Below, in pieces: positions 1 to 64,000 of a DNA stretch of 64,000 bases (the first letter of the stretch is position 1; every line of letters begins with the position of its first letter). The notes beneath the pieces were generated by a model. That model had not been told where the DNA came from. It ran no database searches and saw only the letters and a list, made by a program, of their open reading frames with translations. This DNA comes from Thraustochytrium sp. TN22 (lineage: Eukaryota; Sar; Bigyra; Thraustochytrida; Thraustochytriidae), in contig JABLUY010000026.1 of the NCBI GenBank assembly GCA_013306675.1, positions 124,001 to 188,000 of the forward strand. The letters run 5' to 3'. Both the position numbers and the translations under genes were made by a program.

Positions 1-319
1 GCGTGGTGCGCGTCCCAGCGCAAGCAACTGCGAGGCGGCAAGGCTCCACGAGCTGACGAACTGCATGAGCGCGCGAGATTCTTCTCGAGATCGCGAGCAA
101 GGGGCGAGCAAACGCAGGCAGATGCGCGTGGCGAAATTTGTGTGCGCACCTTGACCCTCTCACGCCGCCCATGTCGATGCAAAAGTAGGCGTGCGCTTTG
201 CGGGTGACGAGGAGTGCACAGAGCGATCGATGCACGGCAGCGAGGCGCTCTGTGCCGCGAGAGGCGTTCTATCGCGCTCGCACGGAAGATCTATCAAATG
301 AGCTCACTGTCGACCACTG
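1..319. other. No gene recognised
   Basis: I see no convincing coding region, RNA gene or repeat here. Short open frames exist on both strands but have no domain-like composition. Confidence 0.5.
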
Positions 320-785
320 TCAAGCGTTTCGCCTGACACACTGCGAGAGCTGCTCTACAAAGTTGATGAGCATGGCAGGGGCAGGCAACCGACGTGCTTA
401 GCTGCCAGGGCTCTCTCAGCAACAGCGCCGCGGCGAGACCGGGCCGGGACATATACTAGAATCAAAGCCTTGATCATTCTCATTGTGATTATTATCCCTT
501 GTCGCCAGTGGAAACAAAAACCAAAGGTCAAGCGCAACACTCCCAGAGGGCGAGAAGCGGGCAGAGAAGCATGCAGCACTTACGATTGGCAGCTCTGACG
601 CTGCAGCGACTACAGCGGAGCAGGAGCAGGTAGATGAGGATCCCGAGGCCTAGCAAGGCGGCGACAGCGACCAGGAGGCCCTCGGTGCTTCGCAGCTGCT
701 CGGGCAGCCGGTCCACGAGGCGAGTCAGCCAGCTCTGCACCCGGTCGGGCAGGTCGAGAGCTCTACGCAGCCGTGGCGGTGTCAT
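320..785 (-). CDS. Tentative small single-pass membrane protein
   Basis: An ATG at 785 opens a frame with an amphipathic N-terminus (RVQSWLTRLVDRLPEQL) followed by a strongly hydrophobic segment (LLVAVAALLGLGILIYLLLL) and a Cys/Arg-rich cytoplasmic-type flank. A perfect 5' splice site (GTAAGT on the minus strand) begins at 583, so the first exon is 584..785. One acceptor that keeps the frame (TTTGTAG) would start exon 2 at 354 and end at a TGA at 320..322, giving about 80 residues; other acceptors are possible. The fold and function are unknown. The call rests only on the transmembrane segment and the donor site, so it may be wrong. Confidence 0.3.
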
Positions 786-1238
786 CCCACGTGCATAGAG
801 GTTCTGCCCGGCCGCGGCACTGGCGGGTTGGCGGCCTGGCCGGTTCCCGGAGAACGCGACCGAAGCCGGTTCCGCGGCGGCCCGCCTCCCTGACTGAGTT
901 CCCGTCTGCGCCTCGACTCCAAGTCGGACGCGGAAAAGGGACGAACCAAACAGACCAAAAGGGGCCCGGCGGCGGCGCAATGGCAAGTGCGACAGCGTCG
1001 TCCCAAGCGCGGGCGCGAACTTCCAGCACGTCACGGCGCTTCCGAAGTCAAGAGACAATAAGCGGGAAATAGGGTTCATCGGAAGTAAGAGCCCGGCCGG
1101 CAGCAACGTGACTCGCGACTCGCAATGGGTACTTGCATGCACGCACGACCTAGGCGTGGTGTTTTATAAAAGGACACACAGGATCAACCTCGAGGCGCAG
1201 GCGGGCCCTACGTACGAAGTTGGTGTTCATGAAGGGTC

Positions 1239-1904
1239 TCATGGGTCCTCCAGCTCCGCGGCACGCTTGATACGATCAAGCAGCTGAATGTGCGCGTTGA
1301 GCGCCTGGCGGAAGACCACGCAGCTCATGACGAGCGGCGCGCGTACGCTAAGCTCCTCGTGCAAGACAACCTCGTCGTGGCGCTCCGAGAGGCTCCAAAC
1401 GGTGGTGATGTGAACGCCGAAGGCCCGGTAGGAGGCCGTCGAGAGACGGTTCTCGTGCGTCTTGAGCACGTCCAGACGGTACGTGTAGGTCGGACCCCAG
1501 CAGAGGCAGATGGGCATCTGCTCGACGACCTCAAAGCGGCGCAGCTCGTACTGCGACGTTGGCAGCTCCGGAGGCGGTGCAGCCGTCTCGCTGCTGGCCG
1601 TCAGCTGCTGCTGCTCCGGTCGCCCATGGCCGGACTGCTGTGCGGTGGCCGGGGCGCCGTCCTTTTGCTCGCTACGGCGGCGCGCAGCGGTGCGCTGGAT
1701 GGACCTGTGCGTCTGCTTGGCGAGCGCCGCCTCCTCTTGCTGCCAGCCCGCCTCGCCGGCCTCTCCCTGGCCGAGCTCTCGGATGCGGATGATGTCGGGA
1801 TGCAGCTTATGCACGTTCTCGAAGCTGCCAATGATGGCCATGACGCGCTCCGCGGAGCTGTCGATCGACACGACATTCTCCACGGACCTCGTTGTGAACG
1901 ACAT
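1239..1904 (-). CDS. START/SRPBCC-like protein
   Basis: The protein is 221 residues from the ATG at 1904. The frame is open further upstream, to a GTG-type start at 2261, but that part is a low-complexity Arg/Ala stretch with no ATG, so 1904 is preferred. The N-terminus (RSVENVVSIDSSAERVMAII) and the later segment of alternating strands with a C-terminal helix (VFRQALNAHIQLLDRIKRAA) resemble the helix-grip fold of polyketide cyclase/coenzyme-Q-binding/START proteins, which hold hydrophobic ligands. A Gln/Ser/Pro-rich insertion of about 60 residues interrupts the domain. Ligand and pathway cannot be told. The family call is moderate; an unrelated beta-rich protein is possible. Confidence 0.45.
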   Translation of the reverse strand: MSFTTRSVENVVSIDSSAERVMAIIGSFENVHKLHPDIIRIRELGQGEAGEAGWQQEEAALAKQTHRSIQRTAARRRSEQKDGAPATAQQSGHGRPEQQQLTASSETAAPPPELPTSQYELRRFEVVEQMPICLCWGPTYTYRLDVLKTHENRLSTASYRAFGVHITTVWSLSERHDEVVLHEELSVRAPLVMSCVVFRQALNAHIQLLDRIKRAAELEDP

Positions 1905-2338
1905 GGCCAGCCAGCCAGTGATCGCGTTTGCGAGCGGGGCGGGCGGCCCGGCGGTGGTGGCCTCGGTGGCCTCGGTGGCCTTGGTTGCTGATGTCAGCGA
2001 GTCAGGACTGCACGCGGCCGGGCCGCGCCGGAGCGCCGCCGGAGCGTCGCGCACCGCAGAGCGCCCGGCGACCCTCGCCAGCGCGCGTCGGCCGACCTCG
2101 CGCGCGGGGTCGACCTCGCGCCAGAGTCTCGGCTTTGACGATGGTGCTAAGCTCCGCCGCCGCGCGCGTGGAATGGCGCGCAATGGCGCAGCATTGCACG
2201 AATTCTCGCGTGCCACGGACGTTCTGCCTGCCCCCAGGGCACGTGCGGCCCCACTGGTCAAGCCAGGCGTCGGGATGAGGTTTACGAGGGTGTCGTGCGA
2301 CTATCCGCGGCGTCTTGATGGTGCTCGCCATCGCCATC
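1905..2338. promoter_or_regulatory. Probable divergent promoter region
   Basis: This is the gap between the minus-strand SRPBCC-like start and a plus-strand ATG with a following splice donor. It holds GGT-GGC-CTC repeats near 1950-1985 and no recognisable promoter element. The assignment as promoter is by position only. Confidence 0.3.
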
Positions 2339-2390
2339 ATGAGCGCCACCGAGGACGACTGGCTGCCGCTCCATACCGCGCCCGAGGCCG
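2339..2390 (+). other. Candidate first exon ending in GTAAGA donor
   Basis: An ATG at 2339 opens MSATEDDWLPLHTAPEA and is followed directly by a good 5' splice site (GTAAGA at 2391). The peptide looks like a genuine acidic N-terminus. It could be the first exon of the membrane/FHA-like gene that begins at 3149, but I found no strong acceptor in the right phase. The 2391-3034 stretch otherwise shows no feature. Confidence 0.25.
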
Positions 2391-3148
2391 GTAAGAAGGC
2401 AAGGGTACCATGATATTGGTGAGCGAGAACGAGCCCTCTCGCCGCTTGAGGGCCGCCCGGCGCGAAACGAAGCCAGAGTGCGCAGCGGGCAGCCTGGGAC
2501 GCGCGTGCAGTTGTCCGCAGCCAGGCCCACGGCGGAGGGCCGGGCCTGTAAGCAGAAGCAGGCCCACTGGTGACAGGCCAGCCTTCGCCTTCAAGGAGCG
2601 CGGCGCAGGCTCGAGAGTTGCCACTGGGAACATGTGTGTATTGGAGGACTCGAAGCGCTCCAGGCAGAAGATCAAGCTGATGTCAGGCGCCTGGGCCATG
2701 CCAAGGCCAGTGCGTTGTAGCCTGGAGAGAAAAGCCCAGTCGAGGCACGAAGAATAAGGTTTACGAGGGCCCGGGCAAGAGGCGCCCGTAGCAACCCGCT
2801 TGCGCACGCGGTGCGGCCACGCGGAGAGTTGTGTCTGGCACTGTCGCTCGCAACCACTCGCGCCTCAAGGTTGTTGCATTCATGCAGCAAAGTGGCAGTC
2901 ACTGGCTGTGAATGCCAGCCTGAGTGCTTCGGTCACGATGGGCACGTCTGCCTGCCTTGGCTCTCTCAGGCTGGCTTCTGGCACCCAGAACCTCTCTTAC
3001 ATAGCTTGAGCTCTCTGTAGCTACCGTACCCGGTATGACGCTCTCACGACGTTCCGCGCCGCAAAACCGCAAAAGTCGTCCACCCGAGCTGAGATCAAGC
3101 AAGCTTGTCCGAGCGGCGACGGGAGGCGGGCGCCGCGGAGAGGCGAGC

Positions 3149-4312
3149 ATGCTCCTGTGTCCCGCGCTGCTGTGGCGCGAGGCGCGCGCCGAGGCCGTGG
3201 ATGGGCGGCCGGCCGGGCGCAAGGGCGCCCAGGTGGGCCTCCACGAGCGCGCAGCCGTGGCCCCGCTCGCCATGCTCTGGGGCTCGGCGGGCCTCGCGGC
3301 GCGCGCGATGCACGAGCTCGCGGACTCGCAGGACTTTGGGCACGCGAACGGGCTCCCAGACGCCGTGCGCGATAGCGAGCTGCTGCCGAGGATGGACCGC
3401 GGCACGGAGCTGCTCACGCTCGGCGGCCTGCTCCCCGTGCTGCTCATGATCGTGGGCGGCGCGTGGGGCCGGGACGCCAGGTACGGGGCTCGCTTGCTGC
3501 GGAGGGTCCTCTTTGTGCACACGATCCTGGTCGTCTTGCGCGCGGTACGTTGCGACATGATGCCACGAGGAGAAGTTGACGCGAACTGACCACGCGATCG
3601 ATGATTGCGCGCACGCACACAGACCTGCCGGCTCGTGACGCCGCTGCCGCCGCTGATGGGACGCACCGGCATGTGCACGAGCGAGCCGTGGACCTTTTAT
3701 GCGCCACCGGTCCTGTGCGGAGGCCAAGTGGAGCTTGCCGTTGTGACGGCCTTCCTCGTGCTCTTGACCGAGTTCACATCGGTGACCAAGATGGCGGCTC
3801 TTGGCTTCATTGGCTTCGTGCTCGTGGCCAAGGTCGCCGCCGAGGAGGTATACAGCGTGGACATCGTTGAGACGGTCTGCTTCGCGGTGCCGCTCTTCGT
3901 CAAGTACCGCAGGTCGATGGCGGTGTGGGTGCAAGGCAAGGAACCGGAGCAGGCGGCAGGTTTGCTTGCGCCGGCAGCGCAGCAGCACACCGTGTGGCGC
4001 ATCATGCTTGGCCCTGCGAGTGATGGCGATGAGGTCCTCCTGCTCGGGCCCCGCGAGTCGCGCGTCGTGGGACGCGCACTCCTCCCTGGCCGCCGCGTGT
4101 CGCGCGAGCACCTGCTCGTGTCGCCGCACCCACTCACGCCGGAGGCAGTGCGGTGCGTGTGTCTTGGGCAGATGGGCGTCACGCTGCACGACGACCGATA
4201 CGGGGCGGTCACGAGCATTGCGCTCGGCGATAGCTTCGACTGGTTCACCGACCAGACCATCGAGGTGCCGGCTGCGGAGGGCGAAGCGTACTTTTTGACT
4301 CTGACGAGGTAG
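3149..4312 (+). CDS. Membrane protein with C-terminal FHA-like domain
   Basis: Two frames join across a 78-base phase-0 intron at 3545..3622 (donor GTACGT, acceptor CACACAG), giving 361 residues from the ATG at 3149; an in-frame ATG at 3035 would add 38. The first half carries three or four hydrophobic segments, including LLTLGGLLPVLLMIVGGAWG, a second that spans the splice junction, and VELAVVTAFLVLLTEF. The last about 110 residues show the FHA-type pattern VVGRALLPGRRVSREHLLV (G-R, then S-R-x-H) and alternating strands to the C-terminus. FHA domains bind phosphothreonine peptides, so a membrane-tethered phospho-reader is a reasonable inference. I do not recognise the full protein. The gene converges on MSRA. 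Confidence 0.6.
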
Positions 4313-4513
4313 CCGAGCATGACGTATCCAAAACGTGCGTCAAAATCTTTCCTTCATTCAGTTCTTCATGCCCAAGGAAAAAGGTATCGATTCTCTCTCT
4401 TGGTTGCCTGATTGCTCGGTTGCTTGGTTGCTTGCATCAAATTCACCCTGACTGCGGTCGAGTATGGCTCTTTCCCTCAGGACCGAGCAAGCAGCGGGGG
4501 CGCGCGGCGGAAC

Positions 4514-5242
4514 TCACTGCTTGGAGGCGGGAGGCCAGACAATCGGCGTCTTGGGCTGGCGCAGGACGCAATGCGGCGAGGGCGCGTGCGCCTGCCAGTA
4601 ATCCTCACCGAGCTTAGGCGCGTACTTCTCTTGGAGGTCCTCCGGGACCCAGGTGGTCCAGTCGGCCAGCTGCACGCCGAGCGGCTGTGCCGAGCAGTAC
4701 GGGCGGCTGCCCGGGCGCGCGAGGTACTGCTGGTGATACTGCTCGGCGTAGTAGAAGGTGGTGAGCGGCTCGACGGTGGTGGCGAGCGGGCGACCAAGCT
4801 GCTTGCCGTACTGTTCGATGGCGGCCTCGGCAATGCGCTTCTGGTCCTCGCTGGTGTACAGCACAATGCTGCGGTACTGCGTGCCATGATCGTTGCCCTG
4901 GCCGTTCTTCTGTGTCGGATCGTGGCTCTGCAGGAACTGGCGGATGACGTCCACGTAGCTGAGGTCGTCGTGGTTCCAGACGGCACGCACCGCCTCGGCG
5001 TGGCCCGTGCCGCCTGTGCAGACGGCCTCATAGCTCGGGTTCTCCACGGCGCCGCCGGCGTAGACCACGGCCGTCGTGTACATGCCGGGCATGCGCCAGA
5101 GGCCGACCTCGGAGCCCCAGAAGCACCCATTGCCGAGAACGGCAGTCTCGTAGCCCTCAAAGTCGCCGGTGACGGGTGTCTTGCGCACAAAGTGCGGCTC
5201 CGTCACCTCGACGGCCTTGCCGCCGCCGCCTGCGTTCCCCAT
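4514..5242 (-). CDS. MSRA: Peptide-methionine (S)-S-oxide reductase
   Basis: This 242-residue enzyme reduces methionine-S-sulfoxide in free form and in proteins, using a catalytic cysteine regenerated by thioredoxin. The signature GNGCFWGSEVGLWRMPG places the catalytic Cys at residue 40. The other family blocks follow: HDPTQKNGQGNDHGTQYRS, then a FYYAEQYHQQYL block with the conserved YHQ near residue 180. The start is the ATG at 5242; a longer open frame upstream is antisense to the neighbouring gene and crosses microsatellites. The N-terminus (GNAGGGGKA) begins with Gly after Met, so N-myristoylation is conceivable but not shown. It is divergently arranged with the gamma-carbonic anhydrase, about 590 bases apart. 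Confidence 0.93.
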   Translation of the reverse strand: MGNAGGGGKAVEVTEPHFVRKTPVTGDFEGYETAVLGNGCFWGSEVGLWRMPGMYTTAVVYAGGAVENPSYEAVCTGGTGHAEAVRAVWNHDDLSYVDVIRQFLQSHDPTQKNGQGNDHGTQYRSIVLYTSEDQKRIAEAAIEQYGKQLGRPLATTVEPLTTFYYAEQYHQQYLARPGSRPYCSAQPLGVQLADWTTWVPEDLQEKYAPKLGEDYWQAHAPSPHCVLRQPKTPIVWPPASKQ

Positions 5243-5702
5243 GGTCGTCGTCGTGAAGTAAGTCCTGCTCCCCAGCGCTCGGGCCGGCGTAAGAACGTGC
5301 GCGCGGGCTGCGCGCGCCGCCGTCTGCCGGAGAAGAATCGTCCCGGGCCGGGGACGCGCTCCTGTCGAGTTCGACGAGTTGCGTCGAGTCGAGTTGCGTC
5401 GCCTTCGCCTCTCGCTCACTACGCCGACGTCGCCTGTGGCCTGCCGCCGAGACGCGCCACACAGGATCGGCGCGGCGCGGCGCGACGGGACGAGCCGGAC
5501 TGGAGCTCGCTCGCCCTGGCCGTCGCCGTCGCGCAGTCTTGGCCGATCGCGAGAGGGACGCTGTGCGGATCGAAAGGGCTTTGGTCGCCGCGCGCTCGGC
5601 CTCGGCGGCCTCGGCTTGACCTTGTTCGCTCGCCGCGCAGACACGGATACTCCGACGCAGACACGCCAGAACCCGGGCAGCCCAAGGTCGCTGCGGCGCA
5701 CC

Positions 5703-5704
5703 AG

Positions 5705-5745
<41 letters not shown>

Positions 5746-5752
5746 AGGCAGG
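5703..5752. repeat. (GGCA)n tetranucleotide microsatellite
   Basis: About 12 units of GGCA with one GGAA variant lie 80 bases before the gamma-carbonic anhydrase ATG, probably in its 5' leader. A similar tract precedes the first acyl-CoA dehydrogenase. Confidence 0.9.
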
Positions 5753-5756
5753 CGTC

Positions 5757-5796
<40 letters not shown>
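5757..5796. repeat. (GTC)n trinucleotide microsatellite
   Basis: About 13 units of GTC/CGT lie directly after the GGCA tract, in the leader of the carbonic anhydrase gene. Confidence 0.9.
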
Positions 5797-5831
5797 TGTG
5801 GTTGTGGTCCTCCTCGGCCTCGTCCGGCAGC

Positions 5832-6508
5832 ATGCTGGCCAGCGTCAAGGTCGCGCGCAGGGCGGCCGCGACGACGGCGAGGCTGCAGCAGGTGCTGCTG
5901 CGCGAGCAGGCGCGCGGCGTGGCGGGCGGCGTGTTCTCCATTGATGATGGCGTGAAGCCGCGCGTGGCGGAGTCCGCGTGGATCGCGCCGAATGCGACGG
6001 TGATCGGCAACGTGGAGCTCGGGGAGGAGGCAAGCATCTGGTTCAACGCGGTGCTGCGCGGCGACAACGACCTCATGCGCATTGGCGCGCGCACGAACAT
6101 CCAGGACGGATCTGTGCTGCACACCGATGTGGGCATCCCGCTCGAGATTGGGGAGGGCTGCACCATTGGCCACATGGTCATGCTACACGGCTGCACGATC
6201 CGCGAGAACACGCTCATTGGCATCGGCGCTACCATTCTCAACAAGTAAGTTTTGTGAACAAAATGGCCAGGAGGCTCTCGGCTGACGTGAAATGGCACGC
6301 GCGCAGGGCGGAGATCGGGCCGAACTGCCTCATTGGCGCTGGTGCGCTTGTGACCGAGGGCAAGAAGATCCCGGCTGGCTCGCTCGTCATGGGCACCAAT
6401 AAGGTCGTGCGCCAATTGAGCCCCGAGGAAATCGAAGGCCTCAAGCGCAGCGCTGCGGGCTACGTGCGTAACCAGAAGCGCTACCGGGAATCCCTGGTGA
6501 GCGTTTGA
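5832..6508 (+). CDS. Gamma-class carbonic anhydrase, probably mitochondrial
   Basis: Two exons, 5832..6244 and 6307..6508, join over a 62-base phase-2 intron (GTAAGT...GCGCAG) to give 204 residues; the junction codon restores Lys in the run NKAEIGPNCLIGAG. The left-handed beta-helix hexapeptide pattern is clear (NATVIGNVELGEEASIWFNA and onward). All three zinc-type histidines of gamma-carbonic anhydrases are present, in VLHTD and GHMVMLHG. The first about 30 residues are Arg/Ala-rich and free of acidic residues, like a mitochondrial presequence. In plants and protists, close relatives sit in the matrix arm of respiratory complex I, so either CO2 hydration or a structural complex I role is possible. 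The C-terminal helix (SPEEIEGLKRSAAGYVRNQ) is typical. Confidence 0.92.
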
Positions 6509-6676
6509 AGAGGATGTCCAAGACAAGTGCTGCAGAGAGGCAAGGTGCAACGCAATTTTCGGTCTTCTGTGTGCAGGTCCGTAAGAATCGGAGAAGGAGG
6601 AGTGTTGTCGGGGAGGGGGGGGAGGGGAGGCAGAGGCGGAGGAGGAGGCGGTGGTGGTGGTGGATATTGGAGGCGT

Positions 6677-9600
6677 CTAGGAGGTCGGGGAGAAGGGCAG
6701 GTTGAGGCCGCCGGCAGCCCAGTTCACGCCAAGGGAGTCGTCTGTGCGCGGTCCTGGGACGAGGCCCTCAAAGTCGTGTTCCAGCATGGACAACGTGAGC
6801 GACGCCATGCCGCGGTCCAAGGGTCCGCCATTCTCCAGCGCGTCCCAGTTGGGGCCGAGCGGGCCGAGCGGCGAAAGAACGTTGCCTGGCGCGGTGCGTG
6901 CGCCGCCCTGTCGCCGTGCGTTGGAGGCGCACGGGTGCGTAGGCTGCTGGCGCTTGGTCTCGGACGCCGGTGTCTTGGGCGCGCTTGGCGTGAGCGGCAT
7001 TTGAAATCCATCAAAGTCCAGCAGCGGCTGCTGGTGCTGCTGCTGTTTGGACTGATGCTGATGCTTTGGCGTCCTGAGCAACTGAAGCTGCAGCTGATGC
7101 ATCTGCTGGTACTGCTGCTGCTGCTGCTGCTGGTACTGATGCTGATGTTGCTGAGCGTGCTGTTGGGCGTGCTGGTGCTGCTGCTGCTGCGGCGGCTGCT
7201 GATAGTGCTGCTGGTGATGCTGCGCGTATTGCTGCTGTTGCTGTTGCTGATGGTGCTGAGGGTGTTGCATGTGCTGGGCATGCTGCTGCTGGTGCTGCAT
7301 CATGTAGCGCTGCGACGGTGTGGTGACAAACTGATTGGCGTGCTTGGTGGAGGCTGGACCGAGGAAGAGGTCAGTGTCGAGGCCAAGGTTGGCAAAGTCG
7401 GCCTGGGAAATGTCGAGGGCCATGTCGCCGGCCTGAAAGTCCCACTGGAGCGGGCCCACGGGCGAGGCGGCAGAGCCCATGGGCACCGGGAAGCCAGCGT
7501 CAATGGGCGGCACCATGATGGGCAGAGCGGGCGGCAAGCCCTGGCCCTGGCCCTGATGCGAGTGGAGCGAGGCGCCAAAGTGCATGTCGTGGCCGCTCAT
7601 GGCGTCTTGCGCCGCCTGGTTCGCGTTTACGTCGCCCTTCTTCTTGCGGGGCTGACGCGGCTTGCGCGGCTTCGAGGCGGCTGCGCCGTCCTTCTTCACG
7701 GAAGGACGCTTGGCGCGCGGCTTGGCCGGCTTCTTCTCTTTGGCCACCTTCGTACCCGTGTTCTCCGCAGCCTCGGCGCCGCCCGAGGACACCGCGACCG
7801 TAGCGGCCGCGGCCGCAGCGGCGGCGACAACGTTCTTCTTGGCCTTGGGCTTGCGCGTGGCGCCCGTGGCGGACTTGGCAGACGTCACAGAGCCCGACTC
7901 GGACACGCGCGCGTTTAGAGGAGGCGGCGGCGGTGGCATAAACATGGACTCGTCGAAGATGGGGCTGTCCAAGTCTTGCTGCATCGTTTGCTCCTGCCGC
8001 ATGTGTGCGTGCATCTGCTGCTGGATCTGCTGCTGCTGCTGGATCTGCTGCTGCTGCTGCATGCTCGGCGCCGCTCGGGGGACGTCCTGCTGCTTGTGTG
8101 ATTGGGACTGGGACTGCGATTGCGACTGCGACTGGGACTGGGACTGGGACTGCGGCTGAGGCTGCGGCTGCGGTTGCGGTTGCGATTGCTGCTGCGGGAG
8201 TGGCGAGGGCGAGGCGGAGCGCGAGGCGGTGGAGGCGATGGTGGCGCTGAGGGGCTGGCCAAGCGGCTTCTTCTTGATAACCGGGGTAAGAGCGGGAAGC
8301 GGGAGCGTGGAAGCAGCCTTCGGCGGCTGCGGGTCAACCGGCTTGCCCTTGTTGTCTGTAACGGCGAGGCCAAGCTTGAGCTGCCACTTGCGGCGGATGG
8401 CAGAGTTCCAGCGGTTCTTGACGGCATTCTCGGGCCGACCAGGCAGAAGCTTGGCAATCTCGCACCAGCGGTTGCCAAAGGTGGCCTGCGCGGTGACGAG
8501 GACCTTCTCCTCCTCCTCGGTCCATGCGGAGTGGTCAATGGTCGGGTCGAGATGATTGAACCAGCGTTCGCGGCACTGCTTTCCGATGCGGCCTGGGATG
8601 CGCTCGGCGATCTCGGACCACTTGGTAATCTTGCGCTCGATGCAGGAGCGGATCATGCTATCCTCCTCCTCGGTCCATGGACCCTTGACGAGGCCGGGCC
8701 GCAGGACCTTTTGCCAGCGATGCAGGCACTGCACGTCGGAGCGGCGACCACCGAGATACTCCTCGCTGATCTTCTTCCATTTGGTGGCGCCAATGGCTGT
8801 GACTCCTTCGCGCAGCTTGGCGTCCTCCTCGCGCGTCCAGCGACCGCCGCCACCTTGGCGAGGCTCGTCGTCATCGAGCTTGAGCGCGCCTGAACCGGTC
8901 GGAGGGTTGCTGATGCTGCTGCTGCTGCTGTTGCCGCTGCTGATGGTAGTGGAACTCGGATTGCCGGTAGCGGAGCCGGAATGGACGCCGGCCTGGGGGT
9001 GAGAGTGCGTCTTGGGCATGGGCATGGGAAAGGCGTTGACCTTCTTCATGGCGGTGGTCTTGACGGGCGCCGGCGTGTTGGCCAGCTGGTTATTGCAGGT
9101 GAGCACACCGTTGATGTGATGGTGCACGTTCTCGCTGTTGGTGCTGCGCGAGGGCACAGCGCCGGCATTGGCCTGCTGCTGCGTGATGCCGCCGCCGCCC
9201 TGGCGGCACGGTACGCCCTGCGGCGGCGCGTCGCTGGCTTTGTCTTGCTTGACACGCAAAAGGTTGCTGTTGTTGTGCATACTGGTAACCGAGGTGGTGG
9301 ACGCGGAGGAAGACGACGAGAGGCGCGAGGCGGAGGATGTCGTGCTACTAGCGCTGACCGGCCCGTTGAGCGCATGCGGCGCAAAGCTAGCAGCGTTCAT
9401 GAGCACCGGGATGGGCATGGTAGAGTCCACAAGCTTCATGTGCTGGGCGACCTGCTGGCGAAGCTGCTCATGGTGCGGCAGCTGTGTCCTGTGCAGCGGC
9501 GACGGCTGCAGGTTCTGCCTCTTGAGATTCTTGGTGAAGGCGAAGGATGCCAGGCCTGCGGGCGAGAACGCTGGCGAAGGAGGTTCGTCGCGCTTCGCCA

Positions 9601-9694
9601 CGGCTGCGCGCGGCGACGGCTTGGGCCGGCTCTGCGCCTGCACTTGCTGCGCCTGCATTTGCTGCATTTGCTGCATTTGCTGCTGCTGCTGCAT
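6677..9694 (-). CDS. R1R2R3 MYB transcription factor, glutamine-rich
   Basis: The product is 1005 residues from the ATG at 9694. Three MYB repeats lie at about 285-333, 337-385 and 389-436, with the spaced Trp residues visible (RWTREEDAKL, KGPWTEEEDSMI, SAWTEEEEKVLV) and the recognition helices QCLHRWQ, GKQCRERWFNHL and NAVKNRWNSAIR. This is the animal/plant cell-cycle type (c-MYB, MYB3R) of sequence-specific DNA-binding activator. Long Gln/His tracts at the N-terminus, after the repeats and near 820-910 are typical activation or condensate-forming regions; a Lys/Arg/Ala-rich stretch near 630-700 may hold a nuclear signal. No intron is needed. Upstream DNA is simple-sequence, so extra 5' non-coding exons cannot be excluded. 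Confidence 0.92.
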   Translation of the reverse strand: MQQQQQMQQMQQMQAQQVQAQSRPKPSPRAAVAKRDEPPSPAFSPAGLASFAFTKNLKRQNLQPSPLHRTQLPHHEQLRQQVAQHMKLVDSTMPIPVLMNAASFAPHALNGPVSASSTTSSASRLSSSSSASTTSVTSMHNNSNLLRVKQDKASDAPPQGVPCRQGGGGITQQQANAGAVPSRSTNSENVHHHINGVLTCNNQLANTPAPVKTTAMKKVNAFPMPMPKTHSHPQAGVHSGSATGNPSSTTISSGNSSSSSISNPPTGSGALKLDDDEPRQGGGGRWTREEDAKLREGVTAIGATKWKKISEEYLGGRRSDVQCLHRWQKVLRPGLVKGPWTEEEDSMIRSCIERKITKWSEIAERIPGRIGKQCRERWFNHLDPTIDHSAWTEEEEKVLVTAQATFGNRWCEIAKLLPGRPENAVKNRWNSAIRRKWQLKLGLAVTDNKGKPVDPQPPKAASTLPLPALTPVIKKKPLGQPLSATIASTASRSASPSPLPQQQSQPQPQPQPQPQSQSQSQSQSQSQSQSQSHKQQDVPRAAPSMQQQQQIQQQQQIQQQMHAHMRQEQTMQQDLDSPIFDESMFMPPPPPPLNARVSESGSVTSAKSATGATRKPKAKKNVVAAAAAAAATVAVSSGGAEAAENTGTKVAKEKKPAKPRAKRPSVKKDGAAASKPRKPRQPRKKKGDVNANQAAQDAMSGHDMHFGASLHSHQGQGQGLPPALPIMVPPIDAGFPVPMGSAASPVGPLQWDFQAGDMALDISQADFANLGLDTDLFLGPASTKHANQFVTTPSQRYMMQHQQQHAQHMQHPQHHQQQQQQQYAQHHQQHYQQPPQQQQHQHAQQHAQQHQHQYQQQQQQQYQQMHQLQLQLLRTPKHQHQSKQQQHQQPLLDFDGFQMPLTPSAPKTPASETKRQQPTHPCASNARRQGGARTAPGNVLSPLGPLGPNWDALENGGPLDRGMASLTLSMLEHDFEGLVPGPRTDDSLGVNWAAGGLNLPFSPTS

Positions 9695-9748
9695 TTCGTC
9701 GCTTTCCTGGCGCGAGTGGTTCGCTCAAGCTTCACCGCGCAGAGCGCT

Positions 9749-9786
<38 letters not shown>

Positions 9787-10454
9787 CAACTCGGTCGCTC
9801 TCGCGAGAGCTAGAGCACGCGCTGCGACGCGTTGGCTGCGCTTCGCCACGCTACGCCACGCCACGCCACGCCGCGCCGCGCCGCGCCGCGCCGCGCCGCG
9901 CTGCGCCGCGCTGCACTGCACTGCGCTGCGCTGCTTTCTGCTTCTCGCGGACCAGGTTTGCTCGCTTTGCCCGCCCGCCCAATCGCCCAAGCGCCCAGCT
10001 GCGCGAGCCCAAGCCAGCTGCCCAGTTCTCCACTCATAAAACCCTGCTTGGCGACGACGAAACGCGGGCCTGGCGCCGCGCCCGCGCCCTCTGCGCGCCG
10101 CTCCTCGCACTGCAGCTTGCCGTTATTCTTCGTAACGCTCGACACCCGGCGCCCGTCCCCGCTGGGGGACGGCCGTGTCCGGTCCCCTCCGCGCGCGGCC
10201 GCGGTTTCGGACGGCGTCGGGAACGATTCGGACGCGTCCGCGTCCGGAACGGTTTAGGACGCGCCGTGGGGGGGGACACGGCGGTACACGGGGCGGACTT
10301 GGAGGCGGAGTAGGACTCGGCAAGATCCGCGCTCTGCCAGATGGAGCGCGCGCGCTGCAGGCAGGGGGCGGCAAACTCGAATCGCACGTCGCTCGCGCGC
10401 CTGGAGGAGCGGCAGGAGCTCACTGTGAGCAGCAGCGCGGACAGGGCAGGCGGG

Positions 10455-10490
<36 letters not shown>

Positions 10491-10497
10491 CGGCAAG
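9695..10497. repeat. Divergent intergenic region with simple repeats
   Basis: Between MYB (-) and the first acyl-CoA dehydrogenase (+) lie a (CT)n tract running into (CG)n (9747..9786), a CGCCA/CGCCG pentanucleotide run degrading into GCTGC units (about 9843..9935), and a GGCA tetranucleotide tract (10452..10491). No gene is visible. By position it should hold both promoters. Confidence 0.7.
10452..10491. repeat. (GGCA)n tetranucleotide microsatellite
   Basis: About 10 GGCA units end 6 bases before the acyl-CoA dehydrogenase ATG at 10498, so they almost certainly lie in its 5' untranslated leader. Confidence 0.9.
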
Positions 10498-11781
10498 ATG
10501 TCGAAGAAGTGCGCCTCCGCGCTGGAGCCCTTCGGCGACCAGGCGACGTTCGCGGAGCCCGCGTGGTACCAGGGGTCGCCGAGCCCGTACTACAAGCAGA
10601 CGCACGTGGAGTACCGCAAGAAGGTGCGCGACTTCGTGGAGGCGGAGATCATTCCGCACCTGGAGGACTGGCTCGATGAGGACAAGCTGTACCCGAACGA
10701 GCTGCATGAGAAGGCGTACAAGGCCGGCATCTCCGGCATTCTGTACCCGAAGGAGTGGGGCGGCACTCCGCCGGAGGGCTTTGATGCCTTCCACGAGCTC
10801 ATCCTCTGGCAGGAGCTCGCGCGCACCGGCGGTGGCGGCGTGCTGGGCCAGCTGGCCATCAACTCGATGGCGCTCCCGCCCATCATCAAGTTTGGCTCCG
10901 ACTACATCAAGCAGAAGGTTTGCCGCGACGTCATCATCGGCAAGAAGAATATCTCCCTTATGATCTCCGAGCCTTGGGCCGGCTCCGACGTGGCCAACAT
11001 CCGGGCCACGGCGCGCCGCGAGGGCGACTACTACATTGTGGACGCGGAGAAGAAGTGGATCACGGGCTCCCTCATCGCGGACTACTGGACCTGCCTCGTG
11101 CGCACGGGCGGCGAGGGCGCGGGCGGGCTCTCGTGCCTGCTGATTGAGAAGGACATGCCGGGCATCAAGATCCGCAAGATGAAGACCATGTTCGACAACA
11201 CGCACAACACGTGCCAGGTGTCGCTGGATGAGGTCAAGGTGCCGGTGGAGAACCTGATCGGCGAGGAGGGCAAGGGCTTCACGTACCTGACGGTGAACTT
11301 CAACCATGAGCGGTACGTCATCGCCTGCTCGACCACCATGATGGCGCGCCAGTGCTACCAGGAGGCCTTCCACGAGGCCATGTCGCGGCGTACCTTTGGC
11401 CAGAAGCTGATCGACTCGCGGATCATCCGCTTCAAGCTGGCGGAGATGGGCCGCCAGATCGAGGCGCTGCAGGACCACCTGGAGCGCATCGCCTACGCGT
11501 TCGCGCAGGGCGTGCCTGACGCGGAGCTCGGCCCGCAGTGCGCGCTGCTCAAGGTGCAGTCGACGAAGACCTTTGAGTACTGCGCTCGCGAGGCCGTGCA
11601 GATCTTTGGTGGAAGCGGTCTGGTCCGCGAGGGCCGTGGCCGCAAGGTGGAGCGCCTCTACCGCGAGGTGCGCGGCCAGGCCATCCCGGGCGGCAGCGAG
11701 GAGATTCTCGAGGACTTTGCCATTCGCCGCGCCGTGGCGTCCGCCAAGGCTGCCAAGAAGAAGAACCAGGCCAACCTCTAG
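10498..11781 (+). CDS. Acyl-CoA dehydrogenase, copy 1 of tandem triplet
   Basis: This 427-residue flavoprotein should remove hydrogens from C2-C3 of an acyl-CoA. The family fold is clear: N-terminal helical domain, FAD-contacting SEPWAGSDVANI and EKKWITGSLIADYW in the middle domain, C-terminal helices with RTFGQKLIDSRIIRFKLAEM and the ending block AIPGGSEEIL. The catalytic Glu of short/medium-chain enzymes (in the EGT motif) is Gly here. Instead Glu271 in NHERYVIA lies where isovaleryl-CoA and long-chain enzymes carry their base. The C-terminus is QANL, close to the KANL peroxisome signal of catalase. The substrate is unknown. The next two genes are close paralogues on the same strand. Confidence 0.9.
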   Translation: MSKKCASALEPFGDQATFAEPAWYQGSPSPYYKQTHVEYRKKVRDFVEAEIIPHLEDWLDEDKLYPNELHEKAYKAGISGILYPKEWGGTPPEGFDAFHELILWQELARTGGGGVLGQLAINSMALPPIIKFGSDYIKQKVCRDVIIGKKNISLMISEPWAGSDVANIRATARREGDYYIVDAEKKWITGSLIADYWTCLVRTGGEGAGGLSCLLIEKDMPGIKIRKMKTMFDNTHNTCQVSLDEVKVPVENLIGEEGKGFTYLTVNFNHERYVIACSTTMMARQCYQEAFHEAMSRRTFGQKLIDSRIIRFKLAEMGRQIEALQDHLERIAYAFAQGVPDAELGPQCALLKVQSTKTFEYCAREAVQIFGGSGLVREGRGRKVERLYREVRGQAIPGGSEEILEDFAIRRAVASAKAAKKKNQANL

Positions 11782-12456
11782 GGACTGTCCCAGTCAGACA
11801 AGACGAATACCGGCTTCCGCGCCATCTTTAATAACTTCGTAAAGCTCAGCTATAATAAGTACCCCTCACCGTGTCCGCGATCCTCATGAGCATCATGACA
11901 AGTCTCGAATCATCATCCAAGTCATGATCATTAGATCATGATCATGATCATCATCGAATCGGGTCACCTGTCAGGTCATCTTCGACCCGAGCAGTGGGCC
12001 GCGCCGCCGCCGCCGGACCGCGCCGCCGCACTGGGCCTTGTGACGGTGGCGGACTCCGGAGACAGGGCCGCCGCGGCGGCGGCGCCTCGCTCTGAGCCGG
12101 CGGCGGCCCGCCGAAGCCGCGACGCGCGAGTCCGCCGACTGCCAGTGCCTCGATCTGAGCTCGCAAGCTGTCCGAGTCCGAGTCCGAGTCCGAGTCCGAG
12201 TCCGAGTCGGAGTCAGACCGCCGTGTGGCTGCGGCGAGTCTATTTCTCTAACCGGGCAGTCACACGCGAGGGTGCTCGGTCGGAATGCAGGCGCAGTGAC
12301 AGGCCTTGCAGTGCGCCGCGCACGCTGGGAGCAGCAAACTGGGAACTAAGTCAGTGATCCGCTCTGCCGCCGCCTGCCGGTGCCGCCGCGCTTAGACTCT
12401 AACCTCCAACAAGGAAGGGAAGCGAGCCAGGCTCCGCCGTGACGCAAGCGATCAAA
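11782..12456. other. Intergenic, with ATCATG and GTCCGA repeats
   Basis: No gene is visible. An ATCATG-rich imperfect repeat lies at about 11920..11955 and a GTCCGA hexanucleotide repeat of about six units at 12171..12211. It presumably holds the 3' end of copy 1 and the promoter of copy 2. Confidence 0.6.
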
Positions 12457-13740
12457 ATGCCCAAGAAGTGCGCCTCGGCGCTGGAGCCCTTCGGGGACCA
12501 AGTCACCTTCGCGGAGCCGGCGTGGTACCAGGGGTCGCCGAGCCCGTACTACAAGCAGACGCATGTGGACTTCCGCAAGAAGGTACGCGACTTCGTGGAG
12601 GCGGAGATCATCCCATTTGTGGACGAGTGGATCGACGAGGGCAAGCCGTACCCGATGGAGCTGCACAAGAAGGTGTACGACGCCGGCATCTCGGGCATTT
12701 TGTACCCGAGGGAGTGGGGCGGCACACCACCGGAGGGTTTTGACGCGTTCCACGAGCTCATCATGTGGCAGGAGATGTCGCGCGTGGGCGGCGGTGGTGT
12801 GCTGGGCCAGATGTCCATCAACTCGATGGCGCTGCCGCCCATCATGCACTTCGGCTCCGACTACATCAAGGACAAGGTGTGCCGCGACGTGGTGACCGGC
12901 AAGAAGAACATCTCGCTCATGATCTCGGAGCCCTGGGCTGGGTCTGATGTAGCCAACATTCGTGCAACGGCGCGCCGTGAGGGTGACTACTACATTGTGG
13001 ACGGCGAGAAGAAGTGGATCACGGGCTCGCTCATCGCGGACTACTGGACCTGCCTTGTGCGCACAGGCGGCGAGGGCGCGGGCGGGCTCTCGTGCCTGCT
13101 CCTGGAGAAGGACATGCCAGGCATCAAGATCCGCAAGATGAAGACTCAGTTTGACAGTACGCACAACACGTGCCAGGTGTCGCTGGATGAGGTCAAGGTG
13201 CCGGTGGAGAACCTCATCGGCGAGGAGGGCAAGGGCTTCACGTACCTGACGGTGAACTTCAATCACGAGCGCTTTGTGATCTCGTGCGGCACCACCATGC
13301 TGGCGCGCCAATGCTACCAGGAGGCCTTCCACGAGGCCATGACGCGGCGCACCTTTGGCCAGAACCTGATCGACTCGCAGATCATCCGCTTCAAGCTGGC
13401 GGAGATGGGCCGCCAGATCGAGGCGCTGCAGGACCACCTGGAGCGCATCGCCTACGCGTTCGCGCAGGGCGTACCGGACTCGGAGCTCGGCCCGCAATGC
13501 GCGCTACTCAAGGTCCAGGCGACCAAAACCTTTGAGTACTGCGCTCGTGAGGCCGTGCAGGTCTTCGGCGGCAGCGGCCTGGTCCGCGAGGGCCGCGGCA
13601 AGAAGGTGGAACGCCTGTACCGCGCCGTCCGTGGTGCCGCCATCCCGGGCGGCAGCGAGGAGATTCTTGAGGATTTTGCCATTCGCCAGGCCGTGGCAGC
13701 CGCCAAGCGCGCCAAGCGCAAGGTGGCCTCCAACCTCTAA
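12457..13740 (+). CDS. Acyl-CoA dehydrogenase, copy 2 of tandem triplet
   Basis: The product is 427 residues from the ATG at 12457 (MPKKCASALEP); the frame is open to a GTG at 12439, but the three paralogues align from this ATG. It has the same domain order and the same relocated base (NHERFVIS), with the Gly-containing AIPGGSEEIL ending. The C-terminus is ASNL, a weaker peroxisomal-type tripeptide than that of copy 3. It differs from copies 1 and 3 through the middle domain (for example LLLEKDMPG, TQFDSTHNTC), yet shares a 161-base identical block with copy 3 (13312..13472), a sign of gene conversion. Confidence 0.9.
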   Translation: MPKKCASALEPFGDQVTFAEPAWYQGSPSPYYKQTHVDFRKKVRDFVEAEIIPFVDEWIDEGKPYPMELHKKVYDAGISGILYPREWGGTPPEGFDAFHELIMWQEMSRVGGGGVLGQMSINSMALPPIMHFGSDYIKDKVCRDVVTGKKNISLMISEPWAGSDVANIRATARREGDYYIVDGEKKWITGSLIADYWTCLVRTGGEGAGGLSCLLLEKDMPGIKIRKMKTQFDSTHNTCQVSLDEVKVPVENLIGEEGKGFTYLTVNFNHERFVISCGTTMLARQCYQEAFHEAMTRRTFGQNLIDSQIIRFKLAEMGRQIEALQDHLERIAYAFAQGVPDSELGPQCALLKVQATKTFEYCAREAVQVFGGSGLVREGRGKKVERLYRAVRGAAIPGGSEEILEDFAIRQAVAAAKRAKRKVASNL

Positions 13741-14366
13741 AAGACCATCTCAACTAGGCCTACCAAGCTAAAAATTTCTCAAGGTCCATTGCACTCCCTG
13801 TGTGCTGCACTGCGTTTGCTCTGCATTTCATTGCTCTGCTCCGCCTTTGAGCCAGGTTGTGGGCAAAAGGGAAAGCGAACGTTGCAAACTTTGGCTAGCT
13901 TTGTTACGACGAGCGGCGATCATCAGCTGCTGCAGATGGCTTGTACGCCTTTGCCCGTGCCACGTGCGTCATCATGCCGTACTTGGAGGATCTGTCCCCC
14001 CGGGGCGGCGTCTTGCGCACCGGCGGCGTCGGCGCCGATCGGATCGAAGGTCTCGGGTGCAGACTGTGCAGAGGCCAGGGGCGGCGCGGCCGGCGGCTTC
14101 GGGCGCGGCGGCAGCGGTAGACCGGCAGCGCCATCCGTCGCAGTGCGGCGGACACGGGGACGCCGATCGGACGGACTGCGCGCGACTCGAGGCCGTGGCG
14201 TAGTGCAGCCTGCGCGCGCACAGCCAGCCCAATACTGCCCTCTCTGTGTCTGTCCGAGGCACTGCAGAGCGGCAACGAGCAACAACGAGCGGCACTACTA
14301 ACGTTAGTAGCTACTAGCTAGAACGACTCGCAGCGCAGCCACCTTGCAAGTGACGGTCTTGGGATC
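13741..14366. other. Intergenic region between copies 2 and 3
   Basis: No supported gene. A GC-rich core (13990..14230) has open frames on both strands without domain-like features. An AGCTACTAGCTAG cluster lies at 14308..14320, similar to AGCT-rich runs at other gene boundaries in this window. Confidence 0.5.
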
Positions 14367-15635
14367 ATGAAGAAATGCGCCTCTGCGTTGGAGCCCTTCG
14401 GGGACCAGGTCACCTTCGCCGAGCCGGCGTGGTACCAAGGGTCGCCGAGCCCGTACTACAATCAGTCGCACGTGGAGTTTCGCAAGAAGGTGCGCGACTT
14501 CGTGGAGGCGGAGATCATCCCGTTCGTGGACGAGTGGATTGATGAGGGCAAGCTGTACCCGTTGGAGCTGCACAAGAAGGCGTACGATGCTGGGCTCTCG
14601 GGCGTGCTGTACCCGGTCGAGTACGGCGGCACGCCGGTAGAGGGCTTCGACGCCTTCCACGAGCTCATCATGATCCAGGAGATGGCGCGGCCCGGCGGCG
14701 GCGGCGTCCTGGGCCAGCTTGGCATCAACTCGATGGCCCTGCCGCCCATCCTCAAGTTTGGCTCGGACTACATCAAGGACAAGGTGTGCCGCGACGTCAT
14801 CACGGGCAAGAAGAACATCTCGCTCATGATCTCCGAGCCGTGGGCTGGCTCCGACGTGGCCAACATCCGGGCCACGGCGCGCCGCGAGGGCGACTACTAC
14901 ATTGTGGACGCGGAGAAGAAGTGGATCACGGGCTCCCTCATCGCGGACTACTGGACCTGCCTCGTGCGCACGGGCGGCGAGGGCGCGGGCGGGCTCTCGT
15001 GCCTGCTGATTGAGAAGGACATGCCGGGCATCAAGATCCGCAAGATGAAGACCATGTTCGACAACACGCACAACACGTGCCAGGTGACGCTGGATGAGGT
15101 CAAGGTGCCGGTGGAGAACCTGATCGGCGAGGAGGGCAAGGGCTTCGAGTACCTGACGGTGAACTTCAACCACGAGCGGTTCATCATCGCGGCCGGCACC
15201 ACGGCGAGCGCGCGTCTGTGCTACCAGGAGGCCTTCCACGAGGCCATGACGCGGCGCACCTTTGGCCAGAACCTGATCGACTCGCAGATCATCCGCTTCA
15301 AGCTGGCGGAGATGGGCCGCCAGATCGAGGCGCTGCAGGACCACCTGGAGCGCATCGCCTACGCGTTCGCGCAGGGCGTGCCGGACTCGGAGCTCGGCCC
15401 GCAGTGCGCGCTGCTCAAGGTGCAGTCGACGAAGACCTTTGAGTACTGTGCGCGCGAGGCCGTGCAGATCTTTGGCGGCAGCGGCCTGGTCCGCGAGGGC
15501 CGCGGCAAGAAGGTGGAGCGCCTGTACCGCGAGGTTCGCGGTGCCGCCATTCCCGGTGGCAGCGAGGAGATTTTGGAGGACTTTGCCATCCGGCGTGCGG
15601 TGGCAGCGGCCAAGAAAGCGAAGGCGAACCTCTGA
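14367..15635 (+). CDS. Acyl-CoA dehydrogenase, copy 3 of tandem triplet
   Basis: The 422-residue product starts at ATG 14367 (MKKCASALEP). FAD/acyl-CoA motifs are as in copies 1 and 2, with the presumed base Glu in NHERFIIA and AIPGGSEEIL at the end. Its last four residues are KANL, identical to the known peroxisome-targeting end of animal catalase. A peroxisomal acyl-CoA dehydrogenase is therefore likely, although peroxisomes more often use oxidases for this step. The block 14847..15086 is identical at the DNA level to 10981..11220 in copy 1. Substrate-facing differences are concentrated around residues 75-125 and the GTTASA segment before the third helical domain. Confidence 0.9.
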   Translation: MKKCASALEPFGDQVTFAEPAWYQGSPSPYYNQSHVEFRKKVRDFVEAEIIPFVDEWIDEGKLYPLELHKKAYDAGLSGVLYPVEYGGTPVEGFDAFHELIMIQEMARPGGGGVLGQLGINSMALPPILKFGSDYIKDKVCRDVITGKKNISLMISEPWAGSDVANIRATARREGDYYIVDAEKKWITGSLIADYWTCLVRTGGEGAGGLSCLLIEKDMPGIKIRKMKTMFDNTHNTCQVTLDEVKVPVENLIGEEGKGFEYLTVNFNHERFIIAAGTTASARLCYQEAFHEAMTRRTFGQNLIDSQIIRFKLAEMGRQIEALQDHLERIAYAFAQGVPDSELGPQCALLKVQSTKTFEYCAREAVQIFGGSGLVREGRGKKVERLYREVRGAAIPGGSEEILEDFAIRRAVAAAKKAKANL

Positions 15636-15657
15636 GTTTGCGTGTGCTGAAAATCGA

Positions 15658-15870
15658 CCAAGGAACCTGAAACGCTACAACGTGAAGGAGATCACAGCGA
15701 CCAAGGAACCTGAAACGCTACAACGTGAAGGAGATCACAGCGACCAAGGAACCTGAAACGCTACAACGTGAAGGAGATCACAGCGACCAAGGAACCTGAA
15801 ACGCTACAACGTGAAGGAGATCACAGCGACCAAGGAACCTGAAACGCTACAACATGAAGGAGATCACAGC
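15658..15870. repeat. 43-bp tandem repeat, five copies
   Basis: Five head-to-tail copies of a 43-bp unit start at 15658, 15701, 15744, 15787 and 15830; the last is shortened and carries ACATGAAG in place of ACGTGAAG. The array begins 23 bases after the stop of copy 3, so it probably lies in that transcript's 3' untranslated region. The rest of 15636..16192 holds a short (GA)n run at about 15951..15971 and nothing else recognised. Confidence 0.95.
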
Positions 15871-16192
15871 TCAAGCGCATGGGTTTGATAGACTTTTCGA
15901 AATGGTCGCTTGGTTGTATCAACACTTGTATGGTATGGTAGAAATGGGAGGAGAGAGAGAGAGAGAGAGAGGAATAGGATGAATCGCCGCGTGGAGTACG
16001 CGGCTTGATGCTTTGCTTTAGATAACAGGGCTCGGAACGAGAGCGCGGCGTTGGCGCCGGTCTGTGTCCGGCCGGAGAAGCGAGCGCCACCACCACCGAG
16101 GTAGGCGACTTGCTTGCTGGCTGGCTTTGCTTCCATACTGGTTTGTGGCTGGCTGGCCCAAACGTCGGCGGGCGGGTGCGGGTGGGCGGGGC

Positions 16193-17998
16193 TCAATCGT
16201 CGATGTTATGCTGCTTCATGTAGGTGTTCATCCACTTGCCGTAGGAGCTCCGCGTGACGGGTTCACTGGAAATGACGATATCGGAGGGATCGTGCGTCTG
16301 CATGTCCATGTTGCAGGAGCGCGAGTGCTTCTTGCACCTGCGGTGATAGACGACGATGGTGCAGCCCTGACCGGAGGAGTTGGTCTTGGGCGCGCCGGCA
16401 GCGGCGTTTGCCGCGGCGGAGGCGGCGACGTTGACCGCAGACGTGGCGGTCTTGGTCAGAGAGCGGATCTTCTTGGTAAAGTACTCGGTGGAGGTCTTCT
16501 TCTTGTGGAAGCGGTCGAGGCGGCGCTCGCGGTCCTTGATGACGAGCTCGAGCTGCTTGAGTTTGTGACCGTCCGGGACAAAGCAGCCGGTGTTGATGAG
16601 CGAGAGCGACTCGACGATCTCTTCCATGGAGCTCTCGAGCACGGGCTTGGAAAGAACCTCGGCGAAGTTGCTGGGCTGCACCGGAACGCGCTGCGGTCCG
16701 CGCTCGGCAATGGGCGGCGTGAGGTCGAGGCGGCGCTTCTTGTGTTCGGTGACGAGCCCAAAGCCACTGTTGCGGCTGCCGCTAAAGGTTCGCGCTGCGA
16801 GGGCGGCCGTGAGCGGCATGCCGATGCGGGCGTCCAGGTTCGAATCTGGGTTGGCAATGATGTTGCGCAACATTTCCACAGAGCTCTCAGACATGTCGGA
16901 CATGCCGCTCTGCAGCGCGCTCAAAAGAGCCTTCGGGTCTGAGGAGCTGCGAAACATGTGCATGTTCTGCAGGCCGGGCTGCATGCCAAGGTTGCTGCCG
17001 CCACTGGCCGGCTCGGTCTCGTTGGAGCGCAGGCGGTGATGCTGTGGCGCTGCGGGCGGCACGCCACCAGTCCCAGGCGGCGGCGCGCCGCGGCTCCCGA
17101 GCGAGCTCTGCGTGCTCATGAGAAAGTCGTCGGTCTTGCGAAAGACGCCCTGGCTACCGCCGGCAGACCCGCTGCCGCCGCTGCTGCCGGTGATGCTGCT
17201 GTTGCTGCTGTTGCTGCTTGCGTTGCTCGTGTTGAGAAGGCTCGGCCCAGCGCCAGCGCCAGCGCCAGCGCCAGCGCCAGCAATGCCCCCATGGCTGTTG
17301 TTGTTGTTGTTGTTGTTGTTGCTGCTGCCAAAGTACGACAGTTTGTTGCCGTAGATCGCGGACATGCCGCTGCCAAAGGTTTGCAGCGAGCCTTCGCTGT
17401 GGTGCGACTGCAGCGGGCCGTGGCCCTGCAGCGCAAAGGAGCTGCCGTTGCTGTTGCCAGCGCGCAGCAGCATCTTGCCGCCCGAGCTGCCACTGCCGCC
17501 GTGCAGGCCGCCATGGTGTCCGCCAGGCAGCAGCACGTTGAGCGCTGGCGGAGCACTGAGGCCGTCGCCGCGGTCGCCCGCGCCGACGTCGCGCCCGTAC
17601 GGATCACTGCTCTTGCTCTCGTGGCTCAGGCTGCTGCTAGCGCTGCCGTTGTTACCGCTGTTGCCTCCGCCATAGTGGCTGCCGTGCCCGTAGTAGTTGG
17701 CCCCGCTGCTGTTGTTGTAATGGCCGTACGACTGCTGGTGCTGCTGGTGCTGCTGGTGCTGTTGGTGGCCGTGCTGCTGGTGGCCGTGCTGCTGGCTCAG
17801 GCCGCCGCTGTTGTACGAGCCCAAGGTGAGACCGAAGTTCATGCCACTGAAGCTCGGAATGCTCATATTGCTGAGTCCACTGGCGCGCAGCTGGCGACCG
17901 CCGCTGCCGCCGCCGCTGCCGACGTGCAGGCCGCTGCCGCTGAGCGCCAGGTCGTCCCGCGCACCACCATCCTTGGCGGCGGCGGCCGGTGTGAACAT
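16193..17998 (-). CDS. Unrecognised low-complexity protein, possible regulator
   Basis: The ATG at 17998 gives 601 residues; the open frame reaches a TTG at 18331, but the intervening part has no ATG. Residues 1 to about 330 are Gly/Ser/Asn/His/Gln-rich, with QHGHQQH-type runs. From about 340 the composition turns protein-like: SSSDPKALLSAL, VEMLRNIIANPDSNLD, FAEVLSKPVLESSMEEIVESL, a KERRLDRFHKK-like basic helix, then TIVVYHRRCKKHSRSCNMDM and the end YGKWMNTYMKQHNIDD. The short Cys/His/basic block could bind nucleic acid or metal. I do not recognise the family. The disordered half with a basic conserved tail suggests a nuclear regulator, as inference only. Confidence 0.6.
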   Translation of the reverse strand: MFTPAAAAKDGGARDDLALSGSGLHVGSGGGSGGRQLRASGLSNMSIPSFSGMNFGLTLGSYNSGGLSQQHGHQQHGHQQHQQHQQHQQSYGHYNNSSGANYYGHGSHYGGGNSGNNGSASSSLSHESKSSDPYGRDVGAGDRGDGLSAPPALNVLLPGGHHGGLHGGSGSSGGKMLLRAGNSNGSSFALQGHGPLQSHHSEGSLQTFGSGMSAIYGNKLSYFGSSNNNNNNNNSHGGIAGAGAGAGAGAGPSLLNTSNASSNSSNSSITGSSGGSGSAGGSQGVFRKTDDFLMSTQSSLGSRGAPPPGTGGVPPAAPQHHRLRSNETEPASGGSNLGMQPGLQNMHMFRSSSDPKALLSALQSGMSDMSESSVEMLRNIIANPDSNLDARIGMPLTAALAARTFSGSRNSGFGLVTEHKKRRLDLTPPIAERGPQRVPVQPSNFAEVLSKPVLESSMEEIVESLSLINTGCFVPDGHKLKQLELVIKDRERRLDRFHKKKTSTEYFTKKIRSLTKTATSAVNVAASAAANAAAGAPKTNSSGQGCTIVVYHRRCKKHSRSCNMDMQTHDPSDIVISSEPVTRSSYGKWMNTYMKQHNIDD

Positions 17999-20900
17999 GA
18001 CGGCGGCGTCGTCGACCCCGTTGTCGTCGACGCTGGGCCCCGTCGCGCGCGGCCGCGCCACGCGCGCGGGGCTCGGGCCCGAGCGCGCGATGCTGCCTGC
18101 CTCGGCGCGCCTGCGCGCGCCGCCTCGCACGAGCCGCTGGCCGGTCTTGACGTGGGCTGCCTGCCTGCCTGGTCTGCCACCTGCCAGACCGAGGCCAGGT
18201 CTTCTTGCGAAGAAGACGAGAGAGAAAGGGCCGCCGAAGGGACTCGGAAGCGAGCGCTCAGCGCTCGCTCTACTTACAGCCTGCGAGCGGGCTGGAGGGC
18301 GCAGGAGAGAGGGAGACTGAGACAGAGACAAGGAGAAAGCTGGACGCAGGACTCACTGTCAGGCCAGTCAGGACGAGGAGAGCCTTCCTGCCCGCGCCTG
18401 CGTGCCTGCCTGCCTGCCTTGCCGCCTCGACGCTGCAAGCTCGCTCGCTCCTGCAGGGGCTTGCTCCTCTGCGCGCAGCGAGCGCCGCTGCAGCCGCTGC
18501 GGCCGCTGCAGCCGCTGCAGCCGCTCGCGGTGTCGCTCGCTGTGTCGCTCGCGGCCGCCGGCTGCAGTGGACCGGAGCCGGAGCGGCGGAGCTACACGCG
18601 GAGGCCCGGATGGACGATGGACGAGGCCGCTCCGTGCTTTGGAATGGACTCGGCGAGCGGGCGAGCGAGCGAGCGAGCGAGCGAGAGGGCGGGCTGCCGA
18701 GCGAGGCCAGCGGGCGCTCGTGCGCCTCGCGGAGCTGCGCGCGGTCGCCGGGATGCGGTCAGCGCTCTGCCTGGCTGCCTGGCCGCGTGGCCGTGCTTCC
18801 TAGCCGCCTCTGCCTCCTTCTCCTTCTGTTTCAAGTTGCAGGCTGCGCGCGCGCCTCCGTCTGTCTGTCTGTCTGTCTGTCTGTGCTGTGTGGAGCCCGG
18901 CGCGCAGCTTCGCGTCAACTCGCGCGCGGGGCCGCGCGGGTGCCTGGGTGCTGGCCGGCGGCCCGCGGCGCTGCTCGCGGGGTCAGCGGCGCGCACGAGC
19001 GTGTCAGTGAGGTCGAGGCTCGCCGTCGACGGCGTCGAGCTCGAGCCTGAGTCGGTCGAGGTTCTGCTCCAGGTCGAGGTCGGCTTTGGCTGCGAGTTCA
19101 AAAATTCGAAATGTCCTGGGCGGGCTGACAAGCAGAGCAAGTTCGTTAGTTCGTTGGTTAGCAGCATGACAACAGCCACGGCGCGAGCGACCCGGAGGGC
19201 GGGGCCGCGATCAGCCATGCGCCGCCAACAACCACTGGCACCGGCAGCTGGGGCAGCCGCTGCACCAGCAGAGTCGCAGACCACGCTCGCCGGCTGCCAG
19301 CCTGGGCGAGCTGAGACGCGTGCCGAGCTCGGCGCCGGCGGCCGGCCAGCGAAGCGCAGTAGTGGATGGAAGAAGCAGCTGCGCAGGCCTGCGCGGCTCC
19401 CGCGGCAGCGCGCGCTCAGGACGTACGCCGGCTGCGCTGGCCGTGGTCCGCAAGGTCTTCGAAGCAAGCGGGAGACGCTCGGTCCGGACCTTGATGACGC
19501 TGGGCAGCCGGGCCTGGTTCTTGCTCGTGTCGCCTTGGCCTCGAAGAGCGGCGGCGCGGGCCGCGCGGCGACCCGGGTCCCGGCGCTCACTCTTGTGCGT
19601 TCATGATTGGCTCGTGTTGGACCTGGAGAGCAGCGAATTTCTCATGCGATTGGGACAAGGCCTCATGTAGCCTAGCTAGCTAGAGCTAGAGCTAGCTCGC
19701 TCTAGTAGAGACGGGAGACGGGGCCGACGGGCCTCGCGTCGAGAGAGCGACCACGACTTCTCCACAAAGGAGCCTCGGGACTCGGGAGGAAAGCCAGGCT
19801 CGCCCCTGGCCAAAACTCGGAGGCTTGTGCCGAGTCGTGCGCACGCCGCGCTGCGCTGCTTGGGCTACGGCCGGCTCGGAGGAGGCGTGCGCCCAGAAAG
19901 CCATGGCTGCCAGGAATGCCAAGCACTACTGCATGGGCAGACAGCAGACCCGCTGCAACTGCACTCCGCGCTGGCTTGGACCTGCAGTTGCACAAGGGGG
20001 CAGACGGCCGCAGACCCGCACGAGTTGCGCGCGCCATACGCCACCGAACGCCACCGAACATACCGGGCGAGGTGCGGCGGGCGCGCTACGCCCACGTGGC
20101 CAAATCACGAGGATGGTCATGAGAAAAACCTCGCCTCGCCTGTGCCTTTATCCCGCTTTCGGGCGGTGGCCGGGTGGCGCCATCGCGTCCAGTGTCTTCT
20201 TGCGCCTTCTCGAAGTTGGGCTTGCAGCTTCTGTTGCCACTGGCAGCGCTGGCTCGGGCTGCTGTGACGGCGCTACCTGAGCCATAAGAGCTCGACAGCC
20301 TGGGTGGCAGTGACACAGTGTCCACCGGCCACGCTATTTTACAACCAAGTCTTGAGCGAGTGATTCGGACTCCGGAGCGAGCGATCGGCTTCGCCGCAGC
20401 CACCAGCGGCCAGCCAGCAACGATTCGCGGACGCCCCCTGAAGTCCGCCGACCGTGGCGAGCACGTGCCCCAAGCTCATGCCGAATTCCCGCGGCGCGCA
20501 CAAACTTCCTGGGGCCGAGTGGCTCACACGCAATCCTCTCATCTCCATGCGTCACGATGTCAAAAACCCCTGGGCGCAGGCCAGCTCGAGTTCGCTCGCT
20601 GCGTAGCAGCGGCTACTGTGCAATGTGCATGCAATCGCATGGCATGGCTCGCCCCTGGGCCTGTGACAGGACAAGACTTGCTGACTGGCTGGCTGAGGCT
20701 TCCGGCTTGGAGCTGAAAGGAGGCAGGCTGGCTATCCGAGTCAAGCACCCGCGCCAAGGAGCGACCCTTGCGCCCTCCAAAATCGGCTGCACCAACCAAA
20801 ATAGCAAGCCGCGCAGGCGCGAAGCGTGACCGTGCGTGTACCTCCCGGTAACTTGACCTCCGCCGGCGCGCGCAAGGATCGCGTGGGCCCGTCCGCCGCG

Positions 20901-21474
20901 CGACGCCACGAGCGGAAGCAGCTTGCTTGCCTTCTTCCTCTCCCCCGCCCCCACGCCCTCGGCGAGCTGCCTGGTCTTTGGAAGCGGCCTATTCGCCCTT
21001 GGGCCGCCGCCGCCGCCCGCCGTGGGTGCCCCTCGCCGCGCCGCGCCTCGCGGTCTCGGACTCGGACCCGGGCTTGGGAGTCCAGCTTCGCACAGGCCTG
21101 CCTCCGCTGCTGGCCAGGCAGGCGCTCGGCTGCGCGCGCGCGACCGCCCCGCGACCGCCCAGACCGGGCGCACTGAGGCGGGGCGAGCGGGTAGGCCGCA
21201 GCGAGCGTGCAGAGCGACCGCATCGTCGTGGCCGACACCAAGACAACGCTCAAGGCAGAGCAAAGGGACGCGCGCCAGCGCCGAGCCCTCACTCCAGACA
21301 GACCACTCGCGCCGGAGCGAGCAGCAGCGCGCCCACTGTCCGCTTCGCCGCTGTCCGCGCACGCGGAGACGAGAGCCGAGGAAGAGACGTCAGTGCAGGC
21401 AGAGAGAGACGTGGTCGCGCCGGAGCGCCAGCCCCGCGTAGCGCGAAGCATCGCCGCGCAAGGGCGTCGAGACA
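17999..21474. other. 3.5 kb region without a supported gene
   Basis: Long open frames on both strands (up to several hundred codons) follow from high GC content; none has domain-like content or agrees with a start and stop of a plausible gene. Simple repeats are visible: (GCGA)n at about 18657..18688, (GTCT)n at 18858..18882, and an AGCTAG-rich run at 19671..19706. The last few hundred bases should hold the promoter of the gene at 21475. Confidence 0.55.
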
Positions 21475-22641
21475 ATGAAGCGCAACTTGTCGCAGCCGAG
21501 CAACAACTTCTCGGAGCCGCGCTTCCAGCAGCGCGCGCACCATCAGGCCCAACACCCGCACGCCCAAGCGCAGCAGCAGCATGGCGGCTACGGCCTCATG
21601 GACGCGCAGCACCAGATGCAGCAGCTGCGCTTGCAGCAGCAGCCCGGCGTCTCGTCCACCTACCCGCTGGACGGCACTGCCGGAAGCAGCAGCAGCAGCA
21701 GCAGCAACACCAGCAGCGCCGCCACCGGCAGTAGCGGCAGCCGCAACACCAGCAACGGCCGCGGCAATCACGCGTCCCCGTCCCCCTCTCAGCGCCCGCA
21801 GTTCGCGCAGAATCAGGATATGGACCTCGAGAAGCGCCTCACGCCGCAGCAGCGGCAATCCTCATCTACGCTCTTCATGCCGCAAGGCTCGTCCGGCTTC
21901 GGGACCAGCGGCGGCGGCGGCGGCAATGGAGGCGCATCCTCGTCCAGCTTCGGTGGCAATCAGGGCACTACGTTGGTCTCGTCCGGCTATAGCGCGCTGG
22001 CAACCATGCTTGCCTCTCCCTCTCCCTCGTCCATGGGCCTGCCCGCGCAGGGCAGCGGCACGAACGGCGCCGCCGGCGGCGTCGTGGCCGGCGGCGCGGC
22101 GCAGGGCGGCGCGCCCGCGCTGTCCACAGGCCGCGTCACGGACCGTCAGACGTACAAGGAGGTGCGCGAGCACATGGTCGACCTCGTGGACCAAAAGGAA
22201 GTGCTCACCAAGCACGAGTTCGACCAGCTCTACGTGGACCTGCGGCGCACGCAGGAATTCGCTCGCCAGGTCAGCATGCCGGACAAGTCCAAGTTGATGC
22301 TCAAGGACGCCAACGGGCTCTCCATCGAGGACGCCTGGCAGAAGCTCATGGACCGCAGCCTCATCACCGAGAACGACGACGAGAACTTCATCCGCCTACT
22401 CATCTGGCGTCAGCACCTGCGCACGCGCTCCCAGGGCTTCGAGCCGCCCAGCTTCGCCGACGCGCGCCAGTGGACCGGCATCCTCTTCCGTCAGACGCTC
22501 ATCAACATGGTCGAGGAGACGCGCATCTTCAAGAACTCCAAGCCGCGCACGCGCAGCGAGCTGTTTCTGCGCCTTTACCTCCTCGCCAAGATTTCCGGCA
22601 TCAAGCTCGAGTTCCACCATACCGACTTCCGCTCTGGCTGA
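21475..22641 (+). CDS. Unrecognised protein, Gln/Ser-rich with helical C-terminus
   Basis: The product is 388 residues from the ATG at 21475. The first about 220 residues are Gln/His/Ser/Gly-rich. The last about 165 look like a folded, mostly helical domain: TDRQTYKEVREHMVDLVDQ, KHEFDQLYVDLRRTQEFARQ, SIEDAWQKLMDRSLI, NFIRLLIWRQHLRTRSQGFE, and LFLRLYLLAKISGIKLEFHH. I do not recognise this domain. The overall plan, disordered head plus compact tail, matches that of the gene ending at 16193, but the tails are not obviously related. It may be lineage-restricted. Confidence 0.65.
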   Translation: MKRNLSQPSNNFSEPRFQQRAHHQAQHPHAQAQQQHGGYGLMDAQHQMQQLRLQQQPGVSSTYPLDGTAGSSSSSSSNTSSAATGSSGSRNTSNGRGNHASPSPSQRPQFAQNQDMDLEKRLTPQQRQSSSTLFMPQGSSGFGTSGGGGGNGGASSSSFGGNQGTTLVSSGYSALATMLASPSPSSMGLPAQGSGTNGAAGGVVAGGAAQGGAPALSTGRVTDRQTYKEVREHMVDLVDQKEVLTKHEFDQLYVDLRRTQEFARQVSMPDKSKLMLKDANGLSIEDAWQKLMDRSLITENDDENFIRLLIWRQHLRTRSQGFEPPSFADARQWTGILFRQTLINMVEETRIFKNSKPRTRSELFLRLYLLAKISGIKLEFHHTDFRSG

Positions 22642-23245
22642 ACACCGGAGATCTGGTCTGCATCCGCACGCCGCGCACCTGCGGCCGCCTGCGCCTGCTG
22701 CAGTGCCGGCCATCACCACATGCTCGAGGCTGCGTCCGAGTCCTCCGAGTCCGGGTCCGAGTCGATGATCTACGCCGCACACCCGCCCCGGCCCTTAGTT
22801 CTTCCCGCGCGTGGGGGCAGACGACGCATCTGCGCGCGCCGTGCCCGCGCCGCAGCCCCCGAGGCCGAGCGCACGCGCCCGCGGAGACGCCGCGCCTGCC
22901 CCTCCCCGCGCCAGCGACTGCCACGCGGCCGCCGGCGAGAGAGGGTGCAGCAGTGCGCATGCCACGCCGCTGCCCGCGCCCAAACCCGCGTTGCGTCGGC
23001 GAGCCGCGCGTGGCACGGACGGCGGCGCGGCGGCGAGGCAGCGCGCCAGGCGGCGGGCGAGCGAGCGAGCGAGCGAGCGAGCGAGCGGCGGTGGCGGCGG
23101 CGGCGGCCGCGGCGGTGGCCCGGTGGCGGTATCGCGCGAGCCTTGATCTTTCTTTGCGACAGCAGCGCGTGCCGTACGGACCGGAAAGGCGCGCGACGGA
23201 GCAGCGCGGCAAGAGGGCGCGCGCGAGGGCGACGAGGGGTGCAGG
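22642..23245. other. Intergenic, with (GCGA)n tract
   Basis: No gene is visible. A GCGA tetranucleotide tract (about 23054..23088) lies 160 bases before the MOB start, and the surrounding DNA is CGG-rich. Confidence 0.5.
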
Positions 23246-23920
23246 ATGAAGTTCCGGGAGATGATCTCGCGCGGCGAGAAGAAGACGCTCAAGCCGGTCA
23301 AGAAGCAGGGCACGCTCAAGCGCGTGACGCTTTCCAAGCTGACCAAGCGCACGCTGGGCAGCGGGAATCTGCGGCTGGCCGTGGAGCTGCCGGATGGCGA
23401 GGACGAGTGCGAGTGGCTTGCTGCCAACACGGTGGACTTCTTCAACGAGATCTCGCTGCTTTATGGCCTCGTCGTGGACGATGCTGCGCAGTACACGAAC
23501 CCCGGCGAAGGCTTCCCGCCCGGCTTTGAGTACCGCTGGGGCGAGTCCAACAACAAGAAGCCCATCCGCGTCTCCGCGCCCGAGTACGTCGACTACGTCA
23601 TGACCTGGGTGGAGGACCAGCTCGACAATGAGGAGATCTTTCCCACCATGGAGGACGAGCCGTTCCCGGACAACTTCCTCGACTACATCAAGGACATCTA
23701 CAAGCGCCTCTTCCGCATCTTTGCCATTCTGTACCACCGCCACTTTCATGTCTTCGAAGAGCTCGAGGCCCAGGCGCACCTCAACACGTGCTTCAAGCAC
23801 TTCCTCTTCTTCTGCCTGCACTGGGAACTCGTCGAGGACAAGGAGCTCCTGGCGCTCGAGGGCCCCGTCGCCCGTCTCCGTGAGGAGTACAACGAACAGG
23901 GCAACACTGGCGCTGAGTAG
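23246..23920 (+). CDS. MOB family kinase-activator-like protein (zinc ligands missing)
   Basis: This 224-residue protein has the whole MOB/phocein fold: TKRTLGSGNLRLAVELPDGE, EWLAANTVDFFNEISLLYG, SAPEYVDYVMTWVEDQLD, LFRIFAILYHRHF and AHLNTCFKHFLFF. MOB proteins bind and activate NDR/LATS-type kinases in mitotic exit and Hippo-like signalling. In human MOB1 zinc is held by Cys79, Cys84, His161 and His166. Here the Cys loop is YTNPGEGFPP with no Cys, and the first His position is Ile (FAILYHRHF), so at least three of the four ligands are gone. The best match in the window is the minus-strand MOB at 62693..63373, nearly identical in protein. Confidence 0.93.
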   Translation: MKFREMISRGEKKTLKPVKKQGTLKRVTLSKLTKRTLGSGNLRLAVELPDGEDECEWLAANTVDFFNEISLLYGLVVDDAAQYTNPGEGFPPGFEYRWGESNNKKPIRVSAPEYVDYVMTWVEDQLDNEEIFPTMEDEPFPDNFLDYIKDIYKRLFRIFAILYHRHFHVFEELEAQAHLNTCFKHFLFFCLHWELVEDKELLALEGPVARLREEYNEQGNTGAE

Positions 23921-24259
23921 AGTCCCGGCGACGCCTGTGCGTGCCTCTCTGTGCCGCCGATCGGCGAGCTGTTGGGAGGAACCGTGCTTGAACACAATCA
24001 TTCGACTCGGACACGCCGAGAGCGTGCCAGTCTCCGAATTCGCGTGCACAGCGCACAGCTCGTGAGGCGTGCAGTGCGCACGCTTTCCCTGCTTTTGGAC
24101 TTTTGGCAAGCAAAGCTGCGAATTTCTCTGCTCATGTGAAGTCCTTTTGGGTTGTTGTTGTTGTTGTTGTTGTTGTGGTTGTGGTCGGGCAATGCTCGTT
24201 CCCTCCATTGTCAGGCCTGGCTGTGTTCTCGCTTTGTTCTTACTGTGAGCTACTTCTAA
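23921..24259. other. Convergent gene ends with (GTT)n repeat
   Basis: The 3' ends of MOB (+) and the aminopropyltransferase (-) meet here. A (GTT)n run of about nine units lies at 24149..24176. No other feature is seen. Confidence 0.5.
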
Positions 24260-25471
24260 TTAGCTGGCGTACATGAAGACCGGGTTGTCAATGGTCATGA
24301 CGCGGTCCTCCTTATCGCAATGCTGGCGGATCTCCTTGGGGAGGCCCGTGAGACCGCGCCACGCGCGGCCGTCGAGGAAGCGCATGGTGGCAGCGCCGTC
24401 CTTGAAGCGGCGCTCAATCTCGGCGTCGAAGTCGGCAACGTCGCCGTCCAGCACGGCGGCGCGTGCCGTCTCGGCATCCTCGGCCGCGAACGCGAGGTTG
24501 AAGCCCCAGTTGCAGCCGAACGAAGGCACGTCCACGGCGTACGGGATGACCACGTCAAAGGCCGAGCGCAGCGTGCTGTGAATGACCGTGAAGCACTCCT
24601 CCTTGGCGTTGTAGACCGCACCGGGGCCAGACTGCGTCACGAAGAAGCCACCCTTGTTCAGCTTGGTCTGCACGAACTCGTAGAACTCCTTCGTGTACAG
24701 CTTGTAGCCCGGGCCGGCCTCGATCGGGTCGCAAATGTCCATGATGATGATGTCAAAGGTCTCCTCGGTCTCCTCGAGCCAGCGCAGGGCGTCCTTGTAC
24801 TGCACTTCGAAGCGCGGGTCCTCGTACGCACCGCCGTTCCACTCCGGAAGCTGCTCGCGGCAGATGTCGCAGGCCACCTCGTCGATGTCCACCATCACGC
24901 ACCGAGTCACGCTCGAGTGCCGCAGCACCTCGCGCGCCGTCGCGAACTCGCCGCCACCGCCGATAAAGACAGACTTGGGATCCTTGTGCAGAAGCATCGC
25001 CGGCTGCACGAGCGACTCGTGGTAAATGTGCTCGTCCTTCTCCGCGCTTTGCGTCTGGCCGTCCATCACCAGCGTGCGCCCGAACTGCGCCGTCTCGATC
25101 ACCTGCACACGCTGAAAGGCCGACCGCGAGTCGAACGTGATCTTGCGAAGGGCCACCTCCACGCGAAAGTCCTCCGTCAGGCCCTCCTTGAACCAGAACG
25201 CGTCGCGCTCCTCCGCGCGCTCGCCCGCCTCCTCGTCGCCCTCCGAGAACACCGTGCCCTCGTCCCCTGCCGTCGCGGCGTGCGACCGGCCCTGCGTCTT
25301 GCAGCACGACGCGCCGCTGCGCTTGCTGCCGCTGCCGCTGCTACCCAGCACGCTCTGCGACACCTTCGCCCAGCTCAGCTTGCGCAGCGGCGCCGCCACC
25401 AGCAGGCCCACCGCCACGCCGGCCGCCAGGCCCACGGCCAGCTGCGAGCTCACCTGCACGCGGAACTCCAT
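24260..25471 (-). CDS. Spermidine/thermospermine synthase-like aminopropyltransferase
   Basis: The 403-residue product transfers an aminopropyl group from decarboxylated S-adenosylmethionine to a polyamine. The family blocks are present: TLVMDGQTQSAEKDEHIYHE, the Gly-rich nucleotide loop FIGGGGEFATAREVLRH, VMVDIDEVACDICRE, then IMDICDPIEAGPGYKLYTKE. The D-x-x-D-P followed by GPGYKLYTKEFYE is closer to plant ACL5 (thermospermine synthase) than to ordinary spermidine synthases, so the product may be thermospermine. Unusually, the first about 100 residues add a hydrophobic segment (LAVGLAAGVAVGLLVAAPL) at residues 11-30 and a low-complexity linker, which suggests a membrane anchor or organelle targeting. 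It converges with the MOB gene. Confidence 0.88.
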   Translation of the reverse strand: MEFRVQVSSQLAVGLAAGVAVGLLVAAPLRKLSWAKVSQSVLGSSGSGSKRSGASCCKTQGRSHAATAGDEGTVFSEGDEEAGERAEERDAFWFKEGLTEDFRVEVALRKITFDSRSAFQRVQVIETAQFGRTLVMDGQTQSAEKDEHIYHESLVQPAMLLHKDPKSVFIGGGGEFATAREVLRHSSVTRCVMVDIDEVACDICREQLPEWNGGAYEDPRFEVQYKDALRWLEETEETFDIIIMDICDPIEAGPGYKLYTKEFYEFVQTKLNKGGFFVTQSGPGAVYNAKEECFTVIHSTLRSAFDVVIPYAVDVPSFGCNWGFNLAFAAEDAETARAAVLDGDVADFDAEIERRFKDGAATMRFLDGRAWRGLTGLPKEIRQHCDKEDRVMTIDNPVFMYAS

Positions 25472-26635
25472 CTTGCCTTTTGCGGGTCGCTCGCGAGGAC
25501 CTCGCCGCCCGTCTCCGCCGCGCCGCTCGCCGCTCCACCCGGACGCGCGCGACCCAATCGGCTCTGCCCTTCTGCGCGAGCGCCGCTGCTCCTGGAGTTG
25601 CTCGTCCCGCGCCGACGCCGTCGCCGCGCCTCTGACAGGCTTGGGCCTGAGCTGCCGGCCACCGATTTTTTCCGCTCCGAGTGAGCTGGCCCAGTGCCAG
25701 CCTCAGCCCAGCGCCCACACTCTAGCCAGCTCGTGGCGAGCCTGAGCACAGTCAGGTATCGCCGCAGCGCACCGCTGTCAGCCGCGAGGAGATTGGGTCG
25801 TGGCTGGGCGCAGCTTCGGCTGAGGTGAGTGCTCGCAAGATTGCTTATTGATCACGGGTTGGTGGTCGACATGAGCATCGCCGCATGAGCATCGCCGCAT
25901 GTGAGCATCGCCGCATAAGCATCGCCGCAGCGGGCGCGGCTGACGGCGATGTGACGTTGCTTGAGCCGGGAACTCATGACGTGGCTTGTCCAAGACTTGT
26001 CGGTAATCAAGCTTGTCTGATCGGCCTGAGGTGGAGCATCTGAGTTCTGTGGAGGATGTCAGGCCGGAAGGTCGATGCGGCCAAGGTAGTTGGACAGCCA
26101 GAGAGATTGTGCTGCCAGAGCAAGGATCGCAACGGGTAAGATGAGTCTACTACCACAAGCGCACAGTCCGCAGCTGCTATGTCGAAGGTTGGTGGAGAAC
26201 GGCGGACACCACTGCAAGAGAGCTGGGAAGGAGTGCGAGCTGCATCCAGGCTGCTGAGCACCATGCGACCAAGATCCCACTATGCAGACTCAGGGCTCCT
26301 CCTCGCTCCGGGCTGCGCTGCGCAAGTCTATTGTATCCGGATGCATGGCCCCCCTCGCATCACAGCAAGCCAGGCCCTAAGTCTGCATCCGTACGCATTG
26401 GAAAGACCAGTTCGCTCTTGGACGCGGCGCGTCTCGGGCGTTGGTTGCCCCGCGGTGCCGACGCGAGCTCCAGCTCTAGCCGACAGCGAGCAGCGCGCGC
26501 CGCTGCTCTTCTCCAGCGCCGACTGGACCCCCTCCAAGTCGTCCTGGCCTCGCCACAGCAAACCTTGAACAGTTCAAACGGGCGCGGGCGGCGCGCGGGC
26601 GGCAGGCGCGTGGGCGACGGGCGTGCGGGCGTGCG

Positions 26636-26679
<44 letters not shown>

Positions 26680-27084
26680 TTGCGGCGGCGCTTGCGGCGG
26701 CAGCTGCAGCGGCGGCAGCTGCAGCGGCGGCGCTTGCGGCGGCGCTCGCGGTGCTTGCGGCGGCGGCAGCGGCGGCGGCAGCTGCAGCAGTAGCAGCAGC
26801 GCCGCTAGCAGGAGGGCCAGGGCGTCGCGCCGAGCCGACGGACGGATAGCTCGGCGAGGGCGAGGCGTGGCCGCTTCTTCGAGCGCGTCTATTCTCGTCT
26901 CGTCTCGGCGCGCTCGTGCTCGCGTCGAGCGCATCTCTCCTCGTCTCGTCTCGGCGCGCCCGCGCTCGCGCTCGCGCTCGCGTCGAGCGCGTCTCTCCTC
27001 GTCTCCGCGCTAACGCGCTTCGCACGCCACGCGAAGCATAGGCGCGCTGTGAGCTGCTGTTGTTCAGGCCTGGCGCCCAGGAGG
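25472..27084. other. 1.6 kb intergenic region rich in repeats
   Basis: It holds four or five copies of a GAGCATCGCCGCAT-like unit (25872..25930), an AT-richer island without clear coding sense (about 26030..26400), GCG/GCA trinucleotide runs (26636..26800) and two copies of a CTCGTCTCGTCTCGGCGCG-containing unit (about 26894..27000). It presumably holds the promoters of the flanking divergent genes. Confidence 0.6.
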
Positions 27085-29820
27085 ATGGCGGCCACGACGG
27101 TGGATGTGGCAAAGAGCCGCGAGTCGGCGCTTGGCGAGGAGGTGGTGGCCCTCTTCGACAAGCGGTGCGGGCAGCTAATGCAACGCATCCTAGAAGAGCG
27201 GCAGGCGCTGGCGCACGCGACAACGGACGAGAGCGTGATTGAGATCGAGGCGCGCACCGGCGTGCGGGAGAAGGACGGCTTCACACCGGGCGTGAAGAAG
27301 AACTTCTTCCGCAGCATGCTGGACTACTTTTTGAAGAAGGAGAAGAGCGGCACGTGGATGTGCGCGGATGACCGCAGCAAGCGCGTGGGGTTCGCGCACA
27401 CGGATCACGTGGACGTGCAGTTCCAGGATGATGTGCGCGTGACGGTGCGCGTGGACCGCGGCGCGAACGAGCGTGTGGAGAATATTGAGGTGATCGAGGT
27501 CATCACAAAGCGCAAGCTAGGGCGGCCGGCAGACTTTATTGTCAAGGCGCCGCAGCATGGCGACCGTATCCACCTGCGCATCGGCGTCGCCGTGGAGGAG
27601 AGCCTCGGCAAGTCGTCCAAGTCGTTCACGTCACACGTGCGCGCAGCCAAGCGTGCCATCATGGATGCCTTCAATGTATCGACGCGTATCAAGCTGCTTG
27701 GCGGCATCGAGCTGACGCTGCGCAAGGGAGCGAGCCCGGTGGCGCTGGTGTTCCCGCCAGACGGCGAGCAGCTGGCTCGCGGTCCTATGGGCTTTTCCGA
27801 CCCGCTCTACAGCATGGCATCGCAGAATGGGGACCACTTGGATGCGCGCGTCGCCGGCCAGCTCAAGTGGACGTTGCTTCAACCGAGCAACCTGCCTGGC
27901 TGCAAGGGCCGCCCGGACGTGGCGCTGCGCGACAAGACCACGCTGGACCCAAAGATCTTCGTCACCAACTTGCCCGGGCCGATCGACCTGGGCAATGGCG
28001 CCACCTACGCCACCTACGCGTGCCAGTACGTGATCCGCGTGCCGCTGAGCGACGTGCTGTGCGGGCACGGCAAGTTCGCCAAGGGCGCGGCCGAGGAACC
28101 TGGCGCAGACGACGACCAGGGGCCGGATCTGCCCATCAAGGTCTTTCGCCGCAAGAAGCGCTGGTCCTTCGAGCTGCGCAAGAATCAGCACCTAGACATG
28201 ACCGAGTCGCAGCAGTCTGCCAACCTTGGCTCGCTCTATACAGAGCCGCCAATTTTCGAGGTCGAGGTGGAGCGCACGCTCTCTTCGACGGGCTGCCGCG
28301 AACGCTCTCTCGCCGAGCTGGCGCTCGACCTCAATGCCGTCGCACTCGCCGACGCCTTCTTAATGGATATCGCGAGCCGAATTTATGGCGTGGCGCTGCC
28401 GCCCATCAGCCTGGATGCCGCCCCGCCCACCTGGCGGGAGCAAATGGACAAGGACAAACGCCGCGTGCAGCGCTTCAAGCAGGACCTCGTGCAGGCTGAC
28501 GAGTCCGCGCAGGGCGCCGCTTCGGCCTACAAGGACGCAATGCAGCTGGACGCTCCCGAGCTCGCCGACCAGAAGGACGCGGCCGGCTTCTACAACAAGC
28601 TCAACCGGTCCTCCGAGGCCAAGCGCTACGACAGCCTCATCTACCACATGCGCTGCCTGAACAACTTCGTGAAAAACGTCGTGATCAAGGAAGCGCTCGC
28701 ACGCTCGCTAGAGGCCACCATGCGCGAGCCGGGCTCCGGCGTGCACATTCTCGATCTCGCGTGTGGCAAGGGTGCCGACATGCGCAAGATCATGACCGCC
28801 GCCAAGCAGCTCAAGGTGCGCATTGACCAGTACATTGGGGTGGACATCGCGCGCAAGTCACTCGAGGACGCCGTCGCGCGCCTCGACGGCATGTCGCCCA
28901 AGCAGCGCCCCACCTTTCGCGTGCGCTTCATTGAGGCCGACCTCGGGCAGCACCACTTCTCTGCCATCCCGGACAGCGAGGAGGACTTCAAGCTGCTCGA
29001 CCAATGGGACGACCAGGCACAGACTTGGACCAAGCAGCCCCCGAGCAAAACCATCCCGCTCGACCAGACCTTCGACCTCGTCTCCATGCAATTCTCCTTG
29101 CATTACATGTTTCAAAACTGGGAGCGCGCACATCACTTCTTCGGCATGCTCGGTCGCCACATGCGCACGGGTAGCGTCTTCATTGCCACCACGGTCTACG
29201 CCGACGAAATGGTGCGCAAGCTCATGCAGGAGGGGCCCGGCGCCGCCGGCTTCAACATCAGCGACAACGGTGTCGATATTTGTCGCGTCAAATTCGATCC
29301 GGGCTTCCTCAGCCAGTTCCACGCCAACGACCCCGCTGCCGACGCCGACGGCCCCGACGCCGACGGCGCCGGCGACGGAGGCGACGTGGACGACCCTATG
29401 ATGGGTATTCGCTACACCTTTACGCTCTTGGACGGCGACACCGAGTCCGAGCAGGCCGTCGACGCGCCGGAGTGGCTCGTCCCCCAAGCGCTGCTCGTCA
29501 AGGTGGCCACGGCGCACAACTTCAACCTCGTGCGCTACGAGCGCCTTCCCAACTGCGCCTCGCGCCACATCAACCACGACGGCAACCGCCCCGACGCGCT
29601 CTACCGCAGCATGAACGTGCTCAACCATCGTGGCACCATATCGGAGACCGAGTGGAATATCGCGTCGCTCTACGTCGTCGTGGAGCTGCAGAAGGAGGCC
29701 CGCCCTTCGGGCATTAGCGAGGCTCTGGGCCGACTCAAGGAGCGCATCGCAAACTACAAGAACCTCCCTTCTGCCGAGCGCCAGGTCCTCCTCGACACCA
29801 TGATGAGGGAAGACGCCTAG
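27085..29820 (+). CDS. mRNA capping fusion: Cet1-like RNA triphosphatase + cap N7-methyltransferase
   Basis: The product is 911 residues from the ATG at 27085 (the frame opens at a GTG, 27049). The N-terminal half has the tunnel-fold triphosphatase pattern of yeast Cet1 and many protists: IEIEARTG (metal-binding Glu53 and Glu55) and FEVEVERTL (Glu392, Glu394, Glu396), with Arg/Lys strands between (ITKRKLG, IHLRIGVAVEE). The C-terminal half is an mRNA (guanine-N7) methyltransferase: ILDLACGKGADMRK (SAM loop, Asp557), YIGVDIARKSLEDA, FDLVSMQFSLHYMFQN. It would remove the gamma-phosphate from the 5' end of nascent RNA and later methylate the cap; the guanylyl transfer step is missing and is supplied by the gene at 33023. 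The fusion order is unusual. Confidence 0.87.
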   Translation: MAATTVDVAKSRESALGEEVVALFDKRCGQLMQRILEERQALAHATTDESVIEIEARTGVREKDGFTPGVKKNFFRSMLDYFLKKEKSGTWMCADDRSKRVGFAHTDHVDVQFQDDVRVTVRVDRGANERVENIEVIEVITKRKLGRPADFIVKAPQHGDRIHLRIGVAVEESLGKSSKSFTSHVRAAKRAIMDAFNVSTRIKLLGGIELTLRKGASPVALVFPPDGEQLARGPMGFSDPLYSMASQNGDHLDARVAGQLKWTLLQPSNLPGCKGRPDVALRDKTTLDPKIFVTNLPGPIDLGNGATYATYACQYVIRVPLSDVLCGHGKFAKGAAEEPGADDDQGPDLPIKVFRRKKRWSFELRKNQHLDMTESQQSANLGSLYTEPPIFEVEVERTLSSTGCRERSLAELALDLNAVALADAFLMDIASRIYGVALPPISLDAAPPTWREQMDKDKRRVQRFKQDLVQADESAQGAASAYKDAMQLDAPELADQKDAAGFYNKLNRSSEAKRYDSLIYHMRCLNNFVKNVVIKEALARSLEATMREPGSGVHILDLACGKGADMRKIMTAAKQLKVRIDQYIGVDIARKSLEDAVARLDGMSPKQRPTFRVRFIEADLGQHHFSAIPDSEEDFKLLDQWDDQAQTWTKQPPSKTIPLDQTFDLVSMQFSLHYMFQNWERAHHFFGMLGRHMRTGSVFIATTVYADEMVRKLMQEGPGAAGFNISDNGVDICRVKFDPGFLSQFHANDPAADADGPDADGAGDGGDVDDPMMGIRYTFTLLDGDTESEQAVDAPEWLVPQALLVKVATAHNFNLVRYERLPNCASRHINHDGNRPDALYRSMNVLNHRGTISETEWNIASLYVVVELQKEARPSGISEALGRLKERIANYKNLPSAERQVLLDTMMREDA

Positions 29821-30078
29821 TTGCGCGGCATCATCCACGATGGAGAGATGACCTTTTGGTTTTCCGAAACGGGGCGCTGCAAGCTCTTTCGGAGCTGCCT
29901 GTGAGCTCTCTAGAGCTAGCCCGGCGCTCCAGACGAAACCGTGACGCAAACGACAACGTTCAAGAGCCGCCGTGGTGCTTGGAGCGCCGCGGCGGGCTGT
30001 CGCCACCTTCCATCATCCTTTGTTTGTTCGTTCATACCTTACTTGTAGTCAGTACCAGTCAAATCCGTAAGTCAAAAG

Positions 30079-32571
30079 TTAGGCAACAACCGCAAAGGAT
30101 AGCGAGGCATGGTCCAGCGCGAGTGTCCCGGTGGGAGTGCCATCGATGCGCAGCTCCTCGAGCGCGACTGGGAGCCAGCGGATTTTCGCGAGCTCCTGGC
30201 GTGGCAAGCGCTCCGCGCCGCGCACGAATAGCTTGCGCATGCTCATATGGCGGCGCATGGAGAAGAGCGTGACGAGGCGCGAACACCAGGAGAGATCCAC
30301 AATCTCGAGGTTGGCGCAGTCACCCAAAGCGCGCACGTCCATCAAGCTGACGCAGTCGTTCATGTACACCTCGCGCAGGCGTGTACAGGGGCGCAGCGCC
30401 TCGGCATTGCGCAGCTGTACGCAGCGCTTAAGGTCCAGCACCAGCAGCGAGCGCGCGCAGGCCGCCAGGCCGCTCAGGTCTGACAAGTGCACGACGCTGC
30501 GGATGGAGAGACGCCGCAGCTCACAACCTTGCGAGAAGGCCGGCACGACCGTCAAACTGCGGTTCGCCGACAGGTCCAGTGTGCGGCAACGGCGTGCGCG
30601 CCCCACAGGTCGCAGGTCGCTCAGCTGTAGGCAGCCCGTGATCGACAGTGAGCGCAGCGTGCGGAAGCACGGCGAGCTGATGGAAGCCAGCGCGCTGCAG
30701 CCTGTGAGCACGAGCGAGCGAAGCCCGCAGCCGCCGGCGTGGCGTGTCCAGTCCAGATTTGACACCGCCTTGCATTCCACGAGCACGAGGCTGCGCAGCC
30801 CACGGAAATTGGCGAGCCGCGGCGGGCGCTCCAGGTGCTCAGCCTGCCGGATGGCCAGCGAGCGGAGAGCCCCGGCGGGCGCCAGCGCCTCAAGCACCGC
30901 AAGGCTGCGCCCGCGGTACTGCATCAGCTCCAAGTCCGCCAGCTCGCGCAGCATGGGGAAATCCTCCATGCAGGCGTCCTGGCGGTCCGGCTCGTCGTGC
31001 GCGCAGTAGGCCGGCTGAAAGGCGAGTGACAGCCGCCGCAGCGCCGGCATACGCGCCAGTAGTCCCGCGGAGAACGGTTCCCCGACCGCAATGGCCAGCT
31101 CACGCAGGTGCACGAAGCTCCGTGACATGTCGCTCAGCGAATTGTGCGTCCAGCGCACGCCCTCCATGCCAAGCCGGAGACAGGCGCCCGTGCCCATGCC
31201 GGCTGGCAGCGTGTCGATGCTCCAGGCACCCACTGGCACGCTAATATGCACAGACTCGAGCCTGCTCACGGAGCGCAGGTCGAGGAGAACGTGCTCTTTG
31301 CTAATCTTCTGCCGCAGCTGTTGCTCCGGCGCCTTGACATTGCCCCCAGCCCCCGGCCCGTCCTTGTCCAAAGACACGGCACGCGGCGGCGGCTTGAGTC
31401 TGCGGAAGCTGACGCGCAGCTCGCGCAAGCCCGCTGGCCATGTCTGCTTCGACAGCAGCTCCCGCGGGTGGCCCTCGACAGCCCAAAAGTCGAGGACGAG
31501 CCGCTGCAGCGCCGTGCAGCCGCGCAGAAAGGCTGCAAAGGACCGCAGCGCAGACGGCGTCACCAGCTCACACTGGTCCACCGTGAGCGTGCGCAGCGAC
31601 TCGGGCGCCGCGGTGACGGCCACGGCGCCGAAACTGGACACTTTGAGCTGCGTCAGCGTGACGGCCTCCAGGTGCGGCAGCTCGCCAAGGAAGCGCAGGT
31701 CCACGGCCGACGCGCTTCCAGCCAGCTGCAGGCGCCGCAGGCGCCGCAGCAAGGCGAGCGCGGCCGCGCCCTCGGCCCACTCGTCGGCGAGCGCCAGGCG
31801 CAGATTTTCCAGGGGGAAAGCCACCTCGCGCAGGCCGTCCAGCGCCGCCCGCGTGCAGCCCGACACCTCCAAGGTGCGCAGCGCGGGTAGGTGGTGCAGG
31901 CCGCTCAGCTTGCGCAAGCGGTCGCCGCTGCGACAGGCCACGACGACGCGTGAAAGCGCCGGCGCCGGCTGCGTCCAGCCAAGGTCTGCCGTGTCCAGGT
32001 CCACACGCAGGTTCGTGAGCCGCAGGGCGCGGAGGCGTGCCAGCAGTGCGGCATGGTCCTCGCAGAGTCGGCGCCACTGCGAGAGGCGCGCGTGGTCGAG
32101 GCGCAGGTCAGTGAGCCCCGGGAAGCGCGCCAAGAGCGCCCGCAGCGCAGGGGGCGGCGCCAGCTGCGCGAATCGCAGCTCGAGCTGCTCCACGCGCGGT
32201 TCAGGCGCGTCCTCCGCCCACTCCGGCATGCGCGCCAGCGAGAGACGGCCCACGCTGCGCGGGATGCTCGACACGGACCCATCCGCGTGCTGCTGCTCCA
32301 CGGCCACGTACTCGAGCCCGCTCACCACGCGTCCGCGCAGGCCCAGGTTCGCACCGAGCCCCACGCGGGTCTGCCATGCCTCGCCGCCGCGCGCCGCCCA
32401 GCATCTCGCGCGCGCGCGCTCCTCTTGCGCCGCGGTCAGCCAGACCTCGGCGGGCTCTGCCGAGAGCGCGTGCCGCAGCCCCTTGGACGCCGCCCGCAGC
32501 GCCGCCACGCCGTCCAGCCCTGCGAACGGCGCCACGGCCGCCGCCACGTCCTCCAGCCCGCGCCGCCCCAT
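30079..32571 (-). CDS. Leucine-rich repeat protein, possible F-box
   Basis: The product is 830 residues from the ATG at 32571. From about residue 130 to the end it is built of leucine-rich repeats of about 22-28 residues, many of the Cys-containing type seen in F-box/LRR proteins (for example LRSLSITGCLQLSDL, LLVLDLKRCVQLRNAEAL, LREVYMNDCVSLMDVRAL, LEIVDLSWCSRLVTLF). The N-terminus (LEDVAAAVAPFAGLDGVAALRAASKGLRHAL...VW) has the spacing of a degenerate F-box. If so, it would be a substrate receptor of an SCF ubiquitin ligase. It lies between the two capping genes, converging with the first; no functional link is evident. Confidence 0.75.
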   Translation of the reverse strand: MGRRGLEDVAAAVAPFAGLDGVAALRAASKGLRHALSAEPAEVWLTAAQEERARARCWAARGGEAWQTRVGLGANLGLRGRVVSGLEYVAVEQQHADGSVSSIPRSVGRLSLARMPEWAEDAPEPRVEQLELRFAQLAPPPALRALLARFPGLTDLRLDHARLSQWRRLCEDHAALLARLRALRLTNLRVDLDTADLGWTQPAPALSRVVVACRSGDRLRKLSGLHHLPALRTLEVSGCTRAALDGLREVAFPLENLRLALADEWAEGAAALALLRRLRRLQLAGSASAVDLRFLGELPHLEAVTLTQLKVSSFGAVAVTAAPESLRTLTVDQCELVTPSALRSFAAFLRGCTALQRLVLDFWAVEGHPRELLSKQTWPAGLRELRVSFRRLKPPPRAVSLDKDGPGAGGNVKAPEQQLRQKISKEHVLLDLRSVSRLESVHISVPVGAWSIDTLPAGMGTGACLRLGMEGVRWTHNSLSDMSRSFVHLRELAIAVGEPFSAGLLARMPALRRLSLAFQPAYCAHDEPDRQDACMEDFPMLRELADLELMQYRGRSLAVLEALAPAGALRSLAIRQAEHLERPPRLANFRGLRSLVLVECKAVSNLDWTRHAGGCGLRSLVLTGCSALASISSPCFRTLRSLSITGCLQLSDLRPVGRARRCRTLDLSANRSLTVVPAFSQGCELRRLSIRSVVHLSDLSGLAACARSLLVLDLKRCVQLRNAEALRPCTRLREVYMNDCVSLMDVRALGDCANLEIVDLSWCSRLVTLFSMRRHMSMRKLFVRGAERLPRQELAKIRWLPVALEELRIDGTPTGTLALDHASLSFAVVA

Positions 32572-33022
32572 GCCCCCGCGTCTCGCCCTGCTCGCGCGCC
32601 GCGCAGCGCTCGCTGCCTTGCGGGTCTGTTCGCGCGCTCGCCGACGCCGACCTCGGCGCCGAGGCGCGCCTCGACGAGGCGGAGCTCATGGTCACTGTCA
32701 AGTCCACGAGCTACTTTTTCTGCAAGAACGAATGAGGGGATGGATCGCACCTGCAGCGCTCCCCACGCAAGTTGCCGCTCGCTCTCTGCGCTGTGCTGGG
32801 CTGTGCTGGGCTGTGCTGCGCTGCGCTGCGCGCTCTGCTGCATGCTGCTGCATGCTGCTACGGCAAGGTTGTTAGCGCGAGGAGGATCTCTCATCAGACA
32901 AGGTCTGGCCTGGTCAGGCTGTCGTGTTTGCAGAGGATTGTAGTGGCTTTAGCTACTTGCTCTTCTCTGCCGCTCTCCCAGAGCCGCTCACTCTCGCGCT
33001 ACGCGTTGACCTAGGCCTAGGC
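32572..33022. other. Intergenic with CTGTG/CTGCG repeats and CCTAGG palindrome
   Basis: No gene is visible. GCTGTGCTGG-type pentanucleotide repeats lie at 32795..32850. A palindromic run CCTAGGCCTAGGCCTA (33010..33025) overlaps the stop codon of the minus-strand capping gene; the identical 16-mer recurs at 42152..42167. Confidence 0.6.
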
Positions 33023-36000
33023 CTACTTGGCGGCGGCGGGGGCAGCGCGCTTGAATACCATGACCTTGTACAGCTGGATAGCCTCCCACTCGGCCTGCGA
33101 AAGCGGCGCGCGGCCGTTGGTCTTGCGGCCGATGACGGCCATGGAGTGGAGCATGGCCTCGTAGTCTTTGCTCTTGTCGGCAATGAAGGCAGATAGGTTC
33201 TGCGACATGGTCAATTGCAGGCCATGCTCCGCGGCGATGGCGCACACACGCGCCTCGGGCACGACAAACTCCTCACAGTCCTGCACGGCGTCGCCAAGCG
33301 AGAAGCTGTAGGCGCTGCCAAAGGCAAGGTCGTCCGCCTGGGCCGGCAGCTCCTGCGCAAAGGAGACCGCGCAAACCGGGTTGCGAAAAGCAGGCCGACG
33401 CGCGTGCAGAACGTCAGCATCCGTGGTGGACATGATGAGCACGGGCTCGAAGCCGTCCGGCGCCGCGCCGGTGTCCTGCAGCGTGGCGTCCACGATGCGG
33501 AAGAAACGGCGGCACCGGTCTTCGTCGCTGCACAGGTAGTGGAATGCGAACTGGACGCTGACCACGTCGAAGCGCGAGCCGCGCACGGCCTCGTGCTCGA
33601 GAAGGGCCAAATCCGACATGTCGGCCTCCACGAAGGTGTAGCGCGTGTCGTCCTGGGCGCGCGAGCGCGCCTCCTCGAGCGCCACACTCGCAATGTCGAC
33701 GCCGACAAAGGCGTCGATATGCGCGGCGCTGGCGCGCCACTTGTTGAGGTCGCCGCCGCGCCCGCACGCGAGGTCCAGGACGCGCATGGGCGCCTCGCGC
33801 TTCTCCTGTGCGCGATCCGCCTCGCGCATGGCCTTGAAGGACATGGACGGCCCGCCGCCCCCGCGCCGCGGCGGCAGCAGCTCGGCCGGGATGCGCGGCA
33901 GATCCTGTGCGCTTGTGCGCCGCGCGCCGTCGCCGGCAAGCTTGCCCAGACAGCACTCGTGCACGAGCACGGCCTTGGACCAGTTGTTCAGCTTGCGCAG
34001 GTTCTCGATCCCGGCATCCAGCTCGCCCTTGCCCTTGGCGTTGCGCTCCGCCTGGCGCTCATTGTAGTGCGCAGCGACCGCGCGCGAGCCGCCAGCGCCG
34101 GCGCCGCCGGCAGGCTCCGCGGGCAGGCCCTCGGGGAATTCCGCCACGAGCGCCTCAACGCGCGCTGCGAGCGCATCCACCGAGACGGCCTCGGCCACCG
34201 ACTCTAGCACGCTCCAGCCCGTCCTGAGCGAGTTGGGCCGCGACTTGTCCACGCGCACGCGCAGTGCGCGCCAGCAGCCGAGTGACGCGTCAAAGACGCA
34301 CTCCAAAATGCTGGACGACGGCCCGCGCGCGTTACGCTTGCTCGCGGCGCCCGCGGCTGTCTGCCGAATCTCCTCCGCCACCTCGGCCTCGCCCAGCTCC
34401 ACGTCCGTCATGCCGGAGCGCCCGTTCACGTTCACGTGCTCCGAGAGGAAGATGGGCATGCGCCGGCCGGCGCCGCCGGCGCCGCCGTGGGAGAGGTCGC
34501 GCGCCATGACGCGAAAGTCCACCGTCAGTTGCTCCACCGGCTTGTACTTGACCACCGTGTACTCATAGTAGGTCTTGAGCGCCGGCGTGAAGACCAAGCC
34601 GTCGCACGCCACACGGCCAATTCCCTCGTACTCGTACTCGCGCGCCGCCTCGCGCAGCTCGCTGACGCGCTCAAGGTCCAAGAACGCCTTGTCGACCAAC
34701 CGGAGCCCACCCAGCTGGTCCACGCTGCCGCGGTATTCGCGCCACGCGTCCATGCGCGCGCGCAGGTCCGGCAGCGCGCCCACGTCCCGCGTACCCACGC
34801 GGATCGCGTCGAAGACAAGGTAGCCGCGGTCCGCGACGACTTCACCGTCCAGCAGGAGCCACTCCTGCTGGCCTTGGTCGGGCTGCTGCGCCTCCGCGCT
34901 GTCGGCAGGACCCAGGGTGCCGACGTAGCGAAAGGCCCAAGACCGCTCCACCAAGAAGCACTCGCGGCCCGGACCTGGAAAGCCCAGCAGCATGTGGCGT
35001 ACACCGTCAGACTTCTCGCAGACGACCCAAGCGCGGTGCTCGCGGCCGAGCGCCATGAGCTTGCTCAGGCGGAACGGCTCGGCGCGCGGGCCGGGGATGT
35101 CGCGATGCTTCATGTAGAACGCCACGTCTCTGTCCGGGCAGTTGCGCTGCATGATCTCACTCGACGTGAAGATGGTGGCCAGGCGGTCGCGCAGGTACGC
35201 GGACTGAATCGTGTCCAGAGACGAGGGCCGCTCCTGCGCGCCGCGCTGCGCCTGCGCCGCATACGCATCGAGAGCGCGACAGAGGTCACCGGCGGGGTTC
35301 AGGGCGCCGCCGCCTCCGTCCGCGGTCACGTCGGCGTCTGGCAGCAGCACGCAGGTGGCCACCGGGTTGCGCTCGAACTTTTCTGCGTGATTGTCCAGCA
35401 GCAGCGTGTTGCCCGCGTCGAAGCGGTCGCCAAAGGTCTCCCAGACCTTGTTCACGTCCTTGAGGAAGAGCGGCTTCTGCTGCGACACGACCGAGGTGCG
35501 TGGCCACTCGTTCGTGGAGTCCTCCTGGTCCCACTGAAAGAGCACGCGGTCGTCGTCGTACGGCGCGAAGAGCTCCATCTCCATACGCTCGCGCTTGCCG
35601 CAGGACCACACGCCCACGTGGAAGCGCTCCATACAAAAATGGATGAACTCGTCGCAGTGCGGCCGCCGCACGAAGCTGCTGTTGCTGCCGCCGCCGCGCC
35701 CGCCGCCGCGCCCGCGCCGGTCCTTGAAGCTCGGTCGGTCCACCAGCACGCCGTTCAGGTCCAGGATAATGAGCGGCGCATCGGCGCGCGGCTGCCGCGC
35801 GAGCTCCCAGCGCAGCTGCAAGAGTCCGGAGGGCAGCGTGCGCACCACGCGCACCACGTCCAGCGACTGCAGCGCGCCGGCGCCCTGCCAGAGCTCCACG
35901 CCGCTCACCACGCCGTAGACCTGCGGCTGCACTTCGACCAGCGTGCCGCCCGGGCCCACTTCGACCACCTTGCATCGTCGGAACTCTGCGCCGTCCTCCA

Positions 36001-36073
36001 CGGCCGCGTGGTCCGGGAATTGCCGCTGCTCAAACGGCACGAAGCCGCCGCCCTGCTGCTGCATGTGCTGCAT
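33023..36073 (-). CDS. mRNA capping fusion: FCP1-like HAD + guanylyltransferase + cap N7-methyltransferase
   Basis: From the first in-frame ATG (36073) the product is 1016 residues. The frame stays open to a GTG at 36550, and the RGG/Gly-rich stretch before 36073 looks translated, so the true start may be spliced in (an ATG at 36369 opens MDDWRRRDGG in another frame). Domains: FCP1-type HAD (IILDLNGVLVD, Asp105; LLLDN later; RP...FIHF...VWSCGKR); mRNA guanylyltransferase with all main motifs (nucleophile Lys354 in KSDGVR, LLLDGEVV, YLVFDAI, ACDGLVFTP, VVKYKP, RVRVDKSRPN); and N7-methyltransferase (VLDLACGRGGDLNKW, AFVGVDIA, FDVVSVQFAFHYL). It would add and methylate the GMP cap. The HAD motif is D-x-N rather than D-x-D. 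Confidence 0.87.
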   Translation of the reverse strand: MQHMQQQGGGFVPFEQRQFPDHAAVEDGAEFRRCKVVEVGPGGTLVEVQPQVYGVVSGVELWQGAGALQSLDVVRVVRTLPSGLLQLRWELARQPRADAPLIILDLNGVLVDRPSFKDRRGRGGGRGGGSNSSFVRRPHCDEFIHFCMERFHVGVWSCGKRERMEMELFAPYDDDRVLFQWDQEDSTNEWPRTSVVSQQKPLFLKDVNKVWETFGDRFDAGNTLLLDNHAEKFERNPVATCVLLPDADVTADGGGGALNPAGDLCRALDAYAAQAQRGAQERPSSLDTIQSAYLRDRLATIFTSSEIMQRNCPDRDVAFYMKHRDIPGPRAEPFRLSKLMALGREHRAWVVCEKSDGVRHMLLGFPGPGRECFLVERSWAFRYVGTLGPADSAEAQQPDQGQQEWLLLDGEVVADRGYLVFDAIRVGTRDVGALPDLRARMDAWREYRGSVDQLGGLRLVDKAFLDLERVSELREAAREYEYEGIGRVACDGLVFTPALKTYYEYTVVKYKPVEQLTVDFRVMARDLSHGGAGGAGRRMPIFLSEHVNVNGRSGMTDVELGEAEVAEEIRQTAAGAASKRNARGPSSSILECVFDASLGCWRALRVRVDKSRPNSLRTGWSVLESVAEAVSVDALAARVEALVAEFPEGLPAEPAGGAGAGGSRAVAAHYNERQAERNAKGKGELDAGIENLRKLNNWSKAVLVHECCLGKLAGDGARRTSAQDLPRIPAELLPPRRGGGGPSMSFKAMREADRAQEKREAPMRVLDLACGRGGDLNKWRASAAHIDAFVGVDIASVALEEARSRAQDDTRYTFVEADMSDLALLEHEAVRGSRFDVVSVQFAFHYLCSDEDRCRRFFRIVDATLQDTGAAPDGFEPVLIMSTTDADVLHARRPAFRNPVCAVSFAQELPAQADDLAFGSAYSFSLGDAVQDCEEFVVPEARVCAIAAEHGLQLTMSQNLSAFIADKSKDYEAMLHSMAVIGRKTNGRAPLSQAEWEAIQLYKVMVFKRAAPAAAK

Positions 36074-36397
36074 GTGCTGCTGCTGCTGCTGGAGGCCGCC
36101 AGGGCCCGGCGGCGGCGCCTGACGATCTGCGAAGCGGGCGGACCCGCCGCCCGCTGTCTGCCAGCCGCCGCCGTCGCCGTTGCTGTTGTGGCTGTTGCGC
36201 CCAAAGTTCCTCGCGCTCGCACCGCCGCCGCCGCCGCCACCGCCGCCGCCGCGCGGGAAGGCGCGCGAGGAGCCGCGCGCGGCGCGCCGCCGCCGCGCGG
36301 CCCAGGTCTGCCGCCGCGGCCGCCGCCGCCGCCGCCGCCGCCGCCATCGCGCCGCCGCCAGTCGTCCATGCCGGCGCCGCACGCGCCGCTCTGCCGC

Positions 36398-36431
<34 letters not shown>

Positions 36432-37117
36432 GCCGCTCGAGCGTCGAGCGATTGCTGATTGATTGATCGATCGGTCGATGATCGATCGACGATTGACTCC
36501 AACTCCGCCGCCGCCGCTGCTTTGCCGCACTTGCGCGCGCGGGCGCCCACTTACGCGCGCCAAAGACCCCCTTGCGCGCGCCAAAGGGCCCCTTGCGGCG
36601 CTGCCCATTCTCTACTTGCGCGCGACGGGCGCGAGGAGGACGAGGAGGACGGCGCGGAGACCGGGAGCCTGCGCGGCATCATGGTCGAGGGCGGCGAGCT
36701 TGACGGGCGAGGCTCGGAGCCCACGGGGACGTCGAGGATGCGGAGCTCGCAGGGCTGATCTGAGGGGGCTTCGCGGGGAGCTGAGCTCCTTGTGAGGAAA
36801 TCTCGCCGTCGGGGTGCACATGGGCAATGGGTTTGCTGCAGGTGCGACGGGGAGCGTCGGTGGGATGCGAGGGAGCCTCGGCGGCATCAGGAGCGTCGGT
36901 GGCCTTGCAAGGCAGATAAAAAGTCGCTCGGCACGCCGACGCGGAACGGGCGCAAGGAGCTGAGCAGGTTGCAGGATGGTGTCACGTGTGGAGATTGATG
37001 TCACGTGGAGCTTGGTGTCACGGGAGCTCGTCGGCGAGTCAAAGCTCGCCAGTCAATAGACAGTGTTTTTTTGCAATTGGGCTTACAATGTGCGAGTCGC
37101 GCGGGTATTACGTTCTA
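36074..37117. other. 5' region of capping gene and intergenic DNA
   Basis: 36074..36370 probably encodes the Gly/Arg-rich N-terminus of the capping protein. CCG trinucleotide runs lie at 36223..36251 and 36405..36432, and short GATCGAT-type repeats at 36463..36492. 36500..37117 shows no gene. Confidence 0.5.
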
Positions 37118-39925
37118 TCATCTGGAGCGACGGGCAACGTGCAAGGAGGAACGGCGGCGGTCGCGCCGCACAAAGAGCTGCCAGAGGACGCGTTGCGAGG
37201 TGGTGTCCGTGTCGCAAAAGACAGGGTCCAGCTTGCAGAGGGCGCGCTTGCGGTACCTGAGCTCGAGTTCAGCAGGCGGCGCGTAGATTGCGAGGACGGC
37301 GCCCTCGCGCAGGGTGCGCACATCGAGGTTCTCGCAGGCTGCAGCGGAGGCCAGAACTAGGTCGGCATCGGCCCAGAGCACGAGCTGCTTGGATGGCGCA
37401 CGCAAGGTGAACTCCGTGATAATCTGCGAGGCGCCCGCTGCGGCGGTCGCGCCCTCCGATTCGTCATCTCCGATCGCGTCGTCGTCCTCGAAGCTTGGCA
37501 CGAAGAGGTTCTCCATGTCTGCCTCAAAGCGCGCGACAGCCTCAGCTGCAACCTGGCGCAGACCTACATCGTGCTCCAGGCCGATGGCGGCGCGGAAGGA
37601 GCGAGCTAAGCAGGCTGCCATGAGCGCGTGGCCAGCGCCGGCCTCGAGGTCGCATAGTTTCTTGCCGCGAAAGTCGAAGCGGTGCAAGAGCTGCAACGAG
37701 CTGAGTAGGAGCTCAACGTGCAAGAAGTCCGTGCAGAGGTCGCCCTCGCGCACGGCTTGTGCGCCGAAACGCGCTTCGCGAAAGGCCTGCTGGTCCGCGA
37801 GCACGCGGTGCATGCGGCGTACGCGTGCCCCCCCGACGGTGCCGAGCGACTCCCAGGCGGCGACGGGCAGGAGTGGGAGCAGGCGCCGCACGACGGCGAC
37901 CTGATCACTCGCCGCGGCCGCGTAGAGCGCCTTTTGCAGTGTGGGCGCATCTGCAAAGCCCACTGTGGCCTGCACCGCCGCAAGGGCTCCGCGCTTGGCG
38001 GCCAACACGAAGGCCTCGCGCTTCCAGGCCACGGGCGTGGTGGTTGGCAGCAGCCTGCACACCAGGGCAAGGACGTCCTCTCGATCGCGAGAGGCTGCCA
38101 GCAACATGGCCTGGCGCTGCACAGCGTGCGGGGCGAGGCCCAGCAAGTAGGCAACCACACGCTTGTCGGGGCGCGCTAGACTCACCGCGAGGAGCACGCC
38201 TCGAATGATGTGCTTCTCCGTGCAGGCCGGCACAGCGCGGCGCACCATGGTCAGGTCCACGGCGCGAATGGCCGCACAAAGCGTGTCGAGCGTGCGATTG
38301 GATTCCTCCTGCGGGTCTTTTGTCGCCTCTGCAGCCGCATTAGCCGCCGCCGCTGCTGCAGCCGCTGTACCCGTTATCGCCTTTGACGGTACCGGTTCTG
38401 CTTGTGGGTTCCAGCCGCGAGCCTCGAGCTCTGCGTAGCCTGTCGTAAAGGCGCACCCGCGTAGCAGGCAATAGTCGGCCAAAAGCCGGGCGTGGGTGAA
38501 GGGCGTGTAGCGCTGGGTGTTCTCTTCGAGCTTCTCCGCAGAGATCTCCATGAAGGCGTCCAGGAAATCGACAATCTCGGTCCGGGCAATGGCCTCCACT
38601 GGGTCCATCTCGACGCGCTCGTAGGTGCGCGTGCGGAGCATGTCCAAGAAGAGCGGACGCATAATCTGCTGTGTAAACTTTTCACGACTCGGCCGCCAGT
38701 CGGCGCCCGAAATGGCACGGTACTGCGTCGCCGCGCACTCGAGCATGATGACCTGCGTCAGGACCTCGTCGAGCTGTTCGCGCTGTGCGGCGTCGCGTGC
38801 CGCCTCAACCGCGTCCTCCGCGTCATTCAGCGACCTTGCGCCGTGCTCGTCCTCGTAAAGCTCGCCCTCCTCCTCCTCCTCGTTCTCCTCCGCGTCGCTC
38901 ACGTCTTGTTCCTCGTCGTTCTCGGCGTCCGCGCCGCCCTCTTCCGGCGTGGTGATGGCTTGACTCTCGCCGGCGGCTTGCTCGCCGGCCGCCGAGGCGC
39001 CCTCCTCGGGGCTGTCGTCATCGACGTCCGCGGCGTCAAAGGCGCGGAAGTACGACTCGTGCGTGGCGGCGCTTGTGAGCAGCTCGGCCAGCTCGGCGCG
39101 CGTAAATTCTGAGAAGGGATAGTGCATCGCCGCGGCCTTGGCCGGCTGCCGCGGGGCCGCTTCCTCTGCCTTCCATGCAGGGCAAACGGGTGCGCCGGGG
39201 TCGCCCACCGAACAGCGCCGCCTTGGTCCGGGTGGTGGCGGCCGGTAGGCCACGGTGAAGCGTCTGGCGCGGTCCGCGTTGCTGCAATGGCGCTCGCGTG
39301 CCGTGGCCATGAGCGAGCCGCCGCGCCGACGCCGCCATGCGAGCTCCGCGTCGCGCAGCGTGGCAGCCTCTGTCCCAGAGTCCGAGACCACGTAGGCGTC
39401 TGGGCGCGCGTCCGAGAGCAGGTTGCGCATCTGCGTCTGACTCGGGAAGTTCACGGTGCTCACGCTGGCCTGCACGGACTCGCGTCGCCGCTGCCCGCGC
39501 ACAGGAAGTCGCTTTGGCCTCTGCTGGCCATCGTCCTGCTCCTGCTCCTGCTCCCGCGTCTCTGCGTCCTCGTCGCGCGGCGCTGCCTCCGCGTCTGCCG
39601 GCAGCTCCAGCAGCTTGTGTGCCGCCAGCTGCGTCTTGAGCGCGAGCGTCTGCACCTGCAGCTGGGCTTTGGTCAGCGCAGTGCTGGCCGGCGCCGGCAA
39701 GGCGGGTAGCGCCGGCAGCGCCGATGCCGCCGTGCCCATGCCTCGCGGCGCAGCGCGCTGCGCGCCGCCGCGAAAGTCTGCTTCTGAGCCTGGCGAACCA
39801 GCGGCTCGCAGCGGCTCACCAGGCCGCTGGTTCGCTTTTGAGGTCACCGTTCCGAACTCTTCGAGGTCGCCAGTGACCGTGTGCACCTTTGCATCATGAT
39901 CATCATGATGCCCGGCCCGGGCCAT
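37118..39925 (-). CDS. Ankyrin-like repeat protein with DOT1-like methyltransferase tail
   Basis: The product is 935 residues from the ATG at 39925. The N-terminal third is basic and low-complexity, followed by an acidic stretch (Glu/Asp-rich, about 290-365). At about 375-480 lies a helical region of unknown type. About 530-690 has 33-residue helical repeats of ankyrin type (VVAYLLGLAPHAVQRQAMLL, REAFVLAAKRGALAAVQATV, LQKALYAAAASDQVAVVRRLL). The last about 200 residues resemble a class I SAM methyltransferase, closest in pattern to DOT1: LCDLEAGAGHALMAACLA, then AAIGLEHDVGLRQVA, then ADLVLASAAACENLDVRTL and GAVLAIYAP. The Gly-rich loop has Glu in place of the first Gly, so activity is uncertain. 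Confidence 0.65.
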   Translation of the reverse strand: MARAGHHDDHDAKVHTVTGDLEEFGTVTSKANQRPGEPLRAAGSPGSEADFRGGAQRAAPRGMGTAASALPALPALPAPASTALTKAQLQVQTLALKTQLAAHKLLELPADAEAAPRDEDAETREQEQEQDDGQQRPKRLPVRGQRRRESVQASVSTVNFPSQTQMRNLLSDARPDAYVVSDSGTEAATLRDAELAWRRRRGGSLMATARERHCSNADRARRFTVAYRPPPPGPRRRCSVGDPGAPVCPAWKAEEAAPRQPAKAAAMHYPFSEFTRAELAELLTSAATHESYFRAFDAADVDDDSPEEGASAAGEQAAGESQAITTPEEGGADAENDEEQDVSDAEENEEEEEGELYEDEHGARSLNDAEDAVEAARDAAQREQLDEVLTQVIMLECAATQYRAISGADWRPSREKFTQQIMRPLFLDMLRTRTYERVEMDPVEAIARTEIVDFLDAFMEISAEKLEENTQRYTPFTHARLLADYCLLRGCAFTTGYAELEARGWNPQAEPVPSKAITGTAAAAAAAANAAAEATKDPQEESNRTLDTLCAAIRAVDLTMVRRAVPACTEKHIIRGVLLAVSLARPDKRVVAYLLGLAPHAVQRQAMLLAASRDREDVLALVCRLLPTTTPVAWKREAFVLAAKRGALAAVQATVGFADAPTLQKALYAAAASDQVAVVRRLLPLLPVAAWESLGTVGGARVRRMHRVLADQQAFREARFGAQAVREGDLCTDFLHVELLLSSLQLLHRFDFRGKKLCDLEAGAGHALMAACLARSFRAAIGLEHDVGLRQVAAEAVARFEADMENLFVPSFEDDDAIGDDESEGATAAAGASQIITEFTLRAPSKQLVLWADADLVLASAAACENLDVRTLREGAVLAIYAPPAELELRYRKRALCKLDPVFCDTDTTSQRVLWQLFVRRDRRRSSLHVARRSR

Positions 39926-40338
39926 GTGATCGTGTCATCACGCGTCATCACAGGGAAACTTGAAGCTGCGCGCGCTGGCCTGCGCGCTGGACTGCGCTGG
40001 GTTGCTGGGTGGAGTACGGCGCAGCCTGAGGCATGGGGCACGGATGAAGGATGAGGGCCTGGAGCAGGCACCCGCGTGTAGGTAGGTAGAAATCCGTTCG
40101 AAACCCAGATGGCTACATCATTCGAGCCGCAGGCACTGTCAGCATGCACGAGCAAGCAGATCCGCAGATCCGCATTGCGCGAGGCGGGCTCGCACAAGGT
40201 CTATTGGACGGGTGGAGGCCGGTCAATGAGGATGACCAGGTCGTCGAACCCACGGTCGAGATGAGACCCGCCGGAAGCTTGTTGTGAGAGCTCGTTCGCG
40301 CACCTGATCGTGCACTCACGAAGTAGGTTACTTGGATC
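39926..40338. other. Intergenic, nothing recognised
   Basis: A CATGATCATCATGATG-type palindromic run lies at 39893..39909, over the start of the minus-strand gene. The rest of the stretch has no gene or repeat that I can see. Confidence 0.5.
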
Positions 40339-41343
40339 ATGGACAGCGCGGGCGACGCGAGCACAGCAGCCCGGGGTGGGACATTTGCGACGACACGGGG
40401 GGACGATGTGGAATTCAGGGCGGACCCTCAGAGCCAGAGGTGCTCAGTGGTCCACCTCAGGCTACCCGAGCTCGCCGAGCGAGCTATGCCGACCGCGAGC
40501 AGATCTGAATCGTCGGAGAGCGAGGATCTCAGCAAGCGAGAAGCAGGAGAGCGACGAGCAGGAGCGTTCGCTCAAACGCAAGCTCTCTGCCGCGTCAGCG
40601 GTGAAGGGACGGCGCCTCTTTTTCGGACATCTTGGATAGGTTTTTGCCACTTCACTACTTGGTCCGAGATGGATCTGCCAAAGGTCACGGGGAACTTCAG
40701 AGAGGAGTACATCACTTGGAAACCGCTTTTTCTGTGGTTCGCAAGATCGCAGGGATGTCATCCGGATCAAATCAAGCTGCTCGTCAAGGAAAGGAAGCTG
40801 GAGGATGCCAAGCGTGAAGACTGCGGGCTCTATTTAATGCTGCACGAAGCGCTCGGCCCGAAGAACAAAGGCATGATCAGGTGTGTCTTCGACAAGAATG
40901 GCCTCCCGGGTGTGGAGGCCTTTGCTTTGGTGGAGAAGGAGATGGAGGAGCGTTCGCCTCAGATAGCCTTTGGCATTTTGGAGAGGCTGATGGAGAAATT
41001 ACAGCCGACGATGATAGCCCGGAGTACCGAGTCCCCACTTGAATGGGGACTCAAGCTCCAGGGCATCGCCACAGAGTTGGAATTTCAGCAGCTGAGCATC
41101 CAGCAGCTTTTGGTGCTCATTGTGTATCACTCATTTGCTCAAGTCGACCGCCGGTGCGTCCTTCCGATGCTTAGTAAGGACTTTGAGGAGACGACGAACG
41201 TCGAGACCCAAGCAAGAGCAGCCATGAGGGTCTTGTGTGCATACAAGGAGGCCAGCGGTGCGCAGGCCGCGAGCGGCAAGAGGCGCCGCAACCACATGGA
41301 TGGCAAGAAGAAGAAGCACGTCAAGAAGACCAAGCGTCGGTAG
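40339..41343 (+). mobile_element. Gag-like remnant of an LTR retroelement (probably Ty1/copia-like)
   Basis: An open frame of 334 codons has, from about residue 109, the helical pattern of copia-type gag capsids (EEYITWKPLFLWFARSQG; ILERLMEKLQPTM; EWGLKLQGIATELEFQQL; VLPMLSKDFEE) and a Lys/Arg-rich tail. No protease, integrase or reverse transcriptase follows, and I see no terminal repeats, so only part of the element remains. The DNA from about 40640 is clearly less GC-rich than its neighbours, which fits a foreign origin. It is treated as a fossil; a gag-derived host gene is the alternative. The age cannot be judged, although the frame is open. Confidence 0.4.
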
Positions 41344-42648
41344 CGAAGCAAAGGTAAAGAGTGAGCGAAGCGCAGTGCGCCTCGATGTGAGAGGAGGAGG
41401 CCAGCGAGCTTGAGCACGATTGTCCAGCTTAGCTAGAGCTAGCTAGCTAGCTAGCTAGCTGGCTACTTGGGGAGCTTCGTTGCGCGGTATCAGTTCCCGC
41501 CCGTGCTGCTCTATGCACCAACACGTGCGCGACGCGCGATGCGCTCTTGTAGTGCCGCCCTGTCCAGCGCAGTGCTTGTGGGCCACGTAGCAAGGCGCCA
41601 GCCACCTTGAATGCCGGCCGGGTGCGATCGCGTGGAGCAGATCTGGATTTCACATTTTGCCGCCGCGCGGTGAATTTTTGTGCGCATGGGCTCTGCTGCC
41701 AACAGCACAAGAACACGCCATCCTTGCGCGCCAGAGCTGCGCCAGACGACGTGCTGCGCTGCACGGTACGACACGACGGCCACTGCGCGCGCAGCACCAC
41801 GGATGATGTACACGCTGCCCGTCCGAGTCCAAACAACACAACATCACCGCCTTTACGTTCTTCGTCAGCCGGGACGCGCTCGCCGACGCGCGCCGACTTG
41901 CGGTGGCGGAGGCGCCGAAAATAACGGACGGTGACGTCAGCTGCCCGCCCGCCACTCTTGACTCCAGTGCCTCGGTCGCTTACAACACGGCCTGCGAGCG
42001 CCCGCCCTGCTGACTGGCAAAGACTCGCCGAAATCCACTTGAAGCCGCGCGCCCCGTCCATCCATCCATCCATTCATTCCAAGCAAGCGCATGCACCGGT
42101 TCGTCTCGGCCAATCACGGGCGCCGCCGACGTCGTCGTTCTCACCCGTAGCCCTAGGCCTAGGCCTAAGAGGGCTAGGCCAGGCTAATGTAAGTTGCCAG
42201 TCAGACCGACTCACTCGCAGTGACGGAGAGTCTGACTGACCTCACTCGATACAACCTACTATGCCTAGTACATGAGTCCTCCTCCCGAAGTACGTGCCGT
42301 TGTAGCAGTCCATGTCGTCGAGGAACAAAGCAAGATCAGGGGATCGATCCAAGGACGCCCGCCGACGCGAGGCGCCCCGAGGAGGGCCGGCGAGCGCGGC
42401 GCAGAGCGCCTTCGCGGGCGACGGCGGCCGGCCTGCGCGAAGGAGGAGCGGCGCGCGCGCATCGCGCCGCGGGCAGGGCCCGAGGCGGAGCGCGGAGCAG
42501 GGCGACGAGCAGGGCGACGTTGACGCGGCGGCGGCGGCGCTGGAGGTCGAGTCGCAGCGCGCGAGGCCGCGGCCCAGGCGACAGAAAGCCAAGGTAGATT
42601 GCGGAGCCGGCGACAGGCTTGGGCTGGCCTGGCGCGGCCCCAGGAGCC
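41344..42648. other. Intergenic region with AGCT and CCAT repeats
   Basis: It holds an AGCTAGCT run (41431..41462), a (CCAT)n run (42058..42074) and the palindromic CCTAGG run at 42152..42167. A plus-strand ATG at 42312 opens an Arg-rich frame ending near a GTAGAT donor-like site at 42594; it could be a leader exon of the DUF262 gene, but no acceptor in the right phase was found. Confidence 0.5.
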
Positions 42649-45600
42649 ATGGCGATGGCGGGCGCGGCGCTGGTGGCGAGGTCGCCCTCGGGCGCGGCGC
42701 GGGCCGGCATGGTTGGCAACGACGTGGACGCGCTCGTGGCGAACGTGAAGAAGCTGTGCGGCGTGGGGCGCGGCGAGCGGCGGCGCGCGCTGCTGGGCGT
42801 CGGCAAGGAGGCGAGGCCGTACGAGTGGGAGGCGGACCGCGCCGAGGCGCTCTTCGGAGCGCTCTGGGACGAATTCGAGGCGCGCAAGGGGGGCAAGGTG
42901 CTGCTGGGGACGCTGCTCCTGCGCCAGGTGTCGCGCGGGTCGACGGCGGCCGTCTTCAAGGAGTCGGAGGTGGTGGACGGCCAGCAGCGGCTGGTGACGC
43001 TGTTTCTGCTTTGCCACGCGGTGTGCTTGTTCTTCGCGGGAAAGACGCAGCTCGCAGCGGCGGGCGCCAAGTTCAACACGGAGGAGGTCAAGGCCACCTT
43101 CGTCACGATGCGCAAGCTGCTCACGACGCTGGAAGATAAGGACGCGGAGCACTGGGCTAGCGCCTCGCGCGTCAAGCGCGCCGCCGAGGCCGAGGCCGCG
43201 GGCGGCACGGTCCTGCACAACCTGTGCCGCGGCGTCTTTGGCGGCGGTGGCGACCCGACCACGGCCGACCTCGACAAGGCGCTGGCACCCGGCGTCACGC
43301 TGCGCAATGTGTACGAGGGCGAAACGAGGCATGCGACGGCCGCGTCACCGAGCTGTCGCCGCATGCTGGAGAATCTGGCGGCGCTTGTCGCCACCATGCG
43401 CTCCCGCGCGACCGAGATTGAGCAGATGGCCATGGAGTTTTGCAAGAAACTGGTGGACTTCTCGCGCAGGCTCACCGATGACGTGCTCATGGTGCAGACG
43501 ACCTTGAGGACGCGCAAGCTCGCCTTGGCCGCCTTCCGCCAGGCCAGCGTCCTCGACCCGATGCCCTTCAAGCCGGAGGACCACTTGCGTTTCCTCGTGG
43601 AGTCCCTCGTCCGGGCCCACAAGGCGCAGGACGACCTGCAGCTGGAGCCCGTTTTTACGGGCCTGGATACAGTGCTCCAAGACCTCGGGCGTGAGGTCCG
43701 CGCAGGCCTGGTCAGGGACGCCATGGACATTGTCTGCACGGTCGAGGGCGAAGGCAGCCCGCTGGACCGCTCAGGACTGGACATGGCCTCTGTGCGCGCC
43801 TTTGAGCACCTCGTGCTTAGGACCTTTGCTGACAACCGCACGCGCGCCGCGAAGCTGCTCAAGGACCTCGTGGCCGTCGTGCACTCACTCGCCGCGATCC
43901 GCATGCCAGATGTCCTGAGTGGCAGCGGCGGCGCGCTCGCCGATGCCGAGCTCAAGGCGGTGCTGACTCGCATGGTGGCGATGCGGGCGCAGATGCGCCA
44001 CTTCGACGCCGTGCTGGCTTACATGTGGCTCGTGATTGGCGCCGACGCATCGCTGGCGCCGGGCGTCGCGCTTCAGGGCACCATCGCGGTGACGCGCTTC
44101 GTGGAGCGCTTCTGCGTGTATAAACTCCTCGAGCAAAACTGGCCGGAAGCGCGCTTTGCGTTTGTCGCACACCGCTTTATGACGTCGGTCAAGGCGCTCG
44201 TGCAGTACAGCACCCCGGAGCGCCGCCTGGGCATGCTCCTGCAGCAGCTGTGCACCTGTTTCGGTCTTGATAAGGCCGAGCGCGCCCAGCTGCTCGCTCT
44301 AGTGGCGCTTCCGGATCTCCTTGCGCGTGTCAGCAGCGCATCCGCTGGGAGGCGCAAGCAAGCGCTCCTGTACGCGCTCCGCGTCGCGGACGCCGAGGCG
44401 GCCGGGACGGCCGAAACCGCTGACAGCGGCAGCCCGAGCACGGACCAGTGGTGCGGCCATACGTTCGGCCTGCAGCAGATTGTTGCGCCCGGCCCAGAGG
44501 CGCCGCTCCGGGTGCAAGGCTTGGGTAACCTTCACCTTCTCGCGGAGTCCCGCGAACTCGCGAGTCTGGCCAACAAGACCAACGCCGAGAGGCGTGCGCT
44601 ACTCTCCAAAGATGGCGAGCTGCGCGATGCTCTGCAGGCCATCCCTGGCCACAGCCTTGCGCTCAGATTCGCGTTCCCAAGCGCCGAGGCGAGCGCGGGG
44701 TGGTCCATCCAAGACGGGCGCCGACTCTTTGTGGCGCACATCGAGGCGCTCGTCGACGCGCTGCATCTGCAAAAGGCGTACGCTTTCGAGCTCGCGGGCT
44801 TCAAGCCCGGCGACGACGGCCCCGGCGTCTTTAGCGAGACTGCGAAGGACCGGGCTGGCCTCTGCAGCTGGCTTGAAGGGACCTTTGACCAGCGCCACGC
44901 TGCTGGCGAGGGCGCCCATAGCGAGAGCAAGGTGGTACCGGGTCCGTTGCTCGACGCTATCCCGCCGGTGCGAGACACCGCCAAAGACAGCCTCGAGGCT
45001 AGCGACGGGCCGTGGACTTTGGCAGACTTTCGCGCCGTGCAGGACGTGGTGCGCGCAAGGCATGGGTCCTGCTGGGGCCTCTCTTCGCGCGAGGGCGCCG
45101 GCGTGTATGCCGACCTCTTGGCAGACACGGCGGCGTCCAGAACCGAGACCCGGGGGGGCTCCACCTCGGACATGGCCATCTTCGTGGTCGCTCTGCTCCG
45201 ACGGGGCCGACTCGGCGACGACAACGCCGCCGCCATAGCACTTGAGTACCTTCGGGAGACCTATACGGTCGGTGCGTTGAGTCAAGCGAGCCTCGCGCAG
45301 GCCGCGCTGCCGGCCGGCACCGGTGAGGGCATCCTTGGGCCCTGGCAGGTGACCTCGCTGGGTGACGTTAGCAAAGCCGTCAAGGTGTCGCAAGACCGCT
45401 ACCTCGTGACTGAGGGCTTCGAAGCGACCTTTACCATTAGCGGCGTGAGCTTCGTCGTTCACGTGTCTGTCCAGTCGGAGTCTGACTCGCAGGCCGCGAA
45501 CTTTGTGATTCGCTCCTTGAACGATGACAGGGCTGAGGGCGCTGACTTCAATGACGTGTGCAACCGCGTGCTGCCCAAGAGCTTCCATAGGGCAGAGAAG

Positions 45601-47166
45601 GTCTTCCCCTTTCAGCTCCTCAGCATCACCGACAAGTCCAGTGTTCTAGTCTTTGGCCGAGACGAGGTGCAGCAATTGCTGCAGGAGCAAGCGCGCAAGC
45701 CCGCGCCAGCGCTAGCGCCAGCGCATGGCCTCAAGCGGCCTGCTCCAGCGGCGCCGCATGTTGCCCTCCCAGCCACCTCGCGGCCGCGTCTCGAGGAGGA
45801 TCAGGCGCAGAAGGCAGCGGTAGCGCAGGCAGCGCCATCGCAAGCGAGCGTCGCGGACAAGGTGGACAAGCAAGCTTCGTCGCCGCAGGGGGGCGTTGCG
45901 ACGGCCTTCGCAGTCGATAGCGCGGGAGTTCGCGCGGCGCTGCGCGAGCTGCCGACGCCGTGGGCTCCCACGGTCAAGCGCGGCAGGCCCGCGTCAATCA
46001 AGGTGACGAACTGGGGCACAGCGCTACGTGAGGTCGAAGGCTACATCGTTCCGGACGGCTTTGTGGGCCAGCGCGTGGTCAAGGGCCACATCTTCGAGGC
46101 TCGTGTCAATTTGGGTAGCGACAAGCCGTACGAGCTGGAGCTCGTCGGGGGAGAAGACGAAGACGGCAACGCGATCGACATGGCCACGTTTCCTGACCAC
46201 ATGCGCTGCAAAAAGTCGGGCGCTTTCTCTGGCGCGACTCGCCTCATCAAGGAGGTGCTCGGCACGGCCTCCACCTACGGCATTGCCTACATGGTGTTCG
46301 GACATTCCGATATCCAGGCGAAGCTGCGTAAGGTGTTGACTGGCGGCGACACCGACGAGGAGGACGAGGACGACGAGGAGCGCGACGATGCTGACGAGGA
46401 GGAGGACGAAGACAAGGCGGCCCGCGGCAACCAGGGCGGTCCCACCCCCAGCCCTCCCGAGGAGCAGGCCAAACTCCTTGCGCAGATGGCTCTGCAAAGG
46501 GCGAGTGCCTTGGCGGCCGCCAGCGGGATGGCGGGGACGACGCTGCCCTTGTCGCACGTGCCAGCCGGTCTGCTCACGCCGGTGCGGCCAGCAGCTCTCG
46601 GGCATGCGAGCACGGTGATCAAGGCGAACCCCACTACGCCTGTTGTGCCGCACCTCAAGAGCCTTGTCGCACCCAAGTCCGCGCCGCCGGCATCCACCAA
46701 AATGCGTGAAGAGGGCCCGCCGCTTCGCTCGAGCATCTCATCCGACGCCTTGCCCTCCACGCCGTGGAAAAGCCAGGAGCGGAGCACGTGGAACGTCTTG
46801 AGCTGGGGCGCTACTGACCGTCCGCCATTCCGCCTCACCAGCACCAAGGGCAACGTCGATGAGTACCTTGTCCCCGACGGCTTCCAATGCGAGCGCCGCT
46901 ACAAGGACCACACTTTCATCGCTCAAGTCGTCCTCTCAGCCGACGGCAAGCCGCTCTACAGCTACTGGCACAAGGATGACCCCAACAGCAAGGAGGAGAG
47001 CTCCCAGCCCGCGCCGCTCGCCAAGCGCGTCATGAGCCGCGTCCTCGGCGAGGACAAGGTCCCCACGCAGTGGCGCGCGCCCAATGACCTTGGCTTTGGT
47101 CGCTCTGAGATGCAGGCCATCCTCAAGCATGCTTGGTTCGTGGGCGGCTTCGACCCGGCATGCTGA
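42649..47166 (+). CDS. Large DUF262 (GmrS/SspE-type) protein with duplicated C-terminal domain
   Basis: The product is 1505 residues from ATG 42649 (the frame opens at a TTG, 42619). The N-terminus has the DUF262 layout: YEWEADRAEALFGALWDEF, VLLGTLLLRQVS, then VVDGQQRLVTLFLL with the hallmark DGQQR at 110-114. DUF262 is the NTP-using domain of bacterial GmrSD and SspE restriction systems. A long helical middle follows. The C-terminus has two copies of one domain, at about 1112-1210 and 1391-1505, each with VPDGF, a conserved basic/His segment (KGHIFEARVNL; KDHTFIAQVVL) and a final helical part, separated by an acidic Asp/Glu linker. I see no HNH nuclease motif. The base composition matches the neighbours, so any transfer from bacteria is old. 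Confidence 0.7.
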   Translation: MAMAGAALVARSPSGAARAGMVGNDVDALVANVKKLCGVGRGERRRALLGVGKEARPYEWEADRAEALFGALWDEFEARKGGKVLLGTLLLRQVSRGSTAAVFKESEVVDGQQRLVTLFLLCHAVCLFFAGKTQLAAAGAKFNTEEVKATFVTMRKLLTTLEDKDAEHWASASRVKRAAEAEAAGGTVLHNLCRGVFGGGGDPTTADLDKALAPGVTLRNVYEGETRHATAASPSCRRMLENLAALVATMRSRATEIEQMAMEFCKKLVDFSRRLTDDVLMVQTTLRTRKLALAAFRQASVLDPMPFKPEDHLRFLVESLVRAHKAQDDLQLEPVFTGLDTVLQDLGREVRAGLVRDAMDIVCTVEGEGSPLDRSGLDMASVRAFEHLVLRTFADNRTRAAKLLKDLVAVVHSLAAIRMPDVLSGSGGALADAELKAVLTRMVAMRAQMRHFDAVLAYMWLVIGADASLAPGVALQGTIAVTRFVERFCVYKLLEQNWPEARFAFVAHRFMTSVKALVQYSTPERRLGMLLQQLCTCFGLDKAERAQLLALVALPDLLARVSSASAGRRKQALLYALRVADAEAAGTAETADSGSPSTDQWCGHTFGLQQIVAPGPEAPLRVQGLGNLHLLAESRELASLANKTNAERRALLSKDGELRDALQAIPGHSLALRFAFPSAEASAGWSIQDGRRLFVAHIEALVDALHLQKAYAFELAGFKPGDDGPGVFSETAKDRAGLCSWLEGTFDQRHAAGEGAHSESKVVPGPLLDAIPPVRDTAKDSLEASDGPWTLADFRAVQDVVRARHGSCWGLSSREGAGVYADLLADTAASRTETRGGSTSDMAIFVVALLRRGRLGDDNAAAIALEYLRETYTVGALSQASLAQAALPAGTGEGILGPWQVTSLGDVSKAVKVSQDRYLVTEGFEATFTISGVSFVVHVSVQSESDSQAANFVIRSLNDDRAEGADFNDVCNRVLPKSFHRAEKVFPFQLLSITDKSSVLVFGRDEVQQLLQEQARKPAPALAPAHGLKRPAPAAPHVALPATSRPRLEEDQAQKAAVAQAAPSQASVADKVDKQASSPQGGVATAFAVDSAGVRAALRELPTPWAPTVKRGRPASIKVTNWGTALREVEGYIVPDGFVGQRVVKGHIFEARVNLGSDKPYELELVGGEDEDGNAIDMATFPDHMRCKKSGAFSGATRLIKEVLGTASTYGIAYMVFGHSDIQAKLRKVLTGGDTDEEDEDDEERDDADEEEDEDKAARGNQGGPTPSPPEEQAKLLAQMALQRASALAAASGMAGTTLPLSHVPAGLLTPVRPAALGHASTVIKANPTTPVVPHLKSLVAPKSAPPASTKMREEGPPLRSSISSDALPSTPWKSQERSTWNVLSWGATDRPPFRLTSTKGNVDEYLVPDGFQCERRYKDHTFIAQVVLSADGKPLYSYWHKDDPNSKEESSQPAPLAKRVMSRVLGEDKVPTQWRAPNDLGFGRSEMQAILKHAWFVGGFDPAC

Positions 47167-47752
47167 GCGGAAGGGGTCCTCGAGGCGGGACGGCGAGCGT
47201 ACGGAGCACGAGGCAGGCGCCGCGCCAACTCTTTTTAGGTAAGTAGAAGAAGGGAAGCTTCATTATTTCTGATGTATTGCGAGCGAGCGCAAGGCCCATC
47301 AGTTCGTGCATTGAATCAGCGTCGCGCGACGGCCGGCTCTGACTCGCACAGAAGCAAGAGCGCGAAGCAAAGCATTGCAGGCGCGCGAAGGTACCAGGTA
47401 CCACCTTGCACATGCGATCCCCTTGGGAACGCGGCGCCTGGACTGCTCCACTCATCAGAGTCCTGAATCCAGAAGCTACGCTTGAGAAGAGCCTCCGTTC
47501 CGCAAACAGCAAAACTAGAGCCTTGGCCACGCTCGAGTTAAAGCTCAAACCCACCGTGGCGCTTCGCCGCGCCCGCCAGGTGACCTCCGAGACTGACAAC
47601 GAGGCGAACTTGGAGCACACAAGGCCACTGAAGGCGACGAGTCCCAGTCCGCGAGTCCCATATTCAGGCCGAGCCGTGCACTCGACGTCGTCCATAGGCC
47701 CTGCGCGCGGTCCAGGTCCTTCTCTTGCCTTGCTTGCCTTGCTTGCCTTGCA
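47167..47752. other. Intergenic, nothing recognised
   Basis: The stretch is less GC-rich than its surroundings. It ends in a short CTTGC pentanucleotide repeat (about 47724..47750) that leads into the 8-bp satellite. Confidence 0.5.
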
Positions 47753-48056
47753 AGGTGACAAGCTGACAAGCTGACAAGGTGACAAGGTGACAAGCTGACA
47801 AGGTGACAAGCTGACAAGGTGACAAGCTGACAAGCTGACAAGCTGACAAGCTGACAAGCTGACAAGCTGACAAGCTGACAAGCTGACAAGCTGACAAGCT
47901 GACAAGCTGACAAGCTGACAAGCTGACAAGCTGACAAGCTGACAAGCTGACAAGCTGACAAGCTGACAAGCTGACAAGCTGACAAGCTGACAAGCTGACA
48001 AGCTGACAAGCTGACAAGCTGACAAGCTGACAAGCTGACAAGCTGACAAGCTGACA
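47753..48056. repeat. 8-bp satellite (AGCTGACA)n, about 38 copies
   Basis: The array is nearly pure AGCTGACA over 304 bases. The first units include AGGTGACA variants, concentrated at 47753..47825, and the rest is homogeneous. Both strands are open through the array because 8 is not a multiple of 3 and no phase contains a stop; the resulting SACQLVSL peptide is not evidence of a gene. Confidence 0.95.
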
Positions 48057-48204
48057 GGCTGGGGCGGGCCTGCGGCAAGCGTCTGGCCATCGGCAGCCGC
48101 AGCGGAGGCTGACTTTGACTTGGCTCATTGTCAATACCGGTAGTTCAATATCAAGCTCCAGACCCTAGCTTGCTCTAGCTAGAGAGAGCCCGAGCGGTGC
48201 CGGG

Positions 48205-48254
48205 CTTGATCTCAACTCAGCTAGATGAGCTCATCTGACTGAGCTGAGATCAAG
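48205..48254. repeat. 50-base imperfect palindrome
   Basis: The left arm 48205..48220 and right arm 48239..48254 are inverted repeats with one mismatch. Between them AGATGAGCTCATCT (48223..48236) is itself a perfect palindrome. It could form a hairpin or cruciform. It lies in the intergenic stretch 48057..48624, which shows no gene. Confidence 0.85.
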
Positions 48255-48624
48255 CTAGGTCTCACAGTCACCTCCGAGCCGGACTCATCTGACTCGAGCG
48301 CTGCTCTCTGTCATTATTGACATCAGGCTCTCGATCATCAGGCCCAGGCCGGCGCAGGCTGGAGGCCAGCTAGCCTACCAGTACCTAGAAAGAAGCAGAA
48401 CGGGAATCGAGAGCGAAGGCCGGCGCGCGGCGCGGCGGCGGGCGGCGGCGGCGCGGAGGGCGGCGGAGGCGGGCCGGGCGAAGGCTGCGGGTCGGGCGAA
48501 GGCAAAGGCTGCGGCTCAGGCTGCGGCGAAGGCGCGAGATCGCGGCGCGGGATCGCGGCGCGGCGCGGGATCGCGAAGGCGGCGCGCGCGCGAACGTTGG
48601 CGACGCGGCGCGGCGCGAGAGAGG

Positions 48625-50373
48625 ATGGCGCCCGCGATGAAGGTGACGCTCAAGTGGGAGGAGGGCGGCGAGGCCGACCACGCGGTGATTAAGCTGACGC
48701 TGCCGCGCAAGTGGAAGGAGGGCCCGACGCTGCAGCTCAAGGAGACCTTCGTGGAGCAGTACAATAAGAAGGCGGGCGAGGAGCGGCTCAAGGTGGGCGA
48801 GGTGCACCTGCTGAACACCAAGGGCCAGGCGCTGGCGGACGCTGACGTGGTGGCGCGCGTGCTGGAGCACGGCGAGCACGTGCGCGTCAAGCCGGGCGCG
48901 GCGCCCACCAAGCTGGTGGCGCCCGTGGCCGCGCCGGCGGCCGCGCCGGCAGCGGCGCCCGCGGCCTCGGCGAGCTCGCGCGCGGCCAGCGTGCCGACGC
49001 CGGTCCCGCAGGGTGAAGGGCTGGTGGGCGACAAGGCGGCGCTGGACAAGGCGCGCAAGATCGACTTCGACTACTCCAAGTGGGACAGGCTCGACTTGAG
49101 CGACGACGACGCGGACGACTGCCACCCGAACATCGACAAGGAGAGCTGGAAGCGGCTCATGGCGCAGAAGCGCGCGGACCGGCGCCAGAAGGAGGACGAG
49201 AAGATCGAGGCCTTCCGCGCCAAGATTGCCAAATACCAGAAGAAACACGCCGACCTGGAGGCCAAGATCGAGGCGGCCGGCGGCGATGCGGACCTGGGTC
49301 AGCTCATGATCGACCGTGACGACGCCAAAGACTCGCTCGACAAGTACCAGGCCAAGCTGGACCACTTTCTGGCGACGCGCAAGCTCACGGCAGACGACCT
49401 CTGCGACGTCAAGGACGACAAGACGACGGTGGCGTCGTCGGCCGCTCTGACGCCGCTCAACACCGGACTGCCGCCAACGCCGGCGCCTAGCGGCGGCGCC
49501 GCGGCGCCGTCCACGAGCTCGTCGACTTCGACCGCCGTGATGCTGCCCGAGGCGCCGCCCGATGAGGGCCTCGAGTACGACGCATACATTAAGCTGCACC
49601 GGCCCAAGGTCGACAAATTCGCGGCGCTACGCTCCGATGAGGCTTCGGAGCAGTTTCTGCTTGCCAATCCGGAGATTCTGCACAAGCACGCCGAGGGCTA
49701 CCTGCTGCTGCTCACGCTTGACCTCTGCATGCGGCACCAGGGCGAGGAGGAGGACCGCGGCGGCCTGAGTGCTAAGCTGCAGAAGGCGTACGCCGAGGAG
49801 GAGCTGGCGATTGCGCGCCAGCACATGATCATTCAGTTCGTGCTGGCGCTCGCCGAGGGCAAGCATCGCGACCCGCGCGACTTTGTTCGCGCCTTCTTCC
49901 TCAAGGCCGGCAAGAACTCGACGCAGCGCGTGGACGGCTTCGAGGACGACCTCGTGGCCTTTGTGGAGCGCATCCGCAACCGCGCCAAGGAGAAGCGCAG
50001 CAAGGGCGAGGCGTCCCCGCTCGCCTATCACAACCGCGACGACGTCGTCGAGATCGATGACGAGCAGTACGAGCTCGCGCCTGTTGGTCCGGGCGGCCTT
50101 GACCCGAACGAGGTGCTCGGCACGCTCCCGCGTCCCATGCAGGAGGCTTTTATCTCGCAAGACACTGACGCGCTGCGCGCTGCGCTCCAGGCGCTCTCGG
50201 CCGAAGAGGCGCAGTACCATATGCAGCGCTGTGTCGACTCGGGCCTGTGGAACCCGGGTCCGGACGAGGTTGTGGACGACGACGACGACGATGGTGACGA
50301 GGAGGAGGTCGAGGATAAGGCTGCCGCCGGCGGGGCCGATGGCGCGGCTGCCCTCGCTTCCGAGGTCGAGTGA
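48625..50373 (+). CDS. CDC37: CDC37 Hsp90 co-chaperone with N-terminal ubiquitin-like extension
   Basis: CDC37 delivers protein kinases to Hsp90. The product is 582 residues from ATG 48625. The diagnostic head of CDC37 appears at residue 149: DYSKWDRLDLSDDDADDCHP then NID, with Ser159 at the place of the CK2 site (Ser13 in human). A coiled coil (about 170-245), the Hsp90-binding middle domain (ILHKHAEGYLLLLTLDLCMR; QFVLALAEGKHRDPRDFVRAFF; GFEDDLVAFVERIRNRAKEK) and an acidic tail follow. In other eukaryotes the DYSxWD motif is at the very N-terminus; here it is preceded by a ubiquitin-like module (residues 5-90, MKVTLKWEEGG...LNTKGQALADADVV) and an Ala/Pro linker. A poly(A) run lies 13 bases after the stop. 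Confidence 0.92.
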   Translation: MAPAMKVTLKWEEGGEADHAVIKLTLPRKWKEGPTLQLKETFVEQYNKKAGEERLKVGEVHLLNTKGQALADADVVARVLEHGEHVRVKPGAAPTKLVAPVAAPAAAPAAAPAASASSRAASVPTPVPQGEGLVGDKAALDKARKIDFDYSKWDRLDLSDDDADDCHPNIDKESWKRLMAQKRADRRQKEDEKIEAFRAKIAKYQKKHADLEAKIEAAGGDADLGQLMIDRDDAKDSLDKYQAKLDHFLATRKLTADDLCDVKDDKTTVASSAALTPLNTGLPPTPAPSGGAAAPSTSSSTSTAVMLPEAPPDEGLEYDAYIKLHRPKVDKFAALRSDEASEQFLLANPEILHKHAEGYLLLLTLDLCMRHQGEEEDRGGLSAKLQKAYAEEELAIARQHMIIQFVLALAEGKHRDPRDFVRAFFLKAGKNSTQRVDGFEDDLVAFVERIRNRAKEKRSKGEASPLAYHNRDDVVEIDDEQYELAPVGPGGLDPNEVLGTLPRPMQEAFISQDTDALRAALQALSAEEAQYHMQRCVDSGLWNPGPDEVVDDDDDDGDEEEVEDKAAAGGADGAAALASEVE

Positions 50374-50579
50374 AAGTATAGCCAAAAAAAAAAACTCCAA
50401 CATTCCACGCTTGTTTCGCTCTGTCTCTACTTGGATCGTGCTGCATCTCTCTAATTCGCAACGAGGCACAACCAAATTTCGCGAGATGACGGACACCTTA
50501 TGGAGCGCTGCAGTGCGTCATCGATTGCGCGCACACGACTGCGCCCCCGCCATCCTCCAGTTTTGGCTGGTACGCAGAT

Positions 50580-51998
50580 TTACAGCTTGCTCGTGATGCC
50601 TTGCCGAGGTGGCGAAAAGGGAAGACCGCGAGCACGGACGTTGTCCCAGAAGCGCTTCACGCTACGCTTGGGGAGCACCAGCGTGGTGGCCATGCTACCA
50701 TCTGCAGCGCGCGGCAGCAGAATGTTGAGGCCGCGCACCGGGTCCATGGGCGGCCCGGCAATGGCCGACGCCCCAACACACTCGCTGCAACCCATGGACA
50801 CGCGGAGCCACTCGTAGCCGGTGACCATGTTGATAAAGGTCTGGCGGCCCGCGGCGCAGTCGCCCACGATGTGAAAGGTGCTAATTTCGGAGCGCATGCC
50901 GAGCGCGCGTGCGTGCTCGAGCCAGTTCTTCCGGCACGCCAGGTTCTCGCCGTCCTGCGCGAGCTCGGCGCGGATGGCGTTGTGGAGGCTATGCGCGGTG
51001 GCCGCGACCGATGCCGCGTCCGCCTCAATCTTAAGCGGCACGTCGAAGACCGCGTTGCCAAAGTAGTCGCGCGGGTAGCGTTCGAGGCGGCCGCGCGTAT
51101 TCATAGACTGCACGACAGGGCGGCGGTCCTTGGCCTTGGGGCCCAGTGTGGCGGCGCACTGCGCGCTGAGGATCGCGCCCATGGCCACCTCGTACGAGGA
51201 CAGCCATTCGCCCTGGGGCAACTCGGCCAGCGCGGCGCGACGCAGTGCAGCCAGGCCCGCCGCGTCAATGTGCACCTCGACAGCCTCGTACATGTAGGAC
51301 GACCACATGACGTTGGCAATGAGGCGCCACCAGTACCAGCGCGTGATGAGAGGTGGCTCGCCGCCAATTTGCTCACGCCAGCGCTGCAGCAGGTCGGCAC
51401 GCGAGGCGGGCTTTGGGCCTACTGGGTCCGTGACGCGCGGCGGCAAGTCTAGCGGCGCAAGCTGCGCCGGCGACTCCTGCGAGGAGCATGCGTCCGACCA
51501 CAGCTGCATGATCTCCGACAACGTCTGGCCGTCGCCGATGCAGTGGTTGATGAGCAGGCTCACGTACGAGACGCCGTGCGTCTCGTAGCGCGTCAGGCGT
51601 GCCGCCAGCAGAGGGTCGTTGGGGCCCGGGGGGGCGCCCGGGTCCTCGAAGAAGAGGCCCGCGTCACGCCACACCGTGTTCGAAGCCGCCGCGTCCGGCA
51701 GCGTCGCCGCGTTGTTGGTCCTGCCCGAGACTTCCTCCCAGCGCACGCCATTGTTGCCCTCCGCGCACACCAGCGCGAATTTGCGTGCCTCCGGCGGCGC
51801 GTCAAGCCTGCTGGCCAGCACCGGAAGGATCGCCACGAGGCGCTCCAGGCCGCCGCGCAGCACCTCGGGCTGCAGGTCGCAGTCGAACCTGAACGCGAAC
51901 CGCAGCCACGTCACGGACGTCATCTCGTCCACCTCGCTCAGCTCCCATCGTTGGCCGCGGGCCTGCGCGCTGCGCACGAGCGGCACCTCGTGCGTCAT
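50580..51998 (-). CDS. BAHD/HXXXD-type acyltransferase, copy 1
   Basis: The product is 472 residues from ATG 51998 (the frame opens at a GTG, 52019). The catalytic HxxxD motif is INHCIGDGQTL (His152, Asp156), with the family's structural YFGNAVFDVPL further on and the substrate tunnel scaffold typical of CoA-dependent acyltransferases (transferase family, Pfam PF02458-like). Such enzymes move acyl groups from acyl-CoA to alcohols or amines in wax ester, pigment or secondary metabolism. The usual DFGWG motif is not obvious. The substrate is unknown. It is head-to-head with a close paralogue, with about 380 bases between the two starts. Confidence 0.8.
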   Translation of the reverse strand: MTHEVPLVRSAQARGQRWELSEVDEMTSVTWLRFAFRFDCDLQPEVLRGGLERLVAILPVLASRLDAPPEARKFALVCAEGNNGVRWEEVSGRTNNAATLPDAAASNTVWRDAGLFFEDPGAPPGPNDPLLAARLTRYETHGVSYVSLLINHCIGDGQTLSEIMQLWSDACSSQESPAQLAPLDLPPRVTDPVGPKPASRADLLQRWREQIGGEPPLITRWYWWRLIANVMWSSYMYEAVEVHIDAAGLAALRRAALAELPQGEWLSSYEVAMGAILSAQCAATLGPKAKDRRPVVQSMNTRGRLERYPRDYFGNAVFDVPLKIEADAASVAATAHSLHNAIRAELAQDGENLACRKNWLEHARALGMRSEISTFHIVGDCAAGRQTFINMVTGYEWLRVSMGCSECVGASAIAGPPMDPVRGLNILLPRAADGSMATTLVLPKRSVKRFWDNVRARGLPFSPPRQGITSKL

Positions 51999-52378
51999 GC
52001 CGCCCGTCGCCGTGGCCACGTCCTGCTCCTGCTCCTGCTCCTGCTCCTAGGAAGGGAAGCGCTGCGCGTCGAAGGAGCGGACGAGCGCGCGCGAGCGTGA
52101 CTGGCGAGGGCGCCGACGCAACTCCTGCCCTGCCCTGGCCGCGAGCGCGAGGCGCGCGTGGATCGGAGTGGGTGGGATTCGAGTTCAACTTGCGGGTCTG
52201 GCGTCTTGGGACCAGAACGATACGGGACCGCGCCGCCGGCGCAAAGCTACTTCCTCGCCATCGACGAGTTGACCTCGCGCGCCGAGGCGACGGCAGGCAA
52301 GCAGAGCGTCGGGCAGCACTCGAGCCCGAGGTCGAGGTCGAGGTCGAGGTCGAGGTCGAGCCGAAGCCGGAGCCGCTC
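51999..52378. promoter_or_regulatory. Shared upstream region of the two acyltransferases
   Basis: By position this is a bidirectional promoter region. It contains a CTCCTG hexanucleotide repeat (52022..52049) and a GAGGTC repeat (52329..52358). Confidence 0.4.
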
Positions 52379-53944
52379 ATGACCGGCGGTGAGAGGAGCG
52401 CCTTCTGGGTCACGGCGGCAGCGCTGGGCGCCGCCGTCGCCGTCGCGGTCGGTGCGTACGAGCGCGTGCGGCGAGGCAAGACGCAGAAGGAGGGCAACAT
52501 GGACGGCGTGCGTGTGGAGGTGGAGCGCTCGAGGCGAGTGCAATGCGCCAAGATGCCGCAGCAGGCGAGCTGGGAGCTGAGCGAGGTGGACGAGATGACG
52601 GCGTCGACGTGGATCCGCTTCGCGTACCGCTTCGAGGGCCTGCTGGATGCCGACGTGATGCAGGAGGGCCTCGAGAGGCTGCTCGTGCTTCTCCCCGCCG
52701 TCGCTGCACGCCTCGATACCACGAGCGACAACGTGCGCTGGCTGCTGAGGCTCGAACGAGACGTGAACGGCGTGGACTTTGAGGTGGCGCGCGGCGACGC
52801 GGGCGGCGCCCGGCGGTTGCCGGACGCGAACTCGGCCGCCGCGGACTGGGAGCGGGCGGGGCTCTTTCTGCCGCCTAAGCAGGGGGCGCCAGGCCCCGAG
52901 GACGCGCTTCTGCTCACGCGCCTCGTGCGCTTCGAGACCGAGGGCGTCTCGTTCGTGAGTGTGCGCATCAACCACAGCCTGGGCGACGCGCAGACCTTCG
53001 TGGCAGTCATGCAACAATGGTCACAGGCCTGCGCGATGCGCGAGACGCCGGCCGCCCTTGAGGCGCGCAGCCTGCCCCCGCGCGTATCGCGGCCTCAGGG
53101 CGAGACGCCGGCGAACCGAGAGGCGCTCCTGCAGCAGTGGCGCAACGAGATCGGCGGGGAGCCGCCGCTGGCCACGGCGGGCTTCTACGCAAGCCTCGCC
53201 AAGAATATTGCCTGGGCCGCTGCCGCAACGGAGGTGGTTGAGGTGCTCATTCGTGCCGATGGCCTCGGCGAGCTCAAGCGCACCGTGCAGGCCGAGCTAC
53301 CCGCGGGGGAGTGGGTTTCATCCTACGAGCTCGCCATGGCGGCCGCGCTCTGTGCCATGCGCGGCGCGGACGTTGGGCCGGACGGCGCCAAGGACACGCG
53401 CCCCGTCGTGCAGTCCTTCAACACACGCAACCGCGTCGCGCGCTACCCGGACGACTACTTTGGCAACGCCGTCTTCGACGTTCCGCTCGAGGTCGAGATC
53501 GACCCGACCTCGATCGCTTCCTCGGCGCACAGTCTGCACTCTGCAGTGCGCGCTGAGCTTGCGCAGGATGGCGAAAACCTCGTGCGCCGCAAGAACTGGC
53601 TCGAGCACGCACGTGTGCTCGGCATGCGCTCCGAAACCAACGTCTTTTACATCATCGGCGACTGCGCCGCCGGCCGCCAGAATTTTTCCAACACCTGGAC
53701 TGGCTACGACTGGCTCGGCCTCTCCATGGGCTCCAGCGACCTGCGCACGGCCTCCGCCTTTTGCGTGCCCCCGCCCTTCAAGATGCTTGGCATCAACATC
53801 CTCCTTCCGCGTGCGCCCAACGGCGACACGGCCATGGCGCTCGTCCTCGAGTCCAAGCACGTTGCGCGTTTCTGGGACTACGTTGACCTGGCCGGTCTCC
53901 CCTTTGTACGCCTCCAGCCGAGCGATGCGGCGGCACGATTCTGA
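52379..53944 (+). CDS. BAHD/HXXXD-type acyltransferase, copy 2, membrane-anchored
   Basis: The ATG at 52379 gives 521 residues; the frame is open to 52097, but that part runs through a GAGGTC repeat. The N-terminus has a hydrophobic segment (FWVTAAALGAAVAVAVGAY) absent from copy 1, so this copy is probably anchored in the ER or another membrane. Catalytic residues His199 and Asp203 lie in INHSLGDAQTF. YFGNAVFDVPLEVEID and LRRKNWLEHAR-like blocks are shared with copy 1 (HSLH, AELAQDGENL, GMRSE), showing a duplication that left the pair divergently oriented. The substrate is unknown. Confidence 0.8.
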   Translation: MTGGERSAFWVTAAALGAAVAVAVGAYERVRRGKTQKEGNMDGVRVEVERSRRVQCAKMPQQASWELSEVDEMTASTWIRFAYRFEGLLDADVMQEGLERLLVLLPAVAARLDTTSDNVRWLLRLERDVNGVDFEVARGDAGGARRLPDANSAAADWERAGLFLPPKQGAPGPEDALLLTRLVRFETEGVSFVSVRINHSLGDAQTFVAVMQQWSQACAMRETPAALEARSLPPRVSRPQGETPANREALLQQWRNEIGGEPPLATAGFYASLAKNIAWAAAATEVVEVLIRADGLGELKRTVQAELPAGEWVSSYELAMAAALCAMRGADVGPDGAKDTRPVVQSFNTRNRVARYPDDYFGNAVFDVPLEVEIDPTSIASSAHSLHSAVRAELAQDGENLVRRKNWLEHARVLGMRSETNVFYIIGDCAAGRQNFSNTWTGYDWLGLSMGSSDLRTASAFCVPPPFKMLGINILLPRAPNGDTAMALVLESKHVARFWDYVDLAGLPFVRLQPSDAAARF

Positions 53945-54436
53945 TCCCCGTGCCGTCAAGACAGATGACTTTACTTTCCGACTTCGGCCCGTGCAACGCT
54001 CTCTCCCGGAGTGAGGTCTCTCATCACGAGGAATGGCAAATTGCGTTCCCCTTGCCTTGTCCTAGCTTTTGCGAAGAACGTATCGTGGGGCGAGGCGTTC
54101 AAGTTCTCTTGGAGGCCCTCGCCGGCCCTCGCCACGATCGTGTTCACGACGGCGAAACGAACCATCGCGAGCGACATGTGCAGTGCTGCGCCTTGCTTGA
54201 TGGTGCCTGCGCGAATCAGGCCGCCTTGACAGTGAGTGGGTCTCGTCACTGGTGGTGGTGACGGCGGCGTGCGGTGGCGGCGTTCTCCTGCGTTTTCGTT
54301 CTCTTCCTGCGGTTCCCGGCCCCGGGCCGTCGTCACGGTCCTCCATACCGACCAAGCCAGGGCGAGCACGTACAGCGCGGTCTGAGGCAGAACCCGAACT
54401 CTGCTGCGCTCTCGCGGCGCGCGCGAGGGAGAGGCC
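53945..54436. other. Intergenic, nothing recognised
   Basis: No gene or repeat recognised. It must hold the promoter of the LRR-Roc-COR-TIR gene. Confidence 0.5.
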
Positions 54437-57400
54437 ATGGCGGACCGCGTCGCGCTCGCTGCCGCAGACCTGGCGCGCGGCGAGACCGTGCTGAGGTAGG
54501 TCCCAGGCCGTCGGCGCCCGCGAGACGACCGCGAGACCAGGTCCGGGTGGTACTACCTGAGGTATTCTTCTTGTCAGCTGGCTGGCGAGGACAAGAGCGA
54601 GCGTGACTGATGATAGAGACGCAGCCTGAACTCGAGCGGTATTGGCCCAGACGACGCGCAGACACTAGCGGAAGCCATCCAGGGGAACGAGACCCTCGTC
54701 AAGCTCATGTGCGTGGAGAAGAAAACAGGACGGCTGGCATCTTTTGGATGATCACGTTGAACTTGCGGGGAGGTGATAGGGAGACTGACACAATGGACAG
54801 CCTCGACCACAACCTGATCGGCGACGAGGGCGTGGAGGCGCTCGCAAGCGTCCTAGAAGGAAACACGTCTCTCAGGTCGCTCAAGTACGTGTCTGTCTTG
54901 GCGCGCGAGAGCATGCGCATGACCCCCTGACCTTCGCGCGGCTGCAGTCTCTACCGCAATAACATCAGCTCGCGCGGTGCAGAAGCCGTGGCGAGGCTAT
55001 TGACGCAGAACAGCACGCTCACTCGGCTCATGTACGTCTTCGACCGCACTTCGCACGTGTCCATCGCCAGCAGGGCTCGCTGACGTACCGCCCACACAGC
55101 TTGAGTGCGAATGCGATCGGCGATGCCGGCGTGCAGGCCCTGGCGGCGGCTCTGGGCATCAACCGCTCCTTAGTGACCCTCAAGTACGTGAGTCGGGCTC
55201 AATGCATGCTCGTCGCCCAGGCGTCTGACCGACTCATGTATTTCACTCACACAAAGGCTTGCCACCGCGGGATTTGGCGCGAGCGGCGCCCATGCGATCG
55301 CCGAACTGCTTCGGGCCCGGTGCAGCCTGGCCCTGCTCGACCTCAAGGACAACGACTTGGGCGACGATGGGGCAGCGGCGATCGCCAGGGGCCTGGAGGC
55401 GAACGCGCAGGTGGTCTTGCTTGTGCTCTCCTACACGTCAATGGGCGACGCGGGCGCCACGGCGCTGGCGGAGACCCTAGGGCGAAGCTCGGCGTCCGTG
55501 CTCGGCACCTTGCTGCTCGACCACAACCACATCGGGCCGGCCGGGGCAGAGATGCTTGCGGGAGCTCTCATGACGAACGTCATGATCGCAGAGCTGGACC
55601 TCAGCCGAAACGTGCTCGGGGACGCCGGCGCGGAGAAGCTGGCGCAGGCGCTCATGATGAACGCGACCCTCCTCTCGCTGAACCTGGATGCCAACGACGT
55701 GGGCGACAGCGGCGCGCGGGCGCTGGCCACGGGGCTGGCGCAGAACCAGACGCTCCGCGTATTGTCGCTGCAGCGCAATTCAATTGGAGACACGGGCGCG
55801 CAGGCGCTGGCAGACATTTTGCCGGGCAACACGGCGCTCACCGCCCTGATGCTCTCCCTGAACGACATCAGCGCCAGGGGCGCGCAGGCGCTGGCCGACG
55901 CGCTCGAGCGCAACGCTAGCCTGCAGAAGCTCGGCATCCCCGAGCACGAGCTCCCGCAGGATGTGGTAGCTCGCATCGGAGACCGGCTCAAGGCAGCACG
56001 TGAGCAAGTGTCGACCTTCGCGCAGGGCGCCATGAGGTCTCTGGAGGCAAACCAGACGGTGCGCTGGGGCCGCGCCAAGCTCATGGTGGTTGGACCGAGC
56101 GGTGCAGGCAAGTCCTCGACGATTAGGACGCTCCTGGACCAGCCCGTGGTGCTGCGGCATGAGTCCACCATCGGTGTTGACCTCAAGCTCATGCGCACGC
56201 AGGACTGGACCGAGCAGCCCCGTGCCGACACCGCCGACCTGGGCGAGCTGCTCACGAAGCGGTCCATGCGCAGATCGAGCTTGGGCGAGAATGCCTCGCG
56301 CATCCTGCGCATCTCGCGGCGATCCATGCGGGCCGCCAGCAACCATGACCAGCAGGGGTTGGTCCGGACACAGGAGGCGCAGGAGGCGCAGGAGGCGCAG
56401 GAGACGCAGCCGCGCCTCAAAGTCGAGGAGAAGGAGGTGGCCAAGGCGTACAGCGCGACACTGCGCCAGCGCATCCAAGAGCAGCAGGCTCGCGGCGTGG
56501 AGAAGGACGTGAGTTTCACCATCTGGGACTACGGCGGCCAGGAGGTGTTCTACGCGCTACACCACCTGTTTTTGACGCAGTATGGCGTCTATGTGGTGGT
56601 CTTTGACATGCGCGAGGTCCTTGGCAAGGAGCGCTTCAAGCAGGCCGCTCGCGCGCAGCTGGCGTCGCGCGAGGACGCCCTGGCCACCCTCGCGTTTTGG
56701 CTCAACTCGATCCGTCTGCACGCGCCTGGGGTCGACGTGGCCCTCGTCGGCAGCTTCCTGGACCAGGTCCCAGATCCCGAGCAGCACCGTGAGATCCAAG
56801 ACGTCTTGGAGCACAGCGTGCTCATTCCGGCTGGGACCCTCCGCGTGCTGCGCAACCGCGCCGAGAGCCTGCATTTCTTCCCGCTCAACAACGTGAGCCG
56901 CGGTGAACGCAGCCCGTCGCAAAAACCAGGGCTTTGGTCGCGCTTCTTCACGCGCGGGCCGCTCGAGGCAGCCGCCGCCACTGGCGCGCGCGTGCTGCGC
57001 CTCCGCGAGGAGCTCACTCGCGCCGTCGCGAACCGGCCCTTCGTGACCCAGGAGGTACCGCTCCGCTGGTCCATGTGCCTGGAGCGCATGCTGGCGCGGC
57101 CCGGGCGCACGTTCATATCACTCGATAGCGTGCGCGAGCTTGCGCAGACGACCTGCGGCATCAGTGAGGAGCAGGTGCCGGAGATGCTCAGCTTTATGCA
57201 TGAGCTGGGCGTGCTCGTGCACTTGACGGGCACCCCACGTCTGGCCAGCATGGTGGTGACCCGCCCGCAGTGGCTGCTCACGCACCTGTCGCGCGTCATT
57301 TGCGACCCGGCGCACATGGACTCGCTCAGGCGGTCGCTCCTCTTTGGGGACGTGGAATTCCCGCACAACCTCGAGGAGGACCTCGCGACGTGGGCGTCGC

Positions 57401-58584
57401 GCGGCGTGGCGAGCCGCGCGCTTTTGGAGTGGTTGTGGCGCGGCGAGCACGTGGACTACTTCGTGGACCTTATGGAGGACATGCTTCTGGCGTGCCCGAG
57501 CCCGTGGATCGGGAGCCCCGAGCACGGCGACCGCGAGGGCGCGCTCCTCATTCCGAGTCTGCTGGCGCCAGCATCTGAGGCTACGCGGGAGGACGCGCGC
57601 GAAGACTTTGCGAGCAGCGCGCTGGCCTTCGTGGACCTCGACTTTCTGCCTGCGGGCGTCTTCCAGCGTCTTGTGGCGAGCCTGGTCGGTGCCTACCCGG
57701 GGCTCGTGCGCGTGGACTCCGTGGCCGCGGACGCGGCGCGCCTCGAGCTTCGCGGCATGCAGGCGTACCTGGAGGCAGACGGCACGCGCATCACAGCGCG
57801 CATGGCTAGCCGTGGCGTGGTGGGCAGCCTCGCCGACCACGCTGGCGTTCTCCTGGGCCGCTTGCGTGAGATCGACGCGGGTTTTATGCACGGCAGGCTG
57901 CGGCCGCGGCTCTTTGTGAGTTGCGATGGAACGCCGGCGAAGCAGTCGTGCGTGTCGTTTGAGACACTCGCGTCCGCCCCGTCCGATGGCGGCCTTGCTT
58001 CCCTCGCCAAGACACCACTCCAGCTCGACGCCTTTGCAGTTTGGGTCGCGAATGCCGAGCAGGCAGCAGAGGTGAGTCGTTCGGCCCTGAGCGAGGACCC
58101 GCAGCCGTTCGACGTCTTCCTCTCGCATGCGTGGGGCGCGGACCACGCCACGCACGAGCTCGTGGTGCGCATCGCGGACGCGCTGGAGCGCCACCACGGC
58201 GTCGTGAGCTGGCTCGACGAGCGCGAGCTGCGCGGCGACGTGATGCGTTCCATGGCGCAGGGCGTCGAACGCTCTGCCGTCAGCGTTGTCTTCGTCACGC
58301 GTGAGTACATGGACAAGGTCAACACTGTTGATCACGAAGACGACAATTGCCGCGCGGAATTTGAGTACATTCGCAAACGGCACAAGCTTGCGCGCATGGT
58401 GCCGGTCGTCATCGACCCGTCCATGACCGACACGGACGAGTGGATTGGCAACTTTGGCATTTGCTGGGGGCTCAACCCATTCTACGTGCCCATGTTGCGT
58501 GGGGGCAACCCTCAAGAAGTTGCCGACCTCGCTCACCGCATCCGGCACACCTTGCGTACCGCCTTTGCCTTTCATCATGATTGA
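54437..58584 (+). CDS. LRR-Roc-COR-TIR protein, six exons
   Basis: Exons 54437..54495, 54625..54708, 54801..54884, 54948..55031, 55100..55183 and 55257..58584 join in frame (all phase 2) to 1240 residues. Exons 2-5 are each exactly 84 bases and encode one 28-residue ribonuclease-inhibitor-type LRR (pattern LxxNxIGDxGxxALAxxL). About eight more repeats follow in exon 6. Then come a Roc GTPase (P-loop GPSGAGKSS at 411, DYGGQE at 556, SFLD at 631), a COR-like region (about 680-930), and a C-terminal TIR (FDVFLSHAWG at 1083, VSWLDERELRGDVM, AVSVVFVTREYM). This is the build of intracellular immune sensors: repeats for recognition, GTPase as switch, TIR as signal or NADase. Whether the TIR has its catalytic Glu cannot be told by eye. 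Confidence 0.88.
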
Positions 58585-58905
58585 CAGCGCGAGATGACGT
58601 CTTCCTCGGCCTTGTCCGTGCCCTACGTCATGAACGATGAGGAAGAGAGAGCGAGAGAGAAGAAAGAAGCTTTGTACAATTCGAATACAAGGACTGCTTG
58701 GAGCGAGCGACTTTGCTGGCCGGTCAGTGACGTCGCTGTTCTCGTCCTTGTTGGTGTTCTGCCGTTCTCGTCCTTGTTGTGGTCTCTCCGGCGCGATTCT
58801 CGTCCTTGTCAGTTCTAATTAAGTTCAGACGCGCTACGTCCTACATGACTGGCTCGAGCTAGCTAGCTGGCTTTCTCAAGCGAGCTACTGGAACAAAGCT
58901 AGCTC
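58585..58905. other. Convergent intergenic with AGCT-rich end
   Basis: It is AT-richer than its neighbours. A GAGCTAGCTAGCTGGC run lies at 58854..58870. No gene is seen. Confidence 0.5.
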
Positions 58906-59625
58906 TCAGTGGAAGGCATGGGGATCCTCGCCGTCGTCCTCGCCGTCGTATCCGTCGTCCTCAAAGCGTGTCCGCCAGCGCTGCACCGGGCCTTCCAGCG
59001 CGAGGAGCTCGTTCTCGTCCGGCAAAACCTCATTCTCAAGGCCAAAGTACACAAAGTGCTTGCCGAAGGTGTTGAGCGCCTCGCCCCAGCCCATGTCCGA
59101 AAGCAGCCTGTGGTGGTGATGGTAGATGATGGCGTACACGCGGAAGAGCCGCTTGAAGATGCGCTTCACATGCACCGCTTTGAAGTCGTCCGGGAAGGGG
59201 AGGTCTACGTCCTCCGGAAAAATGTCCGGGTCCGCGATGGTGGCCCCGACCCAGTCTAGCACATAGTCCACGTACTCGGGTGACGATACGCGGATGGACC
59301 GCCCGCTCTCCTTGTCCCTGCGGCGGTATTCGAAGTTGGGCGGGAACCCTTCGCCGACGTGCGGGAACTTGGCCTGGTGCACCACGTCCACGGTGCTGTA
59401 GAAGATCGTCAGCTCATCGAAGAAGTCCGCTGTAGTCGCCGCGAGGAACTCGTCCTCGTCCTCCTCGAAGGGCAACTCCACAATCCGGCGCAGGTTGCCA
59501 ACGCCCAGCGTCCGCTGCGACACGCTCGACAGCGTCGCACCGCGCCGGAACGTCCTGGGCCTCTGGACGAGCGTTGCGTGCGACGCAAAGTCGCGCGGGG
59601 CCCTGGCCGATCGGGACGAGCGCAT
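58906..59625 (-). CDS. MOB-like protein, divergent copy
   Basis: The product is 239 residues from ATG 59625. MOB blocks: RTLGVGNLRRIVELPFEEDE, DFFDELTIFYS, SSPEYVDYVLDWVG, LFRVYAIIYHHHHR, ALNTFGKHFVYFG. Cys ligands are absent (GEGFPPNFEYRRRDK) and the first His ligand is Ile. It is the most diverged of the five MOB proteins in the window, with an acidic tail rich in Asp/Glu and His. First in a head-to-tail array of four. Confidence 0.88.
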   Translation of the reverse strand: MRSSRSARAPRDFASHATLVQRPRTFRRGATLSSVSQRTLGVGNLRRIVELPFEEDEDEFLAATTADFFDELTIFYSTVDVVHQAKFPHVGEGFPPNFEYRRRDKESGRSIRVSSPEYVDYVLDWVGATIADPDIFPEDVDLPFPDDFKAVHVKRIFKRLFRVYAIIYHHHHRLLSDMGWGEALNTFGKHFVYFGLENEVLPDENELLALEGPVQRWRTRFEDDGYDGEDDGEDPHAFH

Positions 59626-60146
59626 CGCTCTCTGCGGCGCCGCTGCAGAGCCCAGCCACCGCCCGCCCGCCTGCGCTGATTGTCCTTTGCACGCGGCCTC
59701 TGCACGGCTTCGCGGCCTTTTGGCTTTGCACGGCTTTGCACGACGGAATTTGCGGTTCCACGGACCCGGCCGGGCTTCAAGTTGGCTACGGAGAACCCGT
59801 CACGTATCCCGGTGTCGCAGCCGGAATGGGGAAGCTCAAGGGGGAGGGGAGAACGCGCCAGTGGTGGGCGCCCAAGGCCGGTGCGACGCCGCAGATCGGC
59901 GGCCTGTGCATAGAGCAATCTCAGGCTTTCCTTCACCGTACCGGTGGTACCATGGTACCAGCGTCGCGAGTATCACGGGCAGAACTCCGATTGTCCGTGC
60001 TGGCAAGTGACAAGCTCGAGGCTACAATCTGTCCCGGCCTAGCCTGGCGACGTTCGCGAAAGGAAACGATAAAATTTCATGAATGACGTGTGCTGGCCGG
60101 CTGGCTCGCCACCGGGCGCTCGCGGTGAGGTTTAACATATGCTCAA
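59626..60146. other. Intergenic with a 16-bp perfect palindrome
   Basis: No gene. TGGTACCATGGTACCA (59945..59960) is a perfect palindrome. Confidence 0.5.
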
Positions 60147-60836
60147 TCAGGACTCCTCCTCGTACAGGCTCTTCATGCGCTTGACAGGACCCTCGAGCGC
60201 CAGGAGCTCCTGTTCGGGCGGGAGGACGTCGCACTCCAGGCCGAAGAAGATGAAGTGCTTGAAGCAGGTGTTCAGGTGCGCGACCTTCTCGAGGCTTTCG
60301 ATCTCAGTAAGGAGGCTGTGGTAGAGAATGGCGAAGATGCGGAAGAACTTTTTGAAAATGTCGCGCACATACTCGACGAAGTTGTCCGGGAAGGGCTGGT
60401 CCTCGTCCACGGGGAAGATGTCCTGGTTGTCGATCTGGTCCTCGGCCCAGGTAAGCGCGTAGTCAACGTATTCGGGCGCGGAGACGCGCACAGCCTTGTC
60501 GGCGCTGCTGTCGGCCCAGCGGTACTCGAAGCCGGGCGGGAAGCCTTCGCCGACCTTGGTGAAGCGCTCCGTCGCGCTCTCGGCGACCATGCCGTAGAGT
60601 TCCGCCAGCTCGTTCCAGAACTCCACCGTGTTGGCGGCCAGCCAGTCGTCAAAGTCCTCGCCCTCCGGCTGGCGCACGGCCTGTCGGACGTCGCCATGGC
60701 CCAGCGTGAGCATCGTGATGCGCATCAGGTTGGCGCCCTTGGCCGTCTTCTGCGCCTTGCGATGGTGCAGGCTCGCCTGCTCCGTCGCCTTGTCCTCATC
60801 CTTGTCCTTCTTCTTCCGAAACATTTCCTTGTACAT
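60147..60836 (-). CDS. MOB-like protein, all zinc ligands lost
   Basis: The ATG at 60836 (MYKEMFRKKKDKDEDK) gives 229 residues; a longer open frame upstream is Arg-rich, repetitive and not supported. MOB blocks: DWLAANTVEFWNELAELYG, SAPEYVDYALTWAEDQID, FFRIFAILYHSLLTEIE, AHLNTCFKHFIFFG. The Cys loop is RFTKVGEGFPPGFEYRW, and both ligand histidines are replaced (Ile and Leu). A Lys-rich N-terminus of about 35 residues is unique to this copy. Confidence 0.9.
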   Translation of the reverse strand: MYKEMFRKKKDKDEDKATEQASLHHRKAQKTAKGANLMRITMLTLGHGDVRQAVRQPEGEDFDDWLAANTVEFWNELAELYGMVAESATERFTKVGEGFPPGFEYRWADSSADKAVRVSAPEYVDYALTWAEDQIDNQDIFPVDEDQPFPDNFVEYVRDIFKKFFRIFAILYHSLLTEIESLEKVAHLNTCFKHFIFFGLECDVLPPEQELLALEGPVKRMKSLYEEES

Positions 60837-61430
60837 CTTGCCGCCCTCCGCCGCCGCCGCCGCGCCCCGCGCGTATGAGCTCTCCGGCAAGATAGCGCGC
60901 TGCGGAGAGCCGAGATGCACGAGCACGTGTGCGCGTGCGCCACGCGCCACCGCTCGCGCCCTGCCCTGCGCGCCGCCGCCGTGCGCGGTGCGGAGCAGAC
61001 CAGAGCGGAGCCGCGCCGCGCCGCGCCGCGCCGCGCTCAGCCGCGCCGCCCCCCCTCGCCGCCGCGCTCGCCGCCGCGCTCGCCGCCGTCCGAGTTGCGC
61101 GTCTGGAGGGCACGCGCGCACGCTGGCACGCAGCACGTGCGGTACGAGCAGGAGCAGGAGCAGGCGCAGGCGCAGGCGCAGGCGCTGGGCGAGCTGGAGG
61201 GCGCGGAGAGGGAGAGCGCGGCCACGCTCGAGCGAGACGGCCGTCGCGGCAAGACCTAGAAGGAGGGCAAGGCGCGGCGGTAATGTCTGACTTTGGAATA
61301 AAATCAACCTTAGGCCTGGTGGGCGTCGTCGGCCCGGGCGAGTTCAATGGACGTGCAGGCGACCGTGACAGCGGTTCGGCGCTTGTCGTGGCGTGAACCG
61401 CGAGTTCGGGACTATAAGCTTGGAGGCTGG
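60837..61430. other. Intergenic, GC-rich
   Basis: It holds GCCGCGCC- and GGAGCAGGAGCAGG-type repeats (61015..61080; 61148..61190). No gene is supported. Confidence 0.5.
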
Positions 61431-62132
61431 CTACGGGAGATCGTCGACTTCGTCGCCTTGCTCGCGGTAACATGTGCGCATGCAAGCCACCGGACCTTCA
61501 AGCGCGAGGAGGTCGGCGTCGTCAGGGGTGAGGTCGAGCTCGAAGAGGAAGAACATGAGGTGCTTGAAGGACGTGTTGAGGTGTGCTACGGCACCCTACT
61601 CTTCCATGACGTGAAAATGGTGGTGGTACATGATGGCGAAGACGCGAAAGAGCTTTCTGAAGATGTCTCGTGCGTAGTCGTTGAAGTGTTCAGGGAACGA
61701 CATGCTGTCCAAAATGGGGAAGATCTCTTCATTGTCGATCTGGTCCTCGACCCAGGTCAGGGCGGAATCGACGTACTCGGGCGACGACACGCGCAGGGCC
61801 TTGGAGCCGGGGGACTCGGCCCAGCGGTACTCGAAGTTGGGCGGGAAGCCGTCGCCGGGCTTGGTGAAGCGTTCGGCGTCGCTGACACACAAACTGTAGA
61901 GAAGTTCTACCTCATTGAAGAAGACGATCGTCTGTGAAGCAATCCACTCATTTCTCTCTTCGCCTTCCGGGATCATGACTGCGCGGCGCAGGTTTCCGCT
62001 TCCGAGGGTACGCTTGGTAAGGTTTGAGAGCATTTCCCGCTTCTCCGTGGGTTGAGCCTTGTGCTTTGGAGCGCGCGGCGCTCTGGCCGAGGTGGCGTCC
62101 TTCTGGCTGCGGATAAGCTTCCGAAACAGCAT
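61431..62132 (-). pseudogene. MOB-like gene with one in-frame TAG
   Basis: From ATG 62132 the frame encodes a MOB protein through FRVFAIMYHHHFHVMEE, then meets a TAG at 61596..61598. The same frame continues without any other defect for 54 codons to a second TAG at 61431..61433, reading the normal MOB end (AHLNTSFKHLMFFLFELDL, LLALEGPVACMRTCY). Total length (232 sense codons) matches the intact paralogues. So either a very recent nonsense mutation, programmed stop readthrough, or a sequencing error. Another MOB gene here ends with TAG, so TAG is a normal stop. The zinc ligands are missing as in the other copies (Cys loop RFTKPGDGFPP, first His position Met). Confidence 0.8.
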
Positions 62133-62692
62133 CTCGACGGGCGCTTCTTCTGCACACGTGACACGTGCACTTGACTGCCTCGGTGACGCCTCAGAATGAC
62201 CTCCTGCGCGTAGTCGCCTTGCCTCCGGGGCGCGTGCTTGCTCGCTGCGGCAGAGCTGGCCGCCGCGGCGCTTGCGCCCGCTGTTGCCCTCTCACGCAAG
62301 GCGCGGCGCGATTCTGGTCTGCGGTTCCCATGACTCCGAAGTCCGTCGGCAGATCGTCAGGCTCCGGCGCGTGCAGGCGAGCATGCAGGGCCAGGGAAGG
62401 CCGCTAGGCCAGGCACAGCTGCCAGGCGAGCGTCGGCGCGAGCGTCGCGGGATGCGGTCCTGCCTGCCGCCAAGATCGTCTCATCGCCGCTCCCACTCGG
62501 GCTCACGCGCCGAAAGAACTCGGGCACGAACGTGGCAACAAGCGGAGAACGAGCTACTTGCTTAGCTAGAGCTGTATACGTTGGCGGAGATCGCCTTGGC
62601 GTGCGCCCGCTCCCGGTGGCGCCACGCAGCCGTCTGCTGTCGAGAGCGCCGCCGCATGAGCTTTAGTCTGAAACGCTGGGAAGATGCACTTA
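62133..62692. other. Intergenic, nothing recognised
   Basis: No gene or array recognised. CTTAGCTAGAGCT lies at 62562..62574, one of several AGCT-rich boundary runs. Confidence 0.5.
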
Positions 62693-63373
62693 TCAGAGTA
62701 GGTCGTCAATCTCGTCGCCATGCTCATGGTACTCTTCGCGGAGAAGGCGGACGGGGCCCTCGAGCGCCAGGAGCTCCTTGTCCTCGACGAGTTCCCAGTG
62801 CAGGCAGAAGAAGAGGAAGTGCTTGAAGCACGTGTTGAGGTGCGCCTGGGCCTCGAGCTCTTCAAAGACATGGAAGTGGCGGTGGTACAGAATGGCAAAG
62901 ATGCGGAAGAGGCGCTTATAGATGTCCTTGATGAAGTCGATGAAATTGTCCGGGAACGGCTCGTCCTCCATGGTGGAAAAGATCTCCTCATTGTCGAGCT
63001 GGTCCTCCACCCAGGTCATGACGTAGTCAACGTACTCGGGCGCGGAGACGCGGATGGGCTTCTTGTTGTTGGACTCGCCCCAGCGGTACTCAAAGCCGGG
63101 CGGGAAGCCTTCGCCGGGGTTCGTGTACTGCGCAGCATCGTCCACGACGAGGCCATAAAGCAGCGAGATCTCGTTGAAGAAGTCCACCGTGTTGGCAGCA
63201 AGCCACTCGCACTCGTCCTCGCCATCCGGCAGCTCCACGGTCAGCCGCAGGTTGCCGCTTCCCAGCGTGCGCTTGGTCAGCTTGGAAAGCGTCACGCGCT
63301 TGAACGTGCCCTGCTTCTTGACGGGCTTGAGCGTCTGCTTCTCGCCGCGTGCGATCATCGTGCGAAACTTCAT
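62693..63373 (-). CDS. MOB-like protein, near-twin of the copy at 23246
   Basis: The product is 226 residues from ATG 63373. It differs from the plus-strand MOB at 23246..23920 at only a few sites (for example MKFRTMIARGEKQ versus MKFREMISRGEKK, IFSTMEDE versus IFPTMEDE) until the last 15 residues, where the tails diverge (HEHGDEIDDLL here). The zinc-site losses are identical. The duplication lies 39 kb apart and in inverted orientation, with unlike flanks, so only the gene was copied or the flanks have since diverged. Confidence 0.93.
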   Translation of the reverse strand: MKFRTMIARGEKQTLKPVKKQGTFKRVTLSKLTKRTLGSGNLRLTVELPDGEDECEWLAANTVDFFNEISLLYGLVVDDAAQYTNPGEGFPPGFEYRWGESNNKKPIRVSAPEYVDYVMTWVEDQLDNEEIFSTMEDEPFPDNFIDFIKDIYKRLFRIFAILYHRHFHVFEELEAQAHLNTCFKHFLFFCLHWELVEDKELLALEGPVRLLREEYHEHGDEIDDLL

Positions 63374-64000
63374 CGTCCAGACGCGCTCAAAGGACTCCTC
63401 CCCCTGCTGCCTCGTCGCCCCAGGTTGTCTTTTGCGGTTCCCGCGCGGCGCGCCTCGACGCTGCCGCTCTGGTTTCGCGCCCAGCCCTGTGGCGAACGCG
63501 AGCTGCGCAGGCTCCTTGAGCCCGACTTGGCGCCCGCGCTACGAGCCTACGCGCGTCCGCGCCGCGCCGAAGGGCTGCGACAGCCTTGGCGACTTGGCGC
63601 TCTGCTGCTGCACGAATGCGACGTCGCCAAAGCGTGCCGTACGTGCCAGGGACATCCGCGATGCGTCCAGGGAAGGTGGCACGGTGCGGATTCTTGGCAC
63701 ATCGCCTCTGAGCAGAGGCCCTCGCTGACTGTCATCAATGGGGCCTCTCCTGGTTCGTGCTTCTCGCCGTGATGGCTGACCAATCCGCTGCTCAAGAGTG
63801 TGTGGCGCTTGTCTTGCTGGTGTCACGAGTGGTGTTTTTCGCCCAGACCCGCTCCGCTACTTCGCCTCCTCGTCCCTCCCGAAGCTCGTTGCTTCGCTGG
63901 CCATTGCCCCAGGCAACCTCGCCATCAGCCCGTAGTGGCTTGCTGAGCTTCTCCCCGTCGCCGGTGTGGGCATCACGGCGGTCGTCCGCACGTCGTAGGT
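63374..64000. other. Window end, nothing recognised
   Basis: Short open frames on both strands have no domain-like content. A partial gene running off the end cannot be excluded. Confidence 0.4.

What the first reader, a model, noticed from the sequence alone, without database searches (positions are those of the whole stretch)
27085..36073. Cap synthesis split over two fusion proteins, each with its own N7-methyltransferase
The first protein joins a Cet1-type triphosphatase to a cap methyltransferase. The second, 3.2 kb away on the other strand, joins an FCP1-like HAD domain to a guanylyltransferase and a second cap methyltransferase. Together they cover all three capping steps with the last one duplicated. 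Known arrangements are metazoan triphosphatase-guanylyltransferase, separate fungal enzymes, trypanosome guanylyltransferase-methyltransferase, and viral three-domain enzymes. Two methyltransferases may serve different RNAs or cytosolic re-capping.
Basis: partly seen in the sequence, partly recalled or inferred. Interest (0 to 1): 0.85.

Follow-up and report, generated by a model that had tools for sequence, protein, structure and literature searches.

The report
Two neighbouring fused mRNA-capping enzymes
A GC-rich protist-like genome carries two neighbouring genes that fuse mRNA cap-making enzymes in unusual combinations, plus a separate ordinary cap enzyme elsewhere, so the cell probably has one standard and one extra cap-making route.

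Summary
Window 27085-29820 (+) encodes a triphosphate-tunnel (Cet1-type) RNA triphosphatase fused to a cap N7-methyltransferase (P1). Window 33023-36073 (-) encodes an FCP1/NIF-like HAD domain, a guanylyltransferase and a second N7-methyltransferase (P2). Both are single open frames with coding periodicity throughout. The main catalytic motifs are present, except that the HAD motif I is DxN, not DxD. The triphosphatase match is below Pfam's cut-off.

The interpretation needs revision. The genome (37.9 Mb) also has a stand-alone Ceg1-type guanylyltransferase on contig C111. P1 plus C111 is therefore a complete ordinary set, and P2 is an additional GTase-MTase. The two methyltransferases are the only ones found. 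They lie 3.2 kb apart, and in a six-row tree they fall together, apart from opisthokont enzymes.

The inventory (one triphosphatase, two guanylyltransferases, two methyltransferases) equals that of trypanosomes but is fused differently. A PfaA-type PUFA synthase suggests a thraustochytrid. No listed paper describes these fusions, but no annotated eukaryote protein set could be searched. My reading: a canonical line (P1 + C111) and an accessory line (P2), with the HAD domain as a probably non-catalytic dock.

The parts
27085..29820 (+). P1, 911 aa: TTM (Cet1-type) RNA triphosphatase fused to cap N7-methyltransferase A
   Evidence: single ATG-to-stop frame; coding periodicity throughout
27238..28275 (+). 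TTM triphosphatase region, aa 52-397, with a long insert around aa 185-345
   Evidence: PF02940 aa 63-177 E 1.7e-4, 21.8 bits vs cut-off 24; 3bgy/2qy2 aa 353-397 E 0.063/0.064; Glu motifs
28576..29694 (+). cap N7-methyltransferase A, aa 498-870
   Evidence: PF03291 146.3 bits; 8q69 cap methyltransferase E 5.6e-17; conserved columns
33023..36073 (-). P2, 1016 aa: N-terminal unassigned stretch, HAD (NIF/FCP1-like), guanylyltransferase, cap N7-methyltransferase B
   Evidence: single frame; coding periodicity throughout
35774..36073 (-). P2 N-terminal 100 aa, no assigned domain
   Evidence: one Pfam row, below its cut-off; two PDB rows, E 0.61 and 1.4
35360..35773 (-). HAD domain of NIF/FCP1 type, aa 101-238, motif I DLNGV (DxN)
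   Evidence: PF03031 38.3 bits, E 1.4e-9; TIGR02245 E 2.7e-4, 20.5 bits, far below its cut-off; UBLCP1 3shq E 0.01; alignment with nine other NIF places
34169..35038 (-). guanylyltransferase, aa 346-635, KSDG at 354-357 and motifs III, IIIa, IV, V, VI
   Evidence: PF01331 and PF03919; eight PDB capping-enzyme rows, E 6e-9 to 0.0043; motif positions
33047..34006 (-). cap N7-methyltransferase B, about aa 690-1009
   Evidence: PF03291 159.8 bits; cap methyltransferase 9mg0 E 1.1e-18; conserved columns

Best explanation
The organism has two partly overlapping cap-making lines. In the ordinary line P1 removes the gamma-phosphate of nascent RNA with its TTM domain, the stand-alone C111 guanylyltransferase adds GMP, and P1's methyltransferase A methylates the cap, so the first and third steps sit on one polypeptide and the second is supplied in trans. 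P2 is an accessory enzyme. It shows no triphosphatase or kinase motif, so it must receive 5'-diphosphate RNA (most simply from P1), caps it and methylates it on one polypeptide. Its FCP1-like HAD domain, with Asn in place of the second catalytic Asp, most likely serves as a weak or non-catalytic phospho-site dock, for example on phosphorylated Pol II CTD, that directs P2 to a subset of transcripts. Shown: domain content, motif conservation, gene counts. Inferred: activities, order of hand-over, HAD role, RNA subset.
For: Domains and motifs. Gene counts in the own genome: PF03291 2 places, both here; PF01331 2 genes (3 rows); PF03919 the same 2 genes. A search with P1 1-487 found itself and one 47-aa hit at E 0.153. 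The C111 GTase stands in a 438-aa frame with no other domain above cut-off. Residues named as cap contacts in K. lactis Abd1 (Asn147, Tyr251, Glu344, Tyr413; passages of PMC12276006) have apparent counterparts in both A and B, matched by eye on the alignment. In SCP1 Asp98, the second Asp, helps nucleophilic attack (passage of PMC7281111). P2 has no Walker A and no HCxxxxxR[ST] motif. The HAD is closest to the two other DxNG proteins among nine NIF places compared. Codon usage of P1, P2 and the C111 gene resembles a pool of five window genes (cosine 0.984-0.994; the five themselves 0.950-0.992).
Against: No expression, activity or localisation data. PF02940 scores below its cut-off, one Arg of the 3bgy triphosphatase is His in P1, and the genome search with PF02940 was silent even on P1, so a second divergent Cet1 cannot be ruled out. 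P1 lacks the WAQKW string by which yeast Cet1 binds its guanylyltransferase (motif recalled), so how P1 would meet C111 is unknown. Methyltransferase A has GAD where the other four rows have GGD. The HAD could still be an active phosphatase. Whether Pol II here has heptad repeats was not tested. Structure prediction failed (mean pLDDT 35.8 and 33.0).
Confidence: 0.5

Rival explanations
1. P2 is a cytoplasmic re-capping enzyme, analogous in job to trypanosome TbCe1 plus TbCmt1, acting on decapped RNA.
For: Trypanosomes also have two guanylyltransferases and two N7-methyltransferases, one set nuclear and one cytoplasmic (passages of PMC11417388). P2 joins the two activities needed and has no run of four or more basic residues.
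Against: TbCe1 carries an RNA kinase activity for 5'-monophosphate ends; P2 has no Walker A motif and has a HAD domain instead.
Confidence: 0.22
2. P2 is the main, physically coupled nuclear enzyme, like TbCgm1, and the C111 GTase is the accessory one.
For: TbCgm1, the nuclear trypanosome enzyme, has GTase and MTase activities and likely works with a separate triphosphatase. P2 has the same two activities by domain.
Against: The C111 GTase is far closer to PDB capping enzymes 4pz6 and 3rtx (112 and 75 bits; recalled as fungal and mammalian) than P2's is (39 and 34 bits), and P1 already has its own methyltransferase.
Confidence: 0.18
3. P2, or its GTase-MTase part, was acquired from a large DNA virus.
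For: Large DNA viruses carry fused capping enzymes (recalled).
Against: Four scans of IMG/VR gave no confirmed relative (0 of 1, 44, 104 and 68 matched stretches), though two to six peptide patterns per scan make this weak. Codon usage is like that of window genes, and neighbours with a Pfam match mostly look cellular. The NCLDV capsid search was silent with silent controls and says nothing.
Confidence: 0.08

Closest known systems
Trypanosoma brucei capping set (TbCet1, TbCgm1, TbCe1, TbCmt1)
   Same: TTM triphosphatase; two guanylyltransferases and two N7-methyltransferases, with GTase and MTase together in one protein
   Different: there one MTase is monofunctional and the second GTase has an RNA kinase activity; here the triphosphatase is fused to an MTase, one GTase stands alone, and the GTase-MTase carries a HAD domain
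Fungal Cet1 / Ceg1 / Abd1
   Same: TTM triphosphatase, Ceg1-type stand-alone GTase (C111, 112 bits to 4pz6), Abd1/RNMT-type MTase
   Different: separate proteins in fungi; in P1 the first and third activities are one polypeptide, and P2 has no fungal counterpart known to me
Large DNA virus three-domain capping enzymes (recalled)
   Same: fusion of capping activities; weak TTM similarity to 3bgy/2qy2 (recalled as mimivirus)
   Different: neither P1 nor P2 has all three domains; codon usage is like that of window genes
FCP1/SCP/UBLCP1 phosphatases
   Same: NIF/HAD domain, 38.3 bits; UBLCP1 3shq E 0.01
   Different: motif I is DxN; fused to capping domains

Membership tests
Cet1-like TTM RNA triphosphatase | profile match above the curated cut-off | tested here: not met
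   PF02940 21.8 bits vs 24, though E 1.7e-4
Cet1-like TTM RNA triphosphatase | paired Glu motifs on first and last tunnel strands (motif recalled) | tested here: met
   Glu at aa 53/55 and 392/394/396; C-terminal piece aligned with 3bgy/2qy2
Cet1-like TTM RNA triphosphatase | eight-strand tunnel fold | tested here: inconclusive
   AlphaFold2 without relatives gave pLDDT 35.8
mRNA cap N7-methyltransferase (RNMT/Abd1), A and B | PF03291 above cut-off and cap-contact residues | tested here: met
   146.3 and 159.8 bits vs 26.6; 26 invariant columns in a five-row alignment, cap contacts of Abd1 matched by eye; A has GAD for GGD
mRNA guanylyltransferase (P2 and C111) | KxDG nucleophile and motifs III-VI, both Pfam domains | tested here: met
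   Pfam; motifs
FCP1/SCP phosphatase (P2 HAD) | catalytic motif DxDx(T/V) at motif I | tested here: not met
   DLNGV at aa 105-109; two DxDx[TV] strings at 173 and 246 are not at motif I
TbCe1-type re-capping enzyme | RNA kinase activity with the GTase | tested here: not met
   no Walker A motif in P2, a HAD domain before the GTase; sequence test only
TbCgm1-type nuclear enzyme | GTase-MTase protein that caps nuclear RNA | tested here: inconclusive
   both domains present; localisation and substrate not testable

The most novel reading that the evidence does not exclude
P2 is a dedicated second capping machine in which an FCP1-like pseudophosphatase reads a phosphorylated partner (CTD or other) and thereby chooses which transcripts receive a cap from a self-contained GTase-MTase, beside a general line whose first and third enzymes are fused in P1.
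Probability: 0.25. Interest if true: 0.8.

Novelty: new variant of a known kind. Interest (0 to 1): 0.55.

Why it matters
Capping-enzyme layout has been used as a marker of eukaryote evolution (passages of PMC2904801), with two layouts stressed there: separate enzymes, or triphosphatase-guanylyltransferase fusions. A triphosphatase-methyltransferase fusion and a HAD-guanylyltransferase-methyltransferase fusion in one protist would add two layouts. A second capping set outside trypanosomes would make transcript-specific capping or re-capping testable in another lineage.

Tried and rejected
Structure prediction of P1 1-487 and P2 1-321 without relatives gave unusable models, so no fold search was run. 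An S1-like reading of P2's first 100 aa, made by eye, found no support in Pfam or PDB and is dropped. Viral origin was searched by four IMG/VR scans without a confirmed relative. PF02940 and NCLDV capsid genome searches were silent with silent controls and are not used as absence. NCBIfam and PHROGs scans of P1 and P2 gave only rows for general methyltransferases and the HAD_IIID1 row, the NCBIfam rows all far below their cut-offs. The methyltransferase tree has six rows, some partial, the four comparison rows all opisthokont (organisms partly recalled), so it cannot tell a local duplication from an older one. Literature searches for these fusions gave none in the rows listed: 20 of 22 listed; 20 of 103; 0 found; 15 of 47; 15 of 27; 15 of 19; 3 of 3; 10 of 166.

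Failed or unanswered calls (SSU rRNA search, machine busy or no usable answer, then given up); 40 (PUFA synthase search, answered on repeat); 18 (my wrong coordinates, corrected); 80 (this report in a wrong format).
Full report
What is there. The window lies at C188:124001-188000 of an unnamed 37.9-Mb, 453-contig genome, with GC 0.595-0.701 in 2-kb steps. P1 (27085-29820, +, 911 aa) and P2 (33023-36073, -, 1016 aa) are convergent, with an LRR gene (30079-32571, -) between them. GC by codon position keeps the low-second, high-third pattern through both frames and their linkers; it weakens upstream and is lost downstream, so each is best read as one unbroken coding sequence. Codon usage of P1, P2 and the C111 GTase has cosine 0.984-0.994 to a pool of five Pfam-supported window genes, which score 0.950-0.992 themselves. 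Of 14 window frames scanned with Pfam, P1 and P2 included, three had no family; most of the rest look like ordinary cellular genes.

Domains of P1. The methyltransferase is clear (PF03291 146.3 bits, cut-off 26.6). The triphosphatase is weaker: PF02940 19.2 bits in the whole protein and 21.8 bits for aa 1-487, below the curated 24, with E 1.7e-4. A second, collinear piece (aa 353-397) is matched best by 3bgy and 2qy2, named triphosphatase and capping enzyme (recalled as mimivirus), at E 0.063-0.064, ahead of antibody, DotC and ribosomal rows at E 0.41 and above. Glu pairs sit where TTM enzymes have them (aa 53/55 and 392/394/396; motif recalled), with RRKKRW and LDMT stretches before the second. 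One Arg of 3bgy is His in P1. I take it as a TTM triphosphatase with a long insert; fold prediction could not confirm it.

Domains of P2. HAD/NIF aa 101-238, guanylyltransferase aa 346-635, methyltransferase to aa 1009. GTase motifs I (KSDG 354-357), III, IIIa, IV, V and VI are present. The HAD motif I reads DLNGV. Of the ten NIF places of the genome, three carry DxNG (P2, L018, L019), five DxD, one DxE (L015, Tim50-like by my reading), and one, L020, does not cover the motif. By BLAST among nine others P2's HAD is nearest to L018 (67 bits) and L019 (47 bits), then L017 (41 bits; UBLCP1-like by my reading). The second Asp helps catalysis in SCP1 (passage of PMC7281111), and a double mutation including it nearly abolishes TbTim50 phosphatase activity (passages of PMC8546626). 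A pseudophosphatase is therefore likely but not shown.

The rest of the capping genes. PF03291: two places, both in the window. PF01331 and PF03919: two genes, P2 and C111. The C111 gene lies in a 438-aa frame, reads as a Ceg1-type enzyme (112 bits to 4pz6, 93 to 1p16, 75 to 3rtx) and has no other domain above cut-off. A protein search with P1 1-487 found no second copy (one 47-aa hit at E 0.153); the PF02940 genome search rang nowhere, not even at P1, and proves nothing. eIF4E has two places; FtsJ has seven, three of them strong. These searches read six frames without introns. So P1 plus C111 make one complete set and P2 adds a second GTase and MTase.

Relationship of the two methyltransferases. 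They share 26% identity over 333 aligned positions (81 bits). Five rows share 26 invariant columns, among which I find by eye the counterparts of the Abd1 cap contacts Tyr251, Glu344 and Tyr413 (passages of PMC12276006); the Asn is kept in the four rows that cover it. P1 has GAD where the others have GGD. In a six-row tree A and B fall on one side and 8q69 (human RNMT, recalled), 9mg0 and 9mg5 (taken as fungal) and Ecm1 on the other (SH-aLRT 97.4, bootstrap 95; LG+G4). The split is unrooted and the outgroup only opisthokont, so it speaks against an opisthokont-like origin of one copy but does not date the duplication. As the only two such genes found in 37.9 Mb, their lying within 9 kb has a chance of about 2 x 9 kb / 37.9 Mb, near 0.0005, if places were random (my arithmetic). 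An old inverted local duplication is the simplest account.

Organism. A PfaA-type PUFA synthase scores 2539.7 bits (cut-off 1010.1) in one 3044-aa frame on C124, with another polyketide-type frame (2083 aa) on the opposite strand beside it. That layout is recalled from thraustochytrids; with the long unbroken genes seen here I infer a thraustochytrid-like stramenopile. Species not determined; the SSU search did not complete.

How it may work. P1 carries steps one and three; C111 supplies step two, by what contact is unknown (no WAQKW string in P1). P2 shows no TTM or cysteine-phosphatase motif and no Walker A motif, so it depends on diphosphate ends from elsewhere. An FCP1-family domain without its second Asp is best explained as a dock. 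The trypanosome system shows that two capping sets in one cell can divide labour between nucleus and cytoplasm (passages of PMC11417388; TbCMT1 and TbCGM1 in passages of PMC6057678). P2 resembles TbCgm1 in joining GTase and MTase, but shows no sign of the kinase of TbCe1.

Novelty. Searches for such fusions or for thraustochytrid capping enzymes found no paper in the rows listed. I saw listings, plus passages of eight papers; none was read whole. The library is open-licence only, and no annotated eukaryote protein set was on hand, so the architectures may already sit unremarked in databases. I call it a new variant of a known kind.

Noticed in passing
window 42619-47166 (+): 1515-aa open frame with an N-terminal GmrSD_N (restriction-endonuclease type) match, 35.3 bits against a cut-off of 33.2, in a eukaryote contig.
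   Followed up: no
window 10498-11781 and 14367-15635 (+): Two acyl-CoA dehydrogenase genes close together, probably a tandem duplicate.
   Followed up: no
L019 (C188:91508-92050) and L018 (C413:122165-122698): Two further NIF/HAD genes with the DxNG motif, so this variant is a small family in the genome and not a private change in P2.
   Followed up: partly
C410 around 25857-39995 (own genome): A 5691-aa open frame with several matches to the PfaA profile, probably a large polyketide-type synthase.
   Followed up: no
window 36074-36550 (-): The frame of P2 stays open for about 160 codons upstream of its ATG but is repetitive in letters and lacks the clear coding GC pattern over most of its length.
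   Followed up: partly
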